IMG/VR virus record: IMGVR_UViG_3300046491_000064
Location: 1 to 40,059 of that record
Length of the DNA: 40,059 nucleotides
Strand: one strand, 5' to 3'
From: a virus
In this document: positions 1 through 40,059 of the stretch, piece after piece
Layout of the letters: each line of letters opens with the position of its first letter
Position numbering within the stretch: position 1 is the stretch's first letter
Position numbers and translations under genes: made by a program
The notes under the pieces: model-generated
The model's input: only the letters and a program-made list of their open reading frames with translations
What the model was told of the DNA's origin: nothing
Database searches by the model: none

Positions 1-2
1 AA

Positions 3-296
3 ATTGAACGACTCGCTACCGCTGTAATATTGACCCATCCTTGGGCAAAGAGTTATTGTATGGGAATGGGTAGCGCCTCGTTTGGTTGCGAATGGGTAGA
101 GACCGACGAATATGACCCGGACGACAAATGGGAAAGGGAAGAAAACCTAAACCCTGATGAATTGTCAAGCTCTAACCAATTTGCAGCCGAACTGTTTATG
201 TTACTTGACAAATGGGATAACACGTTCAAGTTAACTGGTTATCCGATGATGATTAAATTCGTTAAAGGACACTTGACAACCTTGACAGATTGGTGA
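3..296 (+). CDS. 5'-truncated hypothetical protein
   Basis: The reading frame is open from the left edge to a TGA at 294-296, so the gene very probably begins before the window. The only in-window start is a TTG at 30, with no ribosome binding site. The visible 97 codons are acidic in the middle (WVETDEYDPDD, KWEREENLNPDEL) and end in a short basic and hydrophobic stretch. I do not recognise the family. A terminator follows directly, so it closes an upstream rightward unit. Confidence 0.6.
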   Translation: MERLATAVILTHPWAKSYCMGMGSASFGCEWVETDEYDPDDKWEREENLNPDELSSSNQFAAELFMLLDKWDNTFKLTGYPMMIKFVKGHLTTLTDW

Positions 297-300
297 TAGA

Positions 301-323
301 GACCCGCCTAGTGCGGGTTTTCT
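301..323 (+). terminator. Rho-independent terminator, CCCGC-CTAGT-GCGGG type
   Basis: The stem ACCCGC / GCGGGT has the loop CTAGT and is followed by TTTTCT. The same stem-loop is used again at 3213 and 33702, the last with a longer T run. Confidence 0.85.
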
Positions 324-361
324 ACTATCTGTAGAAAGATAAAATAATCTGAAAATAAGTG

Positions 362-389
362 TTGACGCCTTTTCTAAATGCTGTAGAAT
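362..389 (+). promoter_or_regulatory. Class A sigma70 promoter
   Basis: TTGACG and TAGAAT are separated by 16 bases with the spacer CCTTTTCTAAATGCTG. An A-rich stretch (GAAAATAAG) lies just upstream. It drives 439-979. The spacer core CTTTTCTAAATG recurs in six other promoters of this region. Confidence 0.85.
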
Positions 390-438
390 TGGTTTCAAGA
401 AAGGGGAAAAGCCCCAAACCACACAAAGGAAAAAGATC

Positions 439-732
439 ATGGCTCGTAAAATCACTGTCGAAGCTTGCAATGCATTCATGAACGGTCAGAAGTTCAACAA
501 AGATAACACTTCTGTTTTTGTTGGTGAGTCTGGAACTTCTAGCCTTCACTTGCACGACAACATCATCGCCCGTCGCTTTCCAGATGGTAAACTGGAAGTG
601 TCTAACGGCGGATGGTCAAGTAAAACCACTAAAGAACGTTTGAACGGCATCCCCGGTGTATCTGTATGCCAGAAGAAAGGCGTCTGGTTCCTGAACGGTA
701 AAGAGTGGGATGGTAGCTGGACTACTGTCTAA
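439..732 (+). CDS. conserved small phage protein
   Basis: A 97-residue protein starting at ATG 439, preceded by AAAGGA at 425-430. The N-terminus MARKITVEACNAFMNG, the central LHLHDNIIARR and the C-terminal block TTKERLNGIPGV...KKGVWFLNGKEWDG match a type of small protein that I recall from many unrelated phages, with no known function. It is soluble and lacks a signal peptide or membrane segment. It is first in a two-gene unit behind the promoter at 362-389, followed 10 bases later by the gene at 743. Confidence 0.85.
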   Translation: MARKITVEACNAFMNGQKFNKDNTSVFVGESGTSSLHLHDNIIARRFPDGKLEVSNGGWSSKTTKERLNGIPGVSVCQKKGVWFLNGKEWDGSWTTV

Positions 733-742
733 GGGGTTGACA

Positions 743-979
743 ATGAAACATGAAATCGGTACAGTTCTAGTTCACTTGCCCGGTGGCAATCAATATGAGA
801 TTGTCAACCGTCAACCTACAAAGGACAGTGAATATAAAGGGTGTTATCTGTTACGCTGTATTGACTTTTGGTGCAACGAAGAAATGGGCGATGGAATCAT
901 GTGCTGGCGTGAAAATCAAGAAATATGGGTTGCTTCGTTTCACGTTGATTGTGGTATGAAAATTTACGGAAAAGATTGA
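743..979 (+). CDS. hypothetical protein
   Basis: A 78-residue protein. An in-frame start exists at 710, but ATG 743 has AAGGGG at 731-736 and does not overlap the upstream gene, so I chose 743. The sequence (MKHEIGTVLVHLPGGNQYEIVNRQP...GCYLLRCIDFWCNEEMGDG) looks like a compact beta-rich domain of the SH3/KOW-like kind seen in small phage proteins that begin by describing a 'G..V....G..Y.I...' strand pair. That is only a resemblance. The next promoter starts 9 bases after the stop. Confidence 0.75.
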   Translation: MKHEIGTVLVHLPGGNQYEIVNRQPTKDSEYKGCYLLRCIDFWCNEEMGDGIMCWRENQEIWVASFHVDCGMKIYGKD

Positions 980-988
980 AAATAAAGC

Positions 989-1016
989 TTGCAACCTTTT
1001 CTAATTGATATAGAAT
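989..1016 (+). promoter_or_regulatory. Class A sigma70 promoter
   Basis: TTGCAA, the 16-base spacer CCTTTTCTAATTGATA and TAGAAT, preceded by GAAAATAAAGC. It serves the gene at 1067 and probably those up to 2236. Confidence 0.8.
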
Positions 1017-1066
1017 AAACCACATAGAGAGGCAAGACAGCCTCTCAAGCCAAAGGGTAAAAGATC

Positions 1067-1390
1067 ATGAAAGCAGCACAATTCTGGACCGCCGAAAACG
1101 TTACTCGCTTCCAAGGTTGGGACGTTGATGGGGGTGAAGTCACTCTGTCCGATAGCGAGTACGAAGAAATCCTTAACGAGATTTACGGTGACGTTGAAGT
1201 GTGTGGCTACACTTTCGGTTCTGGTTCTTTGTTGGTTGACGCTGACCCTACGGCATTCCGTTGCGGCAAAAACGATTATGAATCGGGTATCCAAACCGAA
1301 CTGGAATCACAGTTGGAACGTGAAGACGATTCTGATATTGAGTTCGAAGAAGAGTTGGACGAAGATGAGGAAGAAGAGGACGAAGAATGA
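1067..1390 (+). CDS. acidic-tailed conserved phage protein
   Basis: A 107-residue protein. The central part (NEIYGDVEVCGYTFGSGSLL, then VDADPTAFRCGKNDYESG) resembles a small family common in phages, recognisable by 'G..VEICG..F..G..L...DP.AFRCG.ND'. The function is unknown to me. The last 30 residues are almost entirely Asp and Glu, which suggests a DNA-mimic or protein-binding tail. The acidic tail overlaps the next start (ATGA), so the two are translationally coupled. Confidence 0.85.
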   Translation: MKAAQFWTAENVTRFQGWDVDGGEVTLSDSEYEEILNEIYGDVEVCGYTFGSGSLLVDADPTAFRCGKNDYESGIQTELESQLEREDDSDIEFEEELDEDEEEEDEE

Positions 1391-1518
1391 GCTTGTATTT
1401 CAGGTTATACCCAAACTCTGGATTAACAACAATATATGCAACAGACGTAGATATTGCATATCAAATTGATTGGGTGTTAGTTGCGATGGGTGGCTCTGAC
1501 GCTTGTGTAATCCTTTAG
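1387..1518 (+). CDS. hypothetical 43-residue protein
   Basis: ATG 1387 overlaps the preceding stop as ATGA. The product reads MSLYFRLYPNSGLTTIY and then a moderately hydrophobic segment (AYQIDWVLVAMGGSDACVIL). No family is recognised. Support is the coupling and the absence of another gene before the hairpin at 1530. It is too short for composition to be decisive. Confidence 0.5.
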   Translation: MSLYFRLYPNSGLTTIYATDVDIAYQIDWVLVAMGGSDACVIL

Positions 1519-1529
1519 TTGCTTTATAG

Positions 1530-1551
1530 CAGCACTCTAGATTGGGTGCTG
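1530..1551 (+). other. stem-loop between genes
   Basis: CAGCACTC pairs with GGGTGCTG (one G-T wobble) around the loop TAGATT. There is no T run after it, so it is more likely an RNA stability or processing hairpin than a terminator. Confidence 0.5.
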
Positions 1552-1579
1552 TTAGTAAATCAATTGATAAGGTGCGAAT

Positions 1580-1756
1580 ATGAAAGTAATAATAACGCTT
1601 GACCGATACAATGGCGAATCAAGTCAAATAAAGGCTTGCGACCTTGAAGACATTGATCTTAGACAACTAATGTACGCCATGCTTGAATCAGATGTTTGTG
1701 GTTTGACAATAACCAAGGACAAACCACTTATGAAAGCAATAGACAAAATGAAATAG
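1580..1756 (+). CDS. hypothetical 58-residue protein
   Basis: ATG 1580 is preceded by AAGGTG at 1569-1574. The product (MKVIITLDRYNGESSQIKACDLEDIDLRQLMYAM...) looks like a small alpha/beta domain with a C-terminal basic end (KAIDKMK). No family is recognised. It lies 11 bases before the winged-helix-like gene at 1768, within the same transcript. Confidence 0.65.
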   Translation: MKVIITLDRYNGESSQIKACDLEDIDLRQLMYAMLESDVCGLTITKDKPLMKAIDKMK

Positions 1757-1767
1757 GTGGGGTTAGT

Positions 1768-2067
1768 ATGTGCAGGCTAAGGAATCAACAAACGTCTTTT
1801 ATTCGACAGTGTGTCAAGCTTTGGATTGCTGGCAATCGACAGACATTTACGGTCATTGATGTTTGCAATGGTTTGCAAGCCGATCACCACACACTGTCAG
1901 AGCTTGACATTATCAAAGCTGTCAGTAACGAACTGATAAGGCTTGAGAGCGTCGGTATTGTCTCAAGTCGCAAGGGTACAAAGAACGATGGTTCGTTTAC
2001 TGGCAGACCGCCTAGAGTGTATTGGCGGGCATTCTGTAGCCATACGCTTAGTGTGTTAAGGGGTTGA
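1768..2067 (+). CDS. winged-helix-like DNA-binding protein candidate
   Basis: A 99-residue protein from ATG 1768, which has AGGTGG at 1755-1760. An earlier in-frame start at 1696 would overlap the previous gene and has no ribosome binding site. Residues 10-80 read like a winged helix: FIRQCVKLWIAG, FTVIDVCNGL (helix 2), IIKAVSNELIRLESVGIVSSRKG (recognition helix and wing), then RPPRVYWRAF (last strand). This suggests a small transcription regulator acting on phage or host promoters, by fold resemblance only. Confidence 0.7.
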   Translation: MCRLRNQQTSFIRQCVKLWIAGNRQTFTVIDVCNGLQADHHTLSELDIIKAVSNELIRLESVGIVSSRKGTKNDGSFTGRPPRVYWRAFCSHTLSVLRG

Positions 2068-2068
2068 C

Positions 2069-2236
2069 ATGGTAGAGTATCGCGGTTTTAAAATGAGCCT
2101 TGCCGGTGGCATTATCAGTTTTTATTTCTATCGTCAAGGCTGGATAAGTGTTTTTGATTCGTATACAATCAGGTGCTTTGAGGATGCAAGGCACCTGATT
2201 GACCACCATCTGGACAACGTAGGCGACGAACGGTAG
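2069..2236 (+). CDS. conserved 55-residue phage protein
   Basis: ATG 2069 follows AAGGGG at 2059-2064, and the preceding stop lies between the ribosome binding site and the start. The sequence (MVEYRGFKMSLAGGIISFYFYRQG...VFDSYTIRCFEDARHLIDHHL) fits a small phage family I recall with the pattern 'YRG..I....G.F.......FDS...A...ID'. Its function is unknown. Confidence 0.7.
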   Translation: MVEYRGFKMSLAGGIISFYFYRQGWISVFDSYTIRCFEDARHLIDHHLDNVGDER

Positions 2237-2264
2237 TAGACAAAGACTCACAGTGTGTTAATCT
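2237..2264 (+). promoter_or_regulatory. possible weak promoter
   Basis: TAGACA, 16 bases, then TAATCT, with an alternative TATAAA at 2264-2269. It would explain transcription of 2341-2804 but is a poor match to the consensus. Confidence 0.3.
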
Positions 2265-2340
2265 ATAAATGTAACGACAGCCGATAGAAAGTTGTTCGCA
2301 GTAGCTGCCGAATTTCTTAACCGAACTTAGGATGTGCAAA

Positions 2341-2565
2341 ATGAACGAACGTGAATACCGCAAACACAAGAAGGCACTGGTTGAACGTGCAAAAATGCTC
2401 TCTGTAGAAGCTCTGAAGGCGTCTATCAGCGATGAGTGGGAAGATTCTAAGCTACCATATCTTGTCTTTGATGCAATGACTACAGCGCTCCAGAAGAAGC
2501 TTGGAACACGTCAGTACACTGTCTGGGTTAACACACTTCCTGTTAAGTTGGAGTCAGCACAATGA
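2341..2565 (+). CDS. conserved small phage protein
   Basis: A 74-residue protein. ATG 2341 is preferred to ATG 2332 because TAGGA at 2327-2331 then has normal spacing. The sequence is a basic helix (MNEREYRKHKKALVERAKML), then LSVEALKASI, then DAMTTALQKKLGTRQY. It resembles a widespread small phage protein of unknown role. The stop overlaps the next start (ATGA), so it is coupled to 2562. Confidence 0.8.
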   Translation: MNEREYRKHKKALVERAKMLSVEALKASISDEWEDSKLPYLVFDAMTTALQKKLGTRQYTVWVNTLPVKLESAQ

Positions 2566-2804
2566 TTAAGCTTGTGACTTATTCAGCGAACGTGTTAAAC
2601 TACAAGGCACCTGTAGTGCGTCAAGCAACTGTTTATGAATCAGAAGACCCTGAATTTAAAGGCTGTCTTTATCAGGTCAGCACACATACGGGCGGGACCG
2701 GTGCAGAATGGCAGTTCAAACCATTCAAGCGGTTGAACGAGGCTCAAGAGTATGCCTTACAGTTCCTGCTTCCTCAGATGGAAGTGGCAGTGAAAATAGT
2801 TTGA
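2562..2804 (+). CDS. hypothetical protein, paralogue of 7094-7336
   Basis: An 80-residue protein. Its second half (QVSTHTGGTGAEWQFKPF...NEAQEYALQFLLPQ...VKIV) aligns by eye with the protein at 7094 (EVSTHSGGVAVEWEFQSF...EDAQQYAIQFIMPQ...AKIV), so the two arose by duplication. The N-terminal halves differ. It probably folds as a single alpha/beta domain. No function is known. Confidence 0.8.
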   Translation: MIKLVTYSANVLNYKAPVVRQATVYESEDPEFKGCLYQVSTHTGGTGAEWQFKPFKRLNEAQEYALQFLLPQMEVAVKIV

Positions 2805-2811
2805 AAAAGAG

Positions 2812-2839
2812 TTGACACCATACCGGGATAGTGTAAAAT
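2812..2839 (+). promoter_or_regulatory. Class B promoter with palindromic spacer
   Basis: TTGACA, 16 bases, TAAAAT. Bases 2815-2834 form an imperfect palindrome centred on CCGG (ACAC and AT arms match, two mismatches per side pair). Confidence 0.75.
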
Positions 2840-2893
2840 TGGTATTAAGAGGAAGGGAAACACCTTCCTTAACCGATGATGAGGAATAACAAA

Positions 2894-2989
2894 ATGAAAT
2901 ACTTGCTCGCTTTGCCCGGTGGTGTTATACTGACAGCAATCGTAATGCTGATTATTCAATACGGTTCGATTCTTGCGGTTGGTCTTTAA
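2894..2989 (+). CDS. single-span membrane peptide, 31 residues
   Basis: ATG 2894 has GAGGA at 2881-2885. The product is almost wholly hydrophobic (LLALPGGVILTAIVMLII) and is expected to be an inner-membrane peptide. It is the first gene behind a strong promoter, which supports expression. Small membrane peptides of this kind are typical of early phage takeover regions, but no specific role can be given. Confidence 0.65.
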   Translation: MKYLLALPGGVILTAIVMLIIQYGSILAVGL

Positions 2990-3013
2990 TCCTTTTGACA
3001 TTTTGGTGATAGC

Positions 3014-3208
3014 ATGAAACATCCTGATTTTCTAAATGCAACAAACATCGCAATCGGTCAAGGTCTGTTGACTAACTGTCAAGACTACCATGTTATTGAC
3101 GATAACTACTTGATTGTGGTAGCGCCTGATTCTACAGTTTGGGCTTGCTATGATCAGGAAAAGAGTGTACACCTTGACAGTCTAAAGCTTGTACAACGTC
3201 TAGTTTGA
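3014..3208 (+). CDS. hypothetical protein
   Basis: A 64-residue protein (MKHPDFLNATNIAIGQGLLTN...YLIVVAPDSTVWACYDQEKSVHLDSLKLV). The ribosome binding site is weak (GGTGAT at 3004-3009). Two predicted strands around LIVVAPDSTVWAC suggest a small beta-rich fold. It is followed within 5 bases by a terminator, so it ends the unit that begins at 2812. Confidence 0.7.
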   Translation: MKHPDFLNATNIAIGQGLLTNCQDYHVIDDNYLIVVAPDSTVWACYDQEKSVHLDSLKLVQRLV

Positions 3209-3212
3209 AAAT

Positions 3213-3237
3213 GCCCGCCTAGTGCGGGCTTTATTTT
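3213..3237 (+). terminator. Rho-independent terminator, repeated stem-loop
   Basis: The stem GCCCGC / GCGGGC has loop CTAGT and is followed by TTTATTTTG. The loop and inner stem are identical to those at 301 and 33702. Confidence 0.88.
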
Positions 3238-3262
3238 GTCTGCAAAAAGCTGAAAATAGTTG

Positions 3263-3290
3263 TTGACAGGTTTTCTAATTGATGTAGAAT
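3263..3290 (+). promoter_or_regulatory. Class A sigma70 promoter
   Basis: TTGACA, 16-base spacer GGTTTTCTAATTGATG, TAGAAT. It drives 3325-3573. Upstream is CTGAAAATAG. Confidence 0.85.
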
Positions 3291-3324
3291 GAACACATCA
3301 AAGCGAAACACTGAGGAAACAAAC

Positions 3325-3573
3325 ATGAAACTTCAAGACATTCTCCAGCAACAAGCCGACTACACTCGCAATTCTGACGTTACTGTCAACATTGATAAAC
3401 GTATGCCTTGGGTTGACATTCGTGCCGATGAAGAATCGTCGATCTTTCTTGATGGTGATTCTGCCGAAGAATTTCTAGCACAGTGTGAAGACTACAGCGA
3501 ACAAGTGCCAGATATGGACATGGAAACCATTGAACTTGCCGTCGCCTACAAATACCTTGACGTTTTGCTCTAA
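3325..3573 (+). CDS. acidic hypothetical protein
   Basis: An 82-residue protein. An ATG at 3289 overlaps the -10 box and would precede the transcript start, so ATG 3325, which has GAGGAA at 3313-3318, is used. The sequence (MKLQDILQQQADYTRNSDVTV...PWVDIRADEESSIFLDGDSAEEFLAQCEDY) has a helix, two strands and an acidic helix. No family is assigned. It sits alone between two promoters. Confidence 0.8.
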   Translation: MKLQDILQQQADYTRNSDVTVNIDKRMPWVDIRADEESSIFLDGDSAEEFLAQCEDYSEQVPDMDMETIELAVAYKYLDVLL

Positions 3574-3585
3574 TAGATTATTGTT

Positions 3586-3622
3586 CTAGTCTATTGACCT
3601 TCACAGTAGACTAGTGCAAAAT
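3586..3622 (+). promoter_or_regulatory. Class B promoter inside an 8-bp inverted repeat
   Basis: TTGACC at 3594, 17 bases, CAAAAT at 3617. CTAGTCTA (3586-3593) and TAGACTAG (3607-3614) are perfect inverted copies flanking the -35 box. Confidence 0.75.
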
Positions 3623-3654
3623 ACCTATCAGTAACCAACTAGGAACAAAACAAA

Positions 3655-4020
3655 ATGAAAGCTTCTGAGATTATACGTGGTGCCTTATCGTCTCACTATG
3701 TCAATAAGGAAAAATACAACGGGGGCAATCAAAGCGAGTATATGTGCTTTGCTATAAAGGGTTTCATGCTGGACGTGCTAGGTTACCAGTTCCACACGGA
3801 CGAATACCACACGGCACATGATGCGGTTTGCGATACATTCATGCCAGAGCTTCACAACTGGGGCACCGGCTGTCTTATGGTGATGTTGAATCGTTCAAAC
3901 AAACGTTACGCCAGTTTGTGCAGACGTGCGAAGCTTGGGCATGACACGCCGGGCTGCTTTAAAATCCGTGTTCAATATTGGTTAGATCACATCGCTGAAC
4001 TTGAATCAAAAGGCTTGTAA
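3655..4020 (+). CDS. hypothetical phage protein
   Basis: A 121-residue protein with AGGAAC upstream of ATG 3655. It contains several aromatic, Cys- and His-rich stretches (YMCFAIKGFMLDVLGYQFH, YHTAHDAVCDTFMP, NWGTGCLMVMLNR, YASLCRRAKLGHDTPGCFKIRVQYWLDHI). The spread of Cys and His could bind a metal, but no standard finger spacing is visible. Its family was not recognised. It is the only gene of its transcript before the next promoter. Confidence 0.75.
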   Translation: MKASEIIRGALSSHYVNKEKYNGGNQSEYMCFAIKGFMLDVLGYQFHTDEYHTAHDAVCDTFMPELHNWGTGCLMVMLNRSNKRYASLCRRAKLGHDTPGCFKIRVQYWLDHIAELESKGL

Positions 4021-4043
4021 CGCTAATCGTCCGATGTTAAACT
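4015..4043 (+). promoter_or_regulatory. probable promoter overlapping the end of the previous gene
   Basis: TTGTAA, 17 bases, TAAACT. A small inverted repeat ATCG/CGAT (4026-4035) lies in the spacer. It serves 4070-4599. Confidence 0.5.
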
Positions 4044-4069
4044 AACCGTATCAACTTTGAGGTAGTGCC

Positions 4070-4330
4070 ATGATAACCATTACTAGTCTGATGAATCCGA
4101 CCATGATGCAAAAGATTCGTTATGGTCTTCGTTGTGCTGCCTTGAAACAAGGTCATTTGCTAGGCGGTCATGATAACCGGGTTTATATCGCTAATCGCAA
4201 AGGTCATAACATCTTGCGTATTGACTGGCGAGAAGGCAAGTGGGTTGCCTATGGCGGTGCTGACTGGGGGCAAACAGAAGTAACGGACATTATTAAACAG
4301 GCTGTTAAACGATTCTACGGGGTGATGTAA
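4070..4330 (+). CDS. hypothetical protein
   Basis: An 86-residue basic protein (MITITSLMNPTMMQKIRYGLRCAALKQG...RVYIANRKGHNILRIDWREGKWVAYGG...TEVTDIIKQAVKRF). It looks like an alpha/beta domain with a strand pair around YIANRKGHNILRIDW. The ribosome binding site GAGG precedes ATG 4070. Its last base is shared with the next start (TAATG), so it is coupled to 4330. Confidence 0.8.
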   Translation: MITITSLMNPTMMQKIRYGLRCAALKQGHLLGGHDNRVYIANRKGHNILRIDWREGKWVAYGGADWGQTEVTDIIKQAVKRFYGVM

Positions 4331-4599
4331 TGAATGGACCAACAGTGTTTGATGAACACGAACTAATCATGGCAACTAAAGTCGCCCGCGTTCGACTACT
4401 TGAACAAGGGTATATCACGACAGCGGTTGCAGAAGCTGGACGCGATAAGTTCGAAACAATGCGACGGCTTGACAAAAACAAGATTGAAGAATTTACTGTC
4501 ATACACTGGCGCTGGCATGATACACTCGGCTGGTTTCCTTTCTTGATTGATGGGAAACGTGTTGCAGGCGACGGGCTGCCATTCATCAAAGAAGATTGA
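4330..4599 (+). CDS. hypothetical protein
   Basis: An 89-residue protein whose ATG overlaps the preceding stop. The N-terminal two thirds are helical and charged (FDEHELIMATKVARVRLLEQGY, VAEAGRDKFETMRRLDKNKIEEF), with a strand-rich end (TVIHWRWHDTLGWFPFLIDGKRV). I recognise no family. It ends the two-gene unit begun at 4070. Confidence 0.75.
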   Translation: MNGPTVFDEHELIMATKVARVRLLEQGYITTAVAEAGRDKFETMRRLDKNKIEEFTVIHWRWHDTLGWFPFLIDGKRVAGDGLPFIKED

Positions 4600-4608
4600 A
4601 AATAAAGC

Positions 4609-4636
4609 TTGCATCAATGGTTGATTGGTGTAAAAT
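4609..4636 (+). promoter_or_regulatory. Class B promoter with spacer inverted repeat
   Basis: TTGCAT, 16 bases, TAAAAT. ATCAA (4613-4617) and TTGAT (4621-4625) form a 5-bp inverted repeat with a 3-base loop. Confidence 0.7.
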
Positions 4637-4684
4637 GAACCACATGAAAGGGCATAAAGCCCAATCGACCAAGGAGTTTTCTAA

Positions 4685-5068
4685 ATGGGTATCTGGAAAC
4701 CAACTCAAGCGGAATGCGACATGATTAAAGGTGCTGCCGCTCGTGCTGCCGGGACCAAGGCTATCAAGCTTGAACCCGGTATCCGTGGCGGTGATTCTGC
4801 CGACAATGTGTCTATGAACATCGCTCGCGTCACTGTCTGCGAAGATTGGTCAGAAGACACTGAGCTAGAAGACTTCGGAACATGGTCTGAATTCCGTAAA
4901 GGTGTTGAACTGACAGAAGATGGTCGGGCAATTGTTGACTTTTATGTACATGACAGGGTAGAGCTTAACACCAATGTTGTCGTCTACTATCAAGGAGGTC
5001 AGATTGTTGAAGTGTGCAACACGTCAGGCACGAACCTTTTGCACAACGGTCTGAACTACATTTTCTAA
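4685..5068 (+). CDS. acidic hypothetical protein
   Basis: A 127-residue protein with AAGGAG before ATG 4685. The N-terminus is helical and Ala-rich (MGIWKPTQAECDMIKGAAARAAGTKAIKLEPG). The middle is acidic (VCEDWSEDTELEDFGTWSEF) and the C-terminus is strand-rich (VVVYYQGGQIVEVCN). No signal or membrane segment is seen, and the family is not recognised. It is alone between two promoters, which is usual in this region. Confidence 0.8.
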   Translation: MGIWKPTQAECDMIKGAAARAAGTKAIKLEPGIRGGDSADNVSMNIARVTVCEDWSEDTELEDFGTWSEFRKGVELTEDGRAIVDFYVHDRVELNTNVVVYYQGGQIVEVCNTSGTNLLHNGLNYIF

Positions 5069-5075
5069 ATAAAGC

Positions 5076-5104
5076 TTGCAGGGGCTGAAAAGCCCCTGTA
5101 CAAT
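5076..5104 (+). promoter_or_regulatory. Class B promoter with a strong hairpin as its spacer
   Basis: TTGCAG, 17 bases, TACAAT. CAGGGGCT (5079-5086), GAAA, AGCCCCTG (5091-5098) is a perfect 8-bp stem with a GNRA loop that fills the space between the boxes. No T run follows, so it is not a standard terminator. Confidence 0.75.
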
Positions 5105-5135
5105 GCACAGACAGACAACGAAAGGAGTTATCTAA

Positions 5136-5225
5136 ATGAATCTTGTAGACTGGTTGGCTATCACTTGTACTGCTTTCATTTTCGTTTTGTTGTTTGTTCA
5201 ATGGCTTGACAAATCCAGCAAATAA
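5136..5225 (+). CDS. single-span membrane peptide, 29 residues
   Basis: ATG 5136 has a good AAAGGAG at 5121-5127. The product has one hydrophobic span (WLAITCTAFIFVLLFVQWL) and a short charged tail (DKSSK), as expected for a small inner-membrane peptide with its C-terminus in the cytoplasm. It begins a four-gene run to 5745. Confidence 0.7.
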   Translation: MNLVDWLAITCTAFIFVLLFVQWLDKSSK

Positions 5226-5234
5226 GGGTTTACC

Positions 5235-5486
5235 ATGATTCTTGCAACTGTTCTAACCTTGTGTGCTTCTGCACTTCCTTGTAACGATTATATCATTGAT
5301 ACTGCAACTAACAGCCGCGATGCATCTATTAACTTAGTTGCCCATAGTCAAGAGTTCAAACGTGTTTGGACTGATGGAAAGTTGCTTAGCGAAACACTGG
5401 CGTTATATAACATTGTTGAAGAAATTACAGAAGTTCAAACTTACGAACTTAACACGCGGTCAATCGATGAGGATGACATGCCATGA
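5235..5486 (+). CDS. small exported or membrane-anchored protein
   Basis: An 83-residue protein with a signal-like N-terminus (MILATVLTLCASALPCNDY) followed by a soluble domain ending in EITEVQTYELNTRSIDEDDMP. The hydrophobic start and the two Cys suggest export or membrane anchoring, but there is no clear lipobox. A similar small signal-bearing protein occurs in other phages by my recollection. Coupled to 5483 by ATGA. Confidence 0.75.
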   Translation: MILATVLTLCASALPCNDYIIDTATNSRDASINLVAHSQEFKRVWTDGKLLSETLALYNIVEEITEVQTYELNTRSIDEDDMP

Positions 5487-5671
5487 CATTTGTTATTTAC
5501 TATTACCGTGAACATCGTTGCTGGTATGGTTACTGGGCAACTAACGAAGGTGACCAACTTTGCGACTGTTTAACCGATATCAATAAGGAACAACTTCTTA
5601 TCCAACTAGGTCAGATAAAGGATGCAACTAAGGCAAAGTATCAAAGGATGCTAGATGAGGGTAACAAATGA
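5483..5671 (+). CDS. hypothetical protein
   Basis: A 62-residue protein that starts within the ATGA at the end of the previous gene. The first half is aromatic and strand-like (MTFVIYYYREHRCWYGYWATNEG), the second a charged helix (KEQLLIQLGQIKDATKAKYQRMLDEG). This reads like a one-domain small protein of unknown role. Coupled in turn to 5668. Confidence 0.75.
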   Translation: MTFVIYYYREHRCWYGYWATNEGDQLCDCLTDINKEQLLIQLGQIKDATKAKYQRMLDEGNK

Positions 5672-5745
5672 GCCACGGGGGAATGACAGACGAACAACGA
5701 GAAGAAATGAAAAAGCGGTATTTAGAAGACACGAAAGCCCCTTAA
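5668..5745 (+). CDS. possible 25-residue peptide
   Basis: ATGA overlap with the upstream stop and an ORF of 25 codons (MSHGGMTDEQREEMKKRYLED...). The coding end lies inside the terminator stem. Support is only the coupling and the helix-like composition. Confidence 0.4.
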   Translation: MSHGGMTDEQREEMKKRYLEDTKAP

Positions 5746-5760
5746 ATGGGGCTTTCTTTT
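5734..5760 (+). terminator. Rho-independent terminator, AAGCCCC-TTAAAT-GGGGCTT type
   Basis: AAAGCCCC, loop TTAAAT, GGGGCTTT then CTTTTG. Near-identical stems occur at 7045 and 8149. Confidence 0.9.
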
Positions 5761-5769
5761 GCCTGTCGT

Positions 5770-5880
5770 TTGTGCTACAATCAATCCATGATGTGGCGGG
5801 GTTGCGAACCCGGAGATAAACAGGGAGGGTGGACGTTAGTCTGTAAATGAGAAAGATTGTCGTCAAATTGCGTGCCAACT
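5770..5880 (+). other. untranslated segment with extended -10 and hairpin
   Basis: TGCTACAAT at 5773-5781 is an extended -10 element without a clear -35. A transcript from about 5788 would start with the stem GGGTT-GCG-AACCC (5799-5811). A leaderless 20-codon ORF (MMWRGCEPGDKQGGW...) is possible but has no ribosome binding site. I see no recognised RNA family. Confidence 0.35.
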
Positions 5881-5907
5881 ATTTCTTAAAATAATTGAAA
5901 ATAAGTG

Positions 5908-5935
5908 TTGACCGCTTTTCTAAATGGCGTAGAAT
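5908..5935 (+). promoter_or_regulatory. Class A sigma70 promoter
   Basis: TTGACC, 16-base spacer GCTTTTCTAAATGGCG, TAGAAT, with TTGAAAATAAG upstream. Drives 5981-6289. Confidence 0.85.
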
Positions 5936-5980
5936 GAACACATCAGAAGGCAAACAGCCTTAACCAACGAGGAAATGAAC

Positions 5981-6289
5981 ATGAAAACTCTGAACATCAC
6001 TACCGGCAACTTTGACCAACTGAACACCTTTCAAGTGAATGCCGGTAAACGTGTGATGAAATGTTCTCTGATGCTTGACTATGAAAAAGTTGGTGATGGT
6101 GTTCTGTGGGCAATGTCCAGCGGTTCAACCCTTAAAGCGTCCTACACTGATGCAGACCGTGCCGAATCTGAACGCCTTGCATCTGAAACCCCGCTGGAAA
6201 ATGGCGAACTTGTTACTATCAATGGCGAGCAATACAAAGTTCGTGTACTTGGTGCTTTCAGTGATACTGCGATTTTCGATAAAGTTTAA
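5981..6289 (+). CDS. hypothetical protein
   Basis: A 102-residue protein. ATG 5981 is preferred over ATG 5975 because GAGGAA at 5969-5974 abuts the earlier codon. The sequence starts MKTLNITTGNFDQLNTFQVNAG and continues through strand-rich segments (GDGVLWAMSSGSTLKASYTD) to a C-terminal motif ELVTINGEQYKVRVLGAFSDTAIF, which looks like a beta-barrel or SH3-like half. No family is recognised. Confidence 0.8.
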   Translation: MKTLNITTGNFDQLNTFQVNAGKRVMKCSLMLDYEKVGDGVLWAMSSGSTLKASYTDADRAESERLASETPLENGELVTINGEQYKVRVLGAFSDTAIFDKV

Positions 6290-6303
6290 AACTTTTCTAA
6301 ATC

Positions 6304-6337
6304 AGGGGTTGCAAACAGTGTGACCCCTTGATAGAAT
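6304..6337 (+). promoter_or_regulatory. Class B promoter in an inverted repeat
   Basis: TTGCAA at 6309, 17 bases, TAGAAT at 6332. AGGGGT (6304-6309) and ACCCCT (6323-6328) are inverted copies. A CTTTTCTAAATC word also sits just upstream at 6293, so this promoter mixes both styles. Confidence 0.7.
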
Positions 6338-6369
6338 ACTTCCACACACACTGAACAAGGTACAAAGTC

Positions 6370-6582
6370 ATGAAAGGTTTTAGCATCGCACTCGTAATTG
6401 TTTGTCTTGGATACATTGCTGGTGTTAGCGCAAGCCTTGTAACTGATCACCTCGACAACGTTGCACGCAAAGAAGCTCATGCTGCCTATGATCTGAAAAT
6501 GCATAACCTGAGCGTCAAGATGTGTGCAGAAGGCAAAGGCGGTGCTTTCATTTATGACGGCAAACGTTGCAAACAAAACTGA
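6370..6582 (+). CDS. small membrane-anchored protein
   Basis: A 70-residue protein with one N-terminal membrane span or signal anchor (MKGFSIALVIVCLGYIAGVSASLV), followed by a basic soluble part ending CAEGKGGAFIYDGKRCKQN. The two Cys near the end could form a disulfide if the domain is periplasmic. AAGG lies upstream. The next gene's ribosome binding site starts at its stop, so the two are in one transcript. Confidence 0.8.
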   Translation: MKGFSIALVIVCLGYIAGVSASLVTDHLDNVARKEAHAAYDLKMHNLSVKMCAEGKGGAFIYDGKRCKQN

Positions 6583-6589
6583 GGTTGAC

Positions 6590-6745
6590 ATGTATAGATT
6601 GTTTCGGTTTGTAATGTTGGGTGTGTGGGACATGCCACCAAAGCATAAACACCACTGGATCGTTATTCGTGAAGGTCGGACAACTTATGGTCCTGTTGTT
6701 GTGCTTCAATGCGACGGGTGTGGAGACTGTAAAATAGTTGAATAA
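6590..6745 (+). CDS. small zinc-ribbon-like phage protein
   Basis: A 51-residue protein starting at ATG 6590 with GAGG at 6581-6584; an in-frame start at 6524 lies inside the previous gene. The core HHWIVIREGRTTYGPVVVLQCDGCGDCKIVE resembles the single-ribbon phage proteins that end in a 'C..CG' knuckle. Here the Cys pattern is CDGCGDC, with His residues upstream as possible co-ligands. The function is unknown. Confidence 0.75.
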   Translation: MYRLFRFVMLGVWDMPPKHKHHWIVIREGRTTYGPVVVLQCDGCGDCKIVE

Positions 6746-6750
6746 AAAGC

Positions 6751-6778
6751 TTGCACCCTTCTCTAAATGCTGTAGAAT
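6751..6778 (+). promoter_or_regulatory. Class A sigma70 promoter
   Basis: TTGCAC, 16-base spacer CCTTCTCTAAATGCTG, TAGAAT. Drives 6813-7028. Confidence 0.82.
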
Positions 6779-6812
6779 GACCTTAACGAAACGAACAACG
6801 GAGCAAGACGAA

Positions 6813-7028
6813 ATGACTAACCAAGAATTCAACCAAGCAATCGAAGCGGTAATGGCTACCTACGCCAAACACGCCAACGTTGCAAAGGTTCTGGCTTCTG
6901 GCGTCCATAGCGCAAATTGCTTCGAAGACCTTTGCGAAATTGCTACCTACAACTGCGTTGAGTTTGGGGATACCGCCGAGTGCGTTGAATGCTTCGAAAA
7001 CACTCTTGAAGCAATGTTGACAGCCTAA
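6813..7028 (+). CDS. hypothetical protein
   Basis: A 71-residue, Cys-bearing helical protein (MTNQEFNQAIEAVMATYAKHANVAKVL...FEDLCEIATYNCVEFGDTAECVECFENTLEAMLTA). An in-frame ATG at 6738 lies upstream of the promoter boxes, so ATG 6813, with GGAG at 6800-6803, is used. Four Cys sit in the C-terminal half, but their spacing is not a known finger. A terminator-like hairpin follows. Confidence 0.8.
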   Translation: MTNQEFNQAIEAVMATYAKHANVAKVLASGVHSANCFEDLCEIATYNCVEFGDTAECVECFENTLEAMLTA

Positions 7029-7044
7029 CCAGCCCGCCCACCTC

Positions 7045-7066
7045 AAGCCCCTTAATTGGGGCTTTG
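7045..7066 (+). terminator. terminator-like hairpin, GCCCC type
   Basis: AAGCCCC, loop TTAATT, GGGGCTT, but only a three-T tail. Same stem as 5734 and 8149, so probably a functional though weaker terminator. Confidence 0.65.
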
Positions 7067-7093
7067 CCAGTAAAACAAACAGGTTGACAAAAC

Positions 7094-7336
7094 ATGAAAA
7101 AGATACAGACATTCAGCAATGAAAACCTTGATCATAACCGGGTTGCCCGTATCTTCCAAACTATGCCACAAGCGGGCATGGAAGCCCTACACGTTCCGAC
7201 CTTTGAAGTTAGCACACATTCAGGCGGTGTTGCTGTAGAGTGGGAATTCCAAAGCTTTCAGCTGTTAGAAGATGCACAGCAATACGCAATTCAATTCATT
7301 ATGCCGCAAGGTATGATTGCGAAAATAGTTTCATAA
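7094..7336 (+). CDS. hypothetical protein, paralogue of 2562-2804
   Basis: An 80-residue protein. Residues 38-80 match the C-terminal half of the protein at 2562 (shared STH-GG, EW-F--F, DAQ-YA-QF--PQ, KIV). The N-terminal half (MKKIQTFSNENLDHNRVARIFQT) is different. AGG at 7081-7083 followed by TTGACA lies upstream of the start. No promoter was identified immediately before it, so it may depend on read-through past the weak hairpin at 7045. Confidence 0.8.
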   Translation: MKKIQTFSNENLDHNRVARIFQTMPQAGMEALHVPTFEVSTHSGGVAVEWEFQSFQLLEDAQQYAIQFIMPQGMIAKIVS

Positions 7337-7341
7337 ACAGG

Positions 7342-7370
7342 TTGCTTGGAGTGTTCTGCACTGGTAGAAT
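7342..7370 (+). promoter_or_regulatory. sigma70 promoter
   Basis: TTGCTT, 17 bases, TAGAAT. The spacer has only a weak 4-bp inverted repeat AGTG/CACT (7350-7362). Confidence 0.65.
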
Positions 7371-7402
7371 GCTCCTACACCAACCTAATCAGGTATTGCA
7401 AA

Positions 7403-7540
7403 ATGTCCAAGGTCATGATCGTAAATCTCTTGCCTAAAAACTACAAACAAAAACCAATTGTCATGACTTGGGAAGAATATCTAGAATTCTGCAAGGTGAC
7501 GAAGGGTGAGGGTGTAACTTGGAAAGCTGTCTTGACCTAA
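7403..7540 (+). CDS. hypothetical 45-residue protein
   Basis: An ATG at 7346 overlaps the promoter, so ATG 7403 is used; AGG at 7391-7393 is its likely ribosome binding site. Product: MSKVMIVNLLPKNYKQKPIVM, then TWEEYLEFCKVTKGEGVTWKAVL. It looks like a strand followed by a helix. Family unknown. Confidence 0.65.
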   Translation: MSKVMIVNLLPKNYKQKPIVMTWEEYLEFCKVTKGEGVTWKAVLT

Positions 7541-7548
7541 AATAGTTG

Positions 7549-7577
7549 TTGCATCAGGTGTTGATAGTTGATACAAT
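7549..7577 (+). promoter_or_regulatory. sigma70 promoter
   Basis: TTGCAT, 17 bases, TACAAT. A weak inverted repeat ATCA/TGAT (7553-7565) is present in the spacer. Confidence 0.65.
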
Positions 7578-7610
7578 GCTGTCACACCCACACGATAACG
7601 AGTAAAGATC

Positions 7611-7805
7611 ATGACCAACACCACTCAGAAGCAAGCCAAACGTTCAATCAAAGTGAATGCCTATGGCAACTGGGTTGGCTATGTTGGTCGTGTACGCTCT
7701 GAAGAGTTTGGCGATGACGTTGACACTGCCGAGATATGGGTAAAGACTGACCTCAATTTCTTTGAATCTCGCGATGCAGCTTTGGCTGAAAAATGGTCTA
7801 AATAA
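7611..7805 (+). CDS. hypothetical protein
   Basis: A 64-residue protein (MTNTTQKQAKRSIKVNAYGNWVGYVGRVRSEEFGDDVDTAEIWVKTDLNFFESRDAALAEKW). The basic N-terminus and the YGNWVGYVGRVR strand pair suggest a small OB- or SH3-like barrel. The ribosome binding site is poor (GAGTAAAG). It is alone between promoters. Confidence 0.72.
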   Translation: MTNTTQKQAKRSIKVNAYGNWVGYVGRVRSEEFGDDVDTAEIWVKTDLNFFESRDAALAEKWSK

Positions 7806-7809
7806 AAGC

Positions 7810-7838
7810 TTGCAGCGGGTGAAAGACCGCTGTACAAT
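7810..7838 (+). promoter_or_regulatory. Class B promoter with spacer hairpin
   Basis: TTGCAG, 17 bases, TACAAT. CAGCGG (7813-7818) and CCGCTG (7827-7832) pair around GTGAAAGA. The layout parallels the promoter at 5076. Confidence 0.75.
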
Positions 7839-7873
7839 ACCTGCATACCCCACCCGAACAAGGTAGCTAGAAA

Positions 7874-8134
7874 ATGCCAACTCTCTTTAAAGAAACCATC
7901 GCCAAAAACACCGTTGAAATGTCTGTCTGCGATTGTGAGATTTTCGTCTTTCATTACAAGGGCGAGAATGACTATAAGGTCTGGAAATACGAACAAACAT
8001 CAGATGGTATGCATCTGGCTTTGAATGCGTATGAAAGCGTTATCACTGAACTTCTTGCACTTGAGTCAGCAAAGGCAGACGAAGAAGAAGGTTTGTATGA
8101 TGATGGGTATGAATTCCCCGCCGAAGAAGAATAA
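7874..8134 (+). CDS. acidic hypothetical protein
   Basis: An 86-residue protein with AAGG upstream. A strand-rich N-terminus (KETIAKNTVEMSVCDCEIFVFHYKGENDYKVWKY) leads into a helix and a strongly acidic tail (KADEEEGLYDDGYEFPAEEE), comparable to the tail of the protein at 1067. A role as a small inhibitor of a nucleic-acid-binding host protein is conceivable but unsupported. A terminator follows. Confidence 0.8.
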   Translation: MPTLFKETIAKNTVEMSVCDCEIFVFHYKGENDYKVWKYEQTSDGMHLALNAYESVITELLALESAKADEEEGLYDDGYEFPAEEE

Positions 8135-8148
8135 CCTAATGATTGAAT

Positions 8149-8175
8149 AAGCCCCTTAAATGGGGCTTTTCTTTG
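8149..8175 (+). terminator. Rho-independent terminator, GCCCC type
   Basis: AAGCCCC, TTAAAT, GGGGCTT and TTTCTTT. Same stem and loop as 5734. Confidence 0.9.
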
Positions 8176-8188
8176 TCTGCGATTTGTG

Positions 8189-8440
8189 TATAATGCATCA
8201 ACACGGTAATGAACTGCCGTTCACGGTGTGAGGTCAGGCACGAGACAAACACGCAACCTGCCTGTTGTTTAGAGTTGGCATGATAATAGCATAGTAAAAT
8301 AGTTTTAAAGTTGGCACGCTTATTGGTACGCTGTTTTAAGACAAAAGACATACCAGCATCAGGGGTGCGACTAAACGTTGCTGAAATCGCGTTATAGGAG
8401 CTTTGAGCGGGTCTTAAACTTTTCTAATAATTCTCTAAAT
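8189..8440 (+). ncRNA. candidate untranslated RNA in a 250-base gap
   Basis: TATAAT at 8189-8194, preceded by TG, lies just after the terminator and would start RNA near 8201. From that point ACAC (8201-8204) and GTGT (8226-8229) enclose the stem TGAAC-TGCC-GTTCA (8210-8223). CAGGC (8235-8239) can pair with GCCTG (8260-8264), or AGGT with ACCT as a competing fold. Two TTGGCA words (8275, 8311) follow. No ORF with a ribosome binding site is present. The family is unknown and expression unproven. Confidence 0.35.
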
Positions 8441-8445
8441 AATTG

Positions 8446-8473
8446 TTGACTACTTTTCTAAATCAGGTAGAAT
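8446..8473 (+). promoter_or_regulatory. Class A sigma70 promoter
   Basis: TTGACT, 16-base spacer ACTTTTCTAAATCAGG, TAGAAT. An extra pair of TTTCTAA / TCTCTAA words lies just upstream (8420-8440). Confidence 0.83.
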
Positions 8474-8513
8474 GAACCCATCGAAAGCAAACAAGCTTAA
8501 AGGAATCAGCAAA

Positions 8514-8732
8514 ATGGCAACTCAAAAAGAAATCTTCGAATACGCTTACAAAGCTGGTTCCTTGGGTGTCTACAAAGCAAACCCTTTCAACAAACAAACT
8601 CAACCTAAATCATTCGCTACCTTTGTGGCTGGTATCAAAGCTGGTACGGCTGAGAAAGTCACACTGAATGACAGTGTTGAAATCTGCACTGCACGCCGTG
8701 AAGCTGCTTTCGAATTGTTCATGAAAGCCTAA
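8514..8732 (+). CDS. hypothetical protein
   Basis: A 72-residue basic protein from ATG 8514, with AAAGGA at 8499-8504; the in-frame ATG at 8472 lies on the -10 box. The sequence (MATQKEIFEYAYKAGSLGVYKANPF...SFATFVAGIKAGTAEKVTLNDSVEICTARREAAFELFMKA) is probably an all-helical domain. No family assigned. The next promoter starts 9 bases after the stop. Confidence 0.8.
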   Translation: MATQKEIFEYAYKAGSLGVYKANPFNKQTQPKSFATFVAGIKAGTAEKVTLNDSVEICTARREAAFELFMKA

Positions 8733-8740
8733 ATAAACAC

Positions 8741-8769
8741 TTGCAATGAGGGTATTGCTTTGATAGAAT
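8741..8769 (+). promoter_or_regulatory. Class B promoter with spacer inverted repeat
   Basis: TTGCAA, 17 bases, TAGAAT. GCAAT (8743-8747) and ATTGC (8754-8758) are inverted copies. Confidence 0.72.
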
Positions 8770-8796
8770 ACCCACACACTCAAAGGAGTAAAGAAC

Positions 8797-8961
8797 ATGA
8801 TTAAACTTTGCCCATGCTGTAATACCCCTTTCACAAGCGGGACCGGTTATGAGGCTGATGTCTACAGCGACGGTCAAGCGCTTGAATATTGCTCTGCCGA
8901 ATGTGCAGAACACGCATCCGATGAACATCAAGAATACCTCGACAGCTATGATGTCGATTGA
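8797..8961 (+). CDS. small zinc-finger (treble-clef-like) protein
   Basis: A 54-residue protein with AAAGGAG before ATG 8797. It opens MIKLCPCCNTPF and later has YCSAEC, so two Cys pairs (C5/C8 and C32/C36) about 25 residues apart fit a one-zinc treble-clef or TRASH/MYM-like knuckle. The C-terminus is acidic (EHASDEHQEYLDSYDVD). Such mini-proteins usually bind nucleic acid or a protein partner. The partner here is unknown. Confidence 0.78.
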   Translation: MIKLCPCCNTPFTSGTGYEADVYSDGQALEYCSAECAEHASDEHQEYLDSYDVD

Positions 8962-8970
8962 AAATAAAGC

Positions 8971-8998
8971 TTGTAACCTTCTCTAAATGAGGTACAAT
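8971..8998 (+). promoter_or_regulatory. Class A sigma70 promoter
   Basis: TTGTAA, 16-base spacer CCTTCTCTAAATGAGG, TACAAT, with GAAAATAAAGC upstream. Drives 9053-9277. Confidence 0.78.
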
Positions 8999-9052
8999 GC
9001 TAAACAAGGAAAGGGCGAATAGGTCGCCCAATCCACACAAAGGAACTTTGGA

Positions 9053-9277
9053 ATGATCGATATCACGACAGCAACAAAACTTGGCGAGATTCTGGAAACT
9101 GCCGCAAATGAATATCGAATCCGAATGGATTGCCAGTTTCAATACGATTCGTTTGCTGATGCTGTCGGTCGTGAATTCTGGTTAGCCTTTGGAAAGCATG
9201 AGCAATCATCGCTCATGCAAGAAGTGTATTCTTTGCTTTGTGACATGGGTTTCACTCCGCTTGAAACCTTGAAGTAA
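9053..9277 (+). CDS. hypothetical protein
   Basis: A 74-residue helical protein (MIDITTATKLGEILETAANEYRIRMDCQFQYDSFADAVGREFWLAFGKHEQSSLMQEVYSLLCDMGF). AAAGGA at 9040 is the ribosome binding site. No recognised domain. It is the last rightward gene before the large gene-free region, and a terminator follows within 10 bases. Confidence 0.78.
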   Translation: MIDITTATKLGEILETAANEYRIRMDCQFQYDSFADAVGREFWLAFGKHEQSSLMQEVYSLLCDMGFTPLETLK

Positions 9278-9283
9278 CCAAAC

Positions 9284-9312
9284 AAGCCCCTCACAGAAGA
9301 GGCTTTTCTTTA
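9284..9312 (+). terminator. imperfect Rho-independent terminator
   Basis: AAGCCCCTC and GAGGCTT pair with a two-base bulge around ACAGAA, then TTTCTTTA. Ends the rightward early block. Confidence 0.75.
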
Positions 9313-9389
9313 TGTCGCAATTATGTACGAATGTCGCAATTCTATAAAATCAGTTGACAGCATGTCGCTATTCTGTATCTTTATGTCCC
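9312..9389 (+). repeat. ATGTCGC repeat cluster
   Basis: ATGTCGC occurs at 9312, 9331 and 9362 and as ATGTCCC at 9383, all in one orientation, with the extended forms ATGTCGCAATT (twice) and ATGTCGCTATT. A further copy lies at 9952. These may be binding sites for a phage protein. The reverse complement GCGACAT resembles the half-site of the repeats at 30052. Confidence 0.6.
9354..9381 (+). promoter_or_regulatory. possible promoter into the hairpin region
   Basis: TTGACA, 16 bases, TATCTT. It would transcribe rightward into 9400-10089. It overlaps an ATGTCGC copy, so it could be repressed by a protein bound there. Confidence 0.45.
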
Positions 9390-9399
9390 AAAAGGGTAT

Positions 9400-10089
9400 A
9401 GTCAGAACTGACTGTTTCACGATAAAATGCTCTTATCTTCGGGGGCTGCCCCCGGACGTGATAGAGAGAGGTGGGACAAGCCCACCAAAGTATTAGAAAG
9501 AATGTATATTATGTACGTAGTACATAGTAATAAGGTGTTACTATGCTGTAGCATAGAATAACATAGGAAAGAGAGGGGAGTAAACCCCCCTCCTACTACC
9601 TTCTATAATGCACTGTCGTGAACGACAGAATAACAGACTCTACATCAGATCAATTACAGGGGAAGCATCCCCTGATCCTATCCTAGCTCTGTACAAGGTA
9701 CAGAATAGCTATCATGTCTGTCTTTGTATAAGACACCATCCTATAGGCATAGCCTATGTAATACCCTCATTTAATCAAACTCTTATATTACGTGGCTTTG
9801 AGCCACAAGGTATAACCATTTCACCTCATTTATGAGGTAATAAGCCTATTCTGGTATATGTGAATACTCGTCGAAGAATGAGACATTTCTGTCTATTGGC
9901 TAAGCATCCCTTTCTCATTATGTCAATAGTATCCTGTCGAACAGACAGTAAATGTCGCATTTATGTACATTTCATATGCATTATCGAATCCTATTGAGTG
10001 GATCATTCTAATAGGAAAGATATATTGTACAATCGTTGATCATCAGCGTATGCTGATCAGTGTGGTGTGTATGCCTGTGCAATGCAGGC
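9400..10089. other. dense array of about 17 distinct short hairpins, no gene
   Basis: Perfect inverted repeats of 5-7 bp with short loops follow one another: AGTCA/TGACT 9400, GGGGG/CCCCC 9441, GGTGGG/CCCACC 9470, TATGTAC/GTACATA 9510, CTATGC/GCATAG 9541, GAGGGG/CCCCTC 9573, CTGTCG/CGACAG 9613, CAGGGG/CCCCTG 9657, CTGTAC/GTACAG 9689, TGTCTT/AAGACA 9719, ATAGGC/GCCTAT 9743, GTGGCT/AGCCAC 9792, ACCTCA/TGAGGT 9823, AGACA/TGTCT 9881, CTGTC/GACAG 9934, TCCTATT/AATAGGA 9989, ATCAGC/GCTGAT 10042, GCCTG/CAGGC 10073. Stems share no sequence. No ORF with a ribosome binding site covers the region. Either a large structured RNA or a DNA-structure element. Confidence 0.6.
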
Positions 10090-10398
10090 GGTAAGCAATC
10101 AACGTGCCATGTTCAATCCCCAATCAAATGTAGTCTGACCCTAGTGAGGGAGGGCATATTGCTCTACGCATAACTGTTATTATGTTAAATCGGCAGGTAT
10201 AGTAATTGCATTAGCAAAGAGTGTGCCAATTCAGCTATATGATGATAGTGGTTGACAGAATGACATGAGTATGATTTGAATCTGGACCGATAGCCTGTCT
10301 CTACGGATTTTGAGATTCTTATAGACCCCCTCTATTCGTCCAAGTCCGGGGCGTTAAACCCACTAGAAATACCGCTGGTAGATTCGGGAAGATAAGTG
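10090..10398. other. gene-free stretch with little structure
   Basis: Continues the untranslated region. Only weak stems are visible (CCCT/AGGG at 10139, CATAA/TTATG at 10169). A TTGACA at 10252 has no matching -10. I see no gene. Confidence 0.5.
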
Positions 10399-10428
10399 TT
10401 GCGGAGGGATTGTGTATCGGGGTAGAAT
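10399..10428 (+). promoter_or_regulatory. possible promoter facing the leftward operon
   Basis: TTGCGG, 18 bases, TAGAAT, with GATAAGTG upstream as in class A promoters. It could only transcribe the short stretch up to the hairpin at 10493 or antisense to the leftward genes. Confidence 0.4.
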
Positions 10429-10490
10429 ATGTCATTGGTGGAAATTGGGCTTTCCAAAAATGGGGGTTTGGGATTTTGGGGAAAATGAAA

Positions 10491-10512
10491 AAGCCCCTAC
10501 AGAGAGGGGCTA
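10491..10512 (-). terminator. terminator of the leftward operon
   Basis: On the minus strand AGCCCCT, CTCTGT, AGGGGCT is followed by TTTTTCATTTTC. The stem overlaps the 3' end of the last gene. It could also stop rightward transcripts, though the T run on that side is weak. Confidence 0.85.
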
Positions 10513-10649
10513 GTTTGTGCATCTAGTTCTTTTAACTTCAGTCGAATCCAGTCAATTCGTTCTTGTCCTGTCATTCCTTTTCTTGGAAATGAAATGGTGC
10601 CACTGTTGATTGACTTAGTGATCTTGTCCATGTCGAAATTGAAAGTCAT
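10497..10649 (-). CDS. hypothetical 50-residue protein
   Basis: ATG at 10649 overlaps the upstream stop as ATGA. The sequence is amphipathic and helical (MTFNFDMDKITKSINSG, then MTGQERIDWIRLKLKELDAQ). No family recognised. It is the final gene of the leftward operon and its last codons lie in the terminator stem. Confidence 0.65.
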   Translation of the reverse strand: MTFNFDMDKITKSINSGTISFPRKGMTGQERIDWIRLKLKELDAQTSPSL

Positions 10650-10888
10650 GATAGTGCTGATTTTGGAATGTCATTGAGTTGTTCGGGGAATGTTCCTCCT
10701 TGGTCTTCTAGCCATTCGTTGTCTACTTCGTATTGAGTTACTGATTCGATGTAATGATATGTGATTAGCTCTATCCAGTCTGAATTAGAAAGGCTATGTT
10801 TCTCTGTCCAGAGTTGACCATCGAGGTATAGGCCGATCCAGTCGCAATCGGTTGATGTACAGAGTGTAACATTCTTATGCACTACCAT
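10646..10888 (-). CDS. hypothetical protein
   Basis: An 80-residue protein (MVVHKNVTLCTSTDCDWIGLYLDGQLWTEKHSLSNSDWIELITYHYIESVTQYEVDNEWLEDQG). A strand pair around WIGLYLDGQLW and an acidic C-terminus are visible. It overlaps its upstream neighbour by 14 bases and its downstream one by ATGA. The motif 'W.GLY..G.L' recalls small phage proteins of unknown function. Confidence 0.72.
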   Translation of the reverse strand: MVVHKNVTLCTSTDCDWIGLYLDGQLWTEKHSLSNSDWIELITYHYIESVTQYEVDNEWLEDQGGTFPEQLNDIPKSALS

Positions 10889-11195
10889 TGTCTTCTCCTT
10901 TTGGTTTATCGATTGTTCCGTAGAGTCTCATGTTCTCAAGCATTTGATGAGCGTCATCGATAGCTGATTGATAGTCGTCGTAATCTTCTAGCGGTGTAAT
11001 CTCTGACCATTCGATGTAGAAGATGTCGTACATTTTGCTTGGGTATGCACGGTAATCTTTCACTCGTGTCCAGTCTACTTCATAGTCGTTATCTTTGAAG
11101 ACTGTTGGTAGTCCAAGCATTCGAAGGTGTGTCATTGGTGACAGGTTTGAGCCTACCATTTCTAATGCTGATATTGATATGCTACGTCTGGTCAT
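10875..11195 (-). CDS. hypothetical protein
   Basis: A 106-residue protein. The ATG at 11195 has GGATGG upstream with normal spacing, while an ATG at 11204 abuts AAGG, so 11195 is preferred. The N-terminus is basic (MTRRSISISALEMVGSNLSPM) and the centre aromatic and acidic (YRAYPSKMYDIFYIEWSEITPLEDYDDYQSAIDDAHQML). No domain recognised. It overlaps the CYTH gene by 4 bases. Confidence 0.72.
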   Translation of the reverse strand: MTRRSISISALEMVGSNLSPMTHLRMLGLPTVFKDNDYEVDWTRVKDYRAYPSKMYDIFYIEWSEITPLEDYDDYQSAIDDAHQMLENMRLYGTIDKPKGEDNGSA

Positions 11196-11662
11196 TCTTT
11201 CCATCCTTTGTACGGATTGTTGATCAGGTAGGAGTTGTAGTAACGGACATCGCCTGTCACTTCCTTGCCTACGAATGGTGGCTTACTCACCTTTTGGTCT
11301 TCATCTCTGAGTTCGATTTCAGCGAGTATCAATCCTTCGTTGTCACCATGGAATTCGTCTACTTCCCAATACTCTTCGTCGTACATGATAAGGTATCGGG
11401 TCTTTTCGATCACGCCTACGCAGAGTGCTAGTAATTCTTCGGCTTCATCAACCTCAATGTCTTTTTCCCATTCATACCGGGATAGTCCGTCATCAGATGA
11501 AATGCCTTTGACTGTGATGAAAGCTAAGTTGCCATGAATACGCACACGAACAGTTCGTTCGGGGTCAATGCTTAGATACCCTTGTTTAATCTCTTTCGCT
11601 TCAATGTATGGTGTTGACAGCGTGCTAGCATCAACTAGGTACTTTCTTTCAATTTCGATCAT
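11192..11662 (-). CDS. CYTH-domain triphosphate tunnel enzyme
   Basis: A 156-residue, single-domain CYTH protein. The frame extends to 11857, but ATG 11662 has GGAG and places the family hallmark at the N-terminus: E3-I-E5-R-K7 (ExExK). Further conserved positions are R39/R41 on the second strand, K52-G, E64/E66 (RYEWEKD), K87-R89 (EKTRY), WEVDEF at 99-104 and AEIEL at 114-118. Length suits bacterial CYTH triphosphatases, which hydrolyse inorganic triphosphate, thiamine triphosphate or nucleoside triphosphates with divalent metal in an eight-strand tunnel. Class IV adenylyl cyclase is a less likely alternative. Substrate here is unknown. Confidence 0.9.
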   Translation of the reverse strand: MIEIERKYLVDASTLSTPYIEAKEIKQGYLSIDPERTVRVRIHGNLAFITVKGISSDDGLSRYEWEKDIEVDEAEELLALCVGVIEKTRYLIMYDEEYWEVDEFHGDNEGLILAEIELRDEDQKVSKPPFVGKEVTGDVRYYNSYLINNPYKGWKE

Positions 11663-11739
11663 AGTTTGTTCTCCAGTGCTTTGATTATCAGGTATGTGAA
11701 TACACAGACAGCGAACAGTATGGCCCAAATCACTTCCAT
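11659..11739 (-). CDS. single-span membrane peptide, 26 residues
   Basis: ATG at 11739 has GGAG six bases upstream and ends in an ATGA overlap with the CYTH gene. The peptide (MEVIWAILFAVCVFTYLIIKALENKL) is one transmembrane span with a basic end. The coupling suggests joint expression with the CYTH enzyme. Confidence 0.62.
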   Translation of the reverse strand: MEVIWAILFAVCVFTYLIIKALENKL

Positions 11740-11975
11740 ACATTTCTCCAAGGTTGCCGACAGATAATAAAGTCTGTCCAGTGTGAGTATCCGCCCACAC
11801 CGGTTCCGTTGTAATACTCTGCCCACATGTAAGCGTAGTTGAGGTCATCTTCTTCAATGCAGTGTACGCAGCTTACCATGTAGTTTGATGCATTCTCTAC
11901 AAAGCTTGTATTGCGGTGTCTGGATTTGATTGGACCTACACGTTTACGAAGGCAGCAAGGACATTGTTTTCTCAT
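11730..11975 (-). CDS. Cys-rich zinc-ribbon-like protein
   Basis: An 81-residue protein beginning MRKQCPCCLRKRVGPIKSRH and later VSCVHCIEEDD, giving two Cys pairs about 30 residues apart (C5/C8 and C36/C39), as in small one-zinc ribbons. The rest is aromatic (YAYMWAEYYNGTGVGGYSHWTDF), resembling many phage proteins in which a ribbon precedes 'A...WN....' patterns. Nucleic-acid or protein binding is likely. Role unknown. Confidence 0.75.
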   Translation of the reverse strand: MRKQCPCCLRKRVGPIKSRHRNTSFVENASNYMVSCVHCIEEDDLNYAYMWAEYYNGTGVGGYSHWTDFIICRQPWRNVWK

Positions 11976-12226
11976 CGTCTAACAACCTTGCCTGTGAATG
12001 TGTAATAGCGTTCTTCATCCTTTACGCTATCGATCATATAACGTTTAGTGCAGTCTAGGCATTTCACGTTGATCCAGAATTCACGATTAGTGAAACAGTC
12101 ACTGTCACTGCTTTCATATTCACCTTCAGTTTTATGGTGGGGGCATTTGCTTTGAAGGTGTTGCAGTTCAGATACGAGTCTGTTCTGCATGTCTGTGATT
12201 CTTTTTACTTTCTCACGAATAGTCAT
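11972..12226 (-). CDS. zinc-ribbon-like protein with coiled N-terminus
   Basis: An 84-residue protein. A GTG at 12235 overlaps the upstream stop and is an alternative start; ATG 12226 is preferred but the case is close. A helical start (MTIREKVKRITDMQNRLVSELQHLQSK) leads to CPHH and, 25 residues on, CLDC, a CxxH/CxxC zinc site. The end is basic (GKVVRR). No function known. Confidence 0.72.
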   Translation of the reverse strand: MTIREKVKRITDMQNRLVSELQHLQSKCPHHKTEGEYESSDSDCFTNREFWINVKCLDCTKRYMIDSVKDEERYYTFTGKVVRR

Positions 12227-12231
12227 AGTGC

Positions 12232-12462
12232 TCACCAGACAAACCTCGAACCGGGTAGAAGTACAAACCCGCTGTATTCAGGGTAATTGGTATCGATGTA
12301 TTCACGTAGTTCTTGCTCATCCCACATTGATGGAATGCTGAATGTTGTCTCGTATGCGTCTATGCGTCCTCCATAGATTTCAACATTCGATTCTGATTCG
12401 TGACAGCAGCCGTCGCCACATGCTTCGAATGTAAAGTATTCGTATCGGATTGAGTAGTTCAT
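12232..12462 (-). CDS. hypothetical protein
   Basis: A 76-residue acidic protein with GGAG before the start. It opens MNYSIRYEYFTFEACGDGCCHESESNVEIYGG and ends DEQELREYIDTNYPEYSGFVLLPGSRFVW. The CGDGCC cluster near residue 15 could bind a metal with the following His. Family not recognised. It overlaps both neighbours by a few bases. Confidence 0.75.
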   Translation of the reverse strand: MNYSIRYEYFTFEACGDGCCHESESNVEIYGGRIDAYETTFSIPSMWDEQELREYIDTNYPEYSGFVLLPGSRFVW

Positions 12463-12647
12463 TTGTTCTCCTTGGCTTGCTGTAGTGCATGTTCTAGCAC
12501 TTCAATTGCATTAGGCCAACTACCATCAAGCACAGCCTGATTGTAACCAGCATCTATACTATCGTTCATGTACCTATCAATGAAGTCATGAGACACTTCA
12601 CGTTCACGCAAGTGACGTAGATCGTCACACATTTGACACTTACACAT
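12459..12647 (-). CDS. small Cys-pair protein
   Basis: A 62-residue protein. The frame is open to 12806, but ATG 12647 has a strong GGAGG and avoids a 150-base overlap with the next gene. It opens MCKCQMCDDLRHLREREVSHDFIDRYMNDS and is then helical. C2/C4/C7 could coordinate a metal. No family recognised. Confidence 0.78.
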   Translation of the reverse strand: MCKCQMCDDLRHLREREVSHDFIDRYMNDSIDAGYNQAVLDGSWPNAIEVLEHALQQAKENK

Positions 12648-12657
12648 TTTAGCCTCC

Positions 12658-13044
12658 TTATTCAAATTCGTCTTGAAGTGCGATATCGATCCACTCACGA
12701 AGTTCACCGACATCAGAACCCCAAATATTGCGAGTGTGAAAACCGATTGACATGAAGCAACCATTGTCAGCAAGCCAGATGCAGATACGATGACCAGTTG
12801 GTTCAAATGTTAACCCGTATGGTGAACGAATTCTTGTGATGAGGTACATACACTGATCAACTGTCAGTGGTTCGTTGCTTACAACAGACTGTGCTTCGAC
12901 ACCGCACATCCCAAAACTGCGATGGTATGGGCTACTTTCAGGAAATGGTGCTACATGCCATACTACAGTGTCAGCATATTCGAAACGAGGTGACCCCGGA
13001 AGGGATTTGTTGTCTTTGCTGATGTTGATTTGTGTCCGTTTCAT
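12658..13044 (-). CDS. hypothetical protein
   Basis: A 128-residue protein with GGAGGGG upstream. Segments include VVWHVAPFPESSPYHRSFGMCGVEAQ, LTVDQCMYLITRIRSPYGLTF and HRICIWLADNGCFMSIGFHTRNIW. It appears to be a mixed alpha/beta domain. Catalytic motifs are not apparent. Coupled to the upstream 54-residue gene by ATGA. Confidence 0.78.
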   Translation of the reverse strand: MKRTQINISKDNKSLPGSPRFEYADTVVWHVAPFPESSPYHRSFGMCGVEAQSVVSNEPLTVDQCMYLITRIRSPYGLTFEPTGHRICIWLADNGCFMSIGFHTRNIWGSDVGELREWIDIALQDEFE

Positions 13045-13205
13045 TTCCCCTCCGCGATGAGTTTACGTTCGACTTGTTTAATCAATTGCCAACTGGTATT
13101 TAGGTAAGCTTCTCTGCTTTCGATTGTCCACAGATAGTTCCGTGAGTTAGCCGTTGATAATAGCAGGTCGGTCAGCATTGTCAAGTATTCGCGATGAACG
13201 ATCAT
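13041..13205 (-). CDS. hypothetical 54-residue protein
   Basis: ATG at 13205 has AAGGAG eight bases upstream and the stop overlaps the next start (ATGA). The product is an amphipathic helix bundle-like sequence (MIVHREYLTMLTDLLLSTANSRNYLWTIES, YLNTSWQLIKQVERKLIAEG). Function unknown. Confidence 0.75.
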   Translation of the reverse strand: MIVHREYLTMLTDLLLSTANSRNYLWTIESREAYLNTSWQLIKQVERKLIAEGK

Positions 13206-13215
13206 TTTGTTCTCC

Positions 13216-13401
13216 TTATGCTAATTGAATTGCGATACCCCAAAGGGTAAGGCTACCGATGCTAAACAGAAGTGCGATCAATTCCCACCTGTCTCTCCAA
13301 AGGTTTGTATATCGATGGTCGGCTACATTCATTGCAATCAGTGAGACGGCAAAGAATAAAAAGCCAATCAACCACAGCATGTCTGCCAGCGTTCCATTCA
13401 T
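13216..13401 (-). CDS. two-span membrane protein
   Basis: A 61-residue protein with two hydrophobic spans (LWLIGFLFFAVSLIAMNV and LIALLFSIGSLTLWGIAIQL) joined by a basic loop (ADHRYTNLWRDRWE), so the loop is probably cytoplasmic. AAGGAA precedes the start. A small inner-membrane protein; a role in superinfection exclusion or lysis control is possible but not shown. Confidence 0.75.
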   Translation of the reverse strand: MNGTLADMLWLIGFLFFAVSLIAMNVADHRYTNLWRDRWELIALLFSIGSLTLWGIAIQLA

Positions 13402-13412
13402 TTTTGTTTTCC

Positions 13413-13628
13413 TTATGTGTAAAATAGTATTTTTGGTTTAGGTGTTTGTTCTTTCTCTTCCCGTATACGAGCTTCTTCAGCTAGAAGATTCCGAAAGTAG
13501 GAATCACAGTCATCAAGACTGTATCGTTCTGCAAGGTGTTCCCAAAATAGAAATGCACGTCTTTGATAAATGCGATATACCTTGTCATTTGGTGAATAAT
13601 GGTATTCTACAACCTTAAATCGATTCAT
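13413..13628 (-). CDS. hypothetical protein
   Basis: A 71-residue protein. ATG 13628 has GGAG six bases away, whereas the ATG at 13649 lacks one. It reads MNRFKVVEYHYSPNDKVYRIYQRRAFLFWEHLAERYSLDDCDSYFRNLLAEEARIREE. The pattern 'KV..Y.....D..Y.IY.RR.F.FW..L' is familiar from small proteins of several myophages, without known function. It overlaps the GIY-YIG-like gene by 14 bases. Confidence 0.78.
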   Translation of the reverse strand: MNRFKVVEYHYSPNDKVYRIYQRRAFLFWEHLAERYSLDDCDSYFRNLLAEEARIREEKEQTPKPKILFYT

Positions 13629-13935
13629 ATCGTCTCCTAATTGATCCATCGTTGTTGCATTGTGTCAGTTCATAGCCCGCATACTCAATATCGGGTATTG
13701 AGATGTGTGTAAACCATTCACCTTGTACTCTACGCCTACTGAACAGAGAATGCAAGCCTTTTTCTACATCAATTGCACGGGCGTCTGTCGTTTGCCAGCA
13801 ACGAATGATCTTAATGTGCGTACCAGATGCCAATTCGAGTTGACGCTGGCGTTTTACTGGGTTGATAGCGATTCCAATCTTGTTCAGCTGGTGGTCATTC
13901 TCCATCAGGTATAGTCTTTGATTTTCTCTTACCAT
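13615..13935 (-). CDS. T5orf172/MUG113-type GIY-YIG-like protein
   Basis: A 106-residue protein. The block LYLMENDHQLNKIGIAINPVKRQRQLE followed by EKGLHSLFSRRRVQGEWF is the pattern of the MUG113/T5orf172 branch of the GIY-YIG fold: a first strand with Y, K-I-G after about 8 residues, R-x-R-Q, E (EK) and final GEWF. In this branch the family may be a nuclease or a nucleic-acid-binding relic. Start is ATG 13935 with AAGGCG upstream. Confidence 0.8.
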   Translation of the reverse strand: MVRENQRLYLMENDHQLNKIGIAINPVKRQRQLELASGTHIKIIRCWQTTDARAIDVEKGLHSLFSRRRVQGEWFTHISIPDIEYAGYELTQCNNDGSIRRRYESI

Positions 13936-14186
13936 CTGTACGCCTTATTGCTCTGACCATCCATATAACCATCGTGATAGGCTTGCAGAATTTCCATTCT
14001 CGATTTATCAATGGCTTCGAAATGTTTCTGAATTAGCTGGTTGACTTGAGTCTGAGTGTATTTCTTCTCTCCCCTGACTAGGTGGTTATCCCGAACAGTT
14101 GGTGTATAATAATCGTCATCTCGTTGCCCTCCCATACCGCCGTATAGGTCAGGTTCTGAGTCATCCATTGAATATGGTACGTGCAT
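13929..14186 (-). CDS. hypothetical protein
   Basis: An 85-residue protein preceded by AGGAG. The first third is acidic and Gly/Tyr-rich (MDDSEPDLYGGMGGQRDDDYYTP), then helical (YTQTQVNQLIQKHFEAIDKSRMEILQAYHDGYMDGQ). Possibly a linker plus helix-turn-helix-like segment. No family recognised. It starts just after a hairpin at 14209. Confidence 0.7.
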   Translation of the reverse strand: MHVPYSMDDSEPDLYGGMGGQRDDDYYTPTVRDNHLVRGEKKYTQTQVNQLIQKHFEAIDKSRMEILQAYHDGYMDGQSNKAYRW

Positions 14187-14208
14187 TTCATTCTCCTAGA
14201 ATTGGTAA

Positions 14209-14228
14209 AACCCTCAATTAAGAGGGTT
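14209..14228 (-). terminator. attenuator or weak terminator hairpin
   Basis: On the minus strand AACCCTC, TTAATT, GAGGGTT then TTACC. A short T run only, and no promoter was found after it, so downstream genes probably need read-through. Confidence 0.55.
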
Positions 14229-14408
14229 CTTTAGTAGTGCGGTCAGGGTATCGATTGTTGACTGATACAGCTTTCGCTCACGATCAAATGCATCTTCAAT
14301 CTGTGTGATCGTGCTCTCATGCGATTGCCAATGTACGTAATCACCAGTGAGTGACTTGTAACCATAAAGGTTTTCAAGCGTACCACTTGTGCAATAGAAC
14401 TTACTCAT
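14214..14408 (-). CDS. hypothetical protein
   Basis: A 64-residue protein. The frame is open to 14459, but that part overlaps the 59-residue gene upstream; ATG 14408 or 14411 lies 6-9 bases after GAGGA. It reads MSKFYCTSGTLENLYGYKSLTGDYVHWQS and then a helix (ESTITQIEDAFDRERKLYQSTIDTLTALL). Its stop lies within the hairpin at 14209. Confidence 0.68.
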   Translation of the reverse strand: MSKFYCTSGTLENLYGYKSLTGDYVHWQSHESTITQIEDAFDRERKLYQSTIDTLTALLKNPLN

Positions 14409-14580
14409 CATCAATGTCCTCATCGTTGTAAAGTCGAACGACATCATCACCGCCACCATATGTCATGCTTGATACGCCGAACCAACCAATGGCATCGGGG
14501 CAAAAGATTTGCACACATTGGTCTTCGCCACACATGATAGCGATTGATTCCAGTTTGTTGATCAGTTTACGAATGTTCAT
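14401..14580 (-). CDS. hypothetical 59-residue protein
   Basis: ATG at 14580 overlaps the stop of the PD-(D/E)XK nuclease gene as ATGA. Product: MNIRKLINKLESIAIMCGEDQ, then QIFCPDAIGWFGVSSMTYGGGDDVVRLYNDED. A helix followed by a strand-rich part; acidic end. Family unknown. Confidence 0.7.
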   Translation of the reverse strand: MNIRKLINKLESIAIMCGEDQCVQIFCPDAIGWFGVSSMTYGGGDDVVRLYNDEDIDDE

Positions 14581-15056
14581 TTGGGCATTCCCTCATATAC
14601 TTGGTCAAGATGACCTCTGATTTCCATCCTGCGTAGTGCAGAATACATGTAAGCAGTTTCATTCACCTTACTTCCACTAAATGGAGCATCGAATACCCAC
14701 TGAGTGTTTCTAGGCCAACCCGTTGTTTTGTTCACTCTTCCCTTTTCACTGACTTCGAGTAAACCCCAACCGGTTGGAAGTTCGCTTACAGTGATTAATC
14801 CACGAGGAACCATCATAAATCGCCAGTCACCCATACCCATTGTTGGGTCTTTCCTGAATCGCTTCTTACGATCAGCTAGGAAGTCTGCACGGCTTGTCTT
14901 ACATTCAATCAAACAAGATGTACCATTCCTGAATCCCATTGCGTCAGGCTGTTCACCAGATGGTGTAAGAGCACGAAACTTATCATGAAAGGCAACACCG
15001 AAGCCATTCCGCTTCAAGAAACGATAGCCGATATCACAAAGTTCATCGTGCGTCAT
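14577..15056 (-). CDS. PD-(D/E)XK nuclease-like protein
   Basis: A 159-residue protein. The ATG at 15056 forms an ATGA overlap with the upstream gene and is preferred to a TTG at 15062. P37-D38 followed by E51-C-K53 (PDAMGFRNG...CLIECKTSRADFLADRKKRFR) is the PD-x(n)-ExK active site of the restriction-endonuclease superfamily, as in VRR-NUC, resolvase-like and phage single-strand annealing-associated nucleases. It probably acts in phage DNA processing or recombination. Exact subfamily not identified. Confidence 0.82.
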   Translation of the reverse strand: MTHDELCDIGYRFLKRNGFGVAFHDKFRALTPSGEQPDAMGFRNGTSCLIECKTSRADFLADRKKRFRKDPTMGMGDWRFMMVPRGLITVSELPTGWGLLEVSEKGRVNKTTGWPRNTQWVFDAPFSGSKVNETAYMYSALRRMEIRGHLDQVYEGMPK

Positions 15057-15340
15057 GGGCAACAGAACTCATTCTTACCACAGTATGAATAATCCCGATT
15101 AAACTCAGACAAGTCACATGGTAGATCATAGTATTCTTGGCAGCTTCGGCATTTTACGTACACAGAACCTCTACTATCCGAAACTACCTGATCCATTTCT
15201 TCAATCTTTTGCTGTAGGTCTCTCACTTGCTTGCTCTCTTGGAACAAAGATGATGCCAAACCTGACACCAACATCTCTACATCGCCATTCGATAACCGAA
15301 AGCCTTCGAATAGTGCGTTAATATACTGTTGCTCGTTCAT
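15053..15340 (-). CDS. hypothetical protein with C-terminal zinc-ribbon
   Basis: A 95-residue protein with GGGAG upstream. The first 60 residues are helical with a coiled-coil tendency (ASSLFQESKQVRDLQQKIEEMDQVVSD). The end has CRSC, C, C and CC (from YVKCRSCQEYYDLPC to YCGKNEFCC), consistent with a zinc ribbon. Lies between the TOPRIM protein and a nuclease, so a replication-related role is plausible. Confidence 0.75.
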   Translation of the reverse strand: MNEQQYINALFEGFRLSNGDVEMLVSGLASSLFQESKQVRDLQQKIEEMDQVVSDSRGSVYVKCRSCQEYYDLPCDLSEFNRDYSYCGKNEFCCP

Positions 15341-15852
15341 CTTTTCTCCCTCAATAGTAATTCAAGCTCTTCTAGACTGTATTCATCCAAGTCAAGCTCT
15401 GACTGAAAGCCTTTACGTACAATGTTCACCATTCCCTTACCTGCTTTGTCGTTATCACCGATTCCAATCAGATTGAATGGCAGTGTATGCAACCAACTTC
15501 GCATTGGTTTTGGATTTGATGTCAGCAAGGCTAATGCATTATTGCCCAACATGTGTAAGGCGCTTGCCTTAAAGATTCCCTCGACAATGTACAGGTCTTT
15601 ATTACGGTAGTCAAGCGTTTCCAATCCCCAACAGGCATTCACACCTCGTGCTGAGTGTGTGAAGTACCTTCCATCTTTGGCATTGTTCGTCTTTTTACAG
15701 GTGACTGTTGATCGATATTGTTGGAAGCCAACAAATTGACCGGCAAGATTGCTCAAGTACACGGTCAGAACTTCATTCTCAAGATCAAGCACCTGATTGA
15801 CATAACGAGTTGGATCATACTTACGTGTAAGTAAGTGCTTAATCAAATCCAT
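15337..15852 (-). CDS. TOPRIM-domain primase-like protein
   Basis: A 171-residue protein. Residues 87-137 carry a TOPRIM core: LYIVEGIFKASAL with catalytic E91, then LIGIGDNDKAGKG with the D133-x-D135 metal motif. The N-terminal 80 residues (FVGFQQYRSTVTCKK...GRYFTHSARGVNACWGLETL) match the region that precedes TOPRIM in DnaG/phage primase proteins, but a zinc-finger and helicase are absent. It is probably a compact primase or primase-like accessory. It is much shorter than DnaG. Confidence 0.85.
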   Translation of the reverse strand: MDLIKHLLTRKYDPTRYVNQVLDLENEVLTVYLSNLAGQFVGFQQYRSTVTCKKTNNAKDGRYFTHSARGVNACWGLETLDYRNKDLYIVEGIFKASALHMLGNNALALLTSNPKPMRSWLHTLPFNLIGIGDNDKAGKGMVNIVRKGFQSELDLDEYSLEELELLLREKR

Positions 15853-16131
15853 CTATCTCCCCTTTGGTGGTTGTGCTTTGTTATACTCATCCATATCTTT
15901 ATGCCACTTTTCCATGTTAATGGCATGGTGAACATATTCCTCATTGCAGCAACATTCTGTACAGACATATGTTGGTGGCACATCATGACCCGTGAGTGTG
16001 ATCTTCCAGACACTTACAAGCTTGAATTCGTAATGGCAGAATCGACATTGTACCCAGTTGAATACTGGCGTTACCTTTTTGATGATTAGTGGCGTACTAG
16101 CCACATTATTTTTGTCGCTTGCGCGTTTCAT
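15853..16131 (-). CDS. zinc-ribbon protein
   Basis: A 92-residue protein directly upstream of the TOPRIM gene with no gap. It has CRFC and, 26 residues later, CTECCC, a classic four-Cys zinc ribbon. Because separate zinc-binding domains often partner primases, it might act in trans with the TOPRIM protein, which lacks one. This partnership is inference from position. Confidence 0.75.
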   Translation of the reverse strand: MKRASDKNNVASTPLIIKKVTPVFNWVQCRFCHYEFKLVSVWKITLTGHDVPPTYVCTECCCNEEYVHHAINMEKWHKDMDEYNKAQPPKGR

Positions 16132-16358
16132 CGGCGGTTACCCTTCTCACGCTTTGCCAATCCTTTCATTACCATCCCATGAATGGTACGAACACAGTAA
16201 TATGCAATACCTGCAAGGATGTAGAGTGGGGTAAGTTTAGGATCGAGCAAGCAAAGTACAATGATAACAAAAGTCACAATTAAGATTAGTGCTGTCACTA
16301 CCCAAGCTTGTTTGCGAATAGACAGGTTCTTGTAAGCATCTTTAATACGGTTAAACAT
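16128..16358 (-). CDS. two-span membrane protein
   Basis: A 76-residue protein. The ATG at 16358 has GGAG nine bases upstream; a TTG at 16367 abuts it. After a basic start (MFNRIKDAYKNLSIRKQ) come two spans (AWVVTALILIVTFVIIVLCLL and PLYILAGIAYYCVRTIHGMV) and a basic tail (KGLAKREKGNRR). Both ends are probably cytoplasmic. Role unknown. Confidence 0.75.
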   Translation of the reverse strand: MFNRIKDAYKNLSIRKQAWVVTALILIVTFVIIVLCLLDPKLTPLYILAGIAYYCVRTIHGMVMKGLAKREKGNRR

Positions 16359-16741
16359 CAGTGCCAACTCCTAGTTTTGAAATGGGTTTGAAGAATATCA
16401 CACATGTCACGATAGATCAATGGGCTTTTCTCTTTCATCTTGGCTAGACCAGTACCTAGACCATCTGCCGGGAATACGAGTGTACGCATTTTACCTTGCG
16501 TATACAAGTCCCTGAGTGCATTTAATACGTGATTCCTCTCACAATCTTTATCATGGAAGAATGCACCCTCATGCATTGTCGGGAATCGCTTTGTTGGAAT
16601 TCCGAAAGCATTATTCTGATATCGGATGATAGCCTGACCACCAGTACCTGTACCTGCCAGATTGTCTCCGAAAATAAACAGCTTGTCAGGGTTGTCCGTA
16701 CAATCTTTTACACAATACCTGCTCATGTATTCAATATTCAT
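16358..16741 (-). CDS. conserved 'IFGDN' family protein
   Basis: A 127-residue protein with GGAG upstream. The motif DKLFIFGDNLAGTGTGGQAIIRYQNNAFGIPTKRFP is characteristic of a family seen in many phages and bacteria ('F.FGDN..G.GGGGQA..R...NA.GIPT'). It is followed by ALRDLYTQGKMRTLVFPADGLGTGLAKM and a C-terminal helix. The glycine-rich FGDN loop suggests nucleotide or ADP-ribose-like ligand binding, but biochemical function is not known to me. Confidence 0.82.
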   Translation of the reverse strand: MNIEYMSRYCVKDCTDNPDKLFIFGDNLAGTGTGGQAIIRYQNNAFGIPTKRFPTMHEGAFFHDKDCERNHVLNALRDLYTQGKMRTLVFPADGLGTGLAKMKEKSPLIYRDMCDILQTHFKTRSWH

Positions 16742-16761
16742 TAATTCTCCAGATACAATAA

Positions 16762-16781
16762 TGCCCCGACAGAGCGGGGCA
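16762..16781 (-). terminator. hairpin before the IFGDN gene
   Basis: TGCCCCG, ACAGAG, CGGGGCA. On the minus strand it is followed by TTATTGTATC, a poor T run, so it is a weak terminator or RNA-processing hairpin within the operon. Confidence 0.55.
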
Positions 16782-16785
16782 GTTG

Positions 16786-16962
16786 TTATTCTTGAATGTC
16801 AGCTGCTCGTTGCCGTGCCTCGTGCCATGTTTCAAAGTGAGCCAGTGCGATTTGCTCATTGGTCAACTTGCTTACATCACGAATGAATCGTTTGAAGTTG
16901 TTGAACACGTTACGGTCTTGACCTTCCCCCTGTGTGATCTTGCTGATGTCTGGTGCTGCCAT
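16786..16962 (-). CDS. hypothetical 58-residue protein
   Basis: ATG at 16962 overlaps the stop of the next gene upstream (TAATG). Product: MAAPDISKITQGEGQDRNVFNNFKRFIRDVSKLTNEQIALAHFETWHEARQRAADIQE, i.e. helical, with an aromatic/basic middle. Ends 5 bases before the hairpin at 16762. No family recognised. Confidence 0.7.
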   Translation of the reverse strand: MAAPDISKITQGEGQDRNVFNNFKRFIRDVSKLTNEQIALAHFETWHEARQRAADIQE

Positions 16963-17156
16963 TATTGAAGTCCCTCACTTTGGTGGTATTCGATTGTGTA
17001 TGTCCCGTCTGACATCTTTGAAATGCCTACCATCTCTGGTTCACAGAACCGGATGAAATCAAGAGCTTGGTCGAGTGTATTGAAATCTCTCACCATCGCA
17101 TCTGGTCGGAAAACTTCAGTTACCTCGATTGTACCTTCAATTGATTCCACGACCAT
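16962..17156 (-). CDS. hypothetical protein
   Basis: A 64-residue protein with GGGAG before the start. It reads MVVESIEGTIEVTEVFRPDAMVRDFNTLDQALDFIRFCEPEMVGISKMSDGTYTIEYHQSEG, a beta-alpha-beta pattern of the type found in many small phage proteins. Overlaps the protein phosphatase gene by 20 bases. Confidence 0.75.
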   Translation of the reverse strand: MVVESIEGTIEVTEVFRPDAMVRDFNTLDQALDFIRFCEPEMVGISKMSDGTYTIEYHQSEGLQ

Positions 17157-17892
17157 TACTTACTCCCCTCATAAATTCAGAATTGATTTCGAATACGTTC
17201 AGCTTATCACGGAAAAAGCTACCAGCATCAGCAAATACCATGTTCCCCAGTTGTTCAACATCGCCACTATCTGTAGGCGTATGTCCAGCAAGAACGAAGT
17301 CAACGCCTGCCACTTGCTCTTTGAGTTGGTAATCATACCATGTCCGACTCCACTGTGCAACTGCCTGACCATTCCATTCAAGCTCCATAGGATCGATGTT
17401 TACGAACTTATCCCAATCCTTGTATGGAACTTCAGCGTGCACGATACCAGCTTTGCGTCCGTGTGGCAACAACAATTCGATACCGAGGGGCATACTTTTG
17501 AACATTTCACAGATTGCCTTGCTTTTTGCCTTATCCAGTGATAGTGCCCATGTTCCACCATTTGCAAGAAGACAGCGGACAGATCGGTTCTGTTGGAACC
17601 AACCACTCATTTCTGCATCAATGAACATTTGTTCGTGATTACCACGAGCGCTGAAAATCCAATCTGATTCAAGGAAGTCTAGCACATGCTTGCTGTCTGG
17701 TCCACGGTCAGTCCAATCACCAGCCGACAACAGAATGTCTGTCTTCGAGTTAAATGCTAGGTCTGACAACCCTTCCATCAAAAGGTCATAATAACCATGT
17801 GTGTCGGTAGCGAAAAACACGCGACCTTTGAATTCTCGTAAATCGAGTTGCTGAATGTGATTGCAGCTACCGATCCTTACCTGCTTGAGCAT
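17137..17892 (-). CDS. PPP-family serine/threonine protein phosphatase
   Basis: A 251-residue metallophosphoesterase. Motifs in order: D30-T-H32 (DTHGYYDLL), GDWTDRGPDS at 58-67, RGNHEQMF at 83-90, a His in IVHAE near 150, and AGHTPT near 203. These are the metal and phosphate ligands of PPP phosphatases such as the lambda and Felix O1-type phage enzymes. The length is usual for the family. It would dephosphorylate host or phage proteins in the cytoplasm, or diadenosine polyphosphates, which related ApaH enzymes cleave. GAGGA precedes the start. Confidence 0.92.
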   Translation of the reverse strand: MLKQVRIGSCNHIQQLDLREFKGRVFFATDTHGYYDLLMEGLSDLAFNSKTDILLSAGDWTDRGPDSKHVLDFLESDWIFSARGNHEQMFIDAEMSGWFQQNRSVRCLLANGGTWALSLDKAKSKAICEMFKSMPLGIELLLPHGRKAGIVHAEVPYKDWDKFVNIDPMELEWNGQAVAQWSRTWYDYQLKEQVAGVDFVLAGHTPTDSGDVEQLGNMVFADAGSFFRDKLNVFEINSEFMRGVSNGRGIN

Positions 17893-18029
17893 TTCATATC
17901 CTCTGCTAATTTGGGAAACTCAAGTTTGAACTTTTCCCATGATTGAATCCACTCATGTGTACGAATGGCGTTTTGACGCATCTCTTCGATTGTTGGTGTA
18001 GGTGGTATAAGCTTAATCTGCGTAAGCAT
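17877..18029 (-). CDS. hypothetical 50-residue protein
   Basis: ATG at 18029 has GGAG seven bases upstream. Product: MLTQIKLIPPTPTIEEMRQNAIRTHEWIQSWEKFKLEFPKLAED..., helical after a proline-rich start. It overlaps the SLOG gene by 17 and the phosphatase by 16 bases, as expected for this packed operon. Function unknown. Confidence 0.68.
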   Translation of the reverse strand: MLTQIKLIPPTPTIEEMRQNAIRTHEWIQSWEKFKLEFPKLAEDMKCSSR

Positions 18030-18543
18030 TTACAATCTCCATAATTTGTTCTGGTGTATGGTTACGATCAACACCATCTTCGAACCGCATTTTGTAGCCA
18101 GCGGGCCACATACCTTCGCATTCGATACCAATCTTAGCCGCTGCAATAAGTCCAGCAAGATCAGCACCTGTCTGACCTCCTGAAACTACTTTATCCAGCT
18201 TCCAGTGCTGGTCTACCTGATGCAACACTCGTCGCACATAGTCATTCATCATAACCTGAGTGATTTCGTATTTAGTAAGTGTGTAAATACCATTACCTGC
18301 AACGTTAACCACACGACTGTCATGTTTACGAAGCATGGCGAATAACTGTCGAGCACCTGCGAGCCATTCTTCAGCGAAGTTCTTTGCATCAATGTGAACG
18401 ATCTTACCAGCGGCAGCTTTGGTTGTCAACTTTTCACCAGCAGTGGTGAAGTCGGCTGCAATAGCCAACGTTACACCCTGCGAAGCATTATGGTAAGTCC
18501 GTGGTGCATAACTACTGCTCTTATGTTCACGGATTTTAATCAT
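18013..18543 (-). CDS. SLOG-superfamily nucleotide-binding protein
   Basis: A 176-residue protein. The C-terminal half has VVSGGQTGADLAGLIAAAKIGIECEGMWPAGYKMRFEDG, the Rossmann-like GGQTGAD loop and P-A-G segment of the SLOG fold (molybdenum-carrier-like branch). The N-terminal half (YHNASQGVTLAIAADFTTAGEKLTTKAA...VHID) looks like a family-specific extension, with a possible second strand set. SLOG proteins bind nucleotides or nucleotide-derived ligands and occur in signalling and conflict systems. The ligand here is unknown. It overlaps DNA ligase by ATGA. Confidence 0.82.
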   Translation of the reverse strand: MIKIREHKSSSYAPRTYHNASQGVTLAIAADFTTAGEKLTTKAAAGKIVHIDAKNFAEEWLAGARQLFAMLRKHDSRVVNVAGNGIYTLTKYEITQVMMNDYVRRVLHQVDQHWKLDKVVSGGQTGADLAGLIAAAKIGIECEGMWPAGYKMRFEDGVDRNHTPEQIMEIVNAYAD

Positions 18544-19766
18544 TCCAATGGTTTCCCATCAGCATCACATTCACGAATCAGCTTTCCTGCCGGAAATTGG
18601 GGTTTCAAGGTCTTCTTGTATCGAGACTGGAATGAAACAGTCATGTACTGACCGGCAAAGTCGTCATCGGCAACAGCTAACCGCCAGCTATAATCACCAA
18701 GTACACAGTTGAACTCGTTGTCTGTGATGTTGTTCTGCATGGTGAATACGACATAACCTTGTTTGTCTTTGGTTGTACCGTTGATGCGGAATTCCTCATC
18801 GATCATCTCTTTGTACTTCCACAGTTCAGTCGAGCGTTTACCGCTTTCATACTCACCGTGTGAAGTGCGATACATGATGCCTTCATAGCCACGACTTACT
18901 GCGTCTTTGTGCAGCTTACGCAGACTGTCCATGCAGTTTGCAAAACCGTAAGGTACAAGAACAACCTTGCCACCTTGTTTGAACTTTGCACTGTAGGCAG
19001 TCAGGTTATTCAACCGCTGTGCAAATGGTACATCAAATTCGATGATATCGAATACTCGGAACTCAAGCTTTGGTCGAATCTCAAGGATCAATTGAGCCTG
19101 TTCAACTTCAGCTGCTTTCTTTTCTTCTTTGTCTGTACCGATTGCCTTCTTGTGAGCCTTGATTGCTGCTTCAAGTTTCTTTTCAGGGTCAGTACGCTTT
19201 ACTGCCGAATTGATATCTTGCAACACTGGACCATGAACATACAGTTCACCGTCAAGAATGTCACCAACTTCCATGATTGTAAGAAGCTCAGCCTCGATAT
19301 GAGGCACGCTGTGATCCTGCCCGGTACGTGTCTTCAAAAGAACTTGTTTAACGCCTTGTACGAGCTTACAGAAGGCGAGACAGCGTATCCCATCGAGCTT
19401 GTCACTTACATATACACCTTCTTCGACAAGTTCTTCTTTTCCGTCTTTCTGGTGGTTACTTGCAAGCATAGCCAGAATAGGAAGATCATCAAGCTCTTCC
19501 TTAGTTGTGCGATAGTTCTTGTCAAGTTGAGTTTTCACCCGACTCTCACACTGAAACACCGCTTGTTCATAAGGTGTGCGGCCTTGCTTACCTTCATTCA
19601 CGTATTCAGTCTTTGATGTAAGCTTGCCACCTTCCTGACCGTGAGTGATAGTGAACCCTGCACCGTCTTTATCAAGGTCACCGCCGTGTACATGGAATGC
19701 TCCAATGTTCCACACTTTGTATGTGCCGTTCTTGTTAAGACCGAACAGTTTTACTTCATAGTTCAT
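18540..19766 (-). CDS. ATP-dependent DNA ligase
   Basis: A 408-residue protein. The in-frame extension to 19820 lacks a ribosome binding site, whereas ATG 19766 has GGAG. Motif I is SDKLDGIRC with the adenylated Lys near residue 123. DGELYVHG (motif III), YEGIMYR (motif IV) and LWKYK (motif V) follow in order. Between III and IV lies a charged helical insert (KLEAAIKAHKKAIGTDKEEKKAAEVEQ). The C-terminal part is the OB domain. It seals nicks during phage replication and repair. The N-terminal 100 residues are an extra domain typical of some phage ligases. Confidence 0.93.
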   Translation of the reverse strand: MNYEVKLFGLNKNGTYKVWNIGAFHVHGGDLDKDGAGFTITHGQEGGKLTSKTEYVNEGKQGRTPYEQAVFQCESRVKTQLDKNYRTTKEELDDLPILAMLASNHQKDGKEELVEEGVYVSDKLDGIRCLAFCKLVQGVKQVLLKTRTGQDHSVPHIEAELLTIMEVGDILDGELYVHGPVLQDINSAVKRTDPEKKLEAAIKAHKKAIGTDKEEKKAAEVEQAQLILEIRPKLEFRVFDIIEFDVPFAQRLNNLTAYSAKFKQGGKVVLVPYGFANCMDSLRKLHKDAVSRGYEGIMYRTSHGEYESGKRSTELWKYKEMIDEEFRINGTTKDKQGYVVFTMQNNITDNEFNCVLGDYSWRLAVADDDFAGQYMTVSFQSRYKKTLKPQFPAGKLIRECDADGKPLE

Positions 19767-20016
19767 TGATTTTCTCCATTTCGACGGTGTACATAGTATG
19801 TGATGTGTCACTATACACAAACTTCAGACGATAGTCACTAATTTTCAGAAAAGGATTTTGCAGAATCCACTGACAGACGTATGCTTCCTGATTGGTTACA
19901 AGGAAATTGCGTGCCTGCTCCTGAATCTGCACACGCATGTCATTAATCTGCTCTTCTGTCAATTCATCAATGAGTTTTTGCTTTGTGTCATTGATTACAG
20001 CATCCACATTAATCAT
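19756..20016 (-). CDS. hypothetical protein
   Basis: An 86-residue protein, helical at first (MINVDAVINDTKQKLIDELTEEQINDMRVQIQEQARNFL), then ending in strands (YRLKFVYSDTSHTMYTVEMEKINEL). GGTG lies four bases before the ATG, inside the upstream gene. It overlaps the ligase gene by 11 bases, so it is likely co-translated. Role unknown. Confidence 0.72.
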   Translation of the reverse strand: MINVDAVINDTKQKLIDELTEEQINDMRVQIQEQARNFLVTNQEAYVCQWILQNPFLKISDYRLKFVYSDTSHTMYTVEMEKINEL

Positions 20017-20227
20017 GAGTCACCAAGTATTCGAAGTCTTTGTCGAAGAGTGCTGTCGTATACGAATACTCGCATTCTGCAACAGGTACTTTACGAATAT
20101 AGCCATTGTCAGGACCATGCTTACCTGAGATGTAACCTGAGAAACCTTCAACGTGAATGATGTCACCTTGTTTGTTGTGGAATGTCAGTGACGCATCACC
20201 ATAAATCTTAGTTACAATTACCCGCAT
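20009..20227 (-). CDS. hypothetical protein
   Basis: A 72-residue, strand-rich protein (MRVIVTKIYGDASLTFHNKQGDIIHVEGFSGYISGKHGPDNGYIRKVPVAECEYSYTTALFDKDFEYLV). GAGGTG precedes the start inside the deaminase gene. A small beta-barrel is likely. No family recognised. Confidence 0.75.
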   Translation of the reverse strand: MRVIVTKIYGDASLTFHNKQGDIIHVEGFSGYISGKHGPDNGYIRKVPVAECEYSYTTALFDKDFEYLVTHD

Positions 20228-20651
20228 TGTTCACCTCGTATTGTTCAACGTGAATGCCTTTTCGGCGTAGGAAATCAATACCATCAGTCATTCGGTATTG
20301 TTCGTCATAGAATACAGCACTTACACCTGCTTGGTAAAGCAATTTCGCACAAGGGAGACAAGGACTTAGTGTCAATACAACATTGCTGCATTTAAGGCTT
20401 ACACCTTCTCGTGCTGCCTTTGCTACCAAGTTGCTTTCACAGTGAAGCACTTCTGGATGAGTGATAAGCTCACCATTGATTTCGATTTCACATTCGTTAT
20501 CGTCTTGTGCTGGTCTGCCGTTCCATGAATACACCATTACATCTTGAGGGGTAATTGCTACCCCTCCCACTTTCTTGCGAACTGCACGAGAAAGCTTTGA
20601 GAATGCATATGCCGATTCCATGTACGGTTTCAACATCTTATGTCTGATCAT
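20208..20651 (-). CDS. dCMP/cytidine deaminase-family protein
   Basis: A 147-residue zinc deaminase. H70-C-E72 (LHCESNLVAKAAREG) supplies the first zinc ligand and catalytic Glu, and P97-C98-x-x-C101 (SPCLPCAKLLYQAGV) the other two ligands. The N-terminal helix is followed by VGGVAITPQDVMVYSWNGRPAQDDNECE, typical of dCMP deaminases, which convert dCMP to dUMP for thymidylate synthesis. Editing of another nucleotide is possible. Start overlaps the upstream stop (TAATG). Confidence 0.9.
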   Translation of the reverse strand: MIRHKMLKPYMESAYAFSKLSRAVRKKVGGVAITPQDVMVYSWNGRPAQDDNECEIEINGELITHPEVLHCESNLVAKAAREGVSLKCSNVVLTLSPCLPCAKLLYQAGVSAVFYDEQYRMTDGIDFLRRKGIHVEQYEVNNAGNCN

Positions 20652-21091
20652 TAGACACCAATAAAGAAGCGATAGTGTTGGAAGTCACGCTTACTCATGA
20701 ATTCAACCTTATCGGATTGAACTTGTACACCGAGTTTCTTGCTGAACGACAGCTTCACACGTTTGACAATCTTGGTAGTGCCTGCAAACAGATCAATAAT
20801 CGCATCTTCGTTCTTGATCACATATTCTTGGAACGATGTGTTTGGTTCTACACGAATGTTCTCGAAAGTGGTTTCAGCAAGTTCGTTGTGCATCTTGATT
20901 GCTGAAAGTACGGACACTCGACGTTTACCTGTGCTTGCAAATCGAGGTTGAACAAAAGCAGCCAACCCGATATTGAAATCGTACAGTGGTTCATACCCGC
21001 GTGCAGCCATGAAGTTGACTACCGACAGTTCTTGCAGTTCTTGAGTACCAGATACCTTATCGAAAGTATCAACACCAGCTTTGTAAGTCAT
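20651..21091 (-). CDS. hypothetical protein
   Basis: A 146-residue protein with AAGGAG upstream. Sequence segments: TYKAGVDTFDKVSGTQELQELSVVNFM, GYEPLYDFNIGLAAFVQPRF, KRRVSVLSAIKMHNEL, KIVKRVKLSFSKKLGVQVQSD. The basic, strand-rich second half may bind nucleic acid. I do not recognise a family. It is coupled to the deaminase by TAATG. Confidence 0.75.
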   Translation of the reverse strand: MTYKAGVDTFDKVSGTQELQELSVVNFMAARGYEPLYDFNIGLAAFVQPRFASTGKRRVSVLSAIKMHNELAETTFENIRVEPNTSFQEYVIKNEDAIIDLFAGTTKIVKRVKLSFSKKLGVQVQSDKVEFMSKRDFQHYRFFIGV

Positions 21092-21105
21092 TTATTTCTC
21101 CTTTA

Positions 21106-21393
21106 TTAACGTTTCTGTTGTCCGCGTCTGGTAGCAGTACCAGTGCAGCTAAGACCGCCTGACTCCAAACGACTTTTGGTCTTTTCTGTCTTGGAAGGGA
21201 TAACTGTATACTTCCCTTTCCCGTATTGCTCATTTACATATGCTTGTGCAGAGAGCCTGTCGGATGTCTTCATAAAGATGTAGTTACCTTTAGCATCTCG
21301 AATGTAGTAACTACCGTATGGGATAAAGTCTGGACTTGTGAATTCTTTGAACTCTACCACAACTGTTTTCATTTCTTTCTTCTTTTCAGCCAT
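21106..21393 (-). CDS. basic hypothetical protein
   Basis: A 95-residue protein: a lysine-rich start (MAEKKKEMKTVVVEFKEF), a folded centre (PYGSYYIRDAKGNYIFMKTSDRLSAQAYVNEQYGKGKYTVIPSK) and a basic, probably disordered tail (KTEKTKSRLESGG...TRRGQQKR). The central pattern is familiar from small proteins of several large phages. Function unknown, perhaps DNA binding. Confidence 0.78.
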   Translation of the reverse strand: MAEKKKEMKTVVVEFKEFTSPDFIPYGSYYIRDAKGNYIFMKTSDRLSAQAYVNEQYGKGKYTVIPSKTEKTKSRLESGGLSCTGTATRRGQQKR

Positions 21394-21396
21394 ACT

Positions 21397-21600
21397 TTAC
21401 ACAAACTCCTTACGCATTGTTTGCAGCATATCAATCGTTTTGTCAATATCATCTTTCTTCAGAGTAAGATGAGCACAGCGACCTTCGGCGTCCTCCCAAC
21501 AAGTAAGAACAATGAAGGAATTTCTCTCTGGTGATTTGGTTGGGTAATACCTTGCGGTGATATCGTCATCATTCGACAGGTCTACTTCAATAGTAATCAT
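21397..21600 (-). CDS. hypothetical protein
   Basis: A 67-residue protein. The frame opens at 21717, but ATG 21600 has GGAGG nine bases upstream and the longer form would be read through the gene at 21587. Product: MITIEVDLSNDDDITARYYPTKSPERNSFIVLTCWEDAEGRCAHLTLKKDDIDKTIDMLQTM, a strand-strand-helix fold. Role unknown. Confidence 0.75.
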   Translation of the reverse strand: MITIEVDLSNDDDITARYYPTKSPERNSFIVLTCWEDAEGRCAHLTLKKDDIDKTIDMLQTMRKEFV

Positions 21601-21721
21601 ATTCGATATCCTCCGGGTAATATGGTGGCTCATCATCCCAATCGGTAAATCCATCATCTTCATGTTCTTCGCTGTAGAACTCTTGGTAAGGCTCTTCAAG
21701 CCAGCGATCATAATCACTCAT
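21587..21721 (-). CDS. conserved 'DRWLE-PYQ' small phage protein
   Basis: A 44-residue protein beginning MSDYDRWLEEPYQEFYSEE and ending in an acidic, Tyr-rich stretch (DWDDEPPYYPEDIEYDYY). The start motif 'M(S)..YDRWLE.PYQ' is widespread among phages and is a good sign of a real gene despite the length. Function unknown. Starts in a TAATG-type overlap with the upstream stop. Confidence 0.85.
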   Translation of the reverse strand: MSDYDRWLEEPYQEFYSEEHEDDGFTDWDDEPPYYPEDIEYDYY

Positions 21722-21885
21722 TACAGCACTTCCAGAATAAGCTTGTCCAGATCATCCTTATCGGTATTAGGAAGATTGTACAGCATCTCACGGATATCAG
21801 GCTTCAGCATTTCAAGTTCGTGATGAGCATAACCTAGACGTTTTGCTTGGTCAGTGATGTACTCAATTGCTTCGTTCATTTTCAT
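21721..21885 (-). CDS. hypothetical 54-residue protein
   Basis: ATG at 21885 has GAGGA seven bases upstream; an internal ATG at 21879 is less well placed. Product: MKMNEAIEYITDQAKRLGYAHHELEMLKPDIREMLYNLPNTDKDDLDKLILEVL, all helical, acidic. Coupled to the downstream gene by TAATG. No family recognised. Confidence 0.75.
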   Translation of the reverse strand: MKMNEAIEYITDQAKRLGYAHHELEMLKPDIREMLYNLPNTDKDDLDKLILEVL

Positions 21886-21887
21886 AC

Positions 21888-22124
21888 TTATTCCTCTTCC
21901 CGTGCAGAGTCGATAGCTGCATTAATCTTGTATCGAATATTATCCTCATCAATCATTACACCTGATGCACAGAATGTTTCAATATCGTTCACATACAAAT
22001 ATGCGAAGTCTTCCACGTCTGAAATCTCTGAGAGCATGTGTTCGAATGTACCGTGACCAAGATAGAGATACGTGTCACAAGATTCAGAGTTGAATGAAAC
22101 AGCCATCGTGAATTGGAAGTCCAT
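21888..22124 (-). CDS. hypothetical protein
   Basis: A 78-residue acidic protein (MDFQFTMAVSFNSESCDTYLYLGHGTFEHMLSEISDVEDFAYLYVNDIETFCASGVMIDEDNIRYKINAAIDSAREEE). A strand followed by helices is predicted. Start in TAATG overlap with the upstream stop. Function unknown. Confidence 0.75.
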   Translation of the reverse strand: MDFQFTMAVSFNSESCDTYLYLGHGTFEHMLSEISDVEDFAYLYVNDIETFCASGVMIDEDNIRYKINAAIDSAREEE

Positions 22125-22375
22125 TACTCGTCACCAACATTTACAACATAGTTAGCGTTAAGAATAGCTTCGAGTCGTTCGCTAACTTCAAAACCGGTTT
22201 CTTCAGTTTCACCATCAACAAAGACAAAGATGTCGAGGATTGTACCGTCTTCAGGTTTAAAATCTGTAGCCATCTGTCTAACGATGTCTTCGTACACGGC
22301 AATTTCGTTATCACCATTTGCAACGCCAAGGTATGTGTTATTGGTAAGAGTTACGTGGTATGCAGCAATCATCAT
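22124..22375 (-). CDS. hypothetical protein
   Basis: An 83-residue acidic protein. The frame is open to 22432, but ATG 22375 has GGAG six bases away. Product: MMIAAYHVTLTNNTYLGVANGDNEIAVYEDIVRQMATDFKPEDGTILDIFV, then GETEETGFEVSERLEAILNANY. Beta-alpha-beta pattern. Coupled downstream by TAATG. Role unknown. Confidence 0.75.
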   Translation of the reverse strand: MMIAAYHVTLTNNTYLGVANGDNEIAVYEDIVRQMATDFKPEDGTILDIFVFVDGETEETGFEVSERLEAILNANYVVNVGDE

Positions 22376-22385
22376 ATTGTTCTCC

Positions 22386-22496
22386 TTAGTGGATTGTTTT
22401 ACTTGGTGCTTCTTGTTTAACCACAACGTCATCGAAGTGAGGGAACTTGAAAGCAGGAGTGTATTGTACAGGGTGTTTGCTGGTTTGCATAGTCAT
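22386..22496 (-). CDS. hypothetical 36-residue peptide
   Basis: ATG at 22496 overlaps the upstream stop as ATGA. Product: MTMQTSKHPVQYTPAFKFPHFDDVVVKQEAPSKTIH, proline- and aromatic-rich and probably unstructured. Its downstream end lies just before the ribosome binding site of the next gene. Confidence 0.6.
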   Translation of the reverse strand: MTMQTSKHPVQYTPAFKFPHFDDVVVKQEAPSKTIH

Positions 22497-22780
22497 TTTA
22501 AGTCTCCTAGTGCAGATTCAACACATTCAGTCCAGTGACCGCCACCATTATAGTGATAGGTCTCGAAGTCAATGCTTCCATCGTCATTCAGTTTTACACG
22601 CTGGAAACCGTAAAGCTGTTCTCTTTTGTTCTGCCATTCAACTTGATAGATTTCACCGTCAATAGATACGAGTCCGTTATCATGCAGAAGATCATCTAGT
22701 TCATCCGGGTTCTCACTGTAAATCTCTGGATCGATACCTGTAGGGATAAGACGACCTCGATTGTATTCCATATCACTCAC
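22493..22780 (-). CDS. hypothetical protein, GTG start
   Basis: A 95-residue protein. GTG at 22780 lies nine bases after GGAGG, while the first ATG (22771) would be 18 bases away, so the GTG is chosen. It overlaps the HD hydrolase stop (GTGA). Sequence: a Pro/Gly/acidic first part (RGRLIPTGIDPEIYSENPDELDDLLHDNG) then strands (SIDGEIYQVEWQNKREQLYGFQRVKLND). No family recognised. Confidence 0.78.
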   Translation of the reverse strand: MSDMEYNRGRLIPTGIDPEIYSENPDELDDLLHDNGLVSIDGEIYQVEWQNKREQLYGFQRVKLNDDGSIDFETYHYNGGGHWTECVESALGDLK

Positions 22781-23253
22781 TTCTTGAACCCTCCGAGTAA
22801 TTGAATTTGTTTGGTGTATTTATTGATACGCTTGATGTTCATATCTTTCAGACTATTCGAAAGATTGGCGGCAGTATCGCAAAGCTTAACCTTCAAGGCA
22901 AGAGGATTAGCCTTAACCGCTTCGATGTAATCTTTGTAACTCTGACCTTCGTGTTTTGTGATTGCCTTGACAGCATCAACAACATCGACACAAATACCGA
23001 GTTCAGTAAGTGTATCACAGGTGCAGTCTGTATCTTCAATGATATCATGCAGGAAAGCGATAGCACGAAGGCAGTCAACCTCGTCACCGGGTTCTTTGCT
23101 GAACTGCTCAGATGGTAATTTAACATTGGCATACATATGTACAACATTGCGGTCAACTTCAATCAGATGGACCAAATATGAAACATCACCGTACATTTGG
23201 CCTTCATGATAGACAATGGCAAGCTCAAGAGCGATTGGTAGTTGTTCATTCAT
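22777..23253 (-). CDS. SpoT/MESH1-type HD hydrolase
   Basis: A 158-residue HD-domain protein. Family motifs in order: LAIVYHEGQMYGD...YLVHL (first His ligands, H16 and H29), FLHDIIEDT with H69-D70 and E73-D74, and KVKLCDTAANL with D126 and N130. This is the layout of stand-alone small alarmone hydrolases that remove pyrophosphate from (p)ppGpp using Mn2+; animal MESH1 also dephosphorylates NADPH. There is no synthetase domain. It would lower alarmone in the infected cell, or remove a defence-derived nucleotide. AAGGAG precedes the start. Confidence 0.88.
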   Translation of the reverse strand: MNEQLPIALELAIVYHEGQMYGDVSYLVHLIEVDRNVVHMYANVKLPSEQFSKEPGDEVDCLRAIAFLHDIIEDTDCTCDTLTELGICVDVVDAVKAITKHEGQSYKDYIEAVKANPLALKVKLCDTAANLSNSLKDMNIKRINKYTKQIQLLGGFKK

Positions 23254-23408
23254 TGTAATACTCCTTGTACTTTAATGGCTTCTTCAGGTGTCTTTCCTGT
23301 ATTGTACTGTTTCATAAGCTCTTTGTAAACAACTTGTTTGCCTGACAGTTGCTTAACTGTTTCCACATACCACATCCATCCACCTACAATACTCTTTGCC
23401 TTTGTCAT
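23250..23408 (-). CDS. hypothetical 52-residue protein
   Basis: ATG at 23408 overlaps the upstream stop (TGATG) and the gene ends in an ATGA overlap with the HD hydrolase. Product: MTKAKSIVGGWMWYVETVKQLSGKQVVYKELMKQYNTGKTPEEAIKVQGVL, basic and helical. Tight coupling suggests co-expression with the hydrolase. Family unknown. Confidence 0.72.
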   Translation of the reverse strand: MTKAKSIVGGWMWYVETVKQLSGKQVVYKELMKQYNTGKTPEEAIKVQGVLQ

Positions 23409-23695
23409 CACCAAACCCTCTGAGCTTCAAGCTCTTTAATTCGAGTACGCAACTCTGTTGTCAACCAGTTGAACTCAGTTCTCAGGTCTCGTACAGGGGT
23501 GTCGTCAACAACTTCAAACCGACATTGACTATACCGTGCGATTCTGAAGTCATCGTTGATGATAGAATACTGATCGGTTTTACCACCATTGAGAACTTCA
23601 CCAACCTTGTACACTTTACCGATTGTAAGTCCTGTAGGCATTCCGGGTTGACCATCGCTACGCGGAGTGCTCTTATCGACGCATTTTACTTTCAT
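23408..23695 (-). CDS. hypothetical protein with KOW/SH3-like N-terminus
   Basis: A 95-residue protein, first gene behind the internal leftward promoter. Residues 1-65 (MKVKCVDKSTPRSDG...LTIGKVYKVGEVLNGGKTDQYSIINDDFRIARYSQCRFEVV) follow the pattern 'KC.D......LT.GK.Y.V......Y.I..D.G....Y...RFE.V' of small SH3-like domains common in phages. The tail is a charged helix. A nucleic-acid or protein-binding role is likely. Ligand unknown. Confidence 0.78.
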   Translation of the reverse strand: MKVKCVDKSTPRSDGQPGMPTGLTIGKVYKVGEVLNGGKTDQYSIINDDFRIARYSQCRFEVVDDTPVRDLRTEFNWLTTELRTRIKELEAQRVW

Positions 23696-23725
23696 TTGAT
23701 GACCCTGTGTTTGTTTGATGTGCCT

Positions 23726-23753
23726 ATTCTATCAGAAGTGGTTGATACGTCAA
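23726..23753 (-). promoter_or_regulatory. Class B leftward promoter
   Basis: On the minus strand TTGACG, 16 bases, TAGAAT, with AAAATAAAGC upstream, as in the early rightward promoters. TATCA and TGATA (23730-23747) form an inverted repeat across the spacer. It starts the second half of the leftward operon. Confidence 0.8.
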
Positions 23754-23771
23754 GCTTTATTTTAGACAATA

Positions 23772-23793
23772 GAAAACCCCGCCGAAGCGGGGT
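23772..23793 (-). terminator. Rho-independent terminator with UUCG loop
   Basis: Minus strand ACCCCGC, TTCG, GCGGGGT then TTTCTATTG. It ends the first leftward transcription unit just after the NAMPT-like gene. Confidence 0.9.
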
Positions 23794-23798
23794 CATGT

Positions 23799-25607
23799 TC
23801 ACAGTCGAGAACGAATCTCATCCATCGTAGTCAAGTTGTAGAACACACCGTCTTTGAAACGTGTTTTCAACTCTCCAAGCTTTTCAGCTTGATAAGCTAC
23901 ATCGTCTCCTAGAATATACTCGCCAGTTGTGGCCGAGCGGCTTACTTGCAACAGACCTTTAGCAGATTTCTTCTTGCTGTCAGTCTTCGGGTCTTTGAAG
24001 ATTGCAATCCCAACACCATTTACTTCAGTGTAAGTTGCTTTAACCGCAAAGCCAAATGAGTCGCGTGTCACACACTGGTAAGTGTAGGAGCCGACGCCGA
24101 ACACTACGTTACCAGATGCAAACCCTTGCTCTTCCAGACGCTTCAGGATCGACAGGCATCGACGTGTGGTAATCGAGTCACCATAGATCAACCCAATGTG
24201 CGAATCAAGCAGTCTGTGACCAGTTTCGGTAACAGTGCCGCCGAACTCTTCCCACAATACTTGCACAGCACCTTTCTGTTCAGCTGTAAGATCAGCTTCT
24301 TCAAAGACGGTAATTTTACGACCATCAATATAGTAGAACTGTTTGTCGTGACGATTCCACTCTACAGAACAAACTGCACGATACACTTTACCTTCAACAC
24401 GGAAATATGCTTCATACTCGCTGTCACCCATTTCACCATGTTCATTCTGTTGCTCAATTATGTCATAGAATGAATCTTCTACCCAGTCACGCGCCTGATC
24501 AATAGTGCAATCAAGGTTGATAATGTCAACAGTGCCACAGATCACTTGCAGTGGATCACCAGAGTCAGGACGAATAACCAATTTACCCGGTACAACACCA
24601 TTGCTTTCACGACGCATGATAACGTCTTTCATGTATGGCAGGCCACGGCTAATCATTCCGTAGAAGTCAAAGCTGTCAGTTACATACGAAAGAATACCTG
24701 TTGGAAACTTGGAGTTCAATTCGTACAGAAACATCACTTCTGCGATCAGTCGAACATCTTCATCAGCTTTCGCCATCTTGGTGTATATTGCACGCTGCTC
24801 TTCATTCTGGAAGACGTATTCTTGAAACATAAGTTCACGTTCAATACGAAGAATGTTACTTGTTGCAACGGCGTGCTCTGTTGCTGGAACCGAACAGGCT
24901 ACAAAGTCAGGAGCACCATAGTATTCCTGTGCGTACAGAATTGCACCAAGACTATCCGTACCCAAGTGACCAGCTGCAATGTGACCGAAACCAGTCCGTG
25001 CAGCATCTTCAGGACCGGACATACCACGAGCACTAAAGTCGTGAACTTGGAATGCAGTTCCTTCAATTGGGCTACCGGTTTTAACCGCATAGTCATTGAT
25101 CATCGCTTTGTATTCGGTAGCGATAGTTGCGGCAGTGCTTGTTTTCCAAGTCAAGTTGCTGATGGTTGTTTCAAGGAAGTTCACCAGCCAGTAAGCGTGC
25201 TTCACAGTGTTCTTGATAGTCAGTACCGGAACACCCATTGGAACTTTGCTACCTTCGTCAAGGGTTTTAATCTCAAGCGGCAGGTAACCAAGATCGTGCA
25301 ATGCTGCAAGATTGTCAGTGCTGATTGCATCACGACCAAGATAGTTATCACAAAGCATCTTGAATCGAGCGATAGCAATGAACTTCTCGGTATCAAAGAA
25401 CTTTTTCCAGTTCTCTACCATTTCGATCAATGCACCTTGGACACCAACCAATACCAGCTTACCGTCATAGTAAGAAGTTGCAGAACCACGATAGATACGA
25501 TCAGAACGTGGTGTAAGGTTGCTATAGACCAGATCAGTGCCTTCAGCATACATTGCTGCGTGGGCCAGCTTATAACCGTCGCTGTTAAACGGGGCAAAAA
25601 GATTCAT
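23799..25607 (-). CDS. nadV: nicotinamide phosphoribosyltransferase-like enzyme (NAMPT/NadV or Namat)
   Basis: A 602-residue homologue of NAMPT. Visible signatures: VHDFSARG at 188-195, SVPATEHAVATS with the catalytic His near 245, IRPDSGDP at 345-352 with the catalytic Asp, IYGDSITT at 474-481, and FGVGSYTYQCVTRDSFGFAVKAT at 503-525. Canonical NAMPT joins nicotinamide and PRPP to make NMN. In NARP1 phages, proteins annotated this way (Namat) instead use ADP-ribose pyrophosphate and make NAD+ directly. Between the PDSG and GDSIT motifs is an insert of some 75-90 residues relative to the 491-residue human enzyme. Next to a Prs-like gene; last before the terminator. Confidence 0.95.
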   Translation of the reverse strand: MNLFAPFNSDGYKLAHAAMYAEGTDLVYSNLTPRSDRIYRGSATSYYDGKLVLVGVQGALIEMVENWKKFFDTEKFIAIARFKMLCDNYLGRDAISTDNLAALHDLGYLPLEIKTLDEGSKVPMGVPVLTIKNTVKHAYWLVNFLETTISNLTWKTSTAATIATEYKAMINDYAVKTGSPIEGTAFQVHDFSARGMSGPEDAARTGFGHIAAGHLGTDSLGAILYAQEYYGAPDFVACSVPATEHAVATSNILRIERELMFQEYVFQNEEQRAIYTKMAKADEDVRLIAEVMFLYELNSKFPTGILSYVTDSFDFYGMISRGLPYMKDVIMRRESNGVVPGKLVIRPDSGDPLQVICGTVDIINLDCTIDQARDWVEDSFYDIIEQQNEHGEMGDSEYEAYFRVEGKVYRAVCSVEWNRHDKQFYYIDGRKITVFEEADLTAEQKGAVQVLWEEFGGTVTETGHRLLDSHIGLIYGDSITTRRCLSILKRLEEQGFASGNVVFGVGSYTYQCVTRDSFGFAVKATYTEVNGVGIAIFKDPKTDSKKKSAKGLLQVSRSATTGEYILGDDVAYQAEKLGELKTRFKDGVFYNLTTMDEIRSRL

Positions 25608-25783
25608 TAAGTATTCTCCCTTACAATATCCAAAAGTGTGATAGCCAGTTCTGATGCATCTTCAAGGCAAACTGTGATCTTACGAACATTATCACCATAA
25701 CCCTCTTTGATTACAAGAACATTCACTGCTCCACCGATGAATCCTACACTGATAGATTCATCACCAGCAAGTTGTTTAATCAT
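25607..25783 (-). CDS. hypothetical protein between NAMPT-like and Prs-like genes
   Basis: A 58-residue protein coupled on both sides: ATGA with the Prs-like gene and TAATG with the NAMPT-like gene. Product: MIKQLAGDESISVGFIGGAVNVLVIKEGYGDNVRKITVCLEDASELAITLLDIVRENT, two to four strands then a helix. Its position suggests a helper of the NAD+ pathway, but no family is recognised. Confidence 0.75.
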   Translation of the reverse strand: MIKQLAGDESISVGFIGGAVNVLVIKEGYGDNVRKITVCLEDASELAITLLDIVRENT

Positions 25784-26628
25784 CGTTTAATCACCACCAC
25801 CTTACTGTTGTTTTTGTCGCTATTAAAGAAGTCCGTAGTATACACGGTATCAAAGGGTTTTGCAACAACATCAACACCTTGTGTGAACAGACCGTGAGTC
25901 ACAGCCAAATCAAGTTGAGCAACCACAGTGTTTTCTTCAATCACTTTGGCAACTTCAATAAATGTGCGTCCACCATCACAAATGTCATCCAGCACCAACA
26001 GTTTGCAAAAGCTTGTTGGAATCTCATCGAGCAACCGAAGTTGAACTGTATCACCAACGCGGTGTTTCATGCAAGTAATAACACCAGCGGCACCAGTACG
26101 TTCTGCAAATGCTTCACACTTCTTTGTTGCTCCTTGGTCTGGTGCAACAATGTATACATCGTGGAAGCTCGTATAAATCTGACCAAAGATAGCATACTGA
26201 TCTACTACATGCAGATTGTTAATGCAAGCGTCAGCAACACTGCTATGTGGATCGAATACAACAACAGAATCGAAACCCATGCTGTTAATCAGGTTACCGA
26301 ATACTTTCAGGCTGTGACCCTCACCAACCTTACAAATCCGATCCTGACGTGCATATGGCAGGTAAGGAATGTTCAGAGTGAAGTTTGCATATACAAAGTG
26401 GCGACGAAGTGCGTCCATAGTTTGCATGAGAGCAATAATCTGATCACTCATGTTCACATCTTTACCACGTTGATCTTTCATCTCACCGAAGTGAATGTTG
26501 ACCTCAACTTCTTGTCGGCAAAAGTCAAGTCGAGCATCACCAGTGTTAATATTCACACCAACCCCACCGTCTGGAAACTTCCAGACGTTAACATGAGTGG
26601 TTTTAAAACCAAGTGTGTAACTGATCAT
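25780..26628 (-). CDS. prs: ribose-phosphate pyrophosphokinase-like enzyme (Prs or Adps)
   Basis: A 282-residue protein from ATG 26628, which has GGAG seven bases upstream. Motifs: LNIPYLPYARQDR at 85-97 (ATP site), FDPHSS at 125-130 with the catalytic His, VAPDQGATKK at 161-170, and the PRPP loop LVLDDICDGGRT at 211-222. Length is slightly below typical Prs (about 315). Normal Prs transfers pyrophosphate from ATP to ribose 5-phosphate. The NARP1 enzyme Adps has the same fold but acts on ADP-ribose. Being directly coupled with the NAMPT-like gene makes either pathway possible. Confidence 0.94.
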   Translation of the reverse strand: MISYTLGFKTTHVNVWKFPDGGVGVNINTGDARLDFCRQEVEVNIHFGEMKDQRGKDVNMSDQIIALMQTMDALRRHFVYANFTLNIPYLPYARQDRICKVGEGHSLKVFGNLINSMGFDSVVVFDPHSSVADACINNLHVVDQYAIFGQIYTSFHDVYIVAPDQGATKKCEAFAERTGAAGVITCMKHRVGDTVQLRLLDEIPTSFCKLLVLDDICDGGRTFIEVAKVIEENTVVAQLDLAVTHGLFTQGVDVVAKPFDTVYTTDFFNSDKNNSKVVVIKR

Positions 26629-26819
26629 TGAAGTTCTCCTTTCCATGGTGCGATATCATCTTCATCGAGATACCAGAAATCAGTCTTATCAAGATTCCAA
26701 GCAGCCTCTACTTTGTTATCATCGTCAAACTTTTTGATGATAACTTTCTGACCGATATAGAAGCTATGCCCGCACGTATTATCAACAACTTCAACAATTT
26801 GACCTAATTCGTATTGCAT
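26625..26819 (-). CDS. small KOW/SH3-like protein
   Basis: A 64-residue protein from ATG 26819, with AAGGAG upstream; the longer frame to 26855 overlaps the kinase gene. Sequence: MQYELGQIVEVVDNTCGHSFYIGQKVIIKKFDDDNKVEAAWNLDKTDFWYLDEDDIAPW. The 'G..V.V.D...GH.F..G..V.I......' pattern is a typical one-domain SH3-like barrel of phages. Function unknown. Coupled to the Prs-like gene by ATGA. Confidence 0.82.
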   Translation of the reverse strand: MQYELGQIVEVVDNTCGHSFYIGQKVIIKKFDDDNKVEAAWNLDKTDFWYLDEDDIAPWKGELQ

Positions 26820-26829
26820 TCTATTCTCC

Positions 26830-27708
26830 TTAGAATTCGATATATGGATCAGCAACAGCGATGACGTTTGGAATCTTCAGTTCATGCCAAAGGCGAATCA
26901 TCTGAGGACGGTCATCTACAGCTGCGACTACGTTATACTCATTTGCGATGTTTGTCCAGAAGATTTCTTCTTTAACTTCATTATCTTTCCTGAAGTCACC
27001 AGCCTGACGCATGTACAGGTGCTTGTAAAACCACCCACCAACATGCTCATCAAGCCATTCTTTTGTTTCGCCACAGCAAGCATCAGAGCGACCAGAGCAT
27101 ACGATGATAGTGTAACCTGACATCGCATAGTTTTGCAACATCTGGATAATCACTTTGCGTGGTTTATCTTCACCTACACGCGCCCAATCGAACGGACCAC
27201 GATCACCCATTTCAGCGATAGTACCATCAACATCAAAGATGATAGCCTTCGGCTTGCTTTCGTCACCAATATAAGTGCGACGACCAAGGAAGTCAAGCAT
27301 TTTCAGGTTCTGACGATAAATAACTGATTCACCGACACCATTTTCACGCAGGTTGTCACGCTTAATTGCAAGTTCACGAGTGATGTTAAACACTTCGACA
27401 CTTACTTCATAACCAAGTGCTTCCAGATGACGAATGAGACCAGCACGAGTGCTAGTGTTCAAGTTGGTATCAGAGATAACAATGTTTTCGCTTTTGAAGC
27501 ATGATTCCATGATCATCTGACCTTGGATGCCGGTTACTTCTTTTTCGTTTGCTTTGCTGAACTTGTATGTAGACCAGTTTGCACCGGGTTTAACGATATT
27601 AAAGCGAATCCAATCACGGTTGATATCACGATACCCTTGTGCTACAAGCTCTTTTGCATATGAAGTTTTGCCGCTGGCACTGATGCCGACTGTAATTACT
27701 GCACGCAT
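26830..27708 (-). CDS. pseT: polynucleotide 5'-kinase/3'-phosphatase
   Basis: A 292-residue homologue of T4 PseT. The N-terminal kinase has the P-loop GISASGKTS at 8-16 and an R-rich lid region (SVIYRQNLKML). The C-terminal HAD phosphatase has FDVDGTIAEM at 158-167, VCSGRSD (motif II region) and AAVDDRPQMIRLW (acidic motif). It repairs 5'-OH and 2',3'-cyclic phosphate ends left by anticodon nucleases, preparing them for RNA ligase. The RNA ligase gene lies two genes upstream, completing the pathway. Confidence 0.94.
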   Translation of the reverse strand: MRAVITVGISASGKTSYAKELVAQGYRDINRDWIRFNIVKPGANWSTYKFSKANEKEVTGIQGQMIMESCFKSENIVISDTNLNTSTRAGLIRHLEALGYEVSVEVFNITRELAIKRDNLRENGVGESVIYRQNLKMLDFLGRRTYIGDESKPKAIIFDVDGTIAEMGDRGPFDWARVGEDKPRKVIIQMLQNYAMSGYTIIVCSGRSDACCGETKEWLDEHVGGWFYKHLYMRQAGDFRKDNEVKEEIFWTNIANEYNVVAAVDDRPQMIRLWHELKIPNVIAVADPYIEF

Positions 27709-28118
27709 TATTTTACTCCCTCTAAGTAGTCTTTGTATTTTGTAATCATTGCTGCCATTTCATTGTCAACAAGAACGGTTTCATCAATCTCACAGCGATC
27801 ATACAATGCTTTGATTGGTTTGATCTTACTTTCCCATGTACATGACCACCAATCAATTTCGTCACATTCCTCAGTTGTCAATACTTCATGAAGAATATCG
27901 GTCCAGTGCCCGAATGTTGACAAACGTGAACGTGCAAATTGGGTAACTGTCTTTTTGCGATGCCACCACTTTGTGAAAGCACTACCATTCAGATAATGCT
28001 TTTCATAATACAGTTTGATACCTTTGTCACGAAGCTCTTTTGCCACATCGTATCTGACTTCAAACCCGATAATCGCAGCAAGAAGATCAGATCGACTTAC
28101 ATTTACATAGCCTTTCAA
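27708..28118 (-). CDS. hypothetical protein between RNA repair genes
   Basis: A 136-residue protein, Trp- and charge-rich (MKGYVNVSRSDLLAAIIGFEVRYDVAKELRD, FTKWWHRKKTVTQFARSRLSTFGHW, CDEIDWWSCTWESKIKPIKALYDRCEIDETVL). No recognised domain. Coupled to both the RNA ligase (ATGA) and the kinase (overlapping start), so it may assist RNA repair. Inference from position only. Confidence 0.78.
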   Translation of the reverse strand: MKGYVNVSRSDLLAAIIGFEVRYDVAKELRDKGIKLYYEKHYLNGSAFTKWWHRKKTVTQFARSRLSTFGHWTDILHEVLTTEECDEIDWWSCTWESKIKPIKALYDRCEIDETVLVDNEMAAMITKYKDYLEGVK

Positions 28119-29224
28119 AGAAAGTTCTCCATTTGTTCTAGTCGATAAGCAAGACGTTGACCGTCAAATGCTTTGAGTGGGTCCATTTTACCAGCACGAG
28201 CTTTGAACAAGCAAGCACTGAAATGATGTTTTGTAGCTTCTGCTGCAAATGATTTCTGATCTTCAATACGATAAATTCGGTTGTATACATTAACGATATC
28301 ATTAATCAAGCTTACATATGCATCTAGAAACGGCTGAAGAATCCTTTCGTCTTCAGGGAAATAGGTCAGGTATTCTGACACCTCACCTGAAAGAACCAGT
28401 TCACAACTACGCTTATGATTCAAGCCTTCACCACGAATATGATGAACTGCCACGTAAGCTGGACTCTTAACTTTGCATATAGGAATGCCATTTTGGTATA
28501 CAACATAACCTTCGTCAAGGTCTTTCAGCGAACGAGATGCTTCCTGACATGCTTCTGGTGTATCAAACTTGTATACTTTAGGATTAGAAATACGGTCTTT
28601 CATGCCGGATACTTCACCAAACAACCATTCACGTTCAAGTTCAGAATGATACTCGTAAGTACGGTTATCACGAGCGGCAAGGAAATGAAGTTTGTAACCA
28701 TCATAATGCTTGACAACACGGTTTTCAACAGATGTCAGTTCGAAGATGTAAGTCATATGGTGCATCATCAAAGAGCGAGTCATCAGCGATTGGAAATCAC
28801 CATCGTTTTCTACACCAAGTGCATTGTATACAAGTTCACGGAAAGTGATACCCCAGTCACCACAAGGCACGTCAGCAAAAGCTGTACCGCGCGTTGCAAT
28901 CTCCCAACGATTGTTGTAGTTGTAAATCTTAATCAGGCTACCATCAACCTTATCGAAAACCTCTGCTTTGCTCCAATCGATTGCTGGCATTGTATCCAGT
29001 GCTTCACCGAGATTGAAGAATCGGTCAAATGAACGAGAAACAACACGAAGAGTTTCTTGCTCAAGAATAAGACCACGACATTCCATAACAATTGGATGTG
29101 TCTTTGGGCTTTCAATCTGGCAATAGTTAAGAACCATCAATCGCCCTTCCAAACGAACTTTGATGCCGAACTCTTCTTTCAGTGCTTCGATACCGTTGCT
29201 GCGAATATAATCAACTACTAGCAT
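28115..29224 (-). CDS. rnlA: RNA ligase 1 (T4 RnlA family)
   Basis: A 369-residue protein from ATG 29224, which has GAGGA upstream; the frame continues to 29269 without a ribosome binding site. ECRGLIL (residue 49 on), EVFDKVDGSLIKIY with the adenylated Lys92 (T4 Lys99), EGYVVY (motif IV) and CKVKSPAYV (motif V) fit the Rnl1 nucleotidyltransferase core, followed by the helical C-terminal domain that recognises tRNA anticodon breaks in T4. Length matches T4 RnlA (374). Role: rejoin tRNA cut by host anticodon nuclease. Confidence 0.95.
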   Translation of the reverse strand: MLVVDYIRSNGIEALKEEFGIKVRLEGRLMVLNYCQIESPKTHPIVMECRGLILEQETLRVVSRSFDRFFNLGEALDTMPAIDWSKAEVFDKVDGSLIKIYNYNNRWEIATRGTAFADVPCGDWGITFRELVYNALGVENDGDFQSLMTRSLMMHHMTYIFELTSVENRVVKHYDGYKLHFLAARDNRTYEYHSELEREWLFGEVSGMKDRISNPKVYKFDTPEACQEASRSLKDLDEGYVVYQNGIPICKVKSPAYVAVHHIRGEGLNHKRSCELVLSGEVSEYLTYFPEDERILQPFLDAYVSLINDIVNVYNRIYRIEDQKSFAAEATKHHFSACLFKARAGKMDPLKAFDGQRLAYRLEQMENFL

Positions 29225-29234
29225 TTTGTTTTCC

Positions 29235-29423
29235 TCAGAATATTGGATTGACATGTGTTTCGTTGCCACAACTTGGGCACTTTATAGTAGCTGACAAGTC
29301 GCGATCACCTGTGTAATCGCTTGCGAATTCAATCTTCATGTCGTTGAACTCGTATTCAAGCACACATCGACATTTGTTGCAAGTGCATTGTTTTGTTTCT
29401 GGTGCAGATACTACGCGAACCAT
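29235..29423 (-). CDS. small zinc-ribbon protein
   Basis: A 62-residue protein with AAGGAG. CTCNKC near residue 14 and CPSCG near 49 make a four-Cys ribbon, with strands between (VLEYEFNDMKIEF). Often such proteins bind nucleic acid or partner a polymerase. It lies upstream of the RNA ligase. Function unknown. Confidence 0.78.
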   Translation of the reverse strand: MVRVVSAPETKQCTCNKCRCVLEYEFNDMKIEFASDYTGDRDLSATIKCPSCGNETHVNPIF

Positions 29424-29432
29424 TTCTTCTCC

Positions 29433-29828
29433 TTAAATGTAAATTCGTAATGCCCATGTAACCTGTCGTCTTGGGCTGTCCCGATGATCATACACGGTTC
29501 CATCAACGACTGCAATGGCATGACCTTTGACTCTGACATAATACCTACCCTCTGGATGAGCCTTACAGAACGCTCCTAGCGTGATTCGGTTGGAGTTGGT
29601 GTACGGCCCTACCTTTGTCTTTGTGTGCCTTAGAGAAGGCTGTAGGACGATTCTAGATACTATCCCTTGTCTTGGTCGTCTACCACAATGTTTAGCAAGG
29701 TGGTTGTGAGCTTTATCATACGTGGTGTTGAATGCTATTGCAAATGCTTTCACTGTGCAGTCATTCGTCTCCCGGTAAGCGTCTGATTTCTCTACCAATG
29801 AAGTTGGCAGAGATGCATATTTATACAT
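29433..29828 (-). CDS. papain/C39-like cysteine-protease-fold protein
   Basis: A 131-residue protein from ATG 29828, with AAAGGGG upstream; the longer frame to 29873 has none. ETNDCTVKAFAIAFNTTYDKAHNHLAKHCGR presents the nucleophile Cys, TLGAFCKAHPEGRYYVRVKGHAIAVVDGTVYDH gives the His (GHA) and Asp. This pattern is a widespread phage and plasmid family with a Cys-His-Asp arrangement. Cleavage target or enzymatic activity is unknown. A role early in infection is suggested by its place near the promoter. Confidence 0.78.
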   Translation of the reverse strand: MYKYASLPTSLVEKSDAYRETNDCTVKAFAIAFNTTYDKAHNHLAKHCGRRPRQGIVSRIVLQPSLRHTKTKVGPYTNSNRITLGAFCKAHPEGRYYVRVKGHAIAVVDGTVYDHRDSPRRQVTWALRIYI

Positions 29829-29838
29829 CCTTTCCCCT

Positions 29839-29925
29839 TTAGAATAATTTGATGATAGCGACGAACACCGCACCTGCTGTTAGGGCAATAACGAGGACGG
29901 CAATTGCGAATTCCTGCTCTTCCAT
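29839..29925 (-). CDS. single-span membrane peptide, 28 residues
   Basis: ATG at 29925 with AGGTG upstream. Product: MEEQEFAIAVLVIALTAGAVFVAIIKLF, an acidic start and one hydrophobic span, probably N-out or a peripheral helix in the inner membrane. It is the first gene of the leftward operon. Role unknown. Confidence 0.7.
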   Translation of the reverse strand: MEEQEFAIAVLVIALTAGAVFVAIIKLF

Positions 29926-29954
29926 TCTTTCACCTATGTGTCTGTGTGGGAGTG

Positions 29955-29982
29955 ATTCTACACGACTGGTCGTGGGTGTCAA
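29955..29982 (-). promoter_or_regulatory. Class B leftward promoter, main operon
   Basis: Minus strand TTGACA, 16 bases, TAGAAT. CACGAC and GTCGTG (29961-29974) form a 6-bp inverted repeat in the spacer with a 2-base centre. Opposed by the rightward promoter at 30008. Confidence 0.85.
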
Positions 29983-30007
29983 CCATTTATTTTCAGTAAA
30001 TTATCTG

Positions 30008-30035
30008 TTGACGATTGCTGTCACTGGTGTATATT
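30008..30035 (+). promoter_or_regulatory. rightward promoter
   Basis: TTGACG, 16 bases, TATATT, with AATTATCTG upstream. It starts the rightward block at 30170 and lies just before three 23-base repeats that a regulator could use. Confidence 0.78.
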
Positions 30036-30051
30036 GGGTGCCATTCAGAAG

Positions 30052-30120
30052 CGACAAAATGTCCTGTGCAGAAAGGACAAAATGTCCGTTGACCACACGA
30101 CAAAATGTCCTCCGATATAG
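30052..30120 (+). repeat. three iteron-like 23-base repeats
   Basis: SGACAAAATGTCC begins at 30052, 30075 and 30098, so the period is exactly 23 bases. Each core is itself a palindrome (GGACA-AAA-TGTCC in the second copy). The following 10 bases vary. They lie between the rightward promoter and the winged-helix gene, as expected for operators or for initiator-protein binding repeats. Confidence 0.8.
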
Positions 30121-30169
30121 ATAGAGTGAGTAAGAGAGAGGAAATAGATAGAATAAATAGGAGTAGGTA

Positions 30170-30592
30170 GTGAGTTTTTATAGGTTTCCAGTAGGATTAT
30201 ATAGAGCTTCAGGATTTGTGAATGCTATCACTGGTGAGGTGGTAAGCCTGACACCTGCTATGAAGATGATCTACGTACATTTGCTAACACGCTTTCACTT
30301 CTTTACTCAGAAGCTAAAGGGTGAGATGTATGAAAGTCAGAAGGCGATAGCGAATGCCTGTGACGTTGACGTCAAGACGGTACAGCGGGCTATCACTACC
30401 TTTACCAAGGCTGGTGTAGTGTCAGTCAAGGTAACCAGAGTGGGCAGTAAATCTAGATCAGTTTACAAACAGGTTAACACCCTGTCGTTAGTGACAGCAA
30501 AGAAAGTGGTTGACGTTGATGATCAACCTGATATCATGGATCAACCGGAATACGATGATGAATTCCTATCCTCAATCAACTTTGGAGAATGA
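30170..30592 (+). CDS. winged-helix replication/regulator protein
   Basis: A 140-residue protein with GTG start at 30170 after GGAG. Residues 10-95 read as a winged helix: VVSLTPAMKMIYVHLLTRFHFFTQ, YESQKAIANACDVDVKTVQRAITTFTKAGVVSVKVTRVG (helix-turn-helix with recognition helix KTVQRAITTFTKAG) and a basic wing. The rest is acidic. Similar domains occur in phage and plasmid replication initiators (RepO/RepA-like) and in regulators. The three 23-base repeats upstream are the likely binding sites, which makes it an initiator or autoregulator. Which of the two is not decided. Confidence 0.82.
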   Translation: MSFYRFPVGLYRASGFVNAITGEVVSLTPAMKMIYVHLLTRFHFFTQKLKGEMYESQKAIANACDVDVKTVQRAITTFTKAGVVSVKVTRVGSKSRSVYKQVNTLSLVTAKKVVDVDDQPDIMDQPEYDDEFLSSINFGE

Positions 30593-30593
30593 A

Positions 30594-30851
30594 ATGAATG
30601 ATGGTGTAATGAACACTTGGTCTGTCGTTGAGTCAAATGCAGATTCATCTGACACAGTTCATATCTGTGCTAGACAAGAGACAGCTGAATACCTTCGTGA
30701 TTGGTGTGAGGCAATTGAATATAATTCCATGATCAACACTGTGGCAACACTGGGTTTAACCACCAACTCACACCTTAATCGTAACTATCGTCAAACCTTC
30801 ATAGATCGACTGGCTCATTACCATGTCGAAGAAAGTGAGGTGATTCTGTGA
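30594..30851 (+). CDS. hypothetical protein
   Basis: An 85-residue protein from ATG 30594, with GGAG at 30583-30586; the in-frame ATG at 30510 lies inside the winged-helix gene. Product: MNDGVMNTWSVVESNADSSDTVHICARQETAEYLRDWCEAIEYNSMINTVATLGL, then RQTFIDRLAHYHVEESE. Helical. Starts one base after the previous stop. Family unknown. Confidence 0.75.
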   Translation: MNDGVMNTWSVVESNADSSDTVHICARQETAEYLRDWCEAIEYNSMINTVATLGLTTNSHLNRNYRQTFIDRLAHYHVEESEVIL

Positions 30852-31030
30852 CCGCTAAATTCAATGATAACTGTGATTACTTTGGTGGTGCAGTGCTAGC
30901 AGATAGTACATGTGGCATTGTAACGCTCTCTACTGCGTCAGGAGCAACGTTCACATTCAAGCTGAATGATGACCCGGAATTCGTAATGTCAGGTCTTAGC
31001 GAACCTTGTATGCTGTCTGAGCGGTGGTGA
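30848..31030 (+). CDS. hypothetical protein, GTG start
   Basis: A 60-residue protein whose GTG overlaps the preceding stop (GTGA). Sequence: MTAKFNDNCDYFGGAVLADSTCGIVTLSTASGATFTFKLNDDPEFVMSGLSEPCML. Strand-rich, probably a small beta-sandwich or barrel. No family recognised. Confidence 0.65.
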   Translation: MTAKFNDNCDYFGGAVLADSTCGIVTLSTASGATFTFKLNDDPEFVMSGLSEPCMLSERW

Positions 31031-31032
31031 GT

Positions 31033-31221
31033 ATGAAACTGTTCGCTCAATCTGAGTTGATCGTTGATCAATACGGTTCTGTAGACATGCACATGCGTAA
31101 AGAACCCGAGTTCGCTCCTAACCCATACAGCAACTACACAGGAGGTAATCTGAAGTACCTTATGCTACCCCAAGGTACAAGGGTCCGAATCACTGTCGAG
31201 GTCATAGAGGAAAATGTGTGA
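31033..31221 (+). CDS. hypothetical protein
   Basis: A 62-residue protein. ATG 31033 has GGTGAG upstream; an in-frame GTG at 31024 overlaps the previous gene. Sequence: MKLFAQSELIVDQYGSVDMHMRKEPEFAPNPYSNYTGGNLKYLMLPQGTRVRITVEVIEENV. Strand-rich, with a proline-rich centre. Overlaps the DUF4326 gene by 8 bases. Function unknown. Confidence 0.7.
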   Translation: MKLFAQSELIVDQYGSVDMHMRKEPEFAPNPYSNYTGGNLKYLMLPQGTRVRITVEVIEENV

Positions 31222-31516
31222 TGTTGTCAATCGACACTATCAGGAATTTGATGTCTACATTGGACGTGGTAGCAAGTGGGGTAATCCCTACTCCCACAAG
31301 CCGGGAACAAAAGCTTTATACCGAGTTGAAACAGTTGAGCAAGCAATATCCGAATATCGAAATCACCTTTGGCGACTCATCCGTCAAGGGGAGATTACAA
31401 TCGATGAGCTTAGATCACTTAACGGTAAACGTCTCGGATGCTATTGCAAACCCCGCCCCTGTCACGGTGAAGTTATTAAAGCAGCGGTCGAGTGGGCAAT
31501 GTCACTACCTCATTGA
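31214..31516 (+). CDS. DUF4326-family protein
   Basis: A 100-residue protein. DVYIGRGSKWGNPYSH, YRVETVEQAISEYRNHL and ELRSLNGKRLGCYCKPRPCHGEVI are the conserved blocks of DUF4326, seen in many phages and bacteria. The CYCKPRPCHGE motif looks like a metal- or nucleotide-binding loop. The biochemical function is unknown. AGAGG precedes ATG 31214. An alternative 105-codon frame overlaps it entirely and was judged a shadow. Confidence 0.87.
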   Translation: MCDVVNRHYQEFDVYIGRGSKWGNPYSHKPGTKALYRVETVEQAISEYRNHLWRLIRQGEITIDELRSLNGKRLGCYCKPRPCHGEVIKAAVEWAMSLPH

Positions 31517-31521
31517 CCGTA

Positions 31522-31550
31522 TTGACATATTGTGAATCCTGATGTAGAGT
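31522..31550 (+). promoter_or_regulatory. sigma70 promoter
   Basis: TTGACA, 17 bases, TAGAGT. ACAT (31525) and ATGT (31542) are a weak inverted repeat at the edges of the spacer. Serves 31595-31811. Confidence 0.72.
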
Positions 31551-31594
31551 GATTGGATAAACAATCCGATTAACTAACGAAAGGAACAAACATT

Positions 31595-31768
31595 GTGGAT
31601 ATCAAAGAATACAATAGCATCGTGGAGGCGCTGTATGAATTAGAGGTTGAGCTTGATAAAAAGAATGACAAGCCGGAACAGATCGAACCTGACTTCAGAT
31701 TCGAATACGCATTTGAATCGCTGACTGAGAATTCAAGTCTTTACAAGCGGAGGGTATCACATGCTTAA
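31595..31768 (+). CDS. hypothetical 57-residue protein, GTG start
   Basis: GTG at 31595 follows AAAGGA at 31579-31584. Product: MDIKEYNSIVEALYELEVELDKKNDKPEQIEPDFRFEYAFESLTENSSLYKRRVSHA, helical and acidic with a basic end. Family unknown. The next short ORF starts inside its last codons. Confidence 0.62.
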   Translation: MDIKEYNSIVEALYELEVELDKKNDKPEQIEPDFRFEYAFESLTENSSLYKRRVSHA

Positions 31769-31811
31769 AGAAATTGATTTGGGATTCATGGAAGAGTATG
31801 ATGGTCTCTGA
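31761..31811 (+). CDS. possible 16-residue peptide
   Basis: ATG 31761 has a strong GGAGG seven bases upstream. Product: MLKEIDLGFMEEYDGL. The strength of the ribosome binding site is the only support. It may be a leader peptide. Confidence 0.4.
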   Translation: MLKEIDLGFMEEYDGL

Positions 31812-31830
31812 AGAAGATTGGATATAGGTA

Positions 31831-31859
31831 TTGACAACATGAGAGGGTTCATGTATAAT
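31831..31859 (+). promoter_or_regulatory. strong promoter of the tRNA operon
   Basis: TTGACA, 17 bases, TATAAT, a consensus match. ACATG (31837-31841) and CATGT (31850-31854) form an inverted repeat in the spacer, again class B. Confidence 0.88.
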
Positions 31860-31883
31860 TGGCAACATGTTAAAGAATAAAGA

Positions 31884-31999
31884 GGCAACTCTTACTATGA
31901 CGTGTTGGTACGCGGCCCTCTCCTTCCGTGGAATCAGACGATTAGTAAGATTGCCGTTGCACTGTGTGATTAGTGAACATTGGCCTTCCTCAGTGTAAC
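31884..31999 (+). ncRNA. structured leader RNA of the tRNA operon
   Basis: GGCAA-C-TCTTACT (31884-31896) pairs with AGTAAGA-TTGCC (31944-31955), a 12-bp stem with one bulge. Directly abutting, GTTGCACTG (31956-31964) pairs with CAGTGTAAC (31991-31999), nine pairs including one G-T. The two helices are contiguous and could stack. The region is not a tRNA by eye and has no ORF. Transcription from 31831 would begin near 31866. Could be an RNA of its own or a processing signal for the tRNA precursor. Confidence 0.5.
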
Positions 32000-32009
32000 G
32001 TCAAATTAT

Positions 32010-32087
32010 ATCTCGTGGTTGTTATGGCAAATGCATGTGGGTCTCCAAAACCTTACGGACGTGGTTCGATTCCACGGCGGGATGCCA
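32010..32087 (+). tRNA. tRNA-Trp (CCA)
   Basis: A 78-base cloverleaf with encoded CCA: acceptor ATCTCGT/GCGGGAT, anticodon loop CTCCAAA, T arm CGTGG-TTCGATT-CCACG, discriminator G as for Trp. The D stem is weak (TGT/GCA) and the anticodon stem has one mismatch and one wobble pair. It is the least canonical tRNA of the cluster, and could be impaired. Confidence 0.78.
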
Positions 32088-32128
32088 AATTCCAGACGCT
32101 GACTGGTTTAACAACAGTGGCCTATTCA

Positions 32129-32205
32129 GTTCTTATAGCTCAATTGGACAGAGCACCAGCCTTCTAAGTTGGTGGTTGCTGGTTCGAGTCCAGCTAGGAA
32201 CACCA
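32129..32205 (+). tRNA. tRNA-Arg (UCU)
   Basis: Acceptor GTTCTTA/TAGGAAC, D arm GCTC...GAGC, anticodon loop CTTCTAA, T arm CTGG-TTCGAGT-CCAG, CCA encoded. Reads AGA, a rare codon in many gammaproteobacteria. Confidence 0.93.
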
Positions 32206-32213
32206 AACAAAAT

Positions 32214-32289
32214 ACCCGTGTAACTCAGTTGGTAGAGTAGCTGGCTGTTAACCAGTTTGTCGGAGGTTCGAGTCCTCCCGTGGGTGCCA
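32214..32289 (+). tRNA. tRNA-Asn (GUU)
   Basis: Acceptor ACCCGTG/CGTGGGT, anticodon loop CTGTTAA, T arm GGAGG-TTCGAGT-CCTCC, discriminator G and encoded CCA. Confidence 0.94.
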
Positions 32290-32319
32290 ATTTAATAGTG
32301 AGAGAAAGGAGCAAGAAAG

Positions 32320-32454
32320 ATGTCTAAGTTTTATGATGCAACTAAGGAACACAAACCATTTGATCGTACTGCACAAGGTGCTGCTGTTAAAGGTCGTCAC
32401 CCTAACAAGAACGTTCGTGGTAAGAATCCTTACTCTGGTAAGGTTGTTTCCTAA
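32320..32454 (+). CDS. basic 44-residue protein inside the tRNA cluster
   Basis: ATG 32320 has AAAGGAG at 32306-32312. Product: MSKFYDATKEHKPFDRTAQGAAVKGRHPNKNVRGKNPYSGKVVS, strongly basic and probably unfolded alone. It lies between tRNA-Asn and tRNA-Asp in the same transcript and could bind RNA. I recall no family. The good ribosome binding site makes it likely real. Confidence 0.72.
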   Translation: MSKFYDATKEHKPFDRTAQGAAVKGRHPNKNVRGKNPYSGKVVS

Positions 32455-32461
32455 ATAATAT

Positions 32462-32536
32462 AGTTCTGTAGTATAGTGGTTATTACGCTGGCTTGTCACG
32501 CCAGTAACGAGGGTTCAATTCCCTTCAGGACTGCCA
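32462..32536 (+). tRNA. tRNA-Asp (GUC)
   Basis: Acceptor AGTTCTG/CAGGACT, anticodon loop TTGTCAC in a CTGGC/GCCAG stem, T arm with one G-T wobble, CCA encoded. Starts 8 bases after the small basic gene. Confidence 0.9.
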
Positions 32537-32575
32537 AATGATGTCTGTCCCGGACGTTAAACGGGTAAGAATTAA

Positions 32576-32661
32576 GGATGTAGTAGAGATACCGGGTAAG
32601 TATCAGGGCGCTGTAAACGCTCCGCCTTTGGCTAGTGGTTCGATTCCATCTACATCCACCA
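32576..32661 (+). tRNA. tRNA-Tyr (GUA), class II
   Basis: 86 bases. Acceptor GGATGTA/TACATCC, anticodon loop CTGTAAA, long variable arm with CGCC-TTT-GGC, T arm with TTCGATT and encoded CCA. Confidence 0.9.
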
Positions 32662-32683
32662 ATTATAGGATGGTAGTGAAGTG

Positions 32684-32761
32684 ATGTTGCTAGGAATACT
32701 GCACTTTATAGTTCTACCTCTTTTGATAGGTATCACAATAGCTATATCCTCAAGAGATTAA
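32684..32761 (+). CDS. possible 25-residue membrane peptide
   Basis: MLLGILHFIVLPLLIGITIAISSRD, a single hydrophobic span, lies between tRNA-Tyr and tRNA-Pro. The ribosome binding site is poor, so it is uncertain. Confidence 0.42.
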   Translation: MLLGILHFIVLPLLIGITIAISSRD

Positions 32762-32773
32762 TATTACAATTAT

Positions 32774-32851
32774 CTAAGCGTAGCGAAAGTCAGGTTATCG
32801 TCCCGGTTTGGAACTGGGTACACGCAGGTTCGAATCCTGCCGCTTAGACCA
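32774..32851 (+). tRNA. tRNA-Pro (UGG)
   Basis: 78 bases. Acceptor CTAAGCG/CGCTTAG, anticodon loop TTTGGAA in a CCCGG/CTGGG stem, T arm GCAGG-TTCGAAT-CCTGC, discriminator A, encoded CCA. Confidence 0.92.
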
Positions 32852-32985
32852 ATTTTACTGAAAAGGTGTGTTGCCTCTGTATGAGATACATATCGTACCA
32901 GCCACGACACACTGAAATGAGAAGAGTAGGTTCATTAGTGGAACAAGGGCTTGACCTGAACTGGCAGTAAACGCGATTTAAAATT

Positions 32986-33061
32986 GCCCTCATAGCTCAG
33001 TTGGTAGAGCGCTTGCCTTGTAAGCAAGATGTCGCGGGTTCGATTCCTGCTGATGGCACCA
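32986..33061 (+). tRNA. tRNA-Thr (UGU)
   Basis: 76 bases, canonical D and anticodon arms (CTTGC-CTTGTAA-GCAAG), T arm GCGGG-TTCGATT-CCTGC and encoded CCA. The acceptor stem GCCCTCA/TGATGGC has a C-U mismatch at pair 4-69. Confidence 0.92.
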
Positions 33062-33064
33062 AAT

Positions 33065-33180
33065 TCAGGTAGAAATGGAGTGTCATTTGCCTCAACCTGA
33101 CCTATGGTCGAAGTAGGAAACCCCCACGGTGTGACTAGCGTGGACTGGGGTAGAACAGGATAAACGTACAGCCTGTTACT
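33065..33180 (+). ncRNA. structured spacer between tRNA-Thr and tRNA-Arg
   Basis: Three helices are visible in order: CAGGT/ACCTG (33066-33100 region), CCACG/CGTGG with flanking CCCC/GGGG (about 33122-33154) and ACAGG/CCTGT (about 33158-33178). It is not a tRNA. May be an RNA of unknown class or a processing element. Confidence 0.35.
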
Positions 33181-33195
33181 AGAATCCAAATTAAT

Positions 33196-33271
33196 ACATG
33201 TGTGGCTCGATTGGATAGGCACTCCCCTACGAAGGGAGTTCAGGCAGGTTCGACCCCTGTCACATGTTCCA
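33196..33271 (+). tRNA. tRNA-Arg (ACG)
   Basis: Acceptor ACATGTG/CACATGT, anticodon loop CTACGAA in CTCCC/GGGAG, T arm GCAGG-TTCGACC-CCTGT, encoded CCA. A34 would require modification to inosine by the host enzyme TadA. Confidence 0.92.
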
Positions 33272-33280
33272 ACGCTGACT

Positions 33281-33329
33281 GTAACCTTTTTAGGTTACTT
33301 TCTCAAATGTAACGTATTTAGGTTACATG
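33281..33329 (+). repeat. twin direct-repeat hairpins
   Basis: TGTAACCTTTTTAGGTTACT and, 28 bases on, TGTAACGTATTTAGGTTACA are direct repeats, and each forms a GTAAC/GTTAC hairpin. They sit between tRNA-Arg(ACG) and tRNA-Cys. The first is followed by TTTCTC and might terminate weakly. Confidence 0.6.
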
Positions 33330-33404
33330 TCCTTCTTGCCTGAGCGGCTAGGGTGCTGATTGCAAACCAGTAATAGATCGGTTCAACTCCGATAGAAGGC
33401 TCCA
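33330..33404 (+). tRNA. tRNA-Cys (GCA)
   Basis: 75 bases. Anticodon loop TTGCAAA, T arm ATCGG-TTCAACT-CCGAT, discriminator T as in Cys tRNAs, encoded CCA. The acceptor has six good pairs; pair 1-72 is T-C. The anticodon stem has one A-C mismatch. Confidence 0.85.
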
Positions 33405-33409
33405 AACAT

Positions 33410-33485
33410 TGGACGTTAGCTAAATGGTTAAAGCATCGGCCTTTTAAGCCGACTACTCTGAGTTCGAATCTCAGGCGTCCGACCA
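33410..33485 (+). tRNA. tRNA-Lys (UUU)
   Basis: Acceptor TGGACGT/GCGTCCG, anticodon loop CTTTTAA in CGGC/GCCG, T arm CTGAG-TTCGAAT-CTCAG, encoded CCA. Lys tRNA is the target of the PrrC-type anticodon nuclease. Confidence 0.93.
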
Positions 33486-33491
33486 AACAAT

Positions 33492-33565
33492 GCGTGTGTA
33501 GTGTAACGGCAACACCTCTGGCTTCCAACCAGATATTGCAGGTTCGAAACCTGTCACCCGCACCA
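33492..33565 (+). tRNA. tRNA-Gly (UCC)
   Basis: Anticodon loop CTTCCAA in TCTGG/CCAGA, T arm GCAGG-TTCGAAA-CCTGT, encoded CCA. The acceptor GCGTGTG/CACCCGC has a U-C mismatch at pair 4-69. Confidence 0.91.
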
Positions 33566-33570
33566 AATAT

Positions 33571-33657
33571 AGCAGATTGGCAGAGCGGATAATGCAGCTG
33601 TCTTGAAAACAGCCGGACCCTCGGGTTCCATCCGTTCAAATCGGATATCTGCTACCA
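33571..33657 (+). tRNA. tRNA-Ser (UGA), class II
   Basis: 87 bases. Acceptor AGCAGAT/ATCTGCT, anticodon loop CTTGAAA in GCTGT/ACAGC, long variable arm with GGACC-CTC-GGGTTCC, encoded CCA. Last tRNA of the cluster. Confidence 0.93.
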
Positions 33658-33658
33658 G

Positions 33659-33681
33659 ACAATTACCCGACAAGGAATTGT
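33659..33681 (+). other. stem after the last tRNA
   Basis: ACAATT and AATTGT pair around ACCCGACAAGG. It lies between the tRNA-Ser CCA and the terminator and may guide 3'-end processing. Confidence 0.45.
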
Positions 33682-33701
33682 AGCCGAAAGGCAATAAAGA
33701 G

Positions 33702-33728
33702 ACCCGCCTAGTGCGGGTTTTTTGTTTT
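33702..33728 (+). terminator. strong terminator of the tRNA operon
   Basis: ACCCGC, CTAGT, GCGGGT then TTTTTGTTTT. Third copy of the stem-loop used at 301 and 3213. Confidence 0.93.
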
Positions 33729-33759
33729 CTGTAAACTACTTGATAGAAGGAAATGAAAC

Positions 33760-34044
33760 ATGGCAATTGCAAATCGTGATGAACTCATTGAAGTATTGGC
33801 AACCAATGGCGTGATGGGTGCTGCCCGTAATGGTGACCTAGATGCATTGTTTGCTGCACCTTCAACCATTATTCCAGCTGCAACAACTACAGTAGTTGGT
33901 GGTGTAAGGAAAGCTACGGCTGTTGCTGACCTTGCTGCTCAGACAGTGACAGATATCGCTGGTGCTCAAACAGCTGTTAATGCAATCGTTACTAAGCTCA
34001 ATGCTTTGCTGGCTGCACAACGTGTTGCTGGTCAACTAACTTAA
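33760..34044 (+). CDS. small head-fiber-like or structural protein
   Basis: A 94-residue protein with AGAAGGA upstream. The second half (TTTVVGGVRKATAVADLAAQTVTDIAGAQTAVNAIVTKLNALLAAQRVAGQLT) resembles the short Ala/Thr-rich helical segment found in Phage_fiber_2-like head fiber proteins and similar virion proteins ('GGV..A..VAD.......DLNALLA.LRAAG'). The first half is helical. Placed at the start of the head module, it is probably a virion component. Evidence is resemblance only. Confidence 0.65.
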   Translation: MAIANRDELIEVLATNGVMGAARNGDLDALFAAPSTIIPAATTTVVGGVRKATAVADLAAQTVTDIAGAQTAVNAIVTKLNALLAAQRVAGQLT

Positions 34045-34051
34045 ACTAAAT

Positions 34052-34078
34052 GCCCCGCTTTGTCGGGGCTTTCTTTTG
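34052..34078 (+). terminator. Rho-independent terminator
   Basis: GCCCCG, CTTTGT, CGGGGC then TTTCTTTTG. Confidence 0.9.
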
Positions 34079-34086
34079 TCTACGTA

Positions 34087-34116
34087 TTGACAAAAGTTAC
34101 ATTACTACTATAGAAT
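34087..34116 (+). promoter_or_regulatory. promoter of the packaging genes
   Basis: TTGACA, 18 bases, TAGAAT (or TATAGA with 16). ATAGAA (34110-34115) and TTCTAT (34120-34125) form an inverted repeat over the -10 and transcript start. Confidence 0.75.
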
Positions 34117-34148
34117 CAGTTCTATGTCAACATTATTGGAGCAATAAT

Positions 34149-34598
34149 ATGGAAGATTTTGAAGAGATTGAAGAAAGTGTTGACGAAAGCCCACTTCATT
34201 CAACTAGATTTCAACCGGGACAATCAGGTAATCCAGCTGGACGCCCTAAAGGTTCTGGTAAAGCAAAGAGTCGTATGCGTACTACGTTAAAGAAGCTTTA
34301 TGATATTGAAGGTGATGCTGTTGAGCTACTTCGTCAAAGTATGACAGGTAAGGATAAGAACGGTAATCCTGTTTCTGCACCGCCTAAAGATAAAGTGGAT
34401 ATGGCTAAGTTCGTCGTAAAGGCGATTGAGAGCTACAACAACACATGTCTACGTGAAGAGATGGCTATCATCGGAATCCGGGACAAAGGTAATGAGAGTG
34501 GGGCTGATGAGCTTGCACGTAATCAATCAACTGAACCTGCGAATGCCTCTGGCACATTCAGCATGGATTTGGAAACTAACGAGGGAGACAACAAATGA
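34149..34598 (+). CDS. probable terminase small subunit (DUF5681-like)
   Basis: A 149-residue protein from ATG 34149, with GGAG upstream; the frame opens at 34050, but that part lies over the terminator and promoter. After an acidic start comes FQPGQSGNPAGRPKGSGKAKSR, the signature of DUF5681, then a helical core (TTLKKLYDIEGDAVELLRQSM, KDKVDMAKFVVKAIESYNNTCLREE). Position immediately before TerL and the DNA-binding-like basic motif support a small terminase. The acidic tail ends in an ATGA overlap with the next gene. Confidence 0.75.
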   Translation: MEDFEEIEESVDESPLHSTRFQPGQSGNPAGRPKGSGKAKSRMRTTLKKLYDIEGDAVELLRQSMTGKDKNGNPVSAPPKDKVDMAKFVVKAIESYNNTCLREEMAIIGIRDKGNESGADELARNQSTEPANASGTFSMDLETNEGDNK

Positions 34599-35041
34599 GT
34601 AATAAGTATCACCTGCACGTAACTGGTAAAGACAGTCTTGGTCTGAACTTTATCGAGAACCTGATTGAAATGGCAAACTTGGGTGCAACGCTCAAGGAAG
34701 GTACGATTCCTAATATGCGATTCCCGCACAGTGTATCTCTGGTCCTTGAGGCAGAGCAACCGCCTGTACCAAATGCATGTATCCGCGTATTCGAATACGA
34801 TAGCTGTAAGGAAGTGTTCGCTGCATTTGTAGAACCTGTAGCCTCTGGCTTCTCGCTGGACACCGATACTCCAGTAGTTGATACAAGCACTAACGCTGGT
34901 GTTCCTTGGACTAAGGATCAGCTGGAAGCAATGGAGTGGGAAACAGAGTTTAAGAAGGTAATGACTGACGCCGGAATCGGTGGTCGTAAACGCGATACTA
35001 TGACAAATGCTTATCTTGCAAAATTTAAGCAAGTTGAATAA
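34595..35041 (+). CDS. hypothetical protein in the packaging module
   Basis: A 148-residue protein coupled to the previous gene by ATGA. The first half (HLHVTGKDSLGLNFIENLIEMANLGATLKEGTIPNMRFPHSVSLVLEAE) is a mixed domain, and the end (TKDQLEAMEWETEFKKVMTDAGIGGRKRDTMTNAYLAKFKQ) is helical and basic. Its position between the small and large terminase genes suggests a packaging or structural role. Function not known. Confidence 0.78.
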   Translation: MSNKYHLHVTGKDSLGLNFIENLIEMANLGATLKEGTIPNMRFPHSVSLVLEAEQPPVPNACIRVFEYDSCKEVFAAFVEPVASGFSLDTDTPVVDTSTNAGVPWTKDQLEAMEWETEFKKVMTDAGIGGRKRDTMTNAYLAKFKQVE

Positions 35042-35049
35042 GTAAGGTA

Positions 35050-35078
35050 TTGACAATTCAGTTTAATTACTATATTAT
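35050..35078 (+). promoter_or_regulatory. promoter before terL
   Basis: TTGACA, 17 bases, TATTAT. Confidence 0.7.
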
Positions 35079-35090
35079 GGACACTTATAC

Positions 35091-35110
35091 GGGGATGAGA
35101 AATCATCTCC
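35091..35110 (+). promoter_or_regulatory. GAAA-loop hairpin in the terL leader
   Basis: GGGGATGA, GAAA, TCATCTCC (one G-T pair) lies directly upstream of the GGGAGG ribosome binding site at 35114-35119. It could protect the mRNA end or tune initiation. Confidence 0.6.
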
Positions 35111-35125
35111 ACTGGGAGGTTAACA

Positions 35126-36637
35126 ATGTCAGACATTGTACGCCCTCAATCTCCTTTTCAAGAAAAATATCTCAAGAGTAATGCAAAGATTCTAATCGTT
35201 GGTGGTGCAGCCGGTAGTTCAAAAAGCTACGTTGGTTTGATGCGACATCTGCGATGGGTTCACGATCCTAACTATCGTGGTTTCTGCATTCGTAAAAACT
35301 CTACTGCAATTATGAAGCCGGGTGGTTTGTTTGAACAAGCCTTCCGACTTTACTCAAAGGTATTTCCCGGTAAGATTGAGCGAAAGTTAAAAGATCAAAA
35401 GTTGGTGTTCCCAAGTGGAGCATCAGTAAGCTTCTCACATTACGAAAACGATTCTGCTGAAAACCTTTACCAAGGTTTGGAATTGTCATCTGTATTTTAC
35501 GACGAAGGTACACACGCTGCTGAACATCATCTCTGGTGGTTGTTCTCACGTCTACGTACTGAGGCTGATATGGGTGATGCAGAGCCATGTATGTGGGTAA
35601 GTTGCAACCCTGACCCCGATAGTTTCTTATTTGAATGGGTGAGTTGGTGGTTGTATCCAGAAGGTCATCCGCAACATGGTTTGCCTGACCCTGAAAAGAA
35701 TGGTGTAACACGTTATCTACTTCGTTATGGTGGTGAAATCGTTTGGGGTGACTCATACGACGAAATGCTCCAGAAGTATAAACGACACGATTTACCGGAT
35801 GATGATGAGAATCAACCAATGCCTATTTCCTTTCAGGTATTGCTTGGGACCATCTATGACAATCCAACTCTGATGAAAACAAACCCCGGCTATAAAGCAT
35901 CGCTTGAGGCTCTGCCTGATGTTGAGCGTCGTCGTTTGTTGCTTGGTGACTGGACCGCTCGTGAAGAGGGTAGTACATACTATCAACGATCATGGTGTGA
36001 GGAAGTTGCTGAAGAGCCACCTAAGAGTGAGATTGTTCGAACTGTAAGAGCCTATGACTTCGCTGGTACATTGAAGTCTGAAGGTAACCCAAGTCCTGAC
36101 TATACAGCATGTGTGAAAATGAGCAAGCTAAAGAATGGAGACTATTTCATTCATGAGGTGAGACGTACACGTATCCTGTTCGGTGATTGGGAAAAGTTCA
36201 TCATCAAAAATGGAGAACAAGACGGAAAAGATTGTGAGATTATCATCCCACTCGATCCCGGTGCATCTGCAAAGCTTGCCACTGGATTGATTACTAGAGC
36301 ATTGAGCGAGAAAGGGTATCGTGTAAAAACGATGAAAGCAACCCAATCAAAGCTTGATCGATTTAGACCCTTCTCTTCACTTGCAATGAACGGGCATGTA
36401 AAGATTCTCAAAGGTTGTGGTTTTGACGAAGAGAATAACATTCAAGCCAATAACAACTTCATGCATAAAGAGCTTGAGGCGTTTAATGGTAAGAGACGTG
36501 GTGGTGAATCCGGGCATGATGACATCTGTGACTGTATCAGTGACGGTGTATCGATTCTTGCTCAACGTCGCAACATTCCAAACATGGGATCGATCCTAGC
36601 ATCGGTTAAATTAGATTATATCACACCCTTTGGATAA
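35126..36637 (+). CDS. terL: terminase large subunit
   Basis: A 503-residue packaging motor. The N-terminal ATPase has Walker A GGAAGSSKS at 26-34 and Walker B SSVFYDEGT with D127-E128, then the coupling-type segment SCNPDPDSFLFEW near 160. The C-terminal nuclease has RAYDFAGT with D312, LDPGA, and HDDICDCISDG near the end as metal ligands. It translocates DNA into the prohead and cuts it. GGGAGG and an upstream hairpin precede the ATG. The Walker A variant with GSSKS is also seen in terminases of PAK_P1/Felix-like phages, from memory. Confidence 0.95.
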   Translation: MSDIVRPQSPFQEKYLKSNAKILIVGGAAGSSKSYVGLMRHLRWVHDPNYRGFCIRKNSTAIMKPGGLFEQAFRLYSKVFPGKIERKLKDQKLVFPSGASVSFSHYENDSAENLYQGLELSSVFYDEGTHAAEHHLWWLFSRLRTEADMGDAEPCMWVSCNPDPDSFLFEWVSWWLYPEGHPQHGLPDPEKNGVTRYLLRYGGEIVWGDSYDEMLQKYKRHDLPDDDENQPMPISFQVLLGTIYDNPTLMKTNPGYKASLEALPDVERRRLLLGDWTAREEGSTYYQRSWCEEVAEEPPKSEIVRTVRAYDFAGTLKSEGNPSPDYTACVKMSKLKNGDYFIHEVRRTRILFGDWEKFIIKNGEQDGKDCEIIIPLDPGASAKLATGLITRALSEKGYRVKTMKATQSKLDRFRPFSSLAMNGHVKILKGCGFDEENNIQANNNFMHKELEAFNGKRRGGESGHDDICDCISDGVSILAQRRNIPNMGSILASVKLDYITPFG

Positions 36638-36646
36638 GGAGTCAAC

Positions 36647-38173
36647 ATGGCTGATGAAGCTGATAACACAAGCTCCTTGGAGAAAGGGGACAACAAAGCT
36701 CCTGCGATTGTCTATGGTGAGACTGGTTATTCTGGTCTCATTACACTAGGTGGTCAAGTATGGGATGAGTGTCAGCACGAGATTCGCTGGCCCCATGCAT
36801 TCAAAACATTTAAGAAGATGGCTTTGGATGGCACTGTATCCCCTGCATTGGAGTTTGTTGAAGGCAAGGTAGCAGAAGCTACTTGGTCTGTCAAGATTCC
36901 TAAAGGTGTACCAAAGAGTGCAGAAGCACAGTTGAAGGCACAGCAACAATACCTTACTGAAGTGATGCACGATATGCGTCATAGCTGGACAGCTGGTATT
37001 AAGAATGCTATTTCGTTCAACCGTTATGGTTTCAGCGTTTTGGAGATGGTACTTCGTTTCAGAAACAAGAAGTATGGCAGCAAGTATGATGACGGATATG
37101 TCGGGCTTGAAGCTCTGGCACCACGAAGTCAAGGTACTGTTGTTGAATGGCTTTGGGATGCAAATGGTCGTGAGCTTAAAGGTTTCAATCAGCGAATCAT
37201 CAAACCCGGTAACAGCGGCAACGTAATCCTGAATGATGGATGGGAAGTCGCACGGACGATCACTGATACAAGTCAGACGGGTGTTAAGTTTATCCCGATG
37301 AAGAAATGCTTGCACTTCCGACACAACGCTCAAAACGATAGCCCATCTGGTACATCGCCACTTGTTGCTGCATGGCAACCTTGGAAGCTGAAAGAAGCTT
37401 ATCAAGAATCAGAAATGATTGGTGTAGCACAAGATAACAACGCATTTAAAATTCTGTACCTTCCTCCTGAGTATCTGACAGAAGATCGTGACGCTGACCG
37501 CGAAGCATCATTTAATATGTATGCCCGCATGATGGAACGAGCACACCAAGCTAAACAGAGTGGTTTCATTCTGCCAATGTTGGTTGACGAAGCTGGTCAA
37601 AGAATGTTTGACTTTGAGATTAAGAACATCTCTGGTCAGAAGTCCTATGACGTAAACGCCATTATCGCTCGTTATGTAAGAGAGATTCAAGTAGCACTCT
37701 TTGCAGACGTTCTTTCTCTTGGTGGTGGTTCTGGTGGTAGTTACTCTCTTTCTGAATCTAAGGTTGGTATTATCAACCTAGCGGTTAATAGTCGCTTGAC
37801 TGAAATCAAAGATCAGCTGAATCACAAACTGATTCCTACGCTGTTCGGACAAAATGGTTGGGACACTGCTCTCACTCCTTACTTTGATTTTGAATTGCCT
37901 AACTCTGAGACGCTGGAAAACATTGGTAGCTACCTGCAAAAGACAGCTGCTACTGGTTTGATTCCTCTTGTTCCTGAGGTTGTTAACTTCGTACTTGAAC
38001 GTGCTGGTATTGACTATCGAGTTCCTGATGATATGCCTACCGAAGAACTGAGAAAGCTTATGACTAACTTCACTTCTGAATCTGGTGGTGGACTAGAGTC
38101 TGGTTTACCGGGAAGCAACGGAAAGGGTACAGGAGCTAACGGTGATCCTAACACAGCAAACAAAGGGAGTTAA
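36647..38173 (+). CDS. portal protein
   Basis: A 508-residue protein 9 bases after TerL. Segments such as DGTVSPALEFVEGKVAEATWSVKIPKG, FNRYGFSVLEMVLRFRN, HFRHNAQNDSPSGTSPLVAAW, KNISGQKSYDVNAIIARYVREIQVALFADVLSLGGGSGGSYSLSESKVG correspond to the DUF935/Mu gp29-like portal family (anchoring, crown and stem regions). The C-terminal 40 residues are Gly/Ser-rich and disordered. It forms the dodecameric channel for packaging and tail attachment. Confidence 0.92.
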   Translation: MADEADNTSSLEKGDNKAPAIVYGETGYSGLITLGGQVWDECQHEIRWPHAFKTFKKMALDGTVSPALEFVEGKVAEATWSVKIPKGVPKSAEAQLKAQQQYLTEVMHDMRHSWTAGIKNAISFNRYGFSVLEMVLRFRNKKYGSKYDDGYVGLEALAPRSQGTVVEWLWDANGRELKGFNQRIIKPGNSGNVILNDGWEVARTITDTSQTGVKFIPMKKCLHFRHNAQNDSPSGTSPLVAAWQPWKLKEAYQESEMIGVAQDNNAFKILYLPPEYLTEDRDADREASFNMYARMMERAHQAKQSGFILPMLVDEAGQRMFDFEIKNISGQKSYDVNAIIARYVREIQVALFADVLSLGGGSGGSYSLSESKVGIINLAVNSRLTEIKDQLNHKLIPTLFGQNGWDTALTPYFDFELPNSETLENIGSYLQKTAATGLIPLVPEVVNFVLERAGIDYRVPDDMPTEELRKLMTNFTSESGGGLESGLPGSNGKGTGANGDPNTANKGS

Positions 38174-39540
38174 TGATGAAACAACCACACTCACTGATTA
38201 GACTTAAAAGTTCGCTGGTGAATACACCACATCTTATTGATGAGAACAGCTTTAAAAGCATCATGGCTTATGTAAACAGTCGAATCGAGGGTAACGCTGA
38301 CCTGACACCTGTTGGTGCTGATATGAGTTATGGTGACCCTGCTGATCGATATGTACAAGACACAAAGACCGGCGTAATGCATGTATCTGGTCCTTTGACC
38401 TACAAGACAACTGGATGGGAAGCACTCTGTGGTGGTACATCATATGAGATGCTGAAAGATCAGATGGAATACTTTGTAGCCAAAGGTGCTAAGACAGTCG
38501 CAATGATTGTCGATTCTGGTGGTGGTCAAGCTCACGGCATGATCGATAGTGCAAACTACATCAGAAAGCTTGCAGATGACAATGGTATCAAAATCATTGC
38601 ATATGTTGACGGATACTCTTGCTCTGCTGCTTACGGTATTAGCTGTATTGCTGATGAGATTGTAGCATCGTCTGGTAGTGTCATTGGTTCTATTGGTGTT
38701 CTGATTGAGCTTTACAATGATACTAAAGCACTTGAGAAAGCTGGCTATGAACGTACTTTTGTAACGGCAGGTAAAGACAAAGTTCCTTATGCTGAAGATG
38801 GTTCTTTCACGAAAGAGTTTATCGATGGTTTGCAGGACATGGTTGATACCCTGTACGAAGGTTTCACAAGTCATGTTGCTGAAGCTCGTGGAATGCAGCT
38901 ACAAGCTGTTAAAGACACTGAAGCTAATGTGTTCATGACCAGTGATGCAACTGAACTTGGGCTTATCGATAAGGTAATGACTGTCGAAGAGTTTTATGAC
39001 TATCTGGCTACTGAGGCTCAGAGTAATTTAGAGGGAAATGACATGGGCATTAAAGATGCTATCAAACTAACATTTACGGGGGATAAAGCTGAAATGGCTA
39101 AGCTCGAAGAACTTACCGCAGAACTGTCTGCATCGCAAGCAGCACGCACTGCCGCTGAAACCCAACTGACTGCATTGGCTGGTCAACTGACTGCTCAAGC
39201 TGATCAAATCACACAACTTACAACTGCACTTGAAGGTTTTAAAGCTGAACGTGCTGCTGCTGAACAAGCTGCTGCCGCTGCTAAATTGGAAAGTCGTAAA
39301 GCTTCATTGTCTCAGGTTCTGCCTGTTGAACAACTCGAAGATAAGCTTGCTGCTTACGCTAGCCTTGATGACGGTACATTCTCATTCGTAGTTAGTGAGC
39401 TTGCTGCAATCAAAGAAGCTCGTGCTGAAAGCTTTAAACCAGTAGGCGAAGAGGGTGTTGAGGAATCTACGGAAGAAACAACTCCAGAAGCAAATCTTTT
39501 GGCCGCTGGTATTGCAGCTGCTAAAGCTCTGCGTCGTTAA
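38173..39540 (+). CDS. S49-family prohead protease fused to scaffold
   Basis: A 455-residue protein starting in TAATG overlap with the portal stop; an ATG at 38176 is an alternative. The protease domain has MIVDSGGGQAHG (oxyanion region) at 111-122, GYSCSAAYGIS with Ser151 as the likely nucleophile and K203 in GKDKVPY, 52 residues on, the spacing of lambda gpC and SppA. From about 290 the protein is a Gln/Ala/Glu coiled coil (LEELTAELSASQAARTAAETQL...), i.e. a scaffold domain. It matures the capsid by cleaving scaffold and itself. Confidence 0.93.
   Translation: MMKQPHSLIRLKSSLVNTPHLIDENSFKSIMAYVNSRIEGNADLTPVGADMSYGDPADRYVQDTKTGVMHVSGPLTYKTTGWEALCGGTSYEMLKDQMEYFVAKGAKTVAMIVDSGGGQAHGMIDSANYIRKLADDNGIKIIAYVDGYSCSAAYGISCIADEIVASSGSVIGSIGVLIELYNDTKALEKAGYERTFVTAGKDKVPYAEDGSFTKEFIDGLQDMVDTLYEGFTSHVAEARGMQLQAVKDTEANVFMTSDATELGLIDKVMTVEEFYDYLATEAQSNLEGNDMGIKDAIKLTFTGDKAEMAKLEELTAELSASQAARTAAETQLTALAGQLTAQADQITQLTTALEGFKAERAAAEQAAAAAKLESRKASLSQVLPVEQLEDKLAAYASLDDGTFSFVVSELAAIKEARAESFKPVGEEGVEESTEETTPEANLLAAGIAAAKALRR
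39043..39540 (+). CDS. internal in-frame scaffold protein
   Basis: In-frame ATG at 39043 (residue 291) is preceded by GAGGGA with a seven-base spacing. The 165-residue product would begin MGIKDAIKLTFTGDKAEMAKLEELTAELS and contain only the coiled-coil scaffold part and a C-terminal helix (ANLLAAGIAAAKALRR). This is the arrangement of lambda C/Nu3, so a separate scaffold is likely. Confidence 0.65.
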   Translation: MGIKDAIKLTFTGDKAEMAKLEELTAELSASQAARTAAETQLTALAGQLTAQADQITQLTTALEGFKAERAAAEQAAAAAKLESRKASLSQVLPVEQLEDKLAAYASLDDGTFSFVVSELAAIKEARAESFKPVGEEGVEESTEETTPEANLLAAGIAAAKALRR

Positions 39541-39570
39541 TTAAACATTCCAATTTAGAGGATAATAAAC

Positions 39571-40017
39571 ATGGCTTTCACTGAATTCAAATTTGCTAAA
39601 AAGGCTTCTGACCTTCTGATTGGTCATCTGACCCTGAACTTCAGCAACGATAACGCAAACATTACCCCGCCAGCTGCTGGTGCTGCCCTTGCCTTTGGTA
39701 CGGTAGTTGCTCGCGATAAAGGACTGGGTGTCGCTTCTCCTTGGGCTGCTGTCGTTGCTGGTGACCTGACCACTGATAATGAGTTCGCTGTAGTTTGGGG
39801 CAACCATTACGCATTCGCTTCCGACTTCGTGCCTCGTGCAATTGTATCTGGTAAGTATAACGCACTGGTAATTAAGCGTGATGCTCAGTTCAAAGAGTTC
39901 TACATTAAGCAGGCTCAGAGTGCTCTGTCCGCTACCAACTTCGACATTCTGAAACAGCTGATGGCTGATCAAGGTCTGCTGGTTCTGGATGACGTAACTA
40001 AGCTGAAAGCAGCTTAA
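39571..40017 (+). CDS. head decoration protein
   Basis: A 148-residue protein with AGAGGA. The N-terminal segment precedes a strand-rich domain (GAALAFGTVVARDKGLG...VVAGDLTTDNEFAVVWGNH...VPRAIVSGKYNALVIK), typical of lambda gpD-like decoration proteins, and ends in a helix. Position after the protease/scaffold and, presumably, before the major capsid gene (outside the window) fits. It would trimerise on the mature capsid to stabilise it. Confidence 0.8.
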   Translation: MAFTEFKFAKKASDLLIGHLTLNFSNDNANITPPAAGAALAFGTVVARDKGLGVASPWAAVVAGDLTTDNEFAVVWGNHYAFASDFVPRAIVSGKYNALVIKRDAQFKEFYIKQAQSALSATNFDILKQLMADQGLLVLDDVTKLKAA

Positions 40018-40035
40018 TTCGAATTAACAACTTTT

Positions 40036-40053
40036 GGGGTTTGAAAGAACCCC
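40036..40053 (+). terminator. hairpin after the decoration gene
   Basis: GGGGTT, TGAAAG, AACCCC, followed by TTCACT at the window edge. The T run is weak, so it may be an attenuator before the capsid gene. Confidence 0.5.
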
Positions 40054-40059
40054 TTCACT

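Follow-up and report, generated by a model that had tools for sequence, protein, structure and literature searches.

A conserved array of distinct short hairpins beside a predicted terminal repeat in a large Pseudomonas-type phage genome

The window analyzed here, a stretch of 40,059 nucleotides, covers the first 40 kb of a virus record of 105,735 bp, which represents a large Pseudomonas-type phage genome. It contains two convergent blocks of very small ORFs (439-9277 and 10648-17900), likely early genes of no known function, and, upstream of the terminase gene, twelve tRNA genes (32010-33657). The last rightward gene ends at 9277 and the leftward genes start at about 10522, leaving a gene-free span from about 9278 to about 10500. 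The first-pass annotation had been right that the region is free of genes, and had set its extent too small. Terminator-like hairpins close both sides of the span. On the left, a plus-strand hairpin with a T-rich tail (9284..9312) follows the last rightward gene; it was recognized from the sequence and from relatives (the terminator scanner lists this hairpin on the minus strand only), and in most relatives its place is occupied by AGCCCC..GGGGCTTTT-like hairpins. On the right, a minus-strand hairpin found by the terminator scan (10492..10511) belongs to the leftward genes and would shield the junction from that side. As had been noted before, only one sizeable ORF occurs in the region (9608-9835, 75 aa), and it had no Pfam match; a DNA similarity search of the region against annotated phages also gave no match.

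Positions 9400-10089 of this span are crowded with short inverted repeats. A scripted scan for perfect stems with loops of 3-8 nucleotides found 18 stems of at least 5 bp and 13 of at least 6 bp, compared with means of 3.9 (maximum 9) and 1.1 (maximum 6), respectively, in 300 dinucleotide-preserving shuffles. The 17-18 near-perfect inverted repeats originally reported are therefore far above what shuffled sequence of the same composition contains, and each was confirmed to have its own sequence, with no stem sequence common to the array. Other 690-bp tiles of the window averaged 1.5 stems of at least 6 bp. The array held 12 stems per 600 bp, versus at most four anywhere in the other 65 kb of the genome, and the stem scan revealed no second comparable cluster in the 105.7 kb. 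Folding z-scores of the region against shuffles were -7.1 for the plus strand and -8.0 for the minus strand. The typical hairpin has a perfect stem of 6-8 bp and mostly a loop of 3-4 nt; 3-nt loops make up 51% of array loops, compared with 21% in shuffles. Hairpin density falls toward about 10089, where the hairpins end.

The individual hairpins were located by the stem scan, and their orthologs in the relatives described below by alignment. CGGGGG-ctg-CCCCCG (9440..9454) stands at the position of the first orthologous hairpin and is followed by GGTGGG-acaag-CCCACC (9470..9486), the ortholog of GTGGGG-ataaa-CCCCAC in relatives. The segment at 9523..9545 can fold as CATAGTAA-taaggtg-TTACTATG or, alternatively, as TATGTAC-gta-GTACATA or CTATGC-tgta-GCATAG. 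Next are GAGGGG..CCCCTC (9573..9592), which the terminator scan also detected on the minus strand, and CTGTCG-tgaa-CGACAG (9613..9628). The minus strand of the former, G-rich hairpin (9572-9593) and of its orthologs continues CTCTTTCC, and because this form is terminator-like and conserved, a leftward transcript might end there. CAGGGGA-agca-TCCCCTG (9657..9674), the ortholog of AACAGGG..CCCTGTT, is followed by TCTGTAC-aag-GTACAGA (9688..9704), TGTCTT-tgtat-AAGACA (9719..9735), ATAGGC-ata-GCCTAT (9743..9757), GTGGCT-ttg-AGCCAC (9792..9806; ortholog of ATGGCT-tac(a)-AGCCAT) and ACCTCA-ttta-TGAGGT (9823..9838). Further hairpins at 9934-9948, 9949-9963, 10042-10057 and 10073-10089 fall within the repeat predicted below. 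The array is flanked (9312-9400, 9950-9970) by several copies of a ATGTCGCAATT/ATGTCGCTATT-like repeat that have TATGTA or TCTGTA close by, and similar words precede the arrays of two relatives, G007 and G010.

Relatives were found through a terminase search, which yielded 23 IMG/VR loci. The nearest annotated relatives, judged by structural genes, are Pseudomonas phages SYP (70% DNA identity) and phiPMW (67%). In both of these phages and in 11 uncultured records, the syntenic convergent junction, about 25 kb before the terminase gene, carries a single hairpin hotspot with 9-15 stems per 600 bp. The arrays have 8-17 stems each, compared with means of 0.7-1.7 in shuffles made array by array. 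No array was found in the available stretches of G001, G012 and G015; the G001 and G015 records probably begin or end at the junction. A more distant phage, Ounavirinae phage M1, has a weak version of the array together with the element ATTATGTTAAAT, which in the window lies inside the predicted repeat (10179..10190, plus strand) and is conserved in most relatives. A second plus-strand element, CGGATTTTGAGATTCT (10304..10319), is common to the window, phiPMW and SYP. Felixounavirus SP116 has a gene-free convergent region of 1.7 kb at the syntenic place (15719-17406), which was rejected as a counterpart of the array since its repeats are of the TTGTTAA type and are not hairpins.

Across the nine closest arrays, hairpins can be matched one by one as orthologs in a conserved order, often with an identical loop and a stem altered on both sides. 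One such set is CACCCGT-agta-ACGGGTG, CGCCGGT-agct-ACCGGCG and CTGTGGT-agta-ACCACAG; another is ATGTGC-ata-GCACAT, ATGGGC-ata-GCCCAT, CTATGC-ata-GCATAG and, in the window, ATAGGC-ata-GCCTAT. We aligned six helices from seven phages on the basis of sequence alone. Paired cells made up 91.5% of this alignment, compared with 35-49% (maximum 49.4%) when it was slid by 1-3 columns. Changes on both sides were present in 14 of the 38 pairs, and 28 cells carried such changes versus 9.3 +/- 2.3 in shuffles. The comparison with relatives that the first-pass annotation had called for thus reveals a conserved array whose stems stay paired through two-sided changes, and we consider it nearly certain that the array is real and conserved. 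A Nankokuvirus alignment was uninformative as to compensatory changes because its stems are nearly invariant.

The position of the array relative to the genome end was assessed from terminus motifs. Both ends of the SYP record carry a 351-bp repeat, which in the orientation of the window starts at GGCTA|AGCCTG and finishes at GGGGCTATT|AAGCC; the record was assembled from Illumina data, and an assembly effect could account for part of this end repeat. End motifs are shared by the repeats of SYP, Pakpunavirus and Nankokuvirus, with A|AGC on the left (SYP GGCTA|AGCC, K8 GTTA|AGCG, Ab03 TTCA|AGCC, Adele |AGCG) and GTT|AA or TATT|AA on the right (SYP as above, Ab03 GGGTCTTGTT|AAATACCCC, K8 and Adele TTCGTGGTT|AAGTAGC). 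The annotated terminal repeats of K8 and Ab03 measure 1188 and 771 bp, and that of Adele, mapped with PhageTerm, 1165 bp (PMC12846349). In the window, motifs of these types occur on the plus strand at a fitting spacing, GGCTA|AGC at 9898..9905 (predicted cut 9902|9903) and GGGGCGTT|AAACCC at 10348..10361 (predicted cut 10355|10356), and we therefore predict a direct terminal repeat of 453 bp (9903..10355) adjoining the array. The motif pair predicts repeats of 404-446 bp in eight other relatives and of 496 bp in phiK7A1; phiPsa374, which shares the host pathovar of phiK7A1, has a published repeat of 526 bp (PMC9796965). In the divergent relatives G002, G008, G009 and G010 the pair was not found in this form. 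A scan of viral contigs with the right-end motif gave eight matches, four of which were contigs of this clade and three of which were chance matches without an array. Judged by these motifs, the phage probably has a linear genome that carries a direct terminal repeat of about 453 bp, and the array very probably lies at the physical end beside it, where we infer that a repeat of the SYP type forms the true end of this phage.

Hairpin-rich ends with the same A|AGC and TT|AA motifs are also present in Pakpunavirus (K8, Adele) and Nankokuvirus (Ab03, PAK_P3), which are Vandenendeviridae-type Pseudomonas phages. The K8 repeat, as in the window, is at a convergent junction. The Pakpunavirus and Nankokuvirus repeats are longer, however, at 0.77-1.19 kb; an HNH gene is annotated inside the repeat in PAK_P4, with a counterpart in K8; and the Nankokuvirus stems are unlike those of the window, being GC-rich and partly repeated. 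In Nankokuvirus RP9, inverted copies of TCTATTCGGTCGCCATAATAA flank the array at about 11052 and 11817.

The first-pass annotation had offered two options for the hairpins: that they belong to a large RNA of a new kind, or that they are a DNA element serving replication or packaging. Under the first, the region would be a non-coding RNA gene in which a host sigma-70 promoter gives rise to an RNA starting near the first hairpin and folding as a hairpin chain, which could, for instance, act as a decoy for nucleases or RNA-binding proteins. An RNA function is possible because a sigma-70-like promoter faces the array and a Pakpunavirus repeat carries an antisense RNA. The promoter, which lies after the upstream terminator and directly before the first hairpin with a spacer of exactly 18 bp, scores 10-12/12 in G006, G014, SYP, G005, G013, G004, G010 and G007, and is the top-scoring site in most close relatives. 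In G006, G014 and SYP it reads TTGACA-18-TATAAT and aligns with the candidate of the window, TAGTCA-18-TAAAAT (9399..9428, plus strand), a weak site whose 9/12 score is at chance level in the window and which is supported by the relatives; no such promoter was found in G002 and G003. The antisense RNA is PAK_P4as17, a minus-strand ncRNA annotated on the basis of RNA-seq over the repeat region of PAK_P4 (67500-68700). Within the PAK_P4 stretch analyzed, at 2501-3701, it covers the HNH gene and those flanks that lie inside the terminal repeat of K8 and Adele. In PAK_P3, on the other hand, the only untranscribed predicted gene is the one at the predicted terminus (PMC4933390); it is in the gap 62817-63739, overlapping the hairpin-rich terminus region.

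The covariation of the stems would fit a selected RNA as well, but such a structure is expected to have G-U pairs commonly on one strand. We counted 185 perfect stems in 15 arrays (12.4 kb). Single-mismatch stems in those arrays were only slightly above chance expectation, at 14 with G-T (6.6 expected), 12 with A-C (7.7) and 32 with other mismatches (29.7). Of the 510 cells of the aligned stems, 8 were G-T and 21 A-C, and many of these lay in misaligned helices or at the outer ends of stems, whereas the tRNA stems of these and related phages held 51 G-U and 6 A-C among 660. Wobble pairs are thus rare in the array stems and have no strand bias, a test that rests on few mismatches, and for this reason DNA is favored over RNA. 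Intrinsic terminators were tried as a further wobble control and were noisy and uninformative. The 51% share of triloops likewise favors DNA as the working form, and none of the common loops listed is a GNRA or UNCG tetraloop.

Searches for known RNAs agreed with this. The region matched neither the GOLLD nor the ROOL covariance model of Rfam; those RNAs are similarly long, structured, non-coding and found in phages, but they have a compact multi-domain fold where the window has a simple chain of hairpins. No credible Rfam family was found in the region at gathering or permissive thresholds. The PrrB/RsmZ (Rsm/Csr) sponge RNAs were rejected at 18.4 bits versus a gathering threshold of 44, and an Rsm-type decoy is not indicated because GGA occurs in only 6 of 142 hairpin loops on either strand. 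Hairpin promoters of the N4 type were also rejected, as each stem of the array is different and the array is not followed by a gene. The earlier argument that distinct stems speak against binding by one sequence-specific protein still stands. Overall, the RNA option survives mainly through the promoter facing the array in most close relatives, and we regard it as unlikely, although it is the strongest of the alternatives.

The nearest described counterpart of the array is the injection stop signal of phage T5, which has been described as rich in inverted repeats and palindromes (PMC13250531). With the same script, the T5 stop region (AY543070 9140-10149) gave 8 perfect stems per 600 bp. Both are gene-free convergent junctions at a terminal repeat with dense, perfect short hairpins, those of T5 having loops of 3-7 nt, and end-region hairpins that halt or pause DNA transfer into the cell could be envisaged here as well. 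However, the T5 repeat is 10.2 kb long and contains genes, with the signal deep inside, 9-10 kb in and after the pre-early genes, whereas the predicted repeat of the window is about 0.45 kb, most hairpins are just outside it, and no pre-early-type gene block separates the array from the predicted terminus. No orthology of individual hairpins to those of T5 was seen. The T5 function is not simply transferable because the position relative to the genome end differs: with the array no more than about 1 kb from an end, a stop would keep every gene out if this end entered first, or would follow nearly everything if it entered last, and we consider this role improbable. Less probable still is that the hairpins are a mutational by-product, in which template switching at a paused fork or terminus makes perfect inverted repeats of no selected function; repeat correction of this kind would also leave perfect stems with almost no wobbles or single mismatches, but it does not account for hairpins that keep their order, and often their loops, between phages sharing only about 70% identity in structural genes, for an order fixed relative to the promoter and terminus motifs, or for the similar stem numbers (8-17) in every array.

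The DNA option fits best with an array that adjoins the predicted repeat, changes on both sides of its stems and has few wobbles on either strand. Since relatives keep the hairpin order beside the predicted physical end, we hypothesize, with a probability of roughly 0.58, that the array acts in cis at the concatemer junction and serves to make or package genome ends. Location, order, covariation and shared terminus motifs can be read in the genomes themselves; that the array probably acts as DNA, and the exact step in end formation or packaging that it would serve, we infer from them. The array would occupy the right end of the chromosome, filling the last roughly 460 bp before the predicted repeat and part of the repeat, and the shared feature would be the ability of each short segment to fold, not the stem sequence. 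Unwinding of the junction by transcription, strand displacement or end resection would expose single-stranded DNA in which the hairpins fold; these may help in forming, duplicating or protecting the terminal repeat, or in guiding the terminase. In T7, a promoter near the right end fires toward the terminal repeat, and fold-back hairpins have been proposed in duplication of the repeat at the concatemer junction. By analogy, a DNA mechanism here could include transcription across the junction as one of its steps, although T7 uses a phage promoter and one palindrome in place of an array.

No account of the array turned up in literature searches, and it seems to be undescribed so far. We tentatively suggest, with less confidence than in its role at genome ends, that such arrays make up an undescribed class of viral end element akin to the T5 injection stop region. 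An element of this class would have as many as about 17 DNA hairpins in a row next to the terminal repeat, each conserved individually and all set by pairing and order, not by sequence, and would occur across several groups of large Pseudomonas phages. Ends are rarely annotated in this group, and the motif pair A|AGC and TT|AA offers a prediction of them from sequence alone. Should the array work as RNA, it would add a new type to the non-coding RNAs of phages. To our knowledge, repeat duplication and the recognition of genome ends in phages with direct terminal repeats are largely unsolved outside a few models, and a conserved, easily mutated array at the ends of well-studied Pseudomonas phages would provide a concrete handle on end formation.

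Follow-up and report, generated by a model that had tools for sequence, protein, structure and literature searches.

A putative NARP1 gene pair with a variant adenine clamp in an uncultured Pseudomonas-type phage

Two enzyme genes of an uncultured virus, encoding a Prs-like and a NAMPT-like protein, very probably form a NARP1 pair (Adps and Namat) and not a classical Prs and NadV pair, with putative enzyme activities. The NARP1 counter-defence pathway was reportedly first described in 2024 (Nature). The genes lie in the window, the whole stretch of 40,059 nucleotides that was analysed; it belongs to a virus record of 105,735 bp, and the named relatives closest to this record are Pseudomonas phages. 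A sequence-only reading of this DNA had offered both NARP1 and the salvage route from PRPP to NMN; NARP1 was favoured by the tree placement, the clamp residues, the linkage to Adps and a search that detected no NMN adenylyltransferase. A divergent, well-supported candidate NARP1 is thereby added from a Pseudomonas-type phage, beside RNA-repair enzymes.

Gene order and operon structure

The features of the locus are listed below in the order of the minus strand.

28115..29269, minus strand: RNA ligase, T4 Rnl1-like (PHROG 562, E 1.7e-56; PF09511), upstream of the pair
26830..27708, minus strand: polynucleotide kinase/3'-phosphatase, T4 Pnkp-like (PHROG 505, E 7.8e-88; PF25109), upstream of the pair
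26625-26855, minus strand: small ORF between the kinase and the Prs-like gene
25780..26628, minus strand: Adps-like (Prs-like) gene, encoding 282 aa when read from its likely start ATG (26628)
25780-26646, minus strand: the same ORF from its first ATG at 26646 (alternative start), 288 aa
25607..25783, minus strand: 58-codon ORF between both enzymes, an orphan with a few-base overlap with each neighbour
23799..25607, minus strand: Namat-like (NAMPT-like) gene, 602 aa (PHROG 448, E 3.5e-172)
23775..23794, minus strand: intrinsic-terminator-like hairpin, 8 bp stem with 6 GC pairs and a T-rich tail, 5 nt past the namat stop

A 136-codon ORF separates the RNA ligase from the kinase, and the run continues through the small ORF, the Prs-like gene, the 58-codon ORF and the NAMPT-like gene to the hairpin. 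The adps gene and the 58-codon ORF share an ATGA overlap, the 58-codon ORF and namat share TAATG, and a Shine-Dalgarno-like run, GGGAG, precedes namat. These overlaps and the shared terminator suggest that the Prs-like and NAMPT-like genes are coupled in one operon and co-transcribed. Both genes, their order and the intervening ORF, all proposed from the letters alone, proved real, and the coordinates first given for them were right: the ATG at 26628 is the likely start of adps because relatives align from residue 7 of the 288-aa ORF.

The 58-residue protein had no detectable homologue in phages or among the fetched loci, and its role as a conserved third component was therefore rejected. In relatives this spot holds small ORFs unrelated to it, other genes spanning up to about 1.5 kb, or no more than 10-50 bp. 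From these comparisons the ORF is best seen as variable cargo outside the conserved core of the system.

Placement of the two proteins

The Prs-like protein matched PHROG 619 (E 6.2e-75) and contains the Adps-family motifs PYARQDR, PDQGATKK, DDICDGGRTF (substrate loop) and THGLFTQG; the counterparts in E. coli Prs are PDIGGVVR, DDMIDTGGTL and THPIFSG. Against the leave-out Adps HMM, which like that for Namat was built without Pseudomonas phages, it scored 227 bits, versus 60 bits against the classical Prs HMM, and the E. coli Prs control scored 138 and 343 bits, respectively. The Adps group stood apart from classical Prs in the tree with moderate support (82/93), and the AlphaFold model of the protein showed a PRPP-synthetase fold (TM up to 0.76). 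By its sequence, the Prs-like protein is assigned to the Adps type and not to classical PRPP synthetase. PHROG 12872 (547 positions; Shigella phage Ag3 C8XUN4) matches Adps as well as the C-terminal part of Namat, and in some phages it may represent Adps-Namat proteins that are fused or wrongly annotated.

For the NAMPT-like protein, the PHROG 448 match indicates homology far above chance, as the PHROG 619 match does for the Prs-like protein. In a maximum-likelihood tree of 36 proteins it fell inside the Adps-linked Namat clade, alongside SPβL1 Namat, ICP1 NrsB, and Felixounavirus and mycobacteriophage relatives, and this clade was separated from mouse and Xanthomonas (Xcc) NAMPT and from five phage NadVs (KVP40-type) by a branch with 100/100 support. 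Accordingly, the phylogenetic placement proposed in the sequence-only reading put the protein with characterised Namats, in a clade that also holds the NadV of H. ducreyi, and the clustering with classical Prs and NadV that would have spoken for the salvage route was not seen. The protein scored 659 bits against the Namat HMM and 257 bits against the NadV HMM. Its core residues D10, Y12, F191, S192, R194, D218, H245, R346 and D348 are all intact, and equivalents of Asp13, Tyr15, Phe189, Arg192, Asp215, the catalytic His, Arg306 and Asp308 of the SPβL1 core are all present, which bears out, for this protein, the early remark on intact catalytic motifs. The solved structure closest to the AlphaFold monomer model (pLDDT 93.7) was SPβL1 Namat (9w5x/9w5w; VIA Z 43.4, rmsd 1.5, 465 residues), followed by H. 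ducreyi NadV (Z 42.2) and NAMPT (39.2 and below); for this predicted model, the Z gap between SPβL1 Namat and H. ducreyi NadV is small.

H. ducreyi NadV (HdNadV; PDB 9KE8/9KEO) served as a control within the clade. It raises NMN in E. coli and has been used as a PRPP-dependent NAMPT (PMC6095924), and its gene lies at 3828-5315 of plasmid pNAD1, which is without any prs gene. Since an NMN maker lies inside the clade, membership alone is no proof of ADPR-PP use; clade placement fails to separate Namat from NMN-making NadV, but the clamp residues and the Adps neighbour do so, and it is these that carry the NARP1 assignment. HdNadV is without all three clamp residues, having Glu in the loop and Gln and Arg in GAQTYQRNTRD, and may be a Namat that has gone back to making NMN.

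The adenine clamp and its Cys variant

Crystal structures of SPβL1 Namat with nicotinamide (9W5X) and with NAD+ (9W5W) revealed a core held in common with NAMPT and an adenine clamp unique to Namat, formed by Arg40 from one protomer and by Phe392 and Tyr396 from the other (PMC12774641). The latter two sit on a helix motif, GSX-Φ-X-Φ-X-Φ-TRD, in which Φ is "most often aromatic" (PMC12774641). The corresponding features of the window protein, with loop and helix coordinates derived from the ORF, and its insert are as follows.

25491..25514, minus strand: clamp-loop start TPRSDRIY, residues 32-39; R37 aligns with the adenine-stacking Arg40 of SPβL1 Namat
24060..24092, minus strand: clamp-helix motif GSYTYQCVTRD, residues 506-516; Y508 corresponds to Phe392 and C512 to Tyr396 of SPβL1
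24285..24527, minus strand: insert in Namat, residues 361-441, about 80 residues with a helix and beta hairpins, pLDDT about 72-92

Two of the three clamp residues are kept, R37 and Y508, whereas Tyr396 is replaced by Cys512. R37 is a stacking residue of the kind sought in the clamp loop (Arg, or the residue after Lys/Tyr), and the window protein does not read GG(G/A)LLQ at the clamp region as NAMPTs and KVP40-type NadVs do. Helix position 7 was Tyr in 55, Cys in 21, Met in 11, Phe in 8 and another residue in 7 of 102 aligned clade Namats, so that 39 members have neither Tyr nor Phe. Cys at this position was confined to the Pseudomonas-phage group, including all close Pseudomonas-phage relatives of the window, and this group also has a distinctive long clamp loop, mostly [RK]I[YH]R..xT.[FY]YDG. 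In SPβL1 Namat, mutating one clamp residue costs about 1.3-1.7 fold, and certain double mutations far more (PMC12774641); a single replacement of Tyr by Cys would thus be compatible with function. The natural variant found here tests the published selectivity model. The insert is missing from the SPβL1 and ICP1 Namats and is found in many phage Namats, including those of Felixounavirus.

In the proposed mechanism, NAD+ would first be cleaved to ADP-ribose and nicotinamide by the NADase of a host defence (a TIR, SIR2 or SEFIR effector). Adps, the Prs-like enzyme, would then transfer pyrophosphate from ATP onto ADP-ribose to give ADPR-PP, and Namat, the NAMPT-like enzyme, would join ADPR-PP and nicotinamide directly into NAD+, bypassing NMN. 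R37 in the loop of one protomer and Y508 in the helix of the other would clamp the adenine of ADPR-PP, and the longer loop RIYRGSATSYYDG possibly makes up for Cys512 in place of Tyr396. This chemistry and its counter-defence function have been established by others in relatives; by analogy, the window pair would play the same role, and the defences named would be those it meets.

It was also considered that the Pseudomonas-phage clamp was rebuilt (helix Tyr to Cys, with the [RK]I[YH]R loop conserved and lengthened) in a way that alters donor preference, so that PRPP or a modified product of ADP-ribose, for example, would be favoured besides ADPR-PP; this is held to be very unlikely. Equally slim is the chance that a NARP1-derived pair here has a Cys clamp with changed specificity, either a preference for a different donor or a looser selection that admits PRPP; this would be a variant of the NARP1 reading and not fully exclusive of it. 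The restriction of Cys to one phage group with its own loop speaks for such a change, but position 7 varies widely among enzymes that are nearly all linked to Adps, and the cost of single clamp mutations in SPβL1 is small.

Linkage, known relatives and neighbouring genes

In a first locus set, the upstream flank was intact in 27 Namat-clade loci, 20 from named phages and 7 from viral contigs; all of them carried Adps, and one contig starting inside Namat was without it. A survey of 86 viral loci on 83 contigs showed Adps within 5 kb of Namat in 85, the remaining one beginning inside Namat; as viral loci were picked for their likeness to the window protein, these counts measure linkage within the clade. 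An Adps-type gene also lay within 5 kb in 77 of the 80 bacterial loci holding the best 80 relatives of the window Namat, with records from Pseudomonadota, Bacteroidota, Actinomycetota, Cyanobacteria and Verrucomicrobia. NARP1-like operons thus look common in bacteria and not limited to a few genomes, and some of these loci may be prophages. NadV-like motif matches obtained by regular expression in bacterial loci were false ("GGALVPVFRD" near the C-terminus) and were set aside.

The flanks of five NadV-type phages contained no Adps; two of these phages, X1 and LucasX of Xanthomonas, encode an NMN adenylyltransferase nearby. No PF01467 (CTP_transf_like) match was obtained in the 105,735-bp record, which is possibly incomplete, and the host could supply the enzyme; 14 of 14 control genomes were positive.

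The reading of the pair as classical salvage, in which the Prs-like protein makes PRPP from ribose 5-phosphate, the NAMPT-like protein makes NMN and a host NMN adenylyltransferase completes NAD+, appears extremely improbable. It draws on the folds shared with PRPP synthetase and NAMPT, on the generic annotations of both proteins, on the presence of HdNadV as an NMN maker within the same clade, and on the NMN-making activity from PRPP that wild-type Namat keeps in vitro (PMC12774641). However, HdNadV lost every clamp residue and has no prs partner, whereas Arg and Tyr are retained in the window protein; HMM score and substrate loop both set the Prs-like protein far apart from classical Prs; and the NadV-type phages are without an Adps partner, with an NMN adenylyltransferase near in two of them and none found in the record of the window. 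A different purpose, namely a housekeeping NAD+ supply for phage replication instead of counter-defence, is compatible with NARP1 chemistry and is considered unlikely. Other nucleotide-metabolism genes nearby, such as a dCMP deaminase at 20208-20651, and the many bacterial relatives of the pair are in line with it. Against it, NADase defences yield ADP-ribose as a product, ICP1 NrsAB imposes a cost on hosts that do not have the NADase defence (PMC11559045), and the RNA-repair kinase and ligase in the same gene run represent another function that repairs defence damage.

NARP1 of Bacillus phage SPβL1 shares with the window the adjacent Adps and Namat genes, all core residues, the loop Arg, an aromatic residue at helix position 3 and the fold; the window differs in Cys for Tyr396, the longer clamp loop, the 80-residue insert and the 58-codon ORF between the genes. 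ICP1 NrsAB, a counter-defence system in which NrsB increases the NAD+ of infected cells (PMC11559045), is an Adps/Namat pair of the same clade with an NAD+ effect in vivo, but its Namat (497 aa) is without the insert and has Tyr at clamp position 7. Adps and Namat of mycobacteriophage DyoEdafos rebuild NAD+ in vitro together with an RyR-domain enzyme (PMC13232231). NAMPT, KVP40-type NadV and HdNadV have the NAMPT fold and catalytic core in common with the window protein, but their clamp is absent (GG-ALLQ) or lost (GAQTYQR in HdNadV) and they have no Adps partner.

The nearest named relatives are the Pseudomonas phages vB_PpS_SYP and phiPMW (Namat identity of 60% and 59%), whose operons are laid out alike, RNA ligase and kinase included, with three ORFs between Adps and Namat in SYP and one unrelated ORF in phiPMW. 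PAK_P1 (Pakpunavirus) has the same order of RNA ligase, kinase, Adps, small ORF and Namat, the Cys clamp and 54% Namat identity; its small ORF between the genes is unrelated. NARP1 has already been annotated in the Pakpunavirus Adele, and in the related phage PaP1 NAD+ fell during infection despite these genes, according to the Adele paper (PMC12846349). Judged by sequence, the window pair almost certainly remakes NAD+ after its destruction by a bacterial immune system and is a sound addition to the NARP1 systems, which earlier annotation had recognised in related phages. A macro-domain gene is present in Adele as well; no match to such a gene was found in the record of the window (control positive). 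A search for an RyR-domain (RyDEP) partner gave no match, and its control likewise gave none. PADLOC gave zero matches, as expected of a counter-defence system.

RNA ligase and kinase genes were found near NARP1 in 23 and 27 of 113 loci (fetched flanks), respectively, mostly in the Pseudomonas-phage group. The kinase and Rnl1-type ligase of the window (26830-29269) lie upstream on the same strand, an arrangement that recurs in Pseudomonas phages (loci L001, L003, L035, L038 and L040). Phage T4 mends tRNA cut by host nucleases with a polynucleotide kinase and RNA ligase pair. The RNA ligase, the kinase and NARP1 look like a damage-repair set for tRNA and NAD, directed against two kinds of defence and probably on one shared transcript, so that a single gene run may mend both NAD+ and tRNA damage. 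A gene for a metal-dependent phosphohydrolase (22777-23253, PHROG 990) follows immediately downstream of the operon, and 16 of 113 loci have a relative of it close to NARP1. Twelve tRNA genes are clustered at 32010-33657 on the plus strand, which fits a phage with RNA-repair enzymes.
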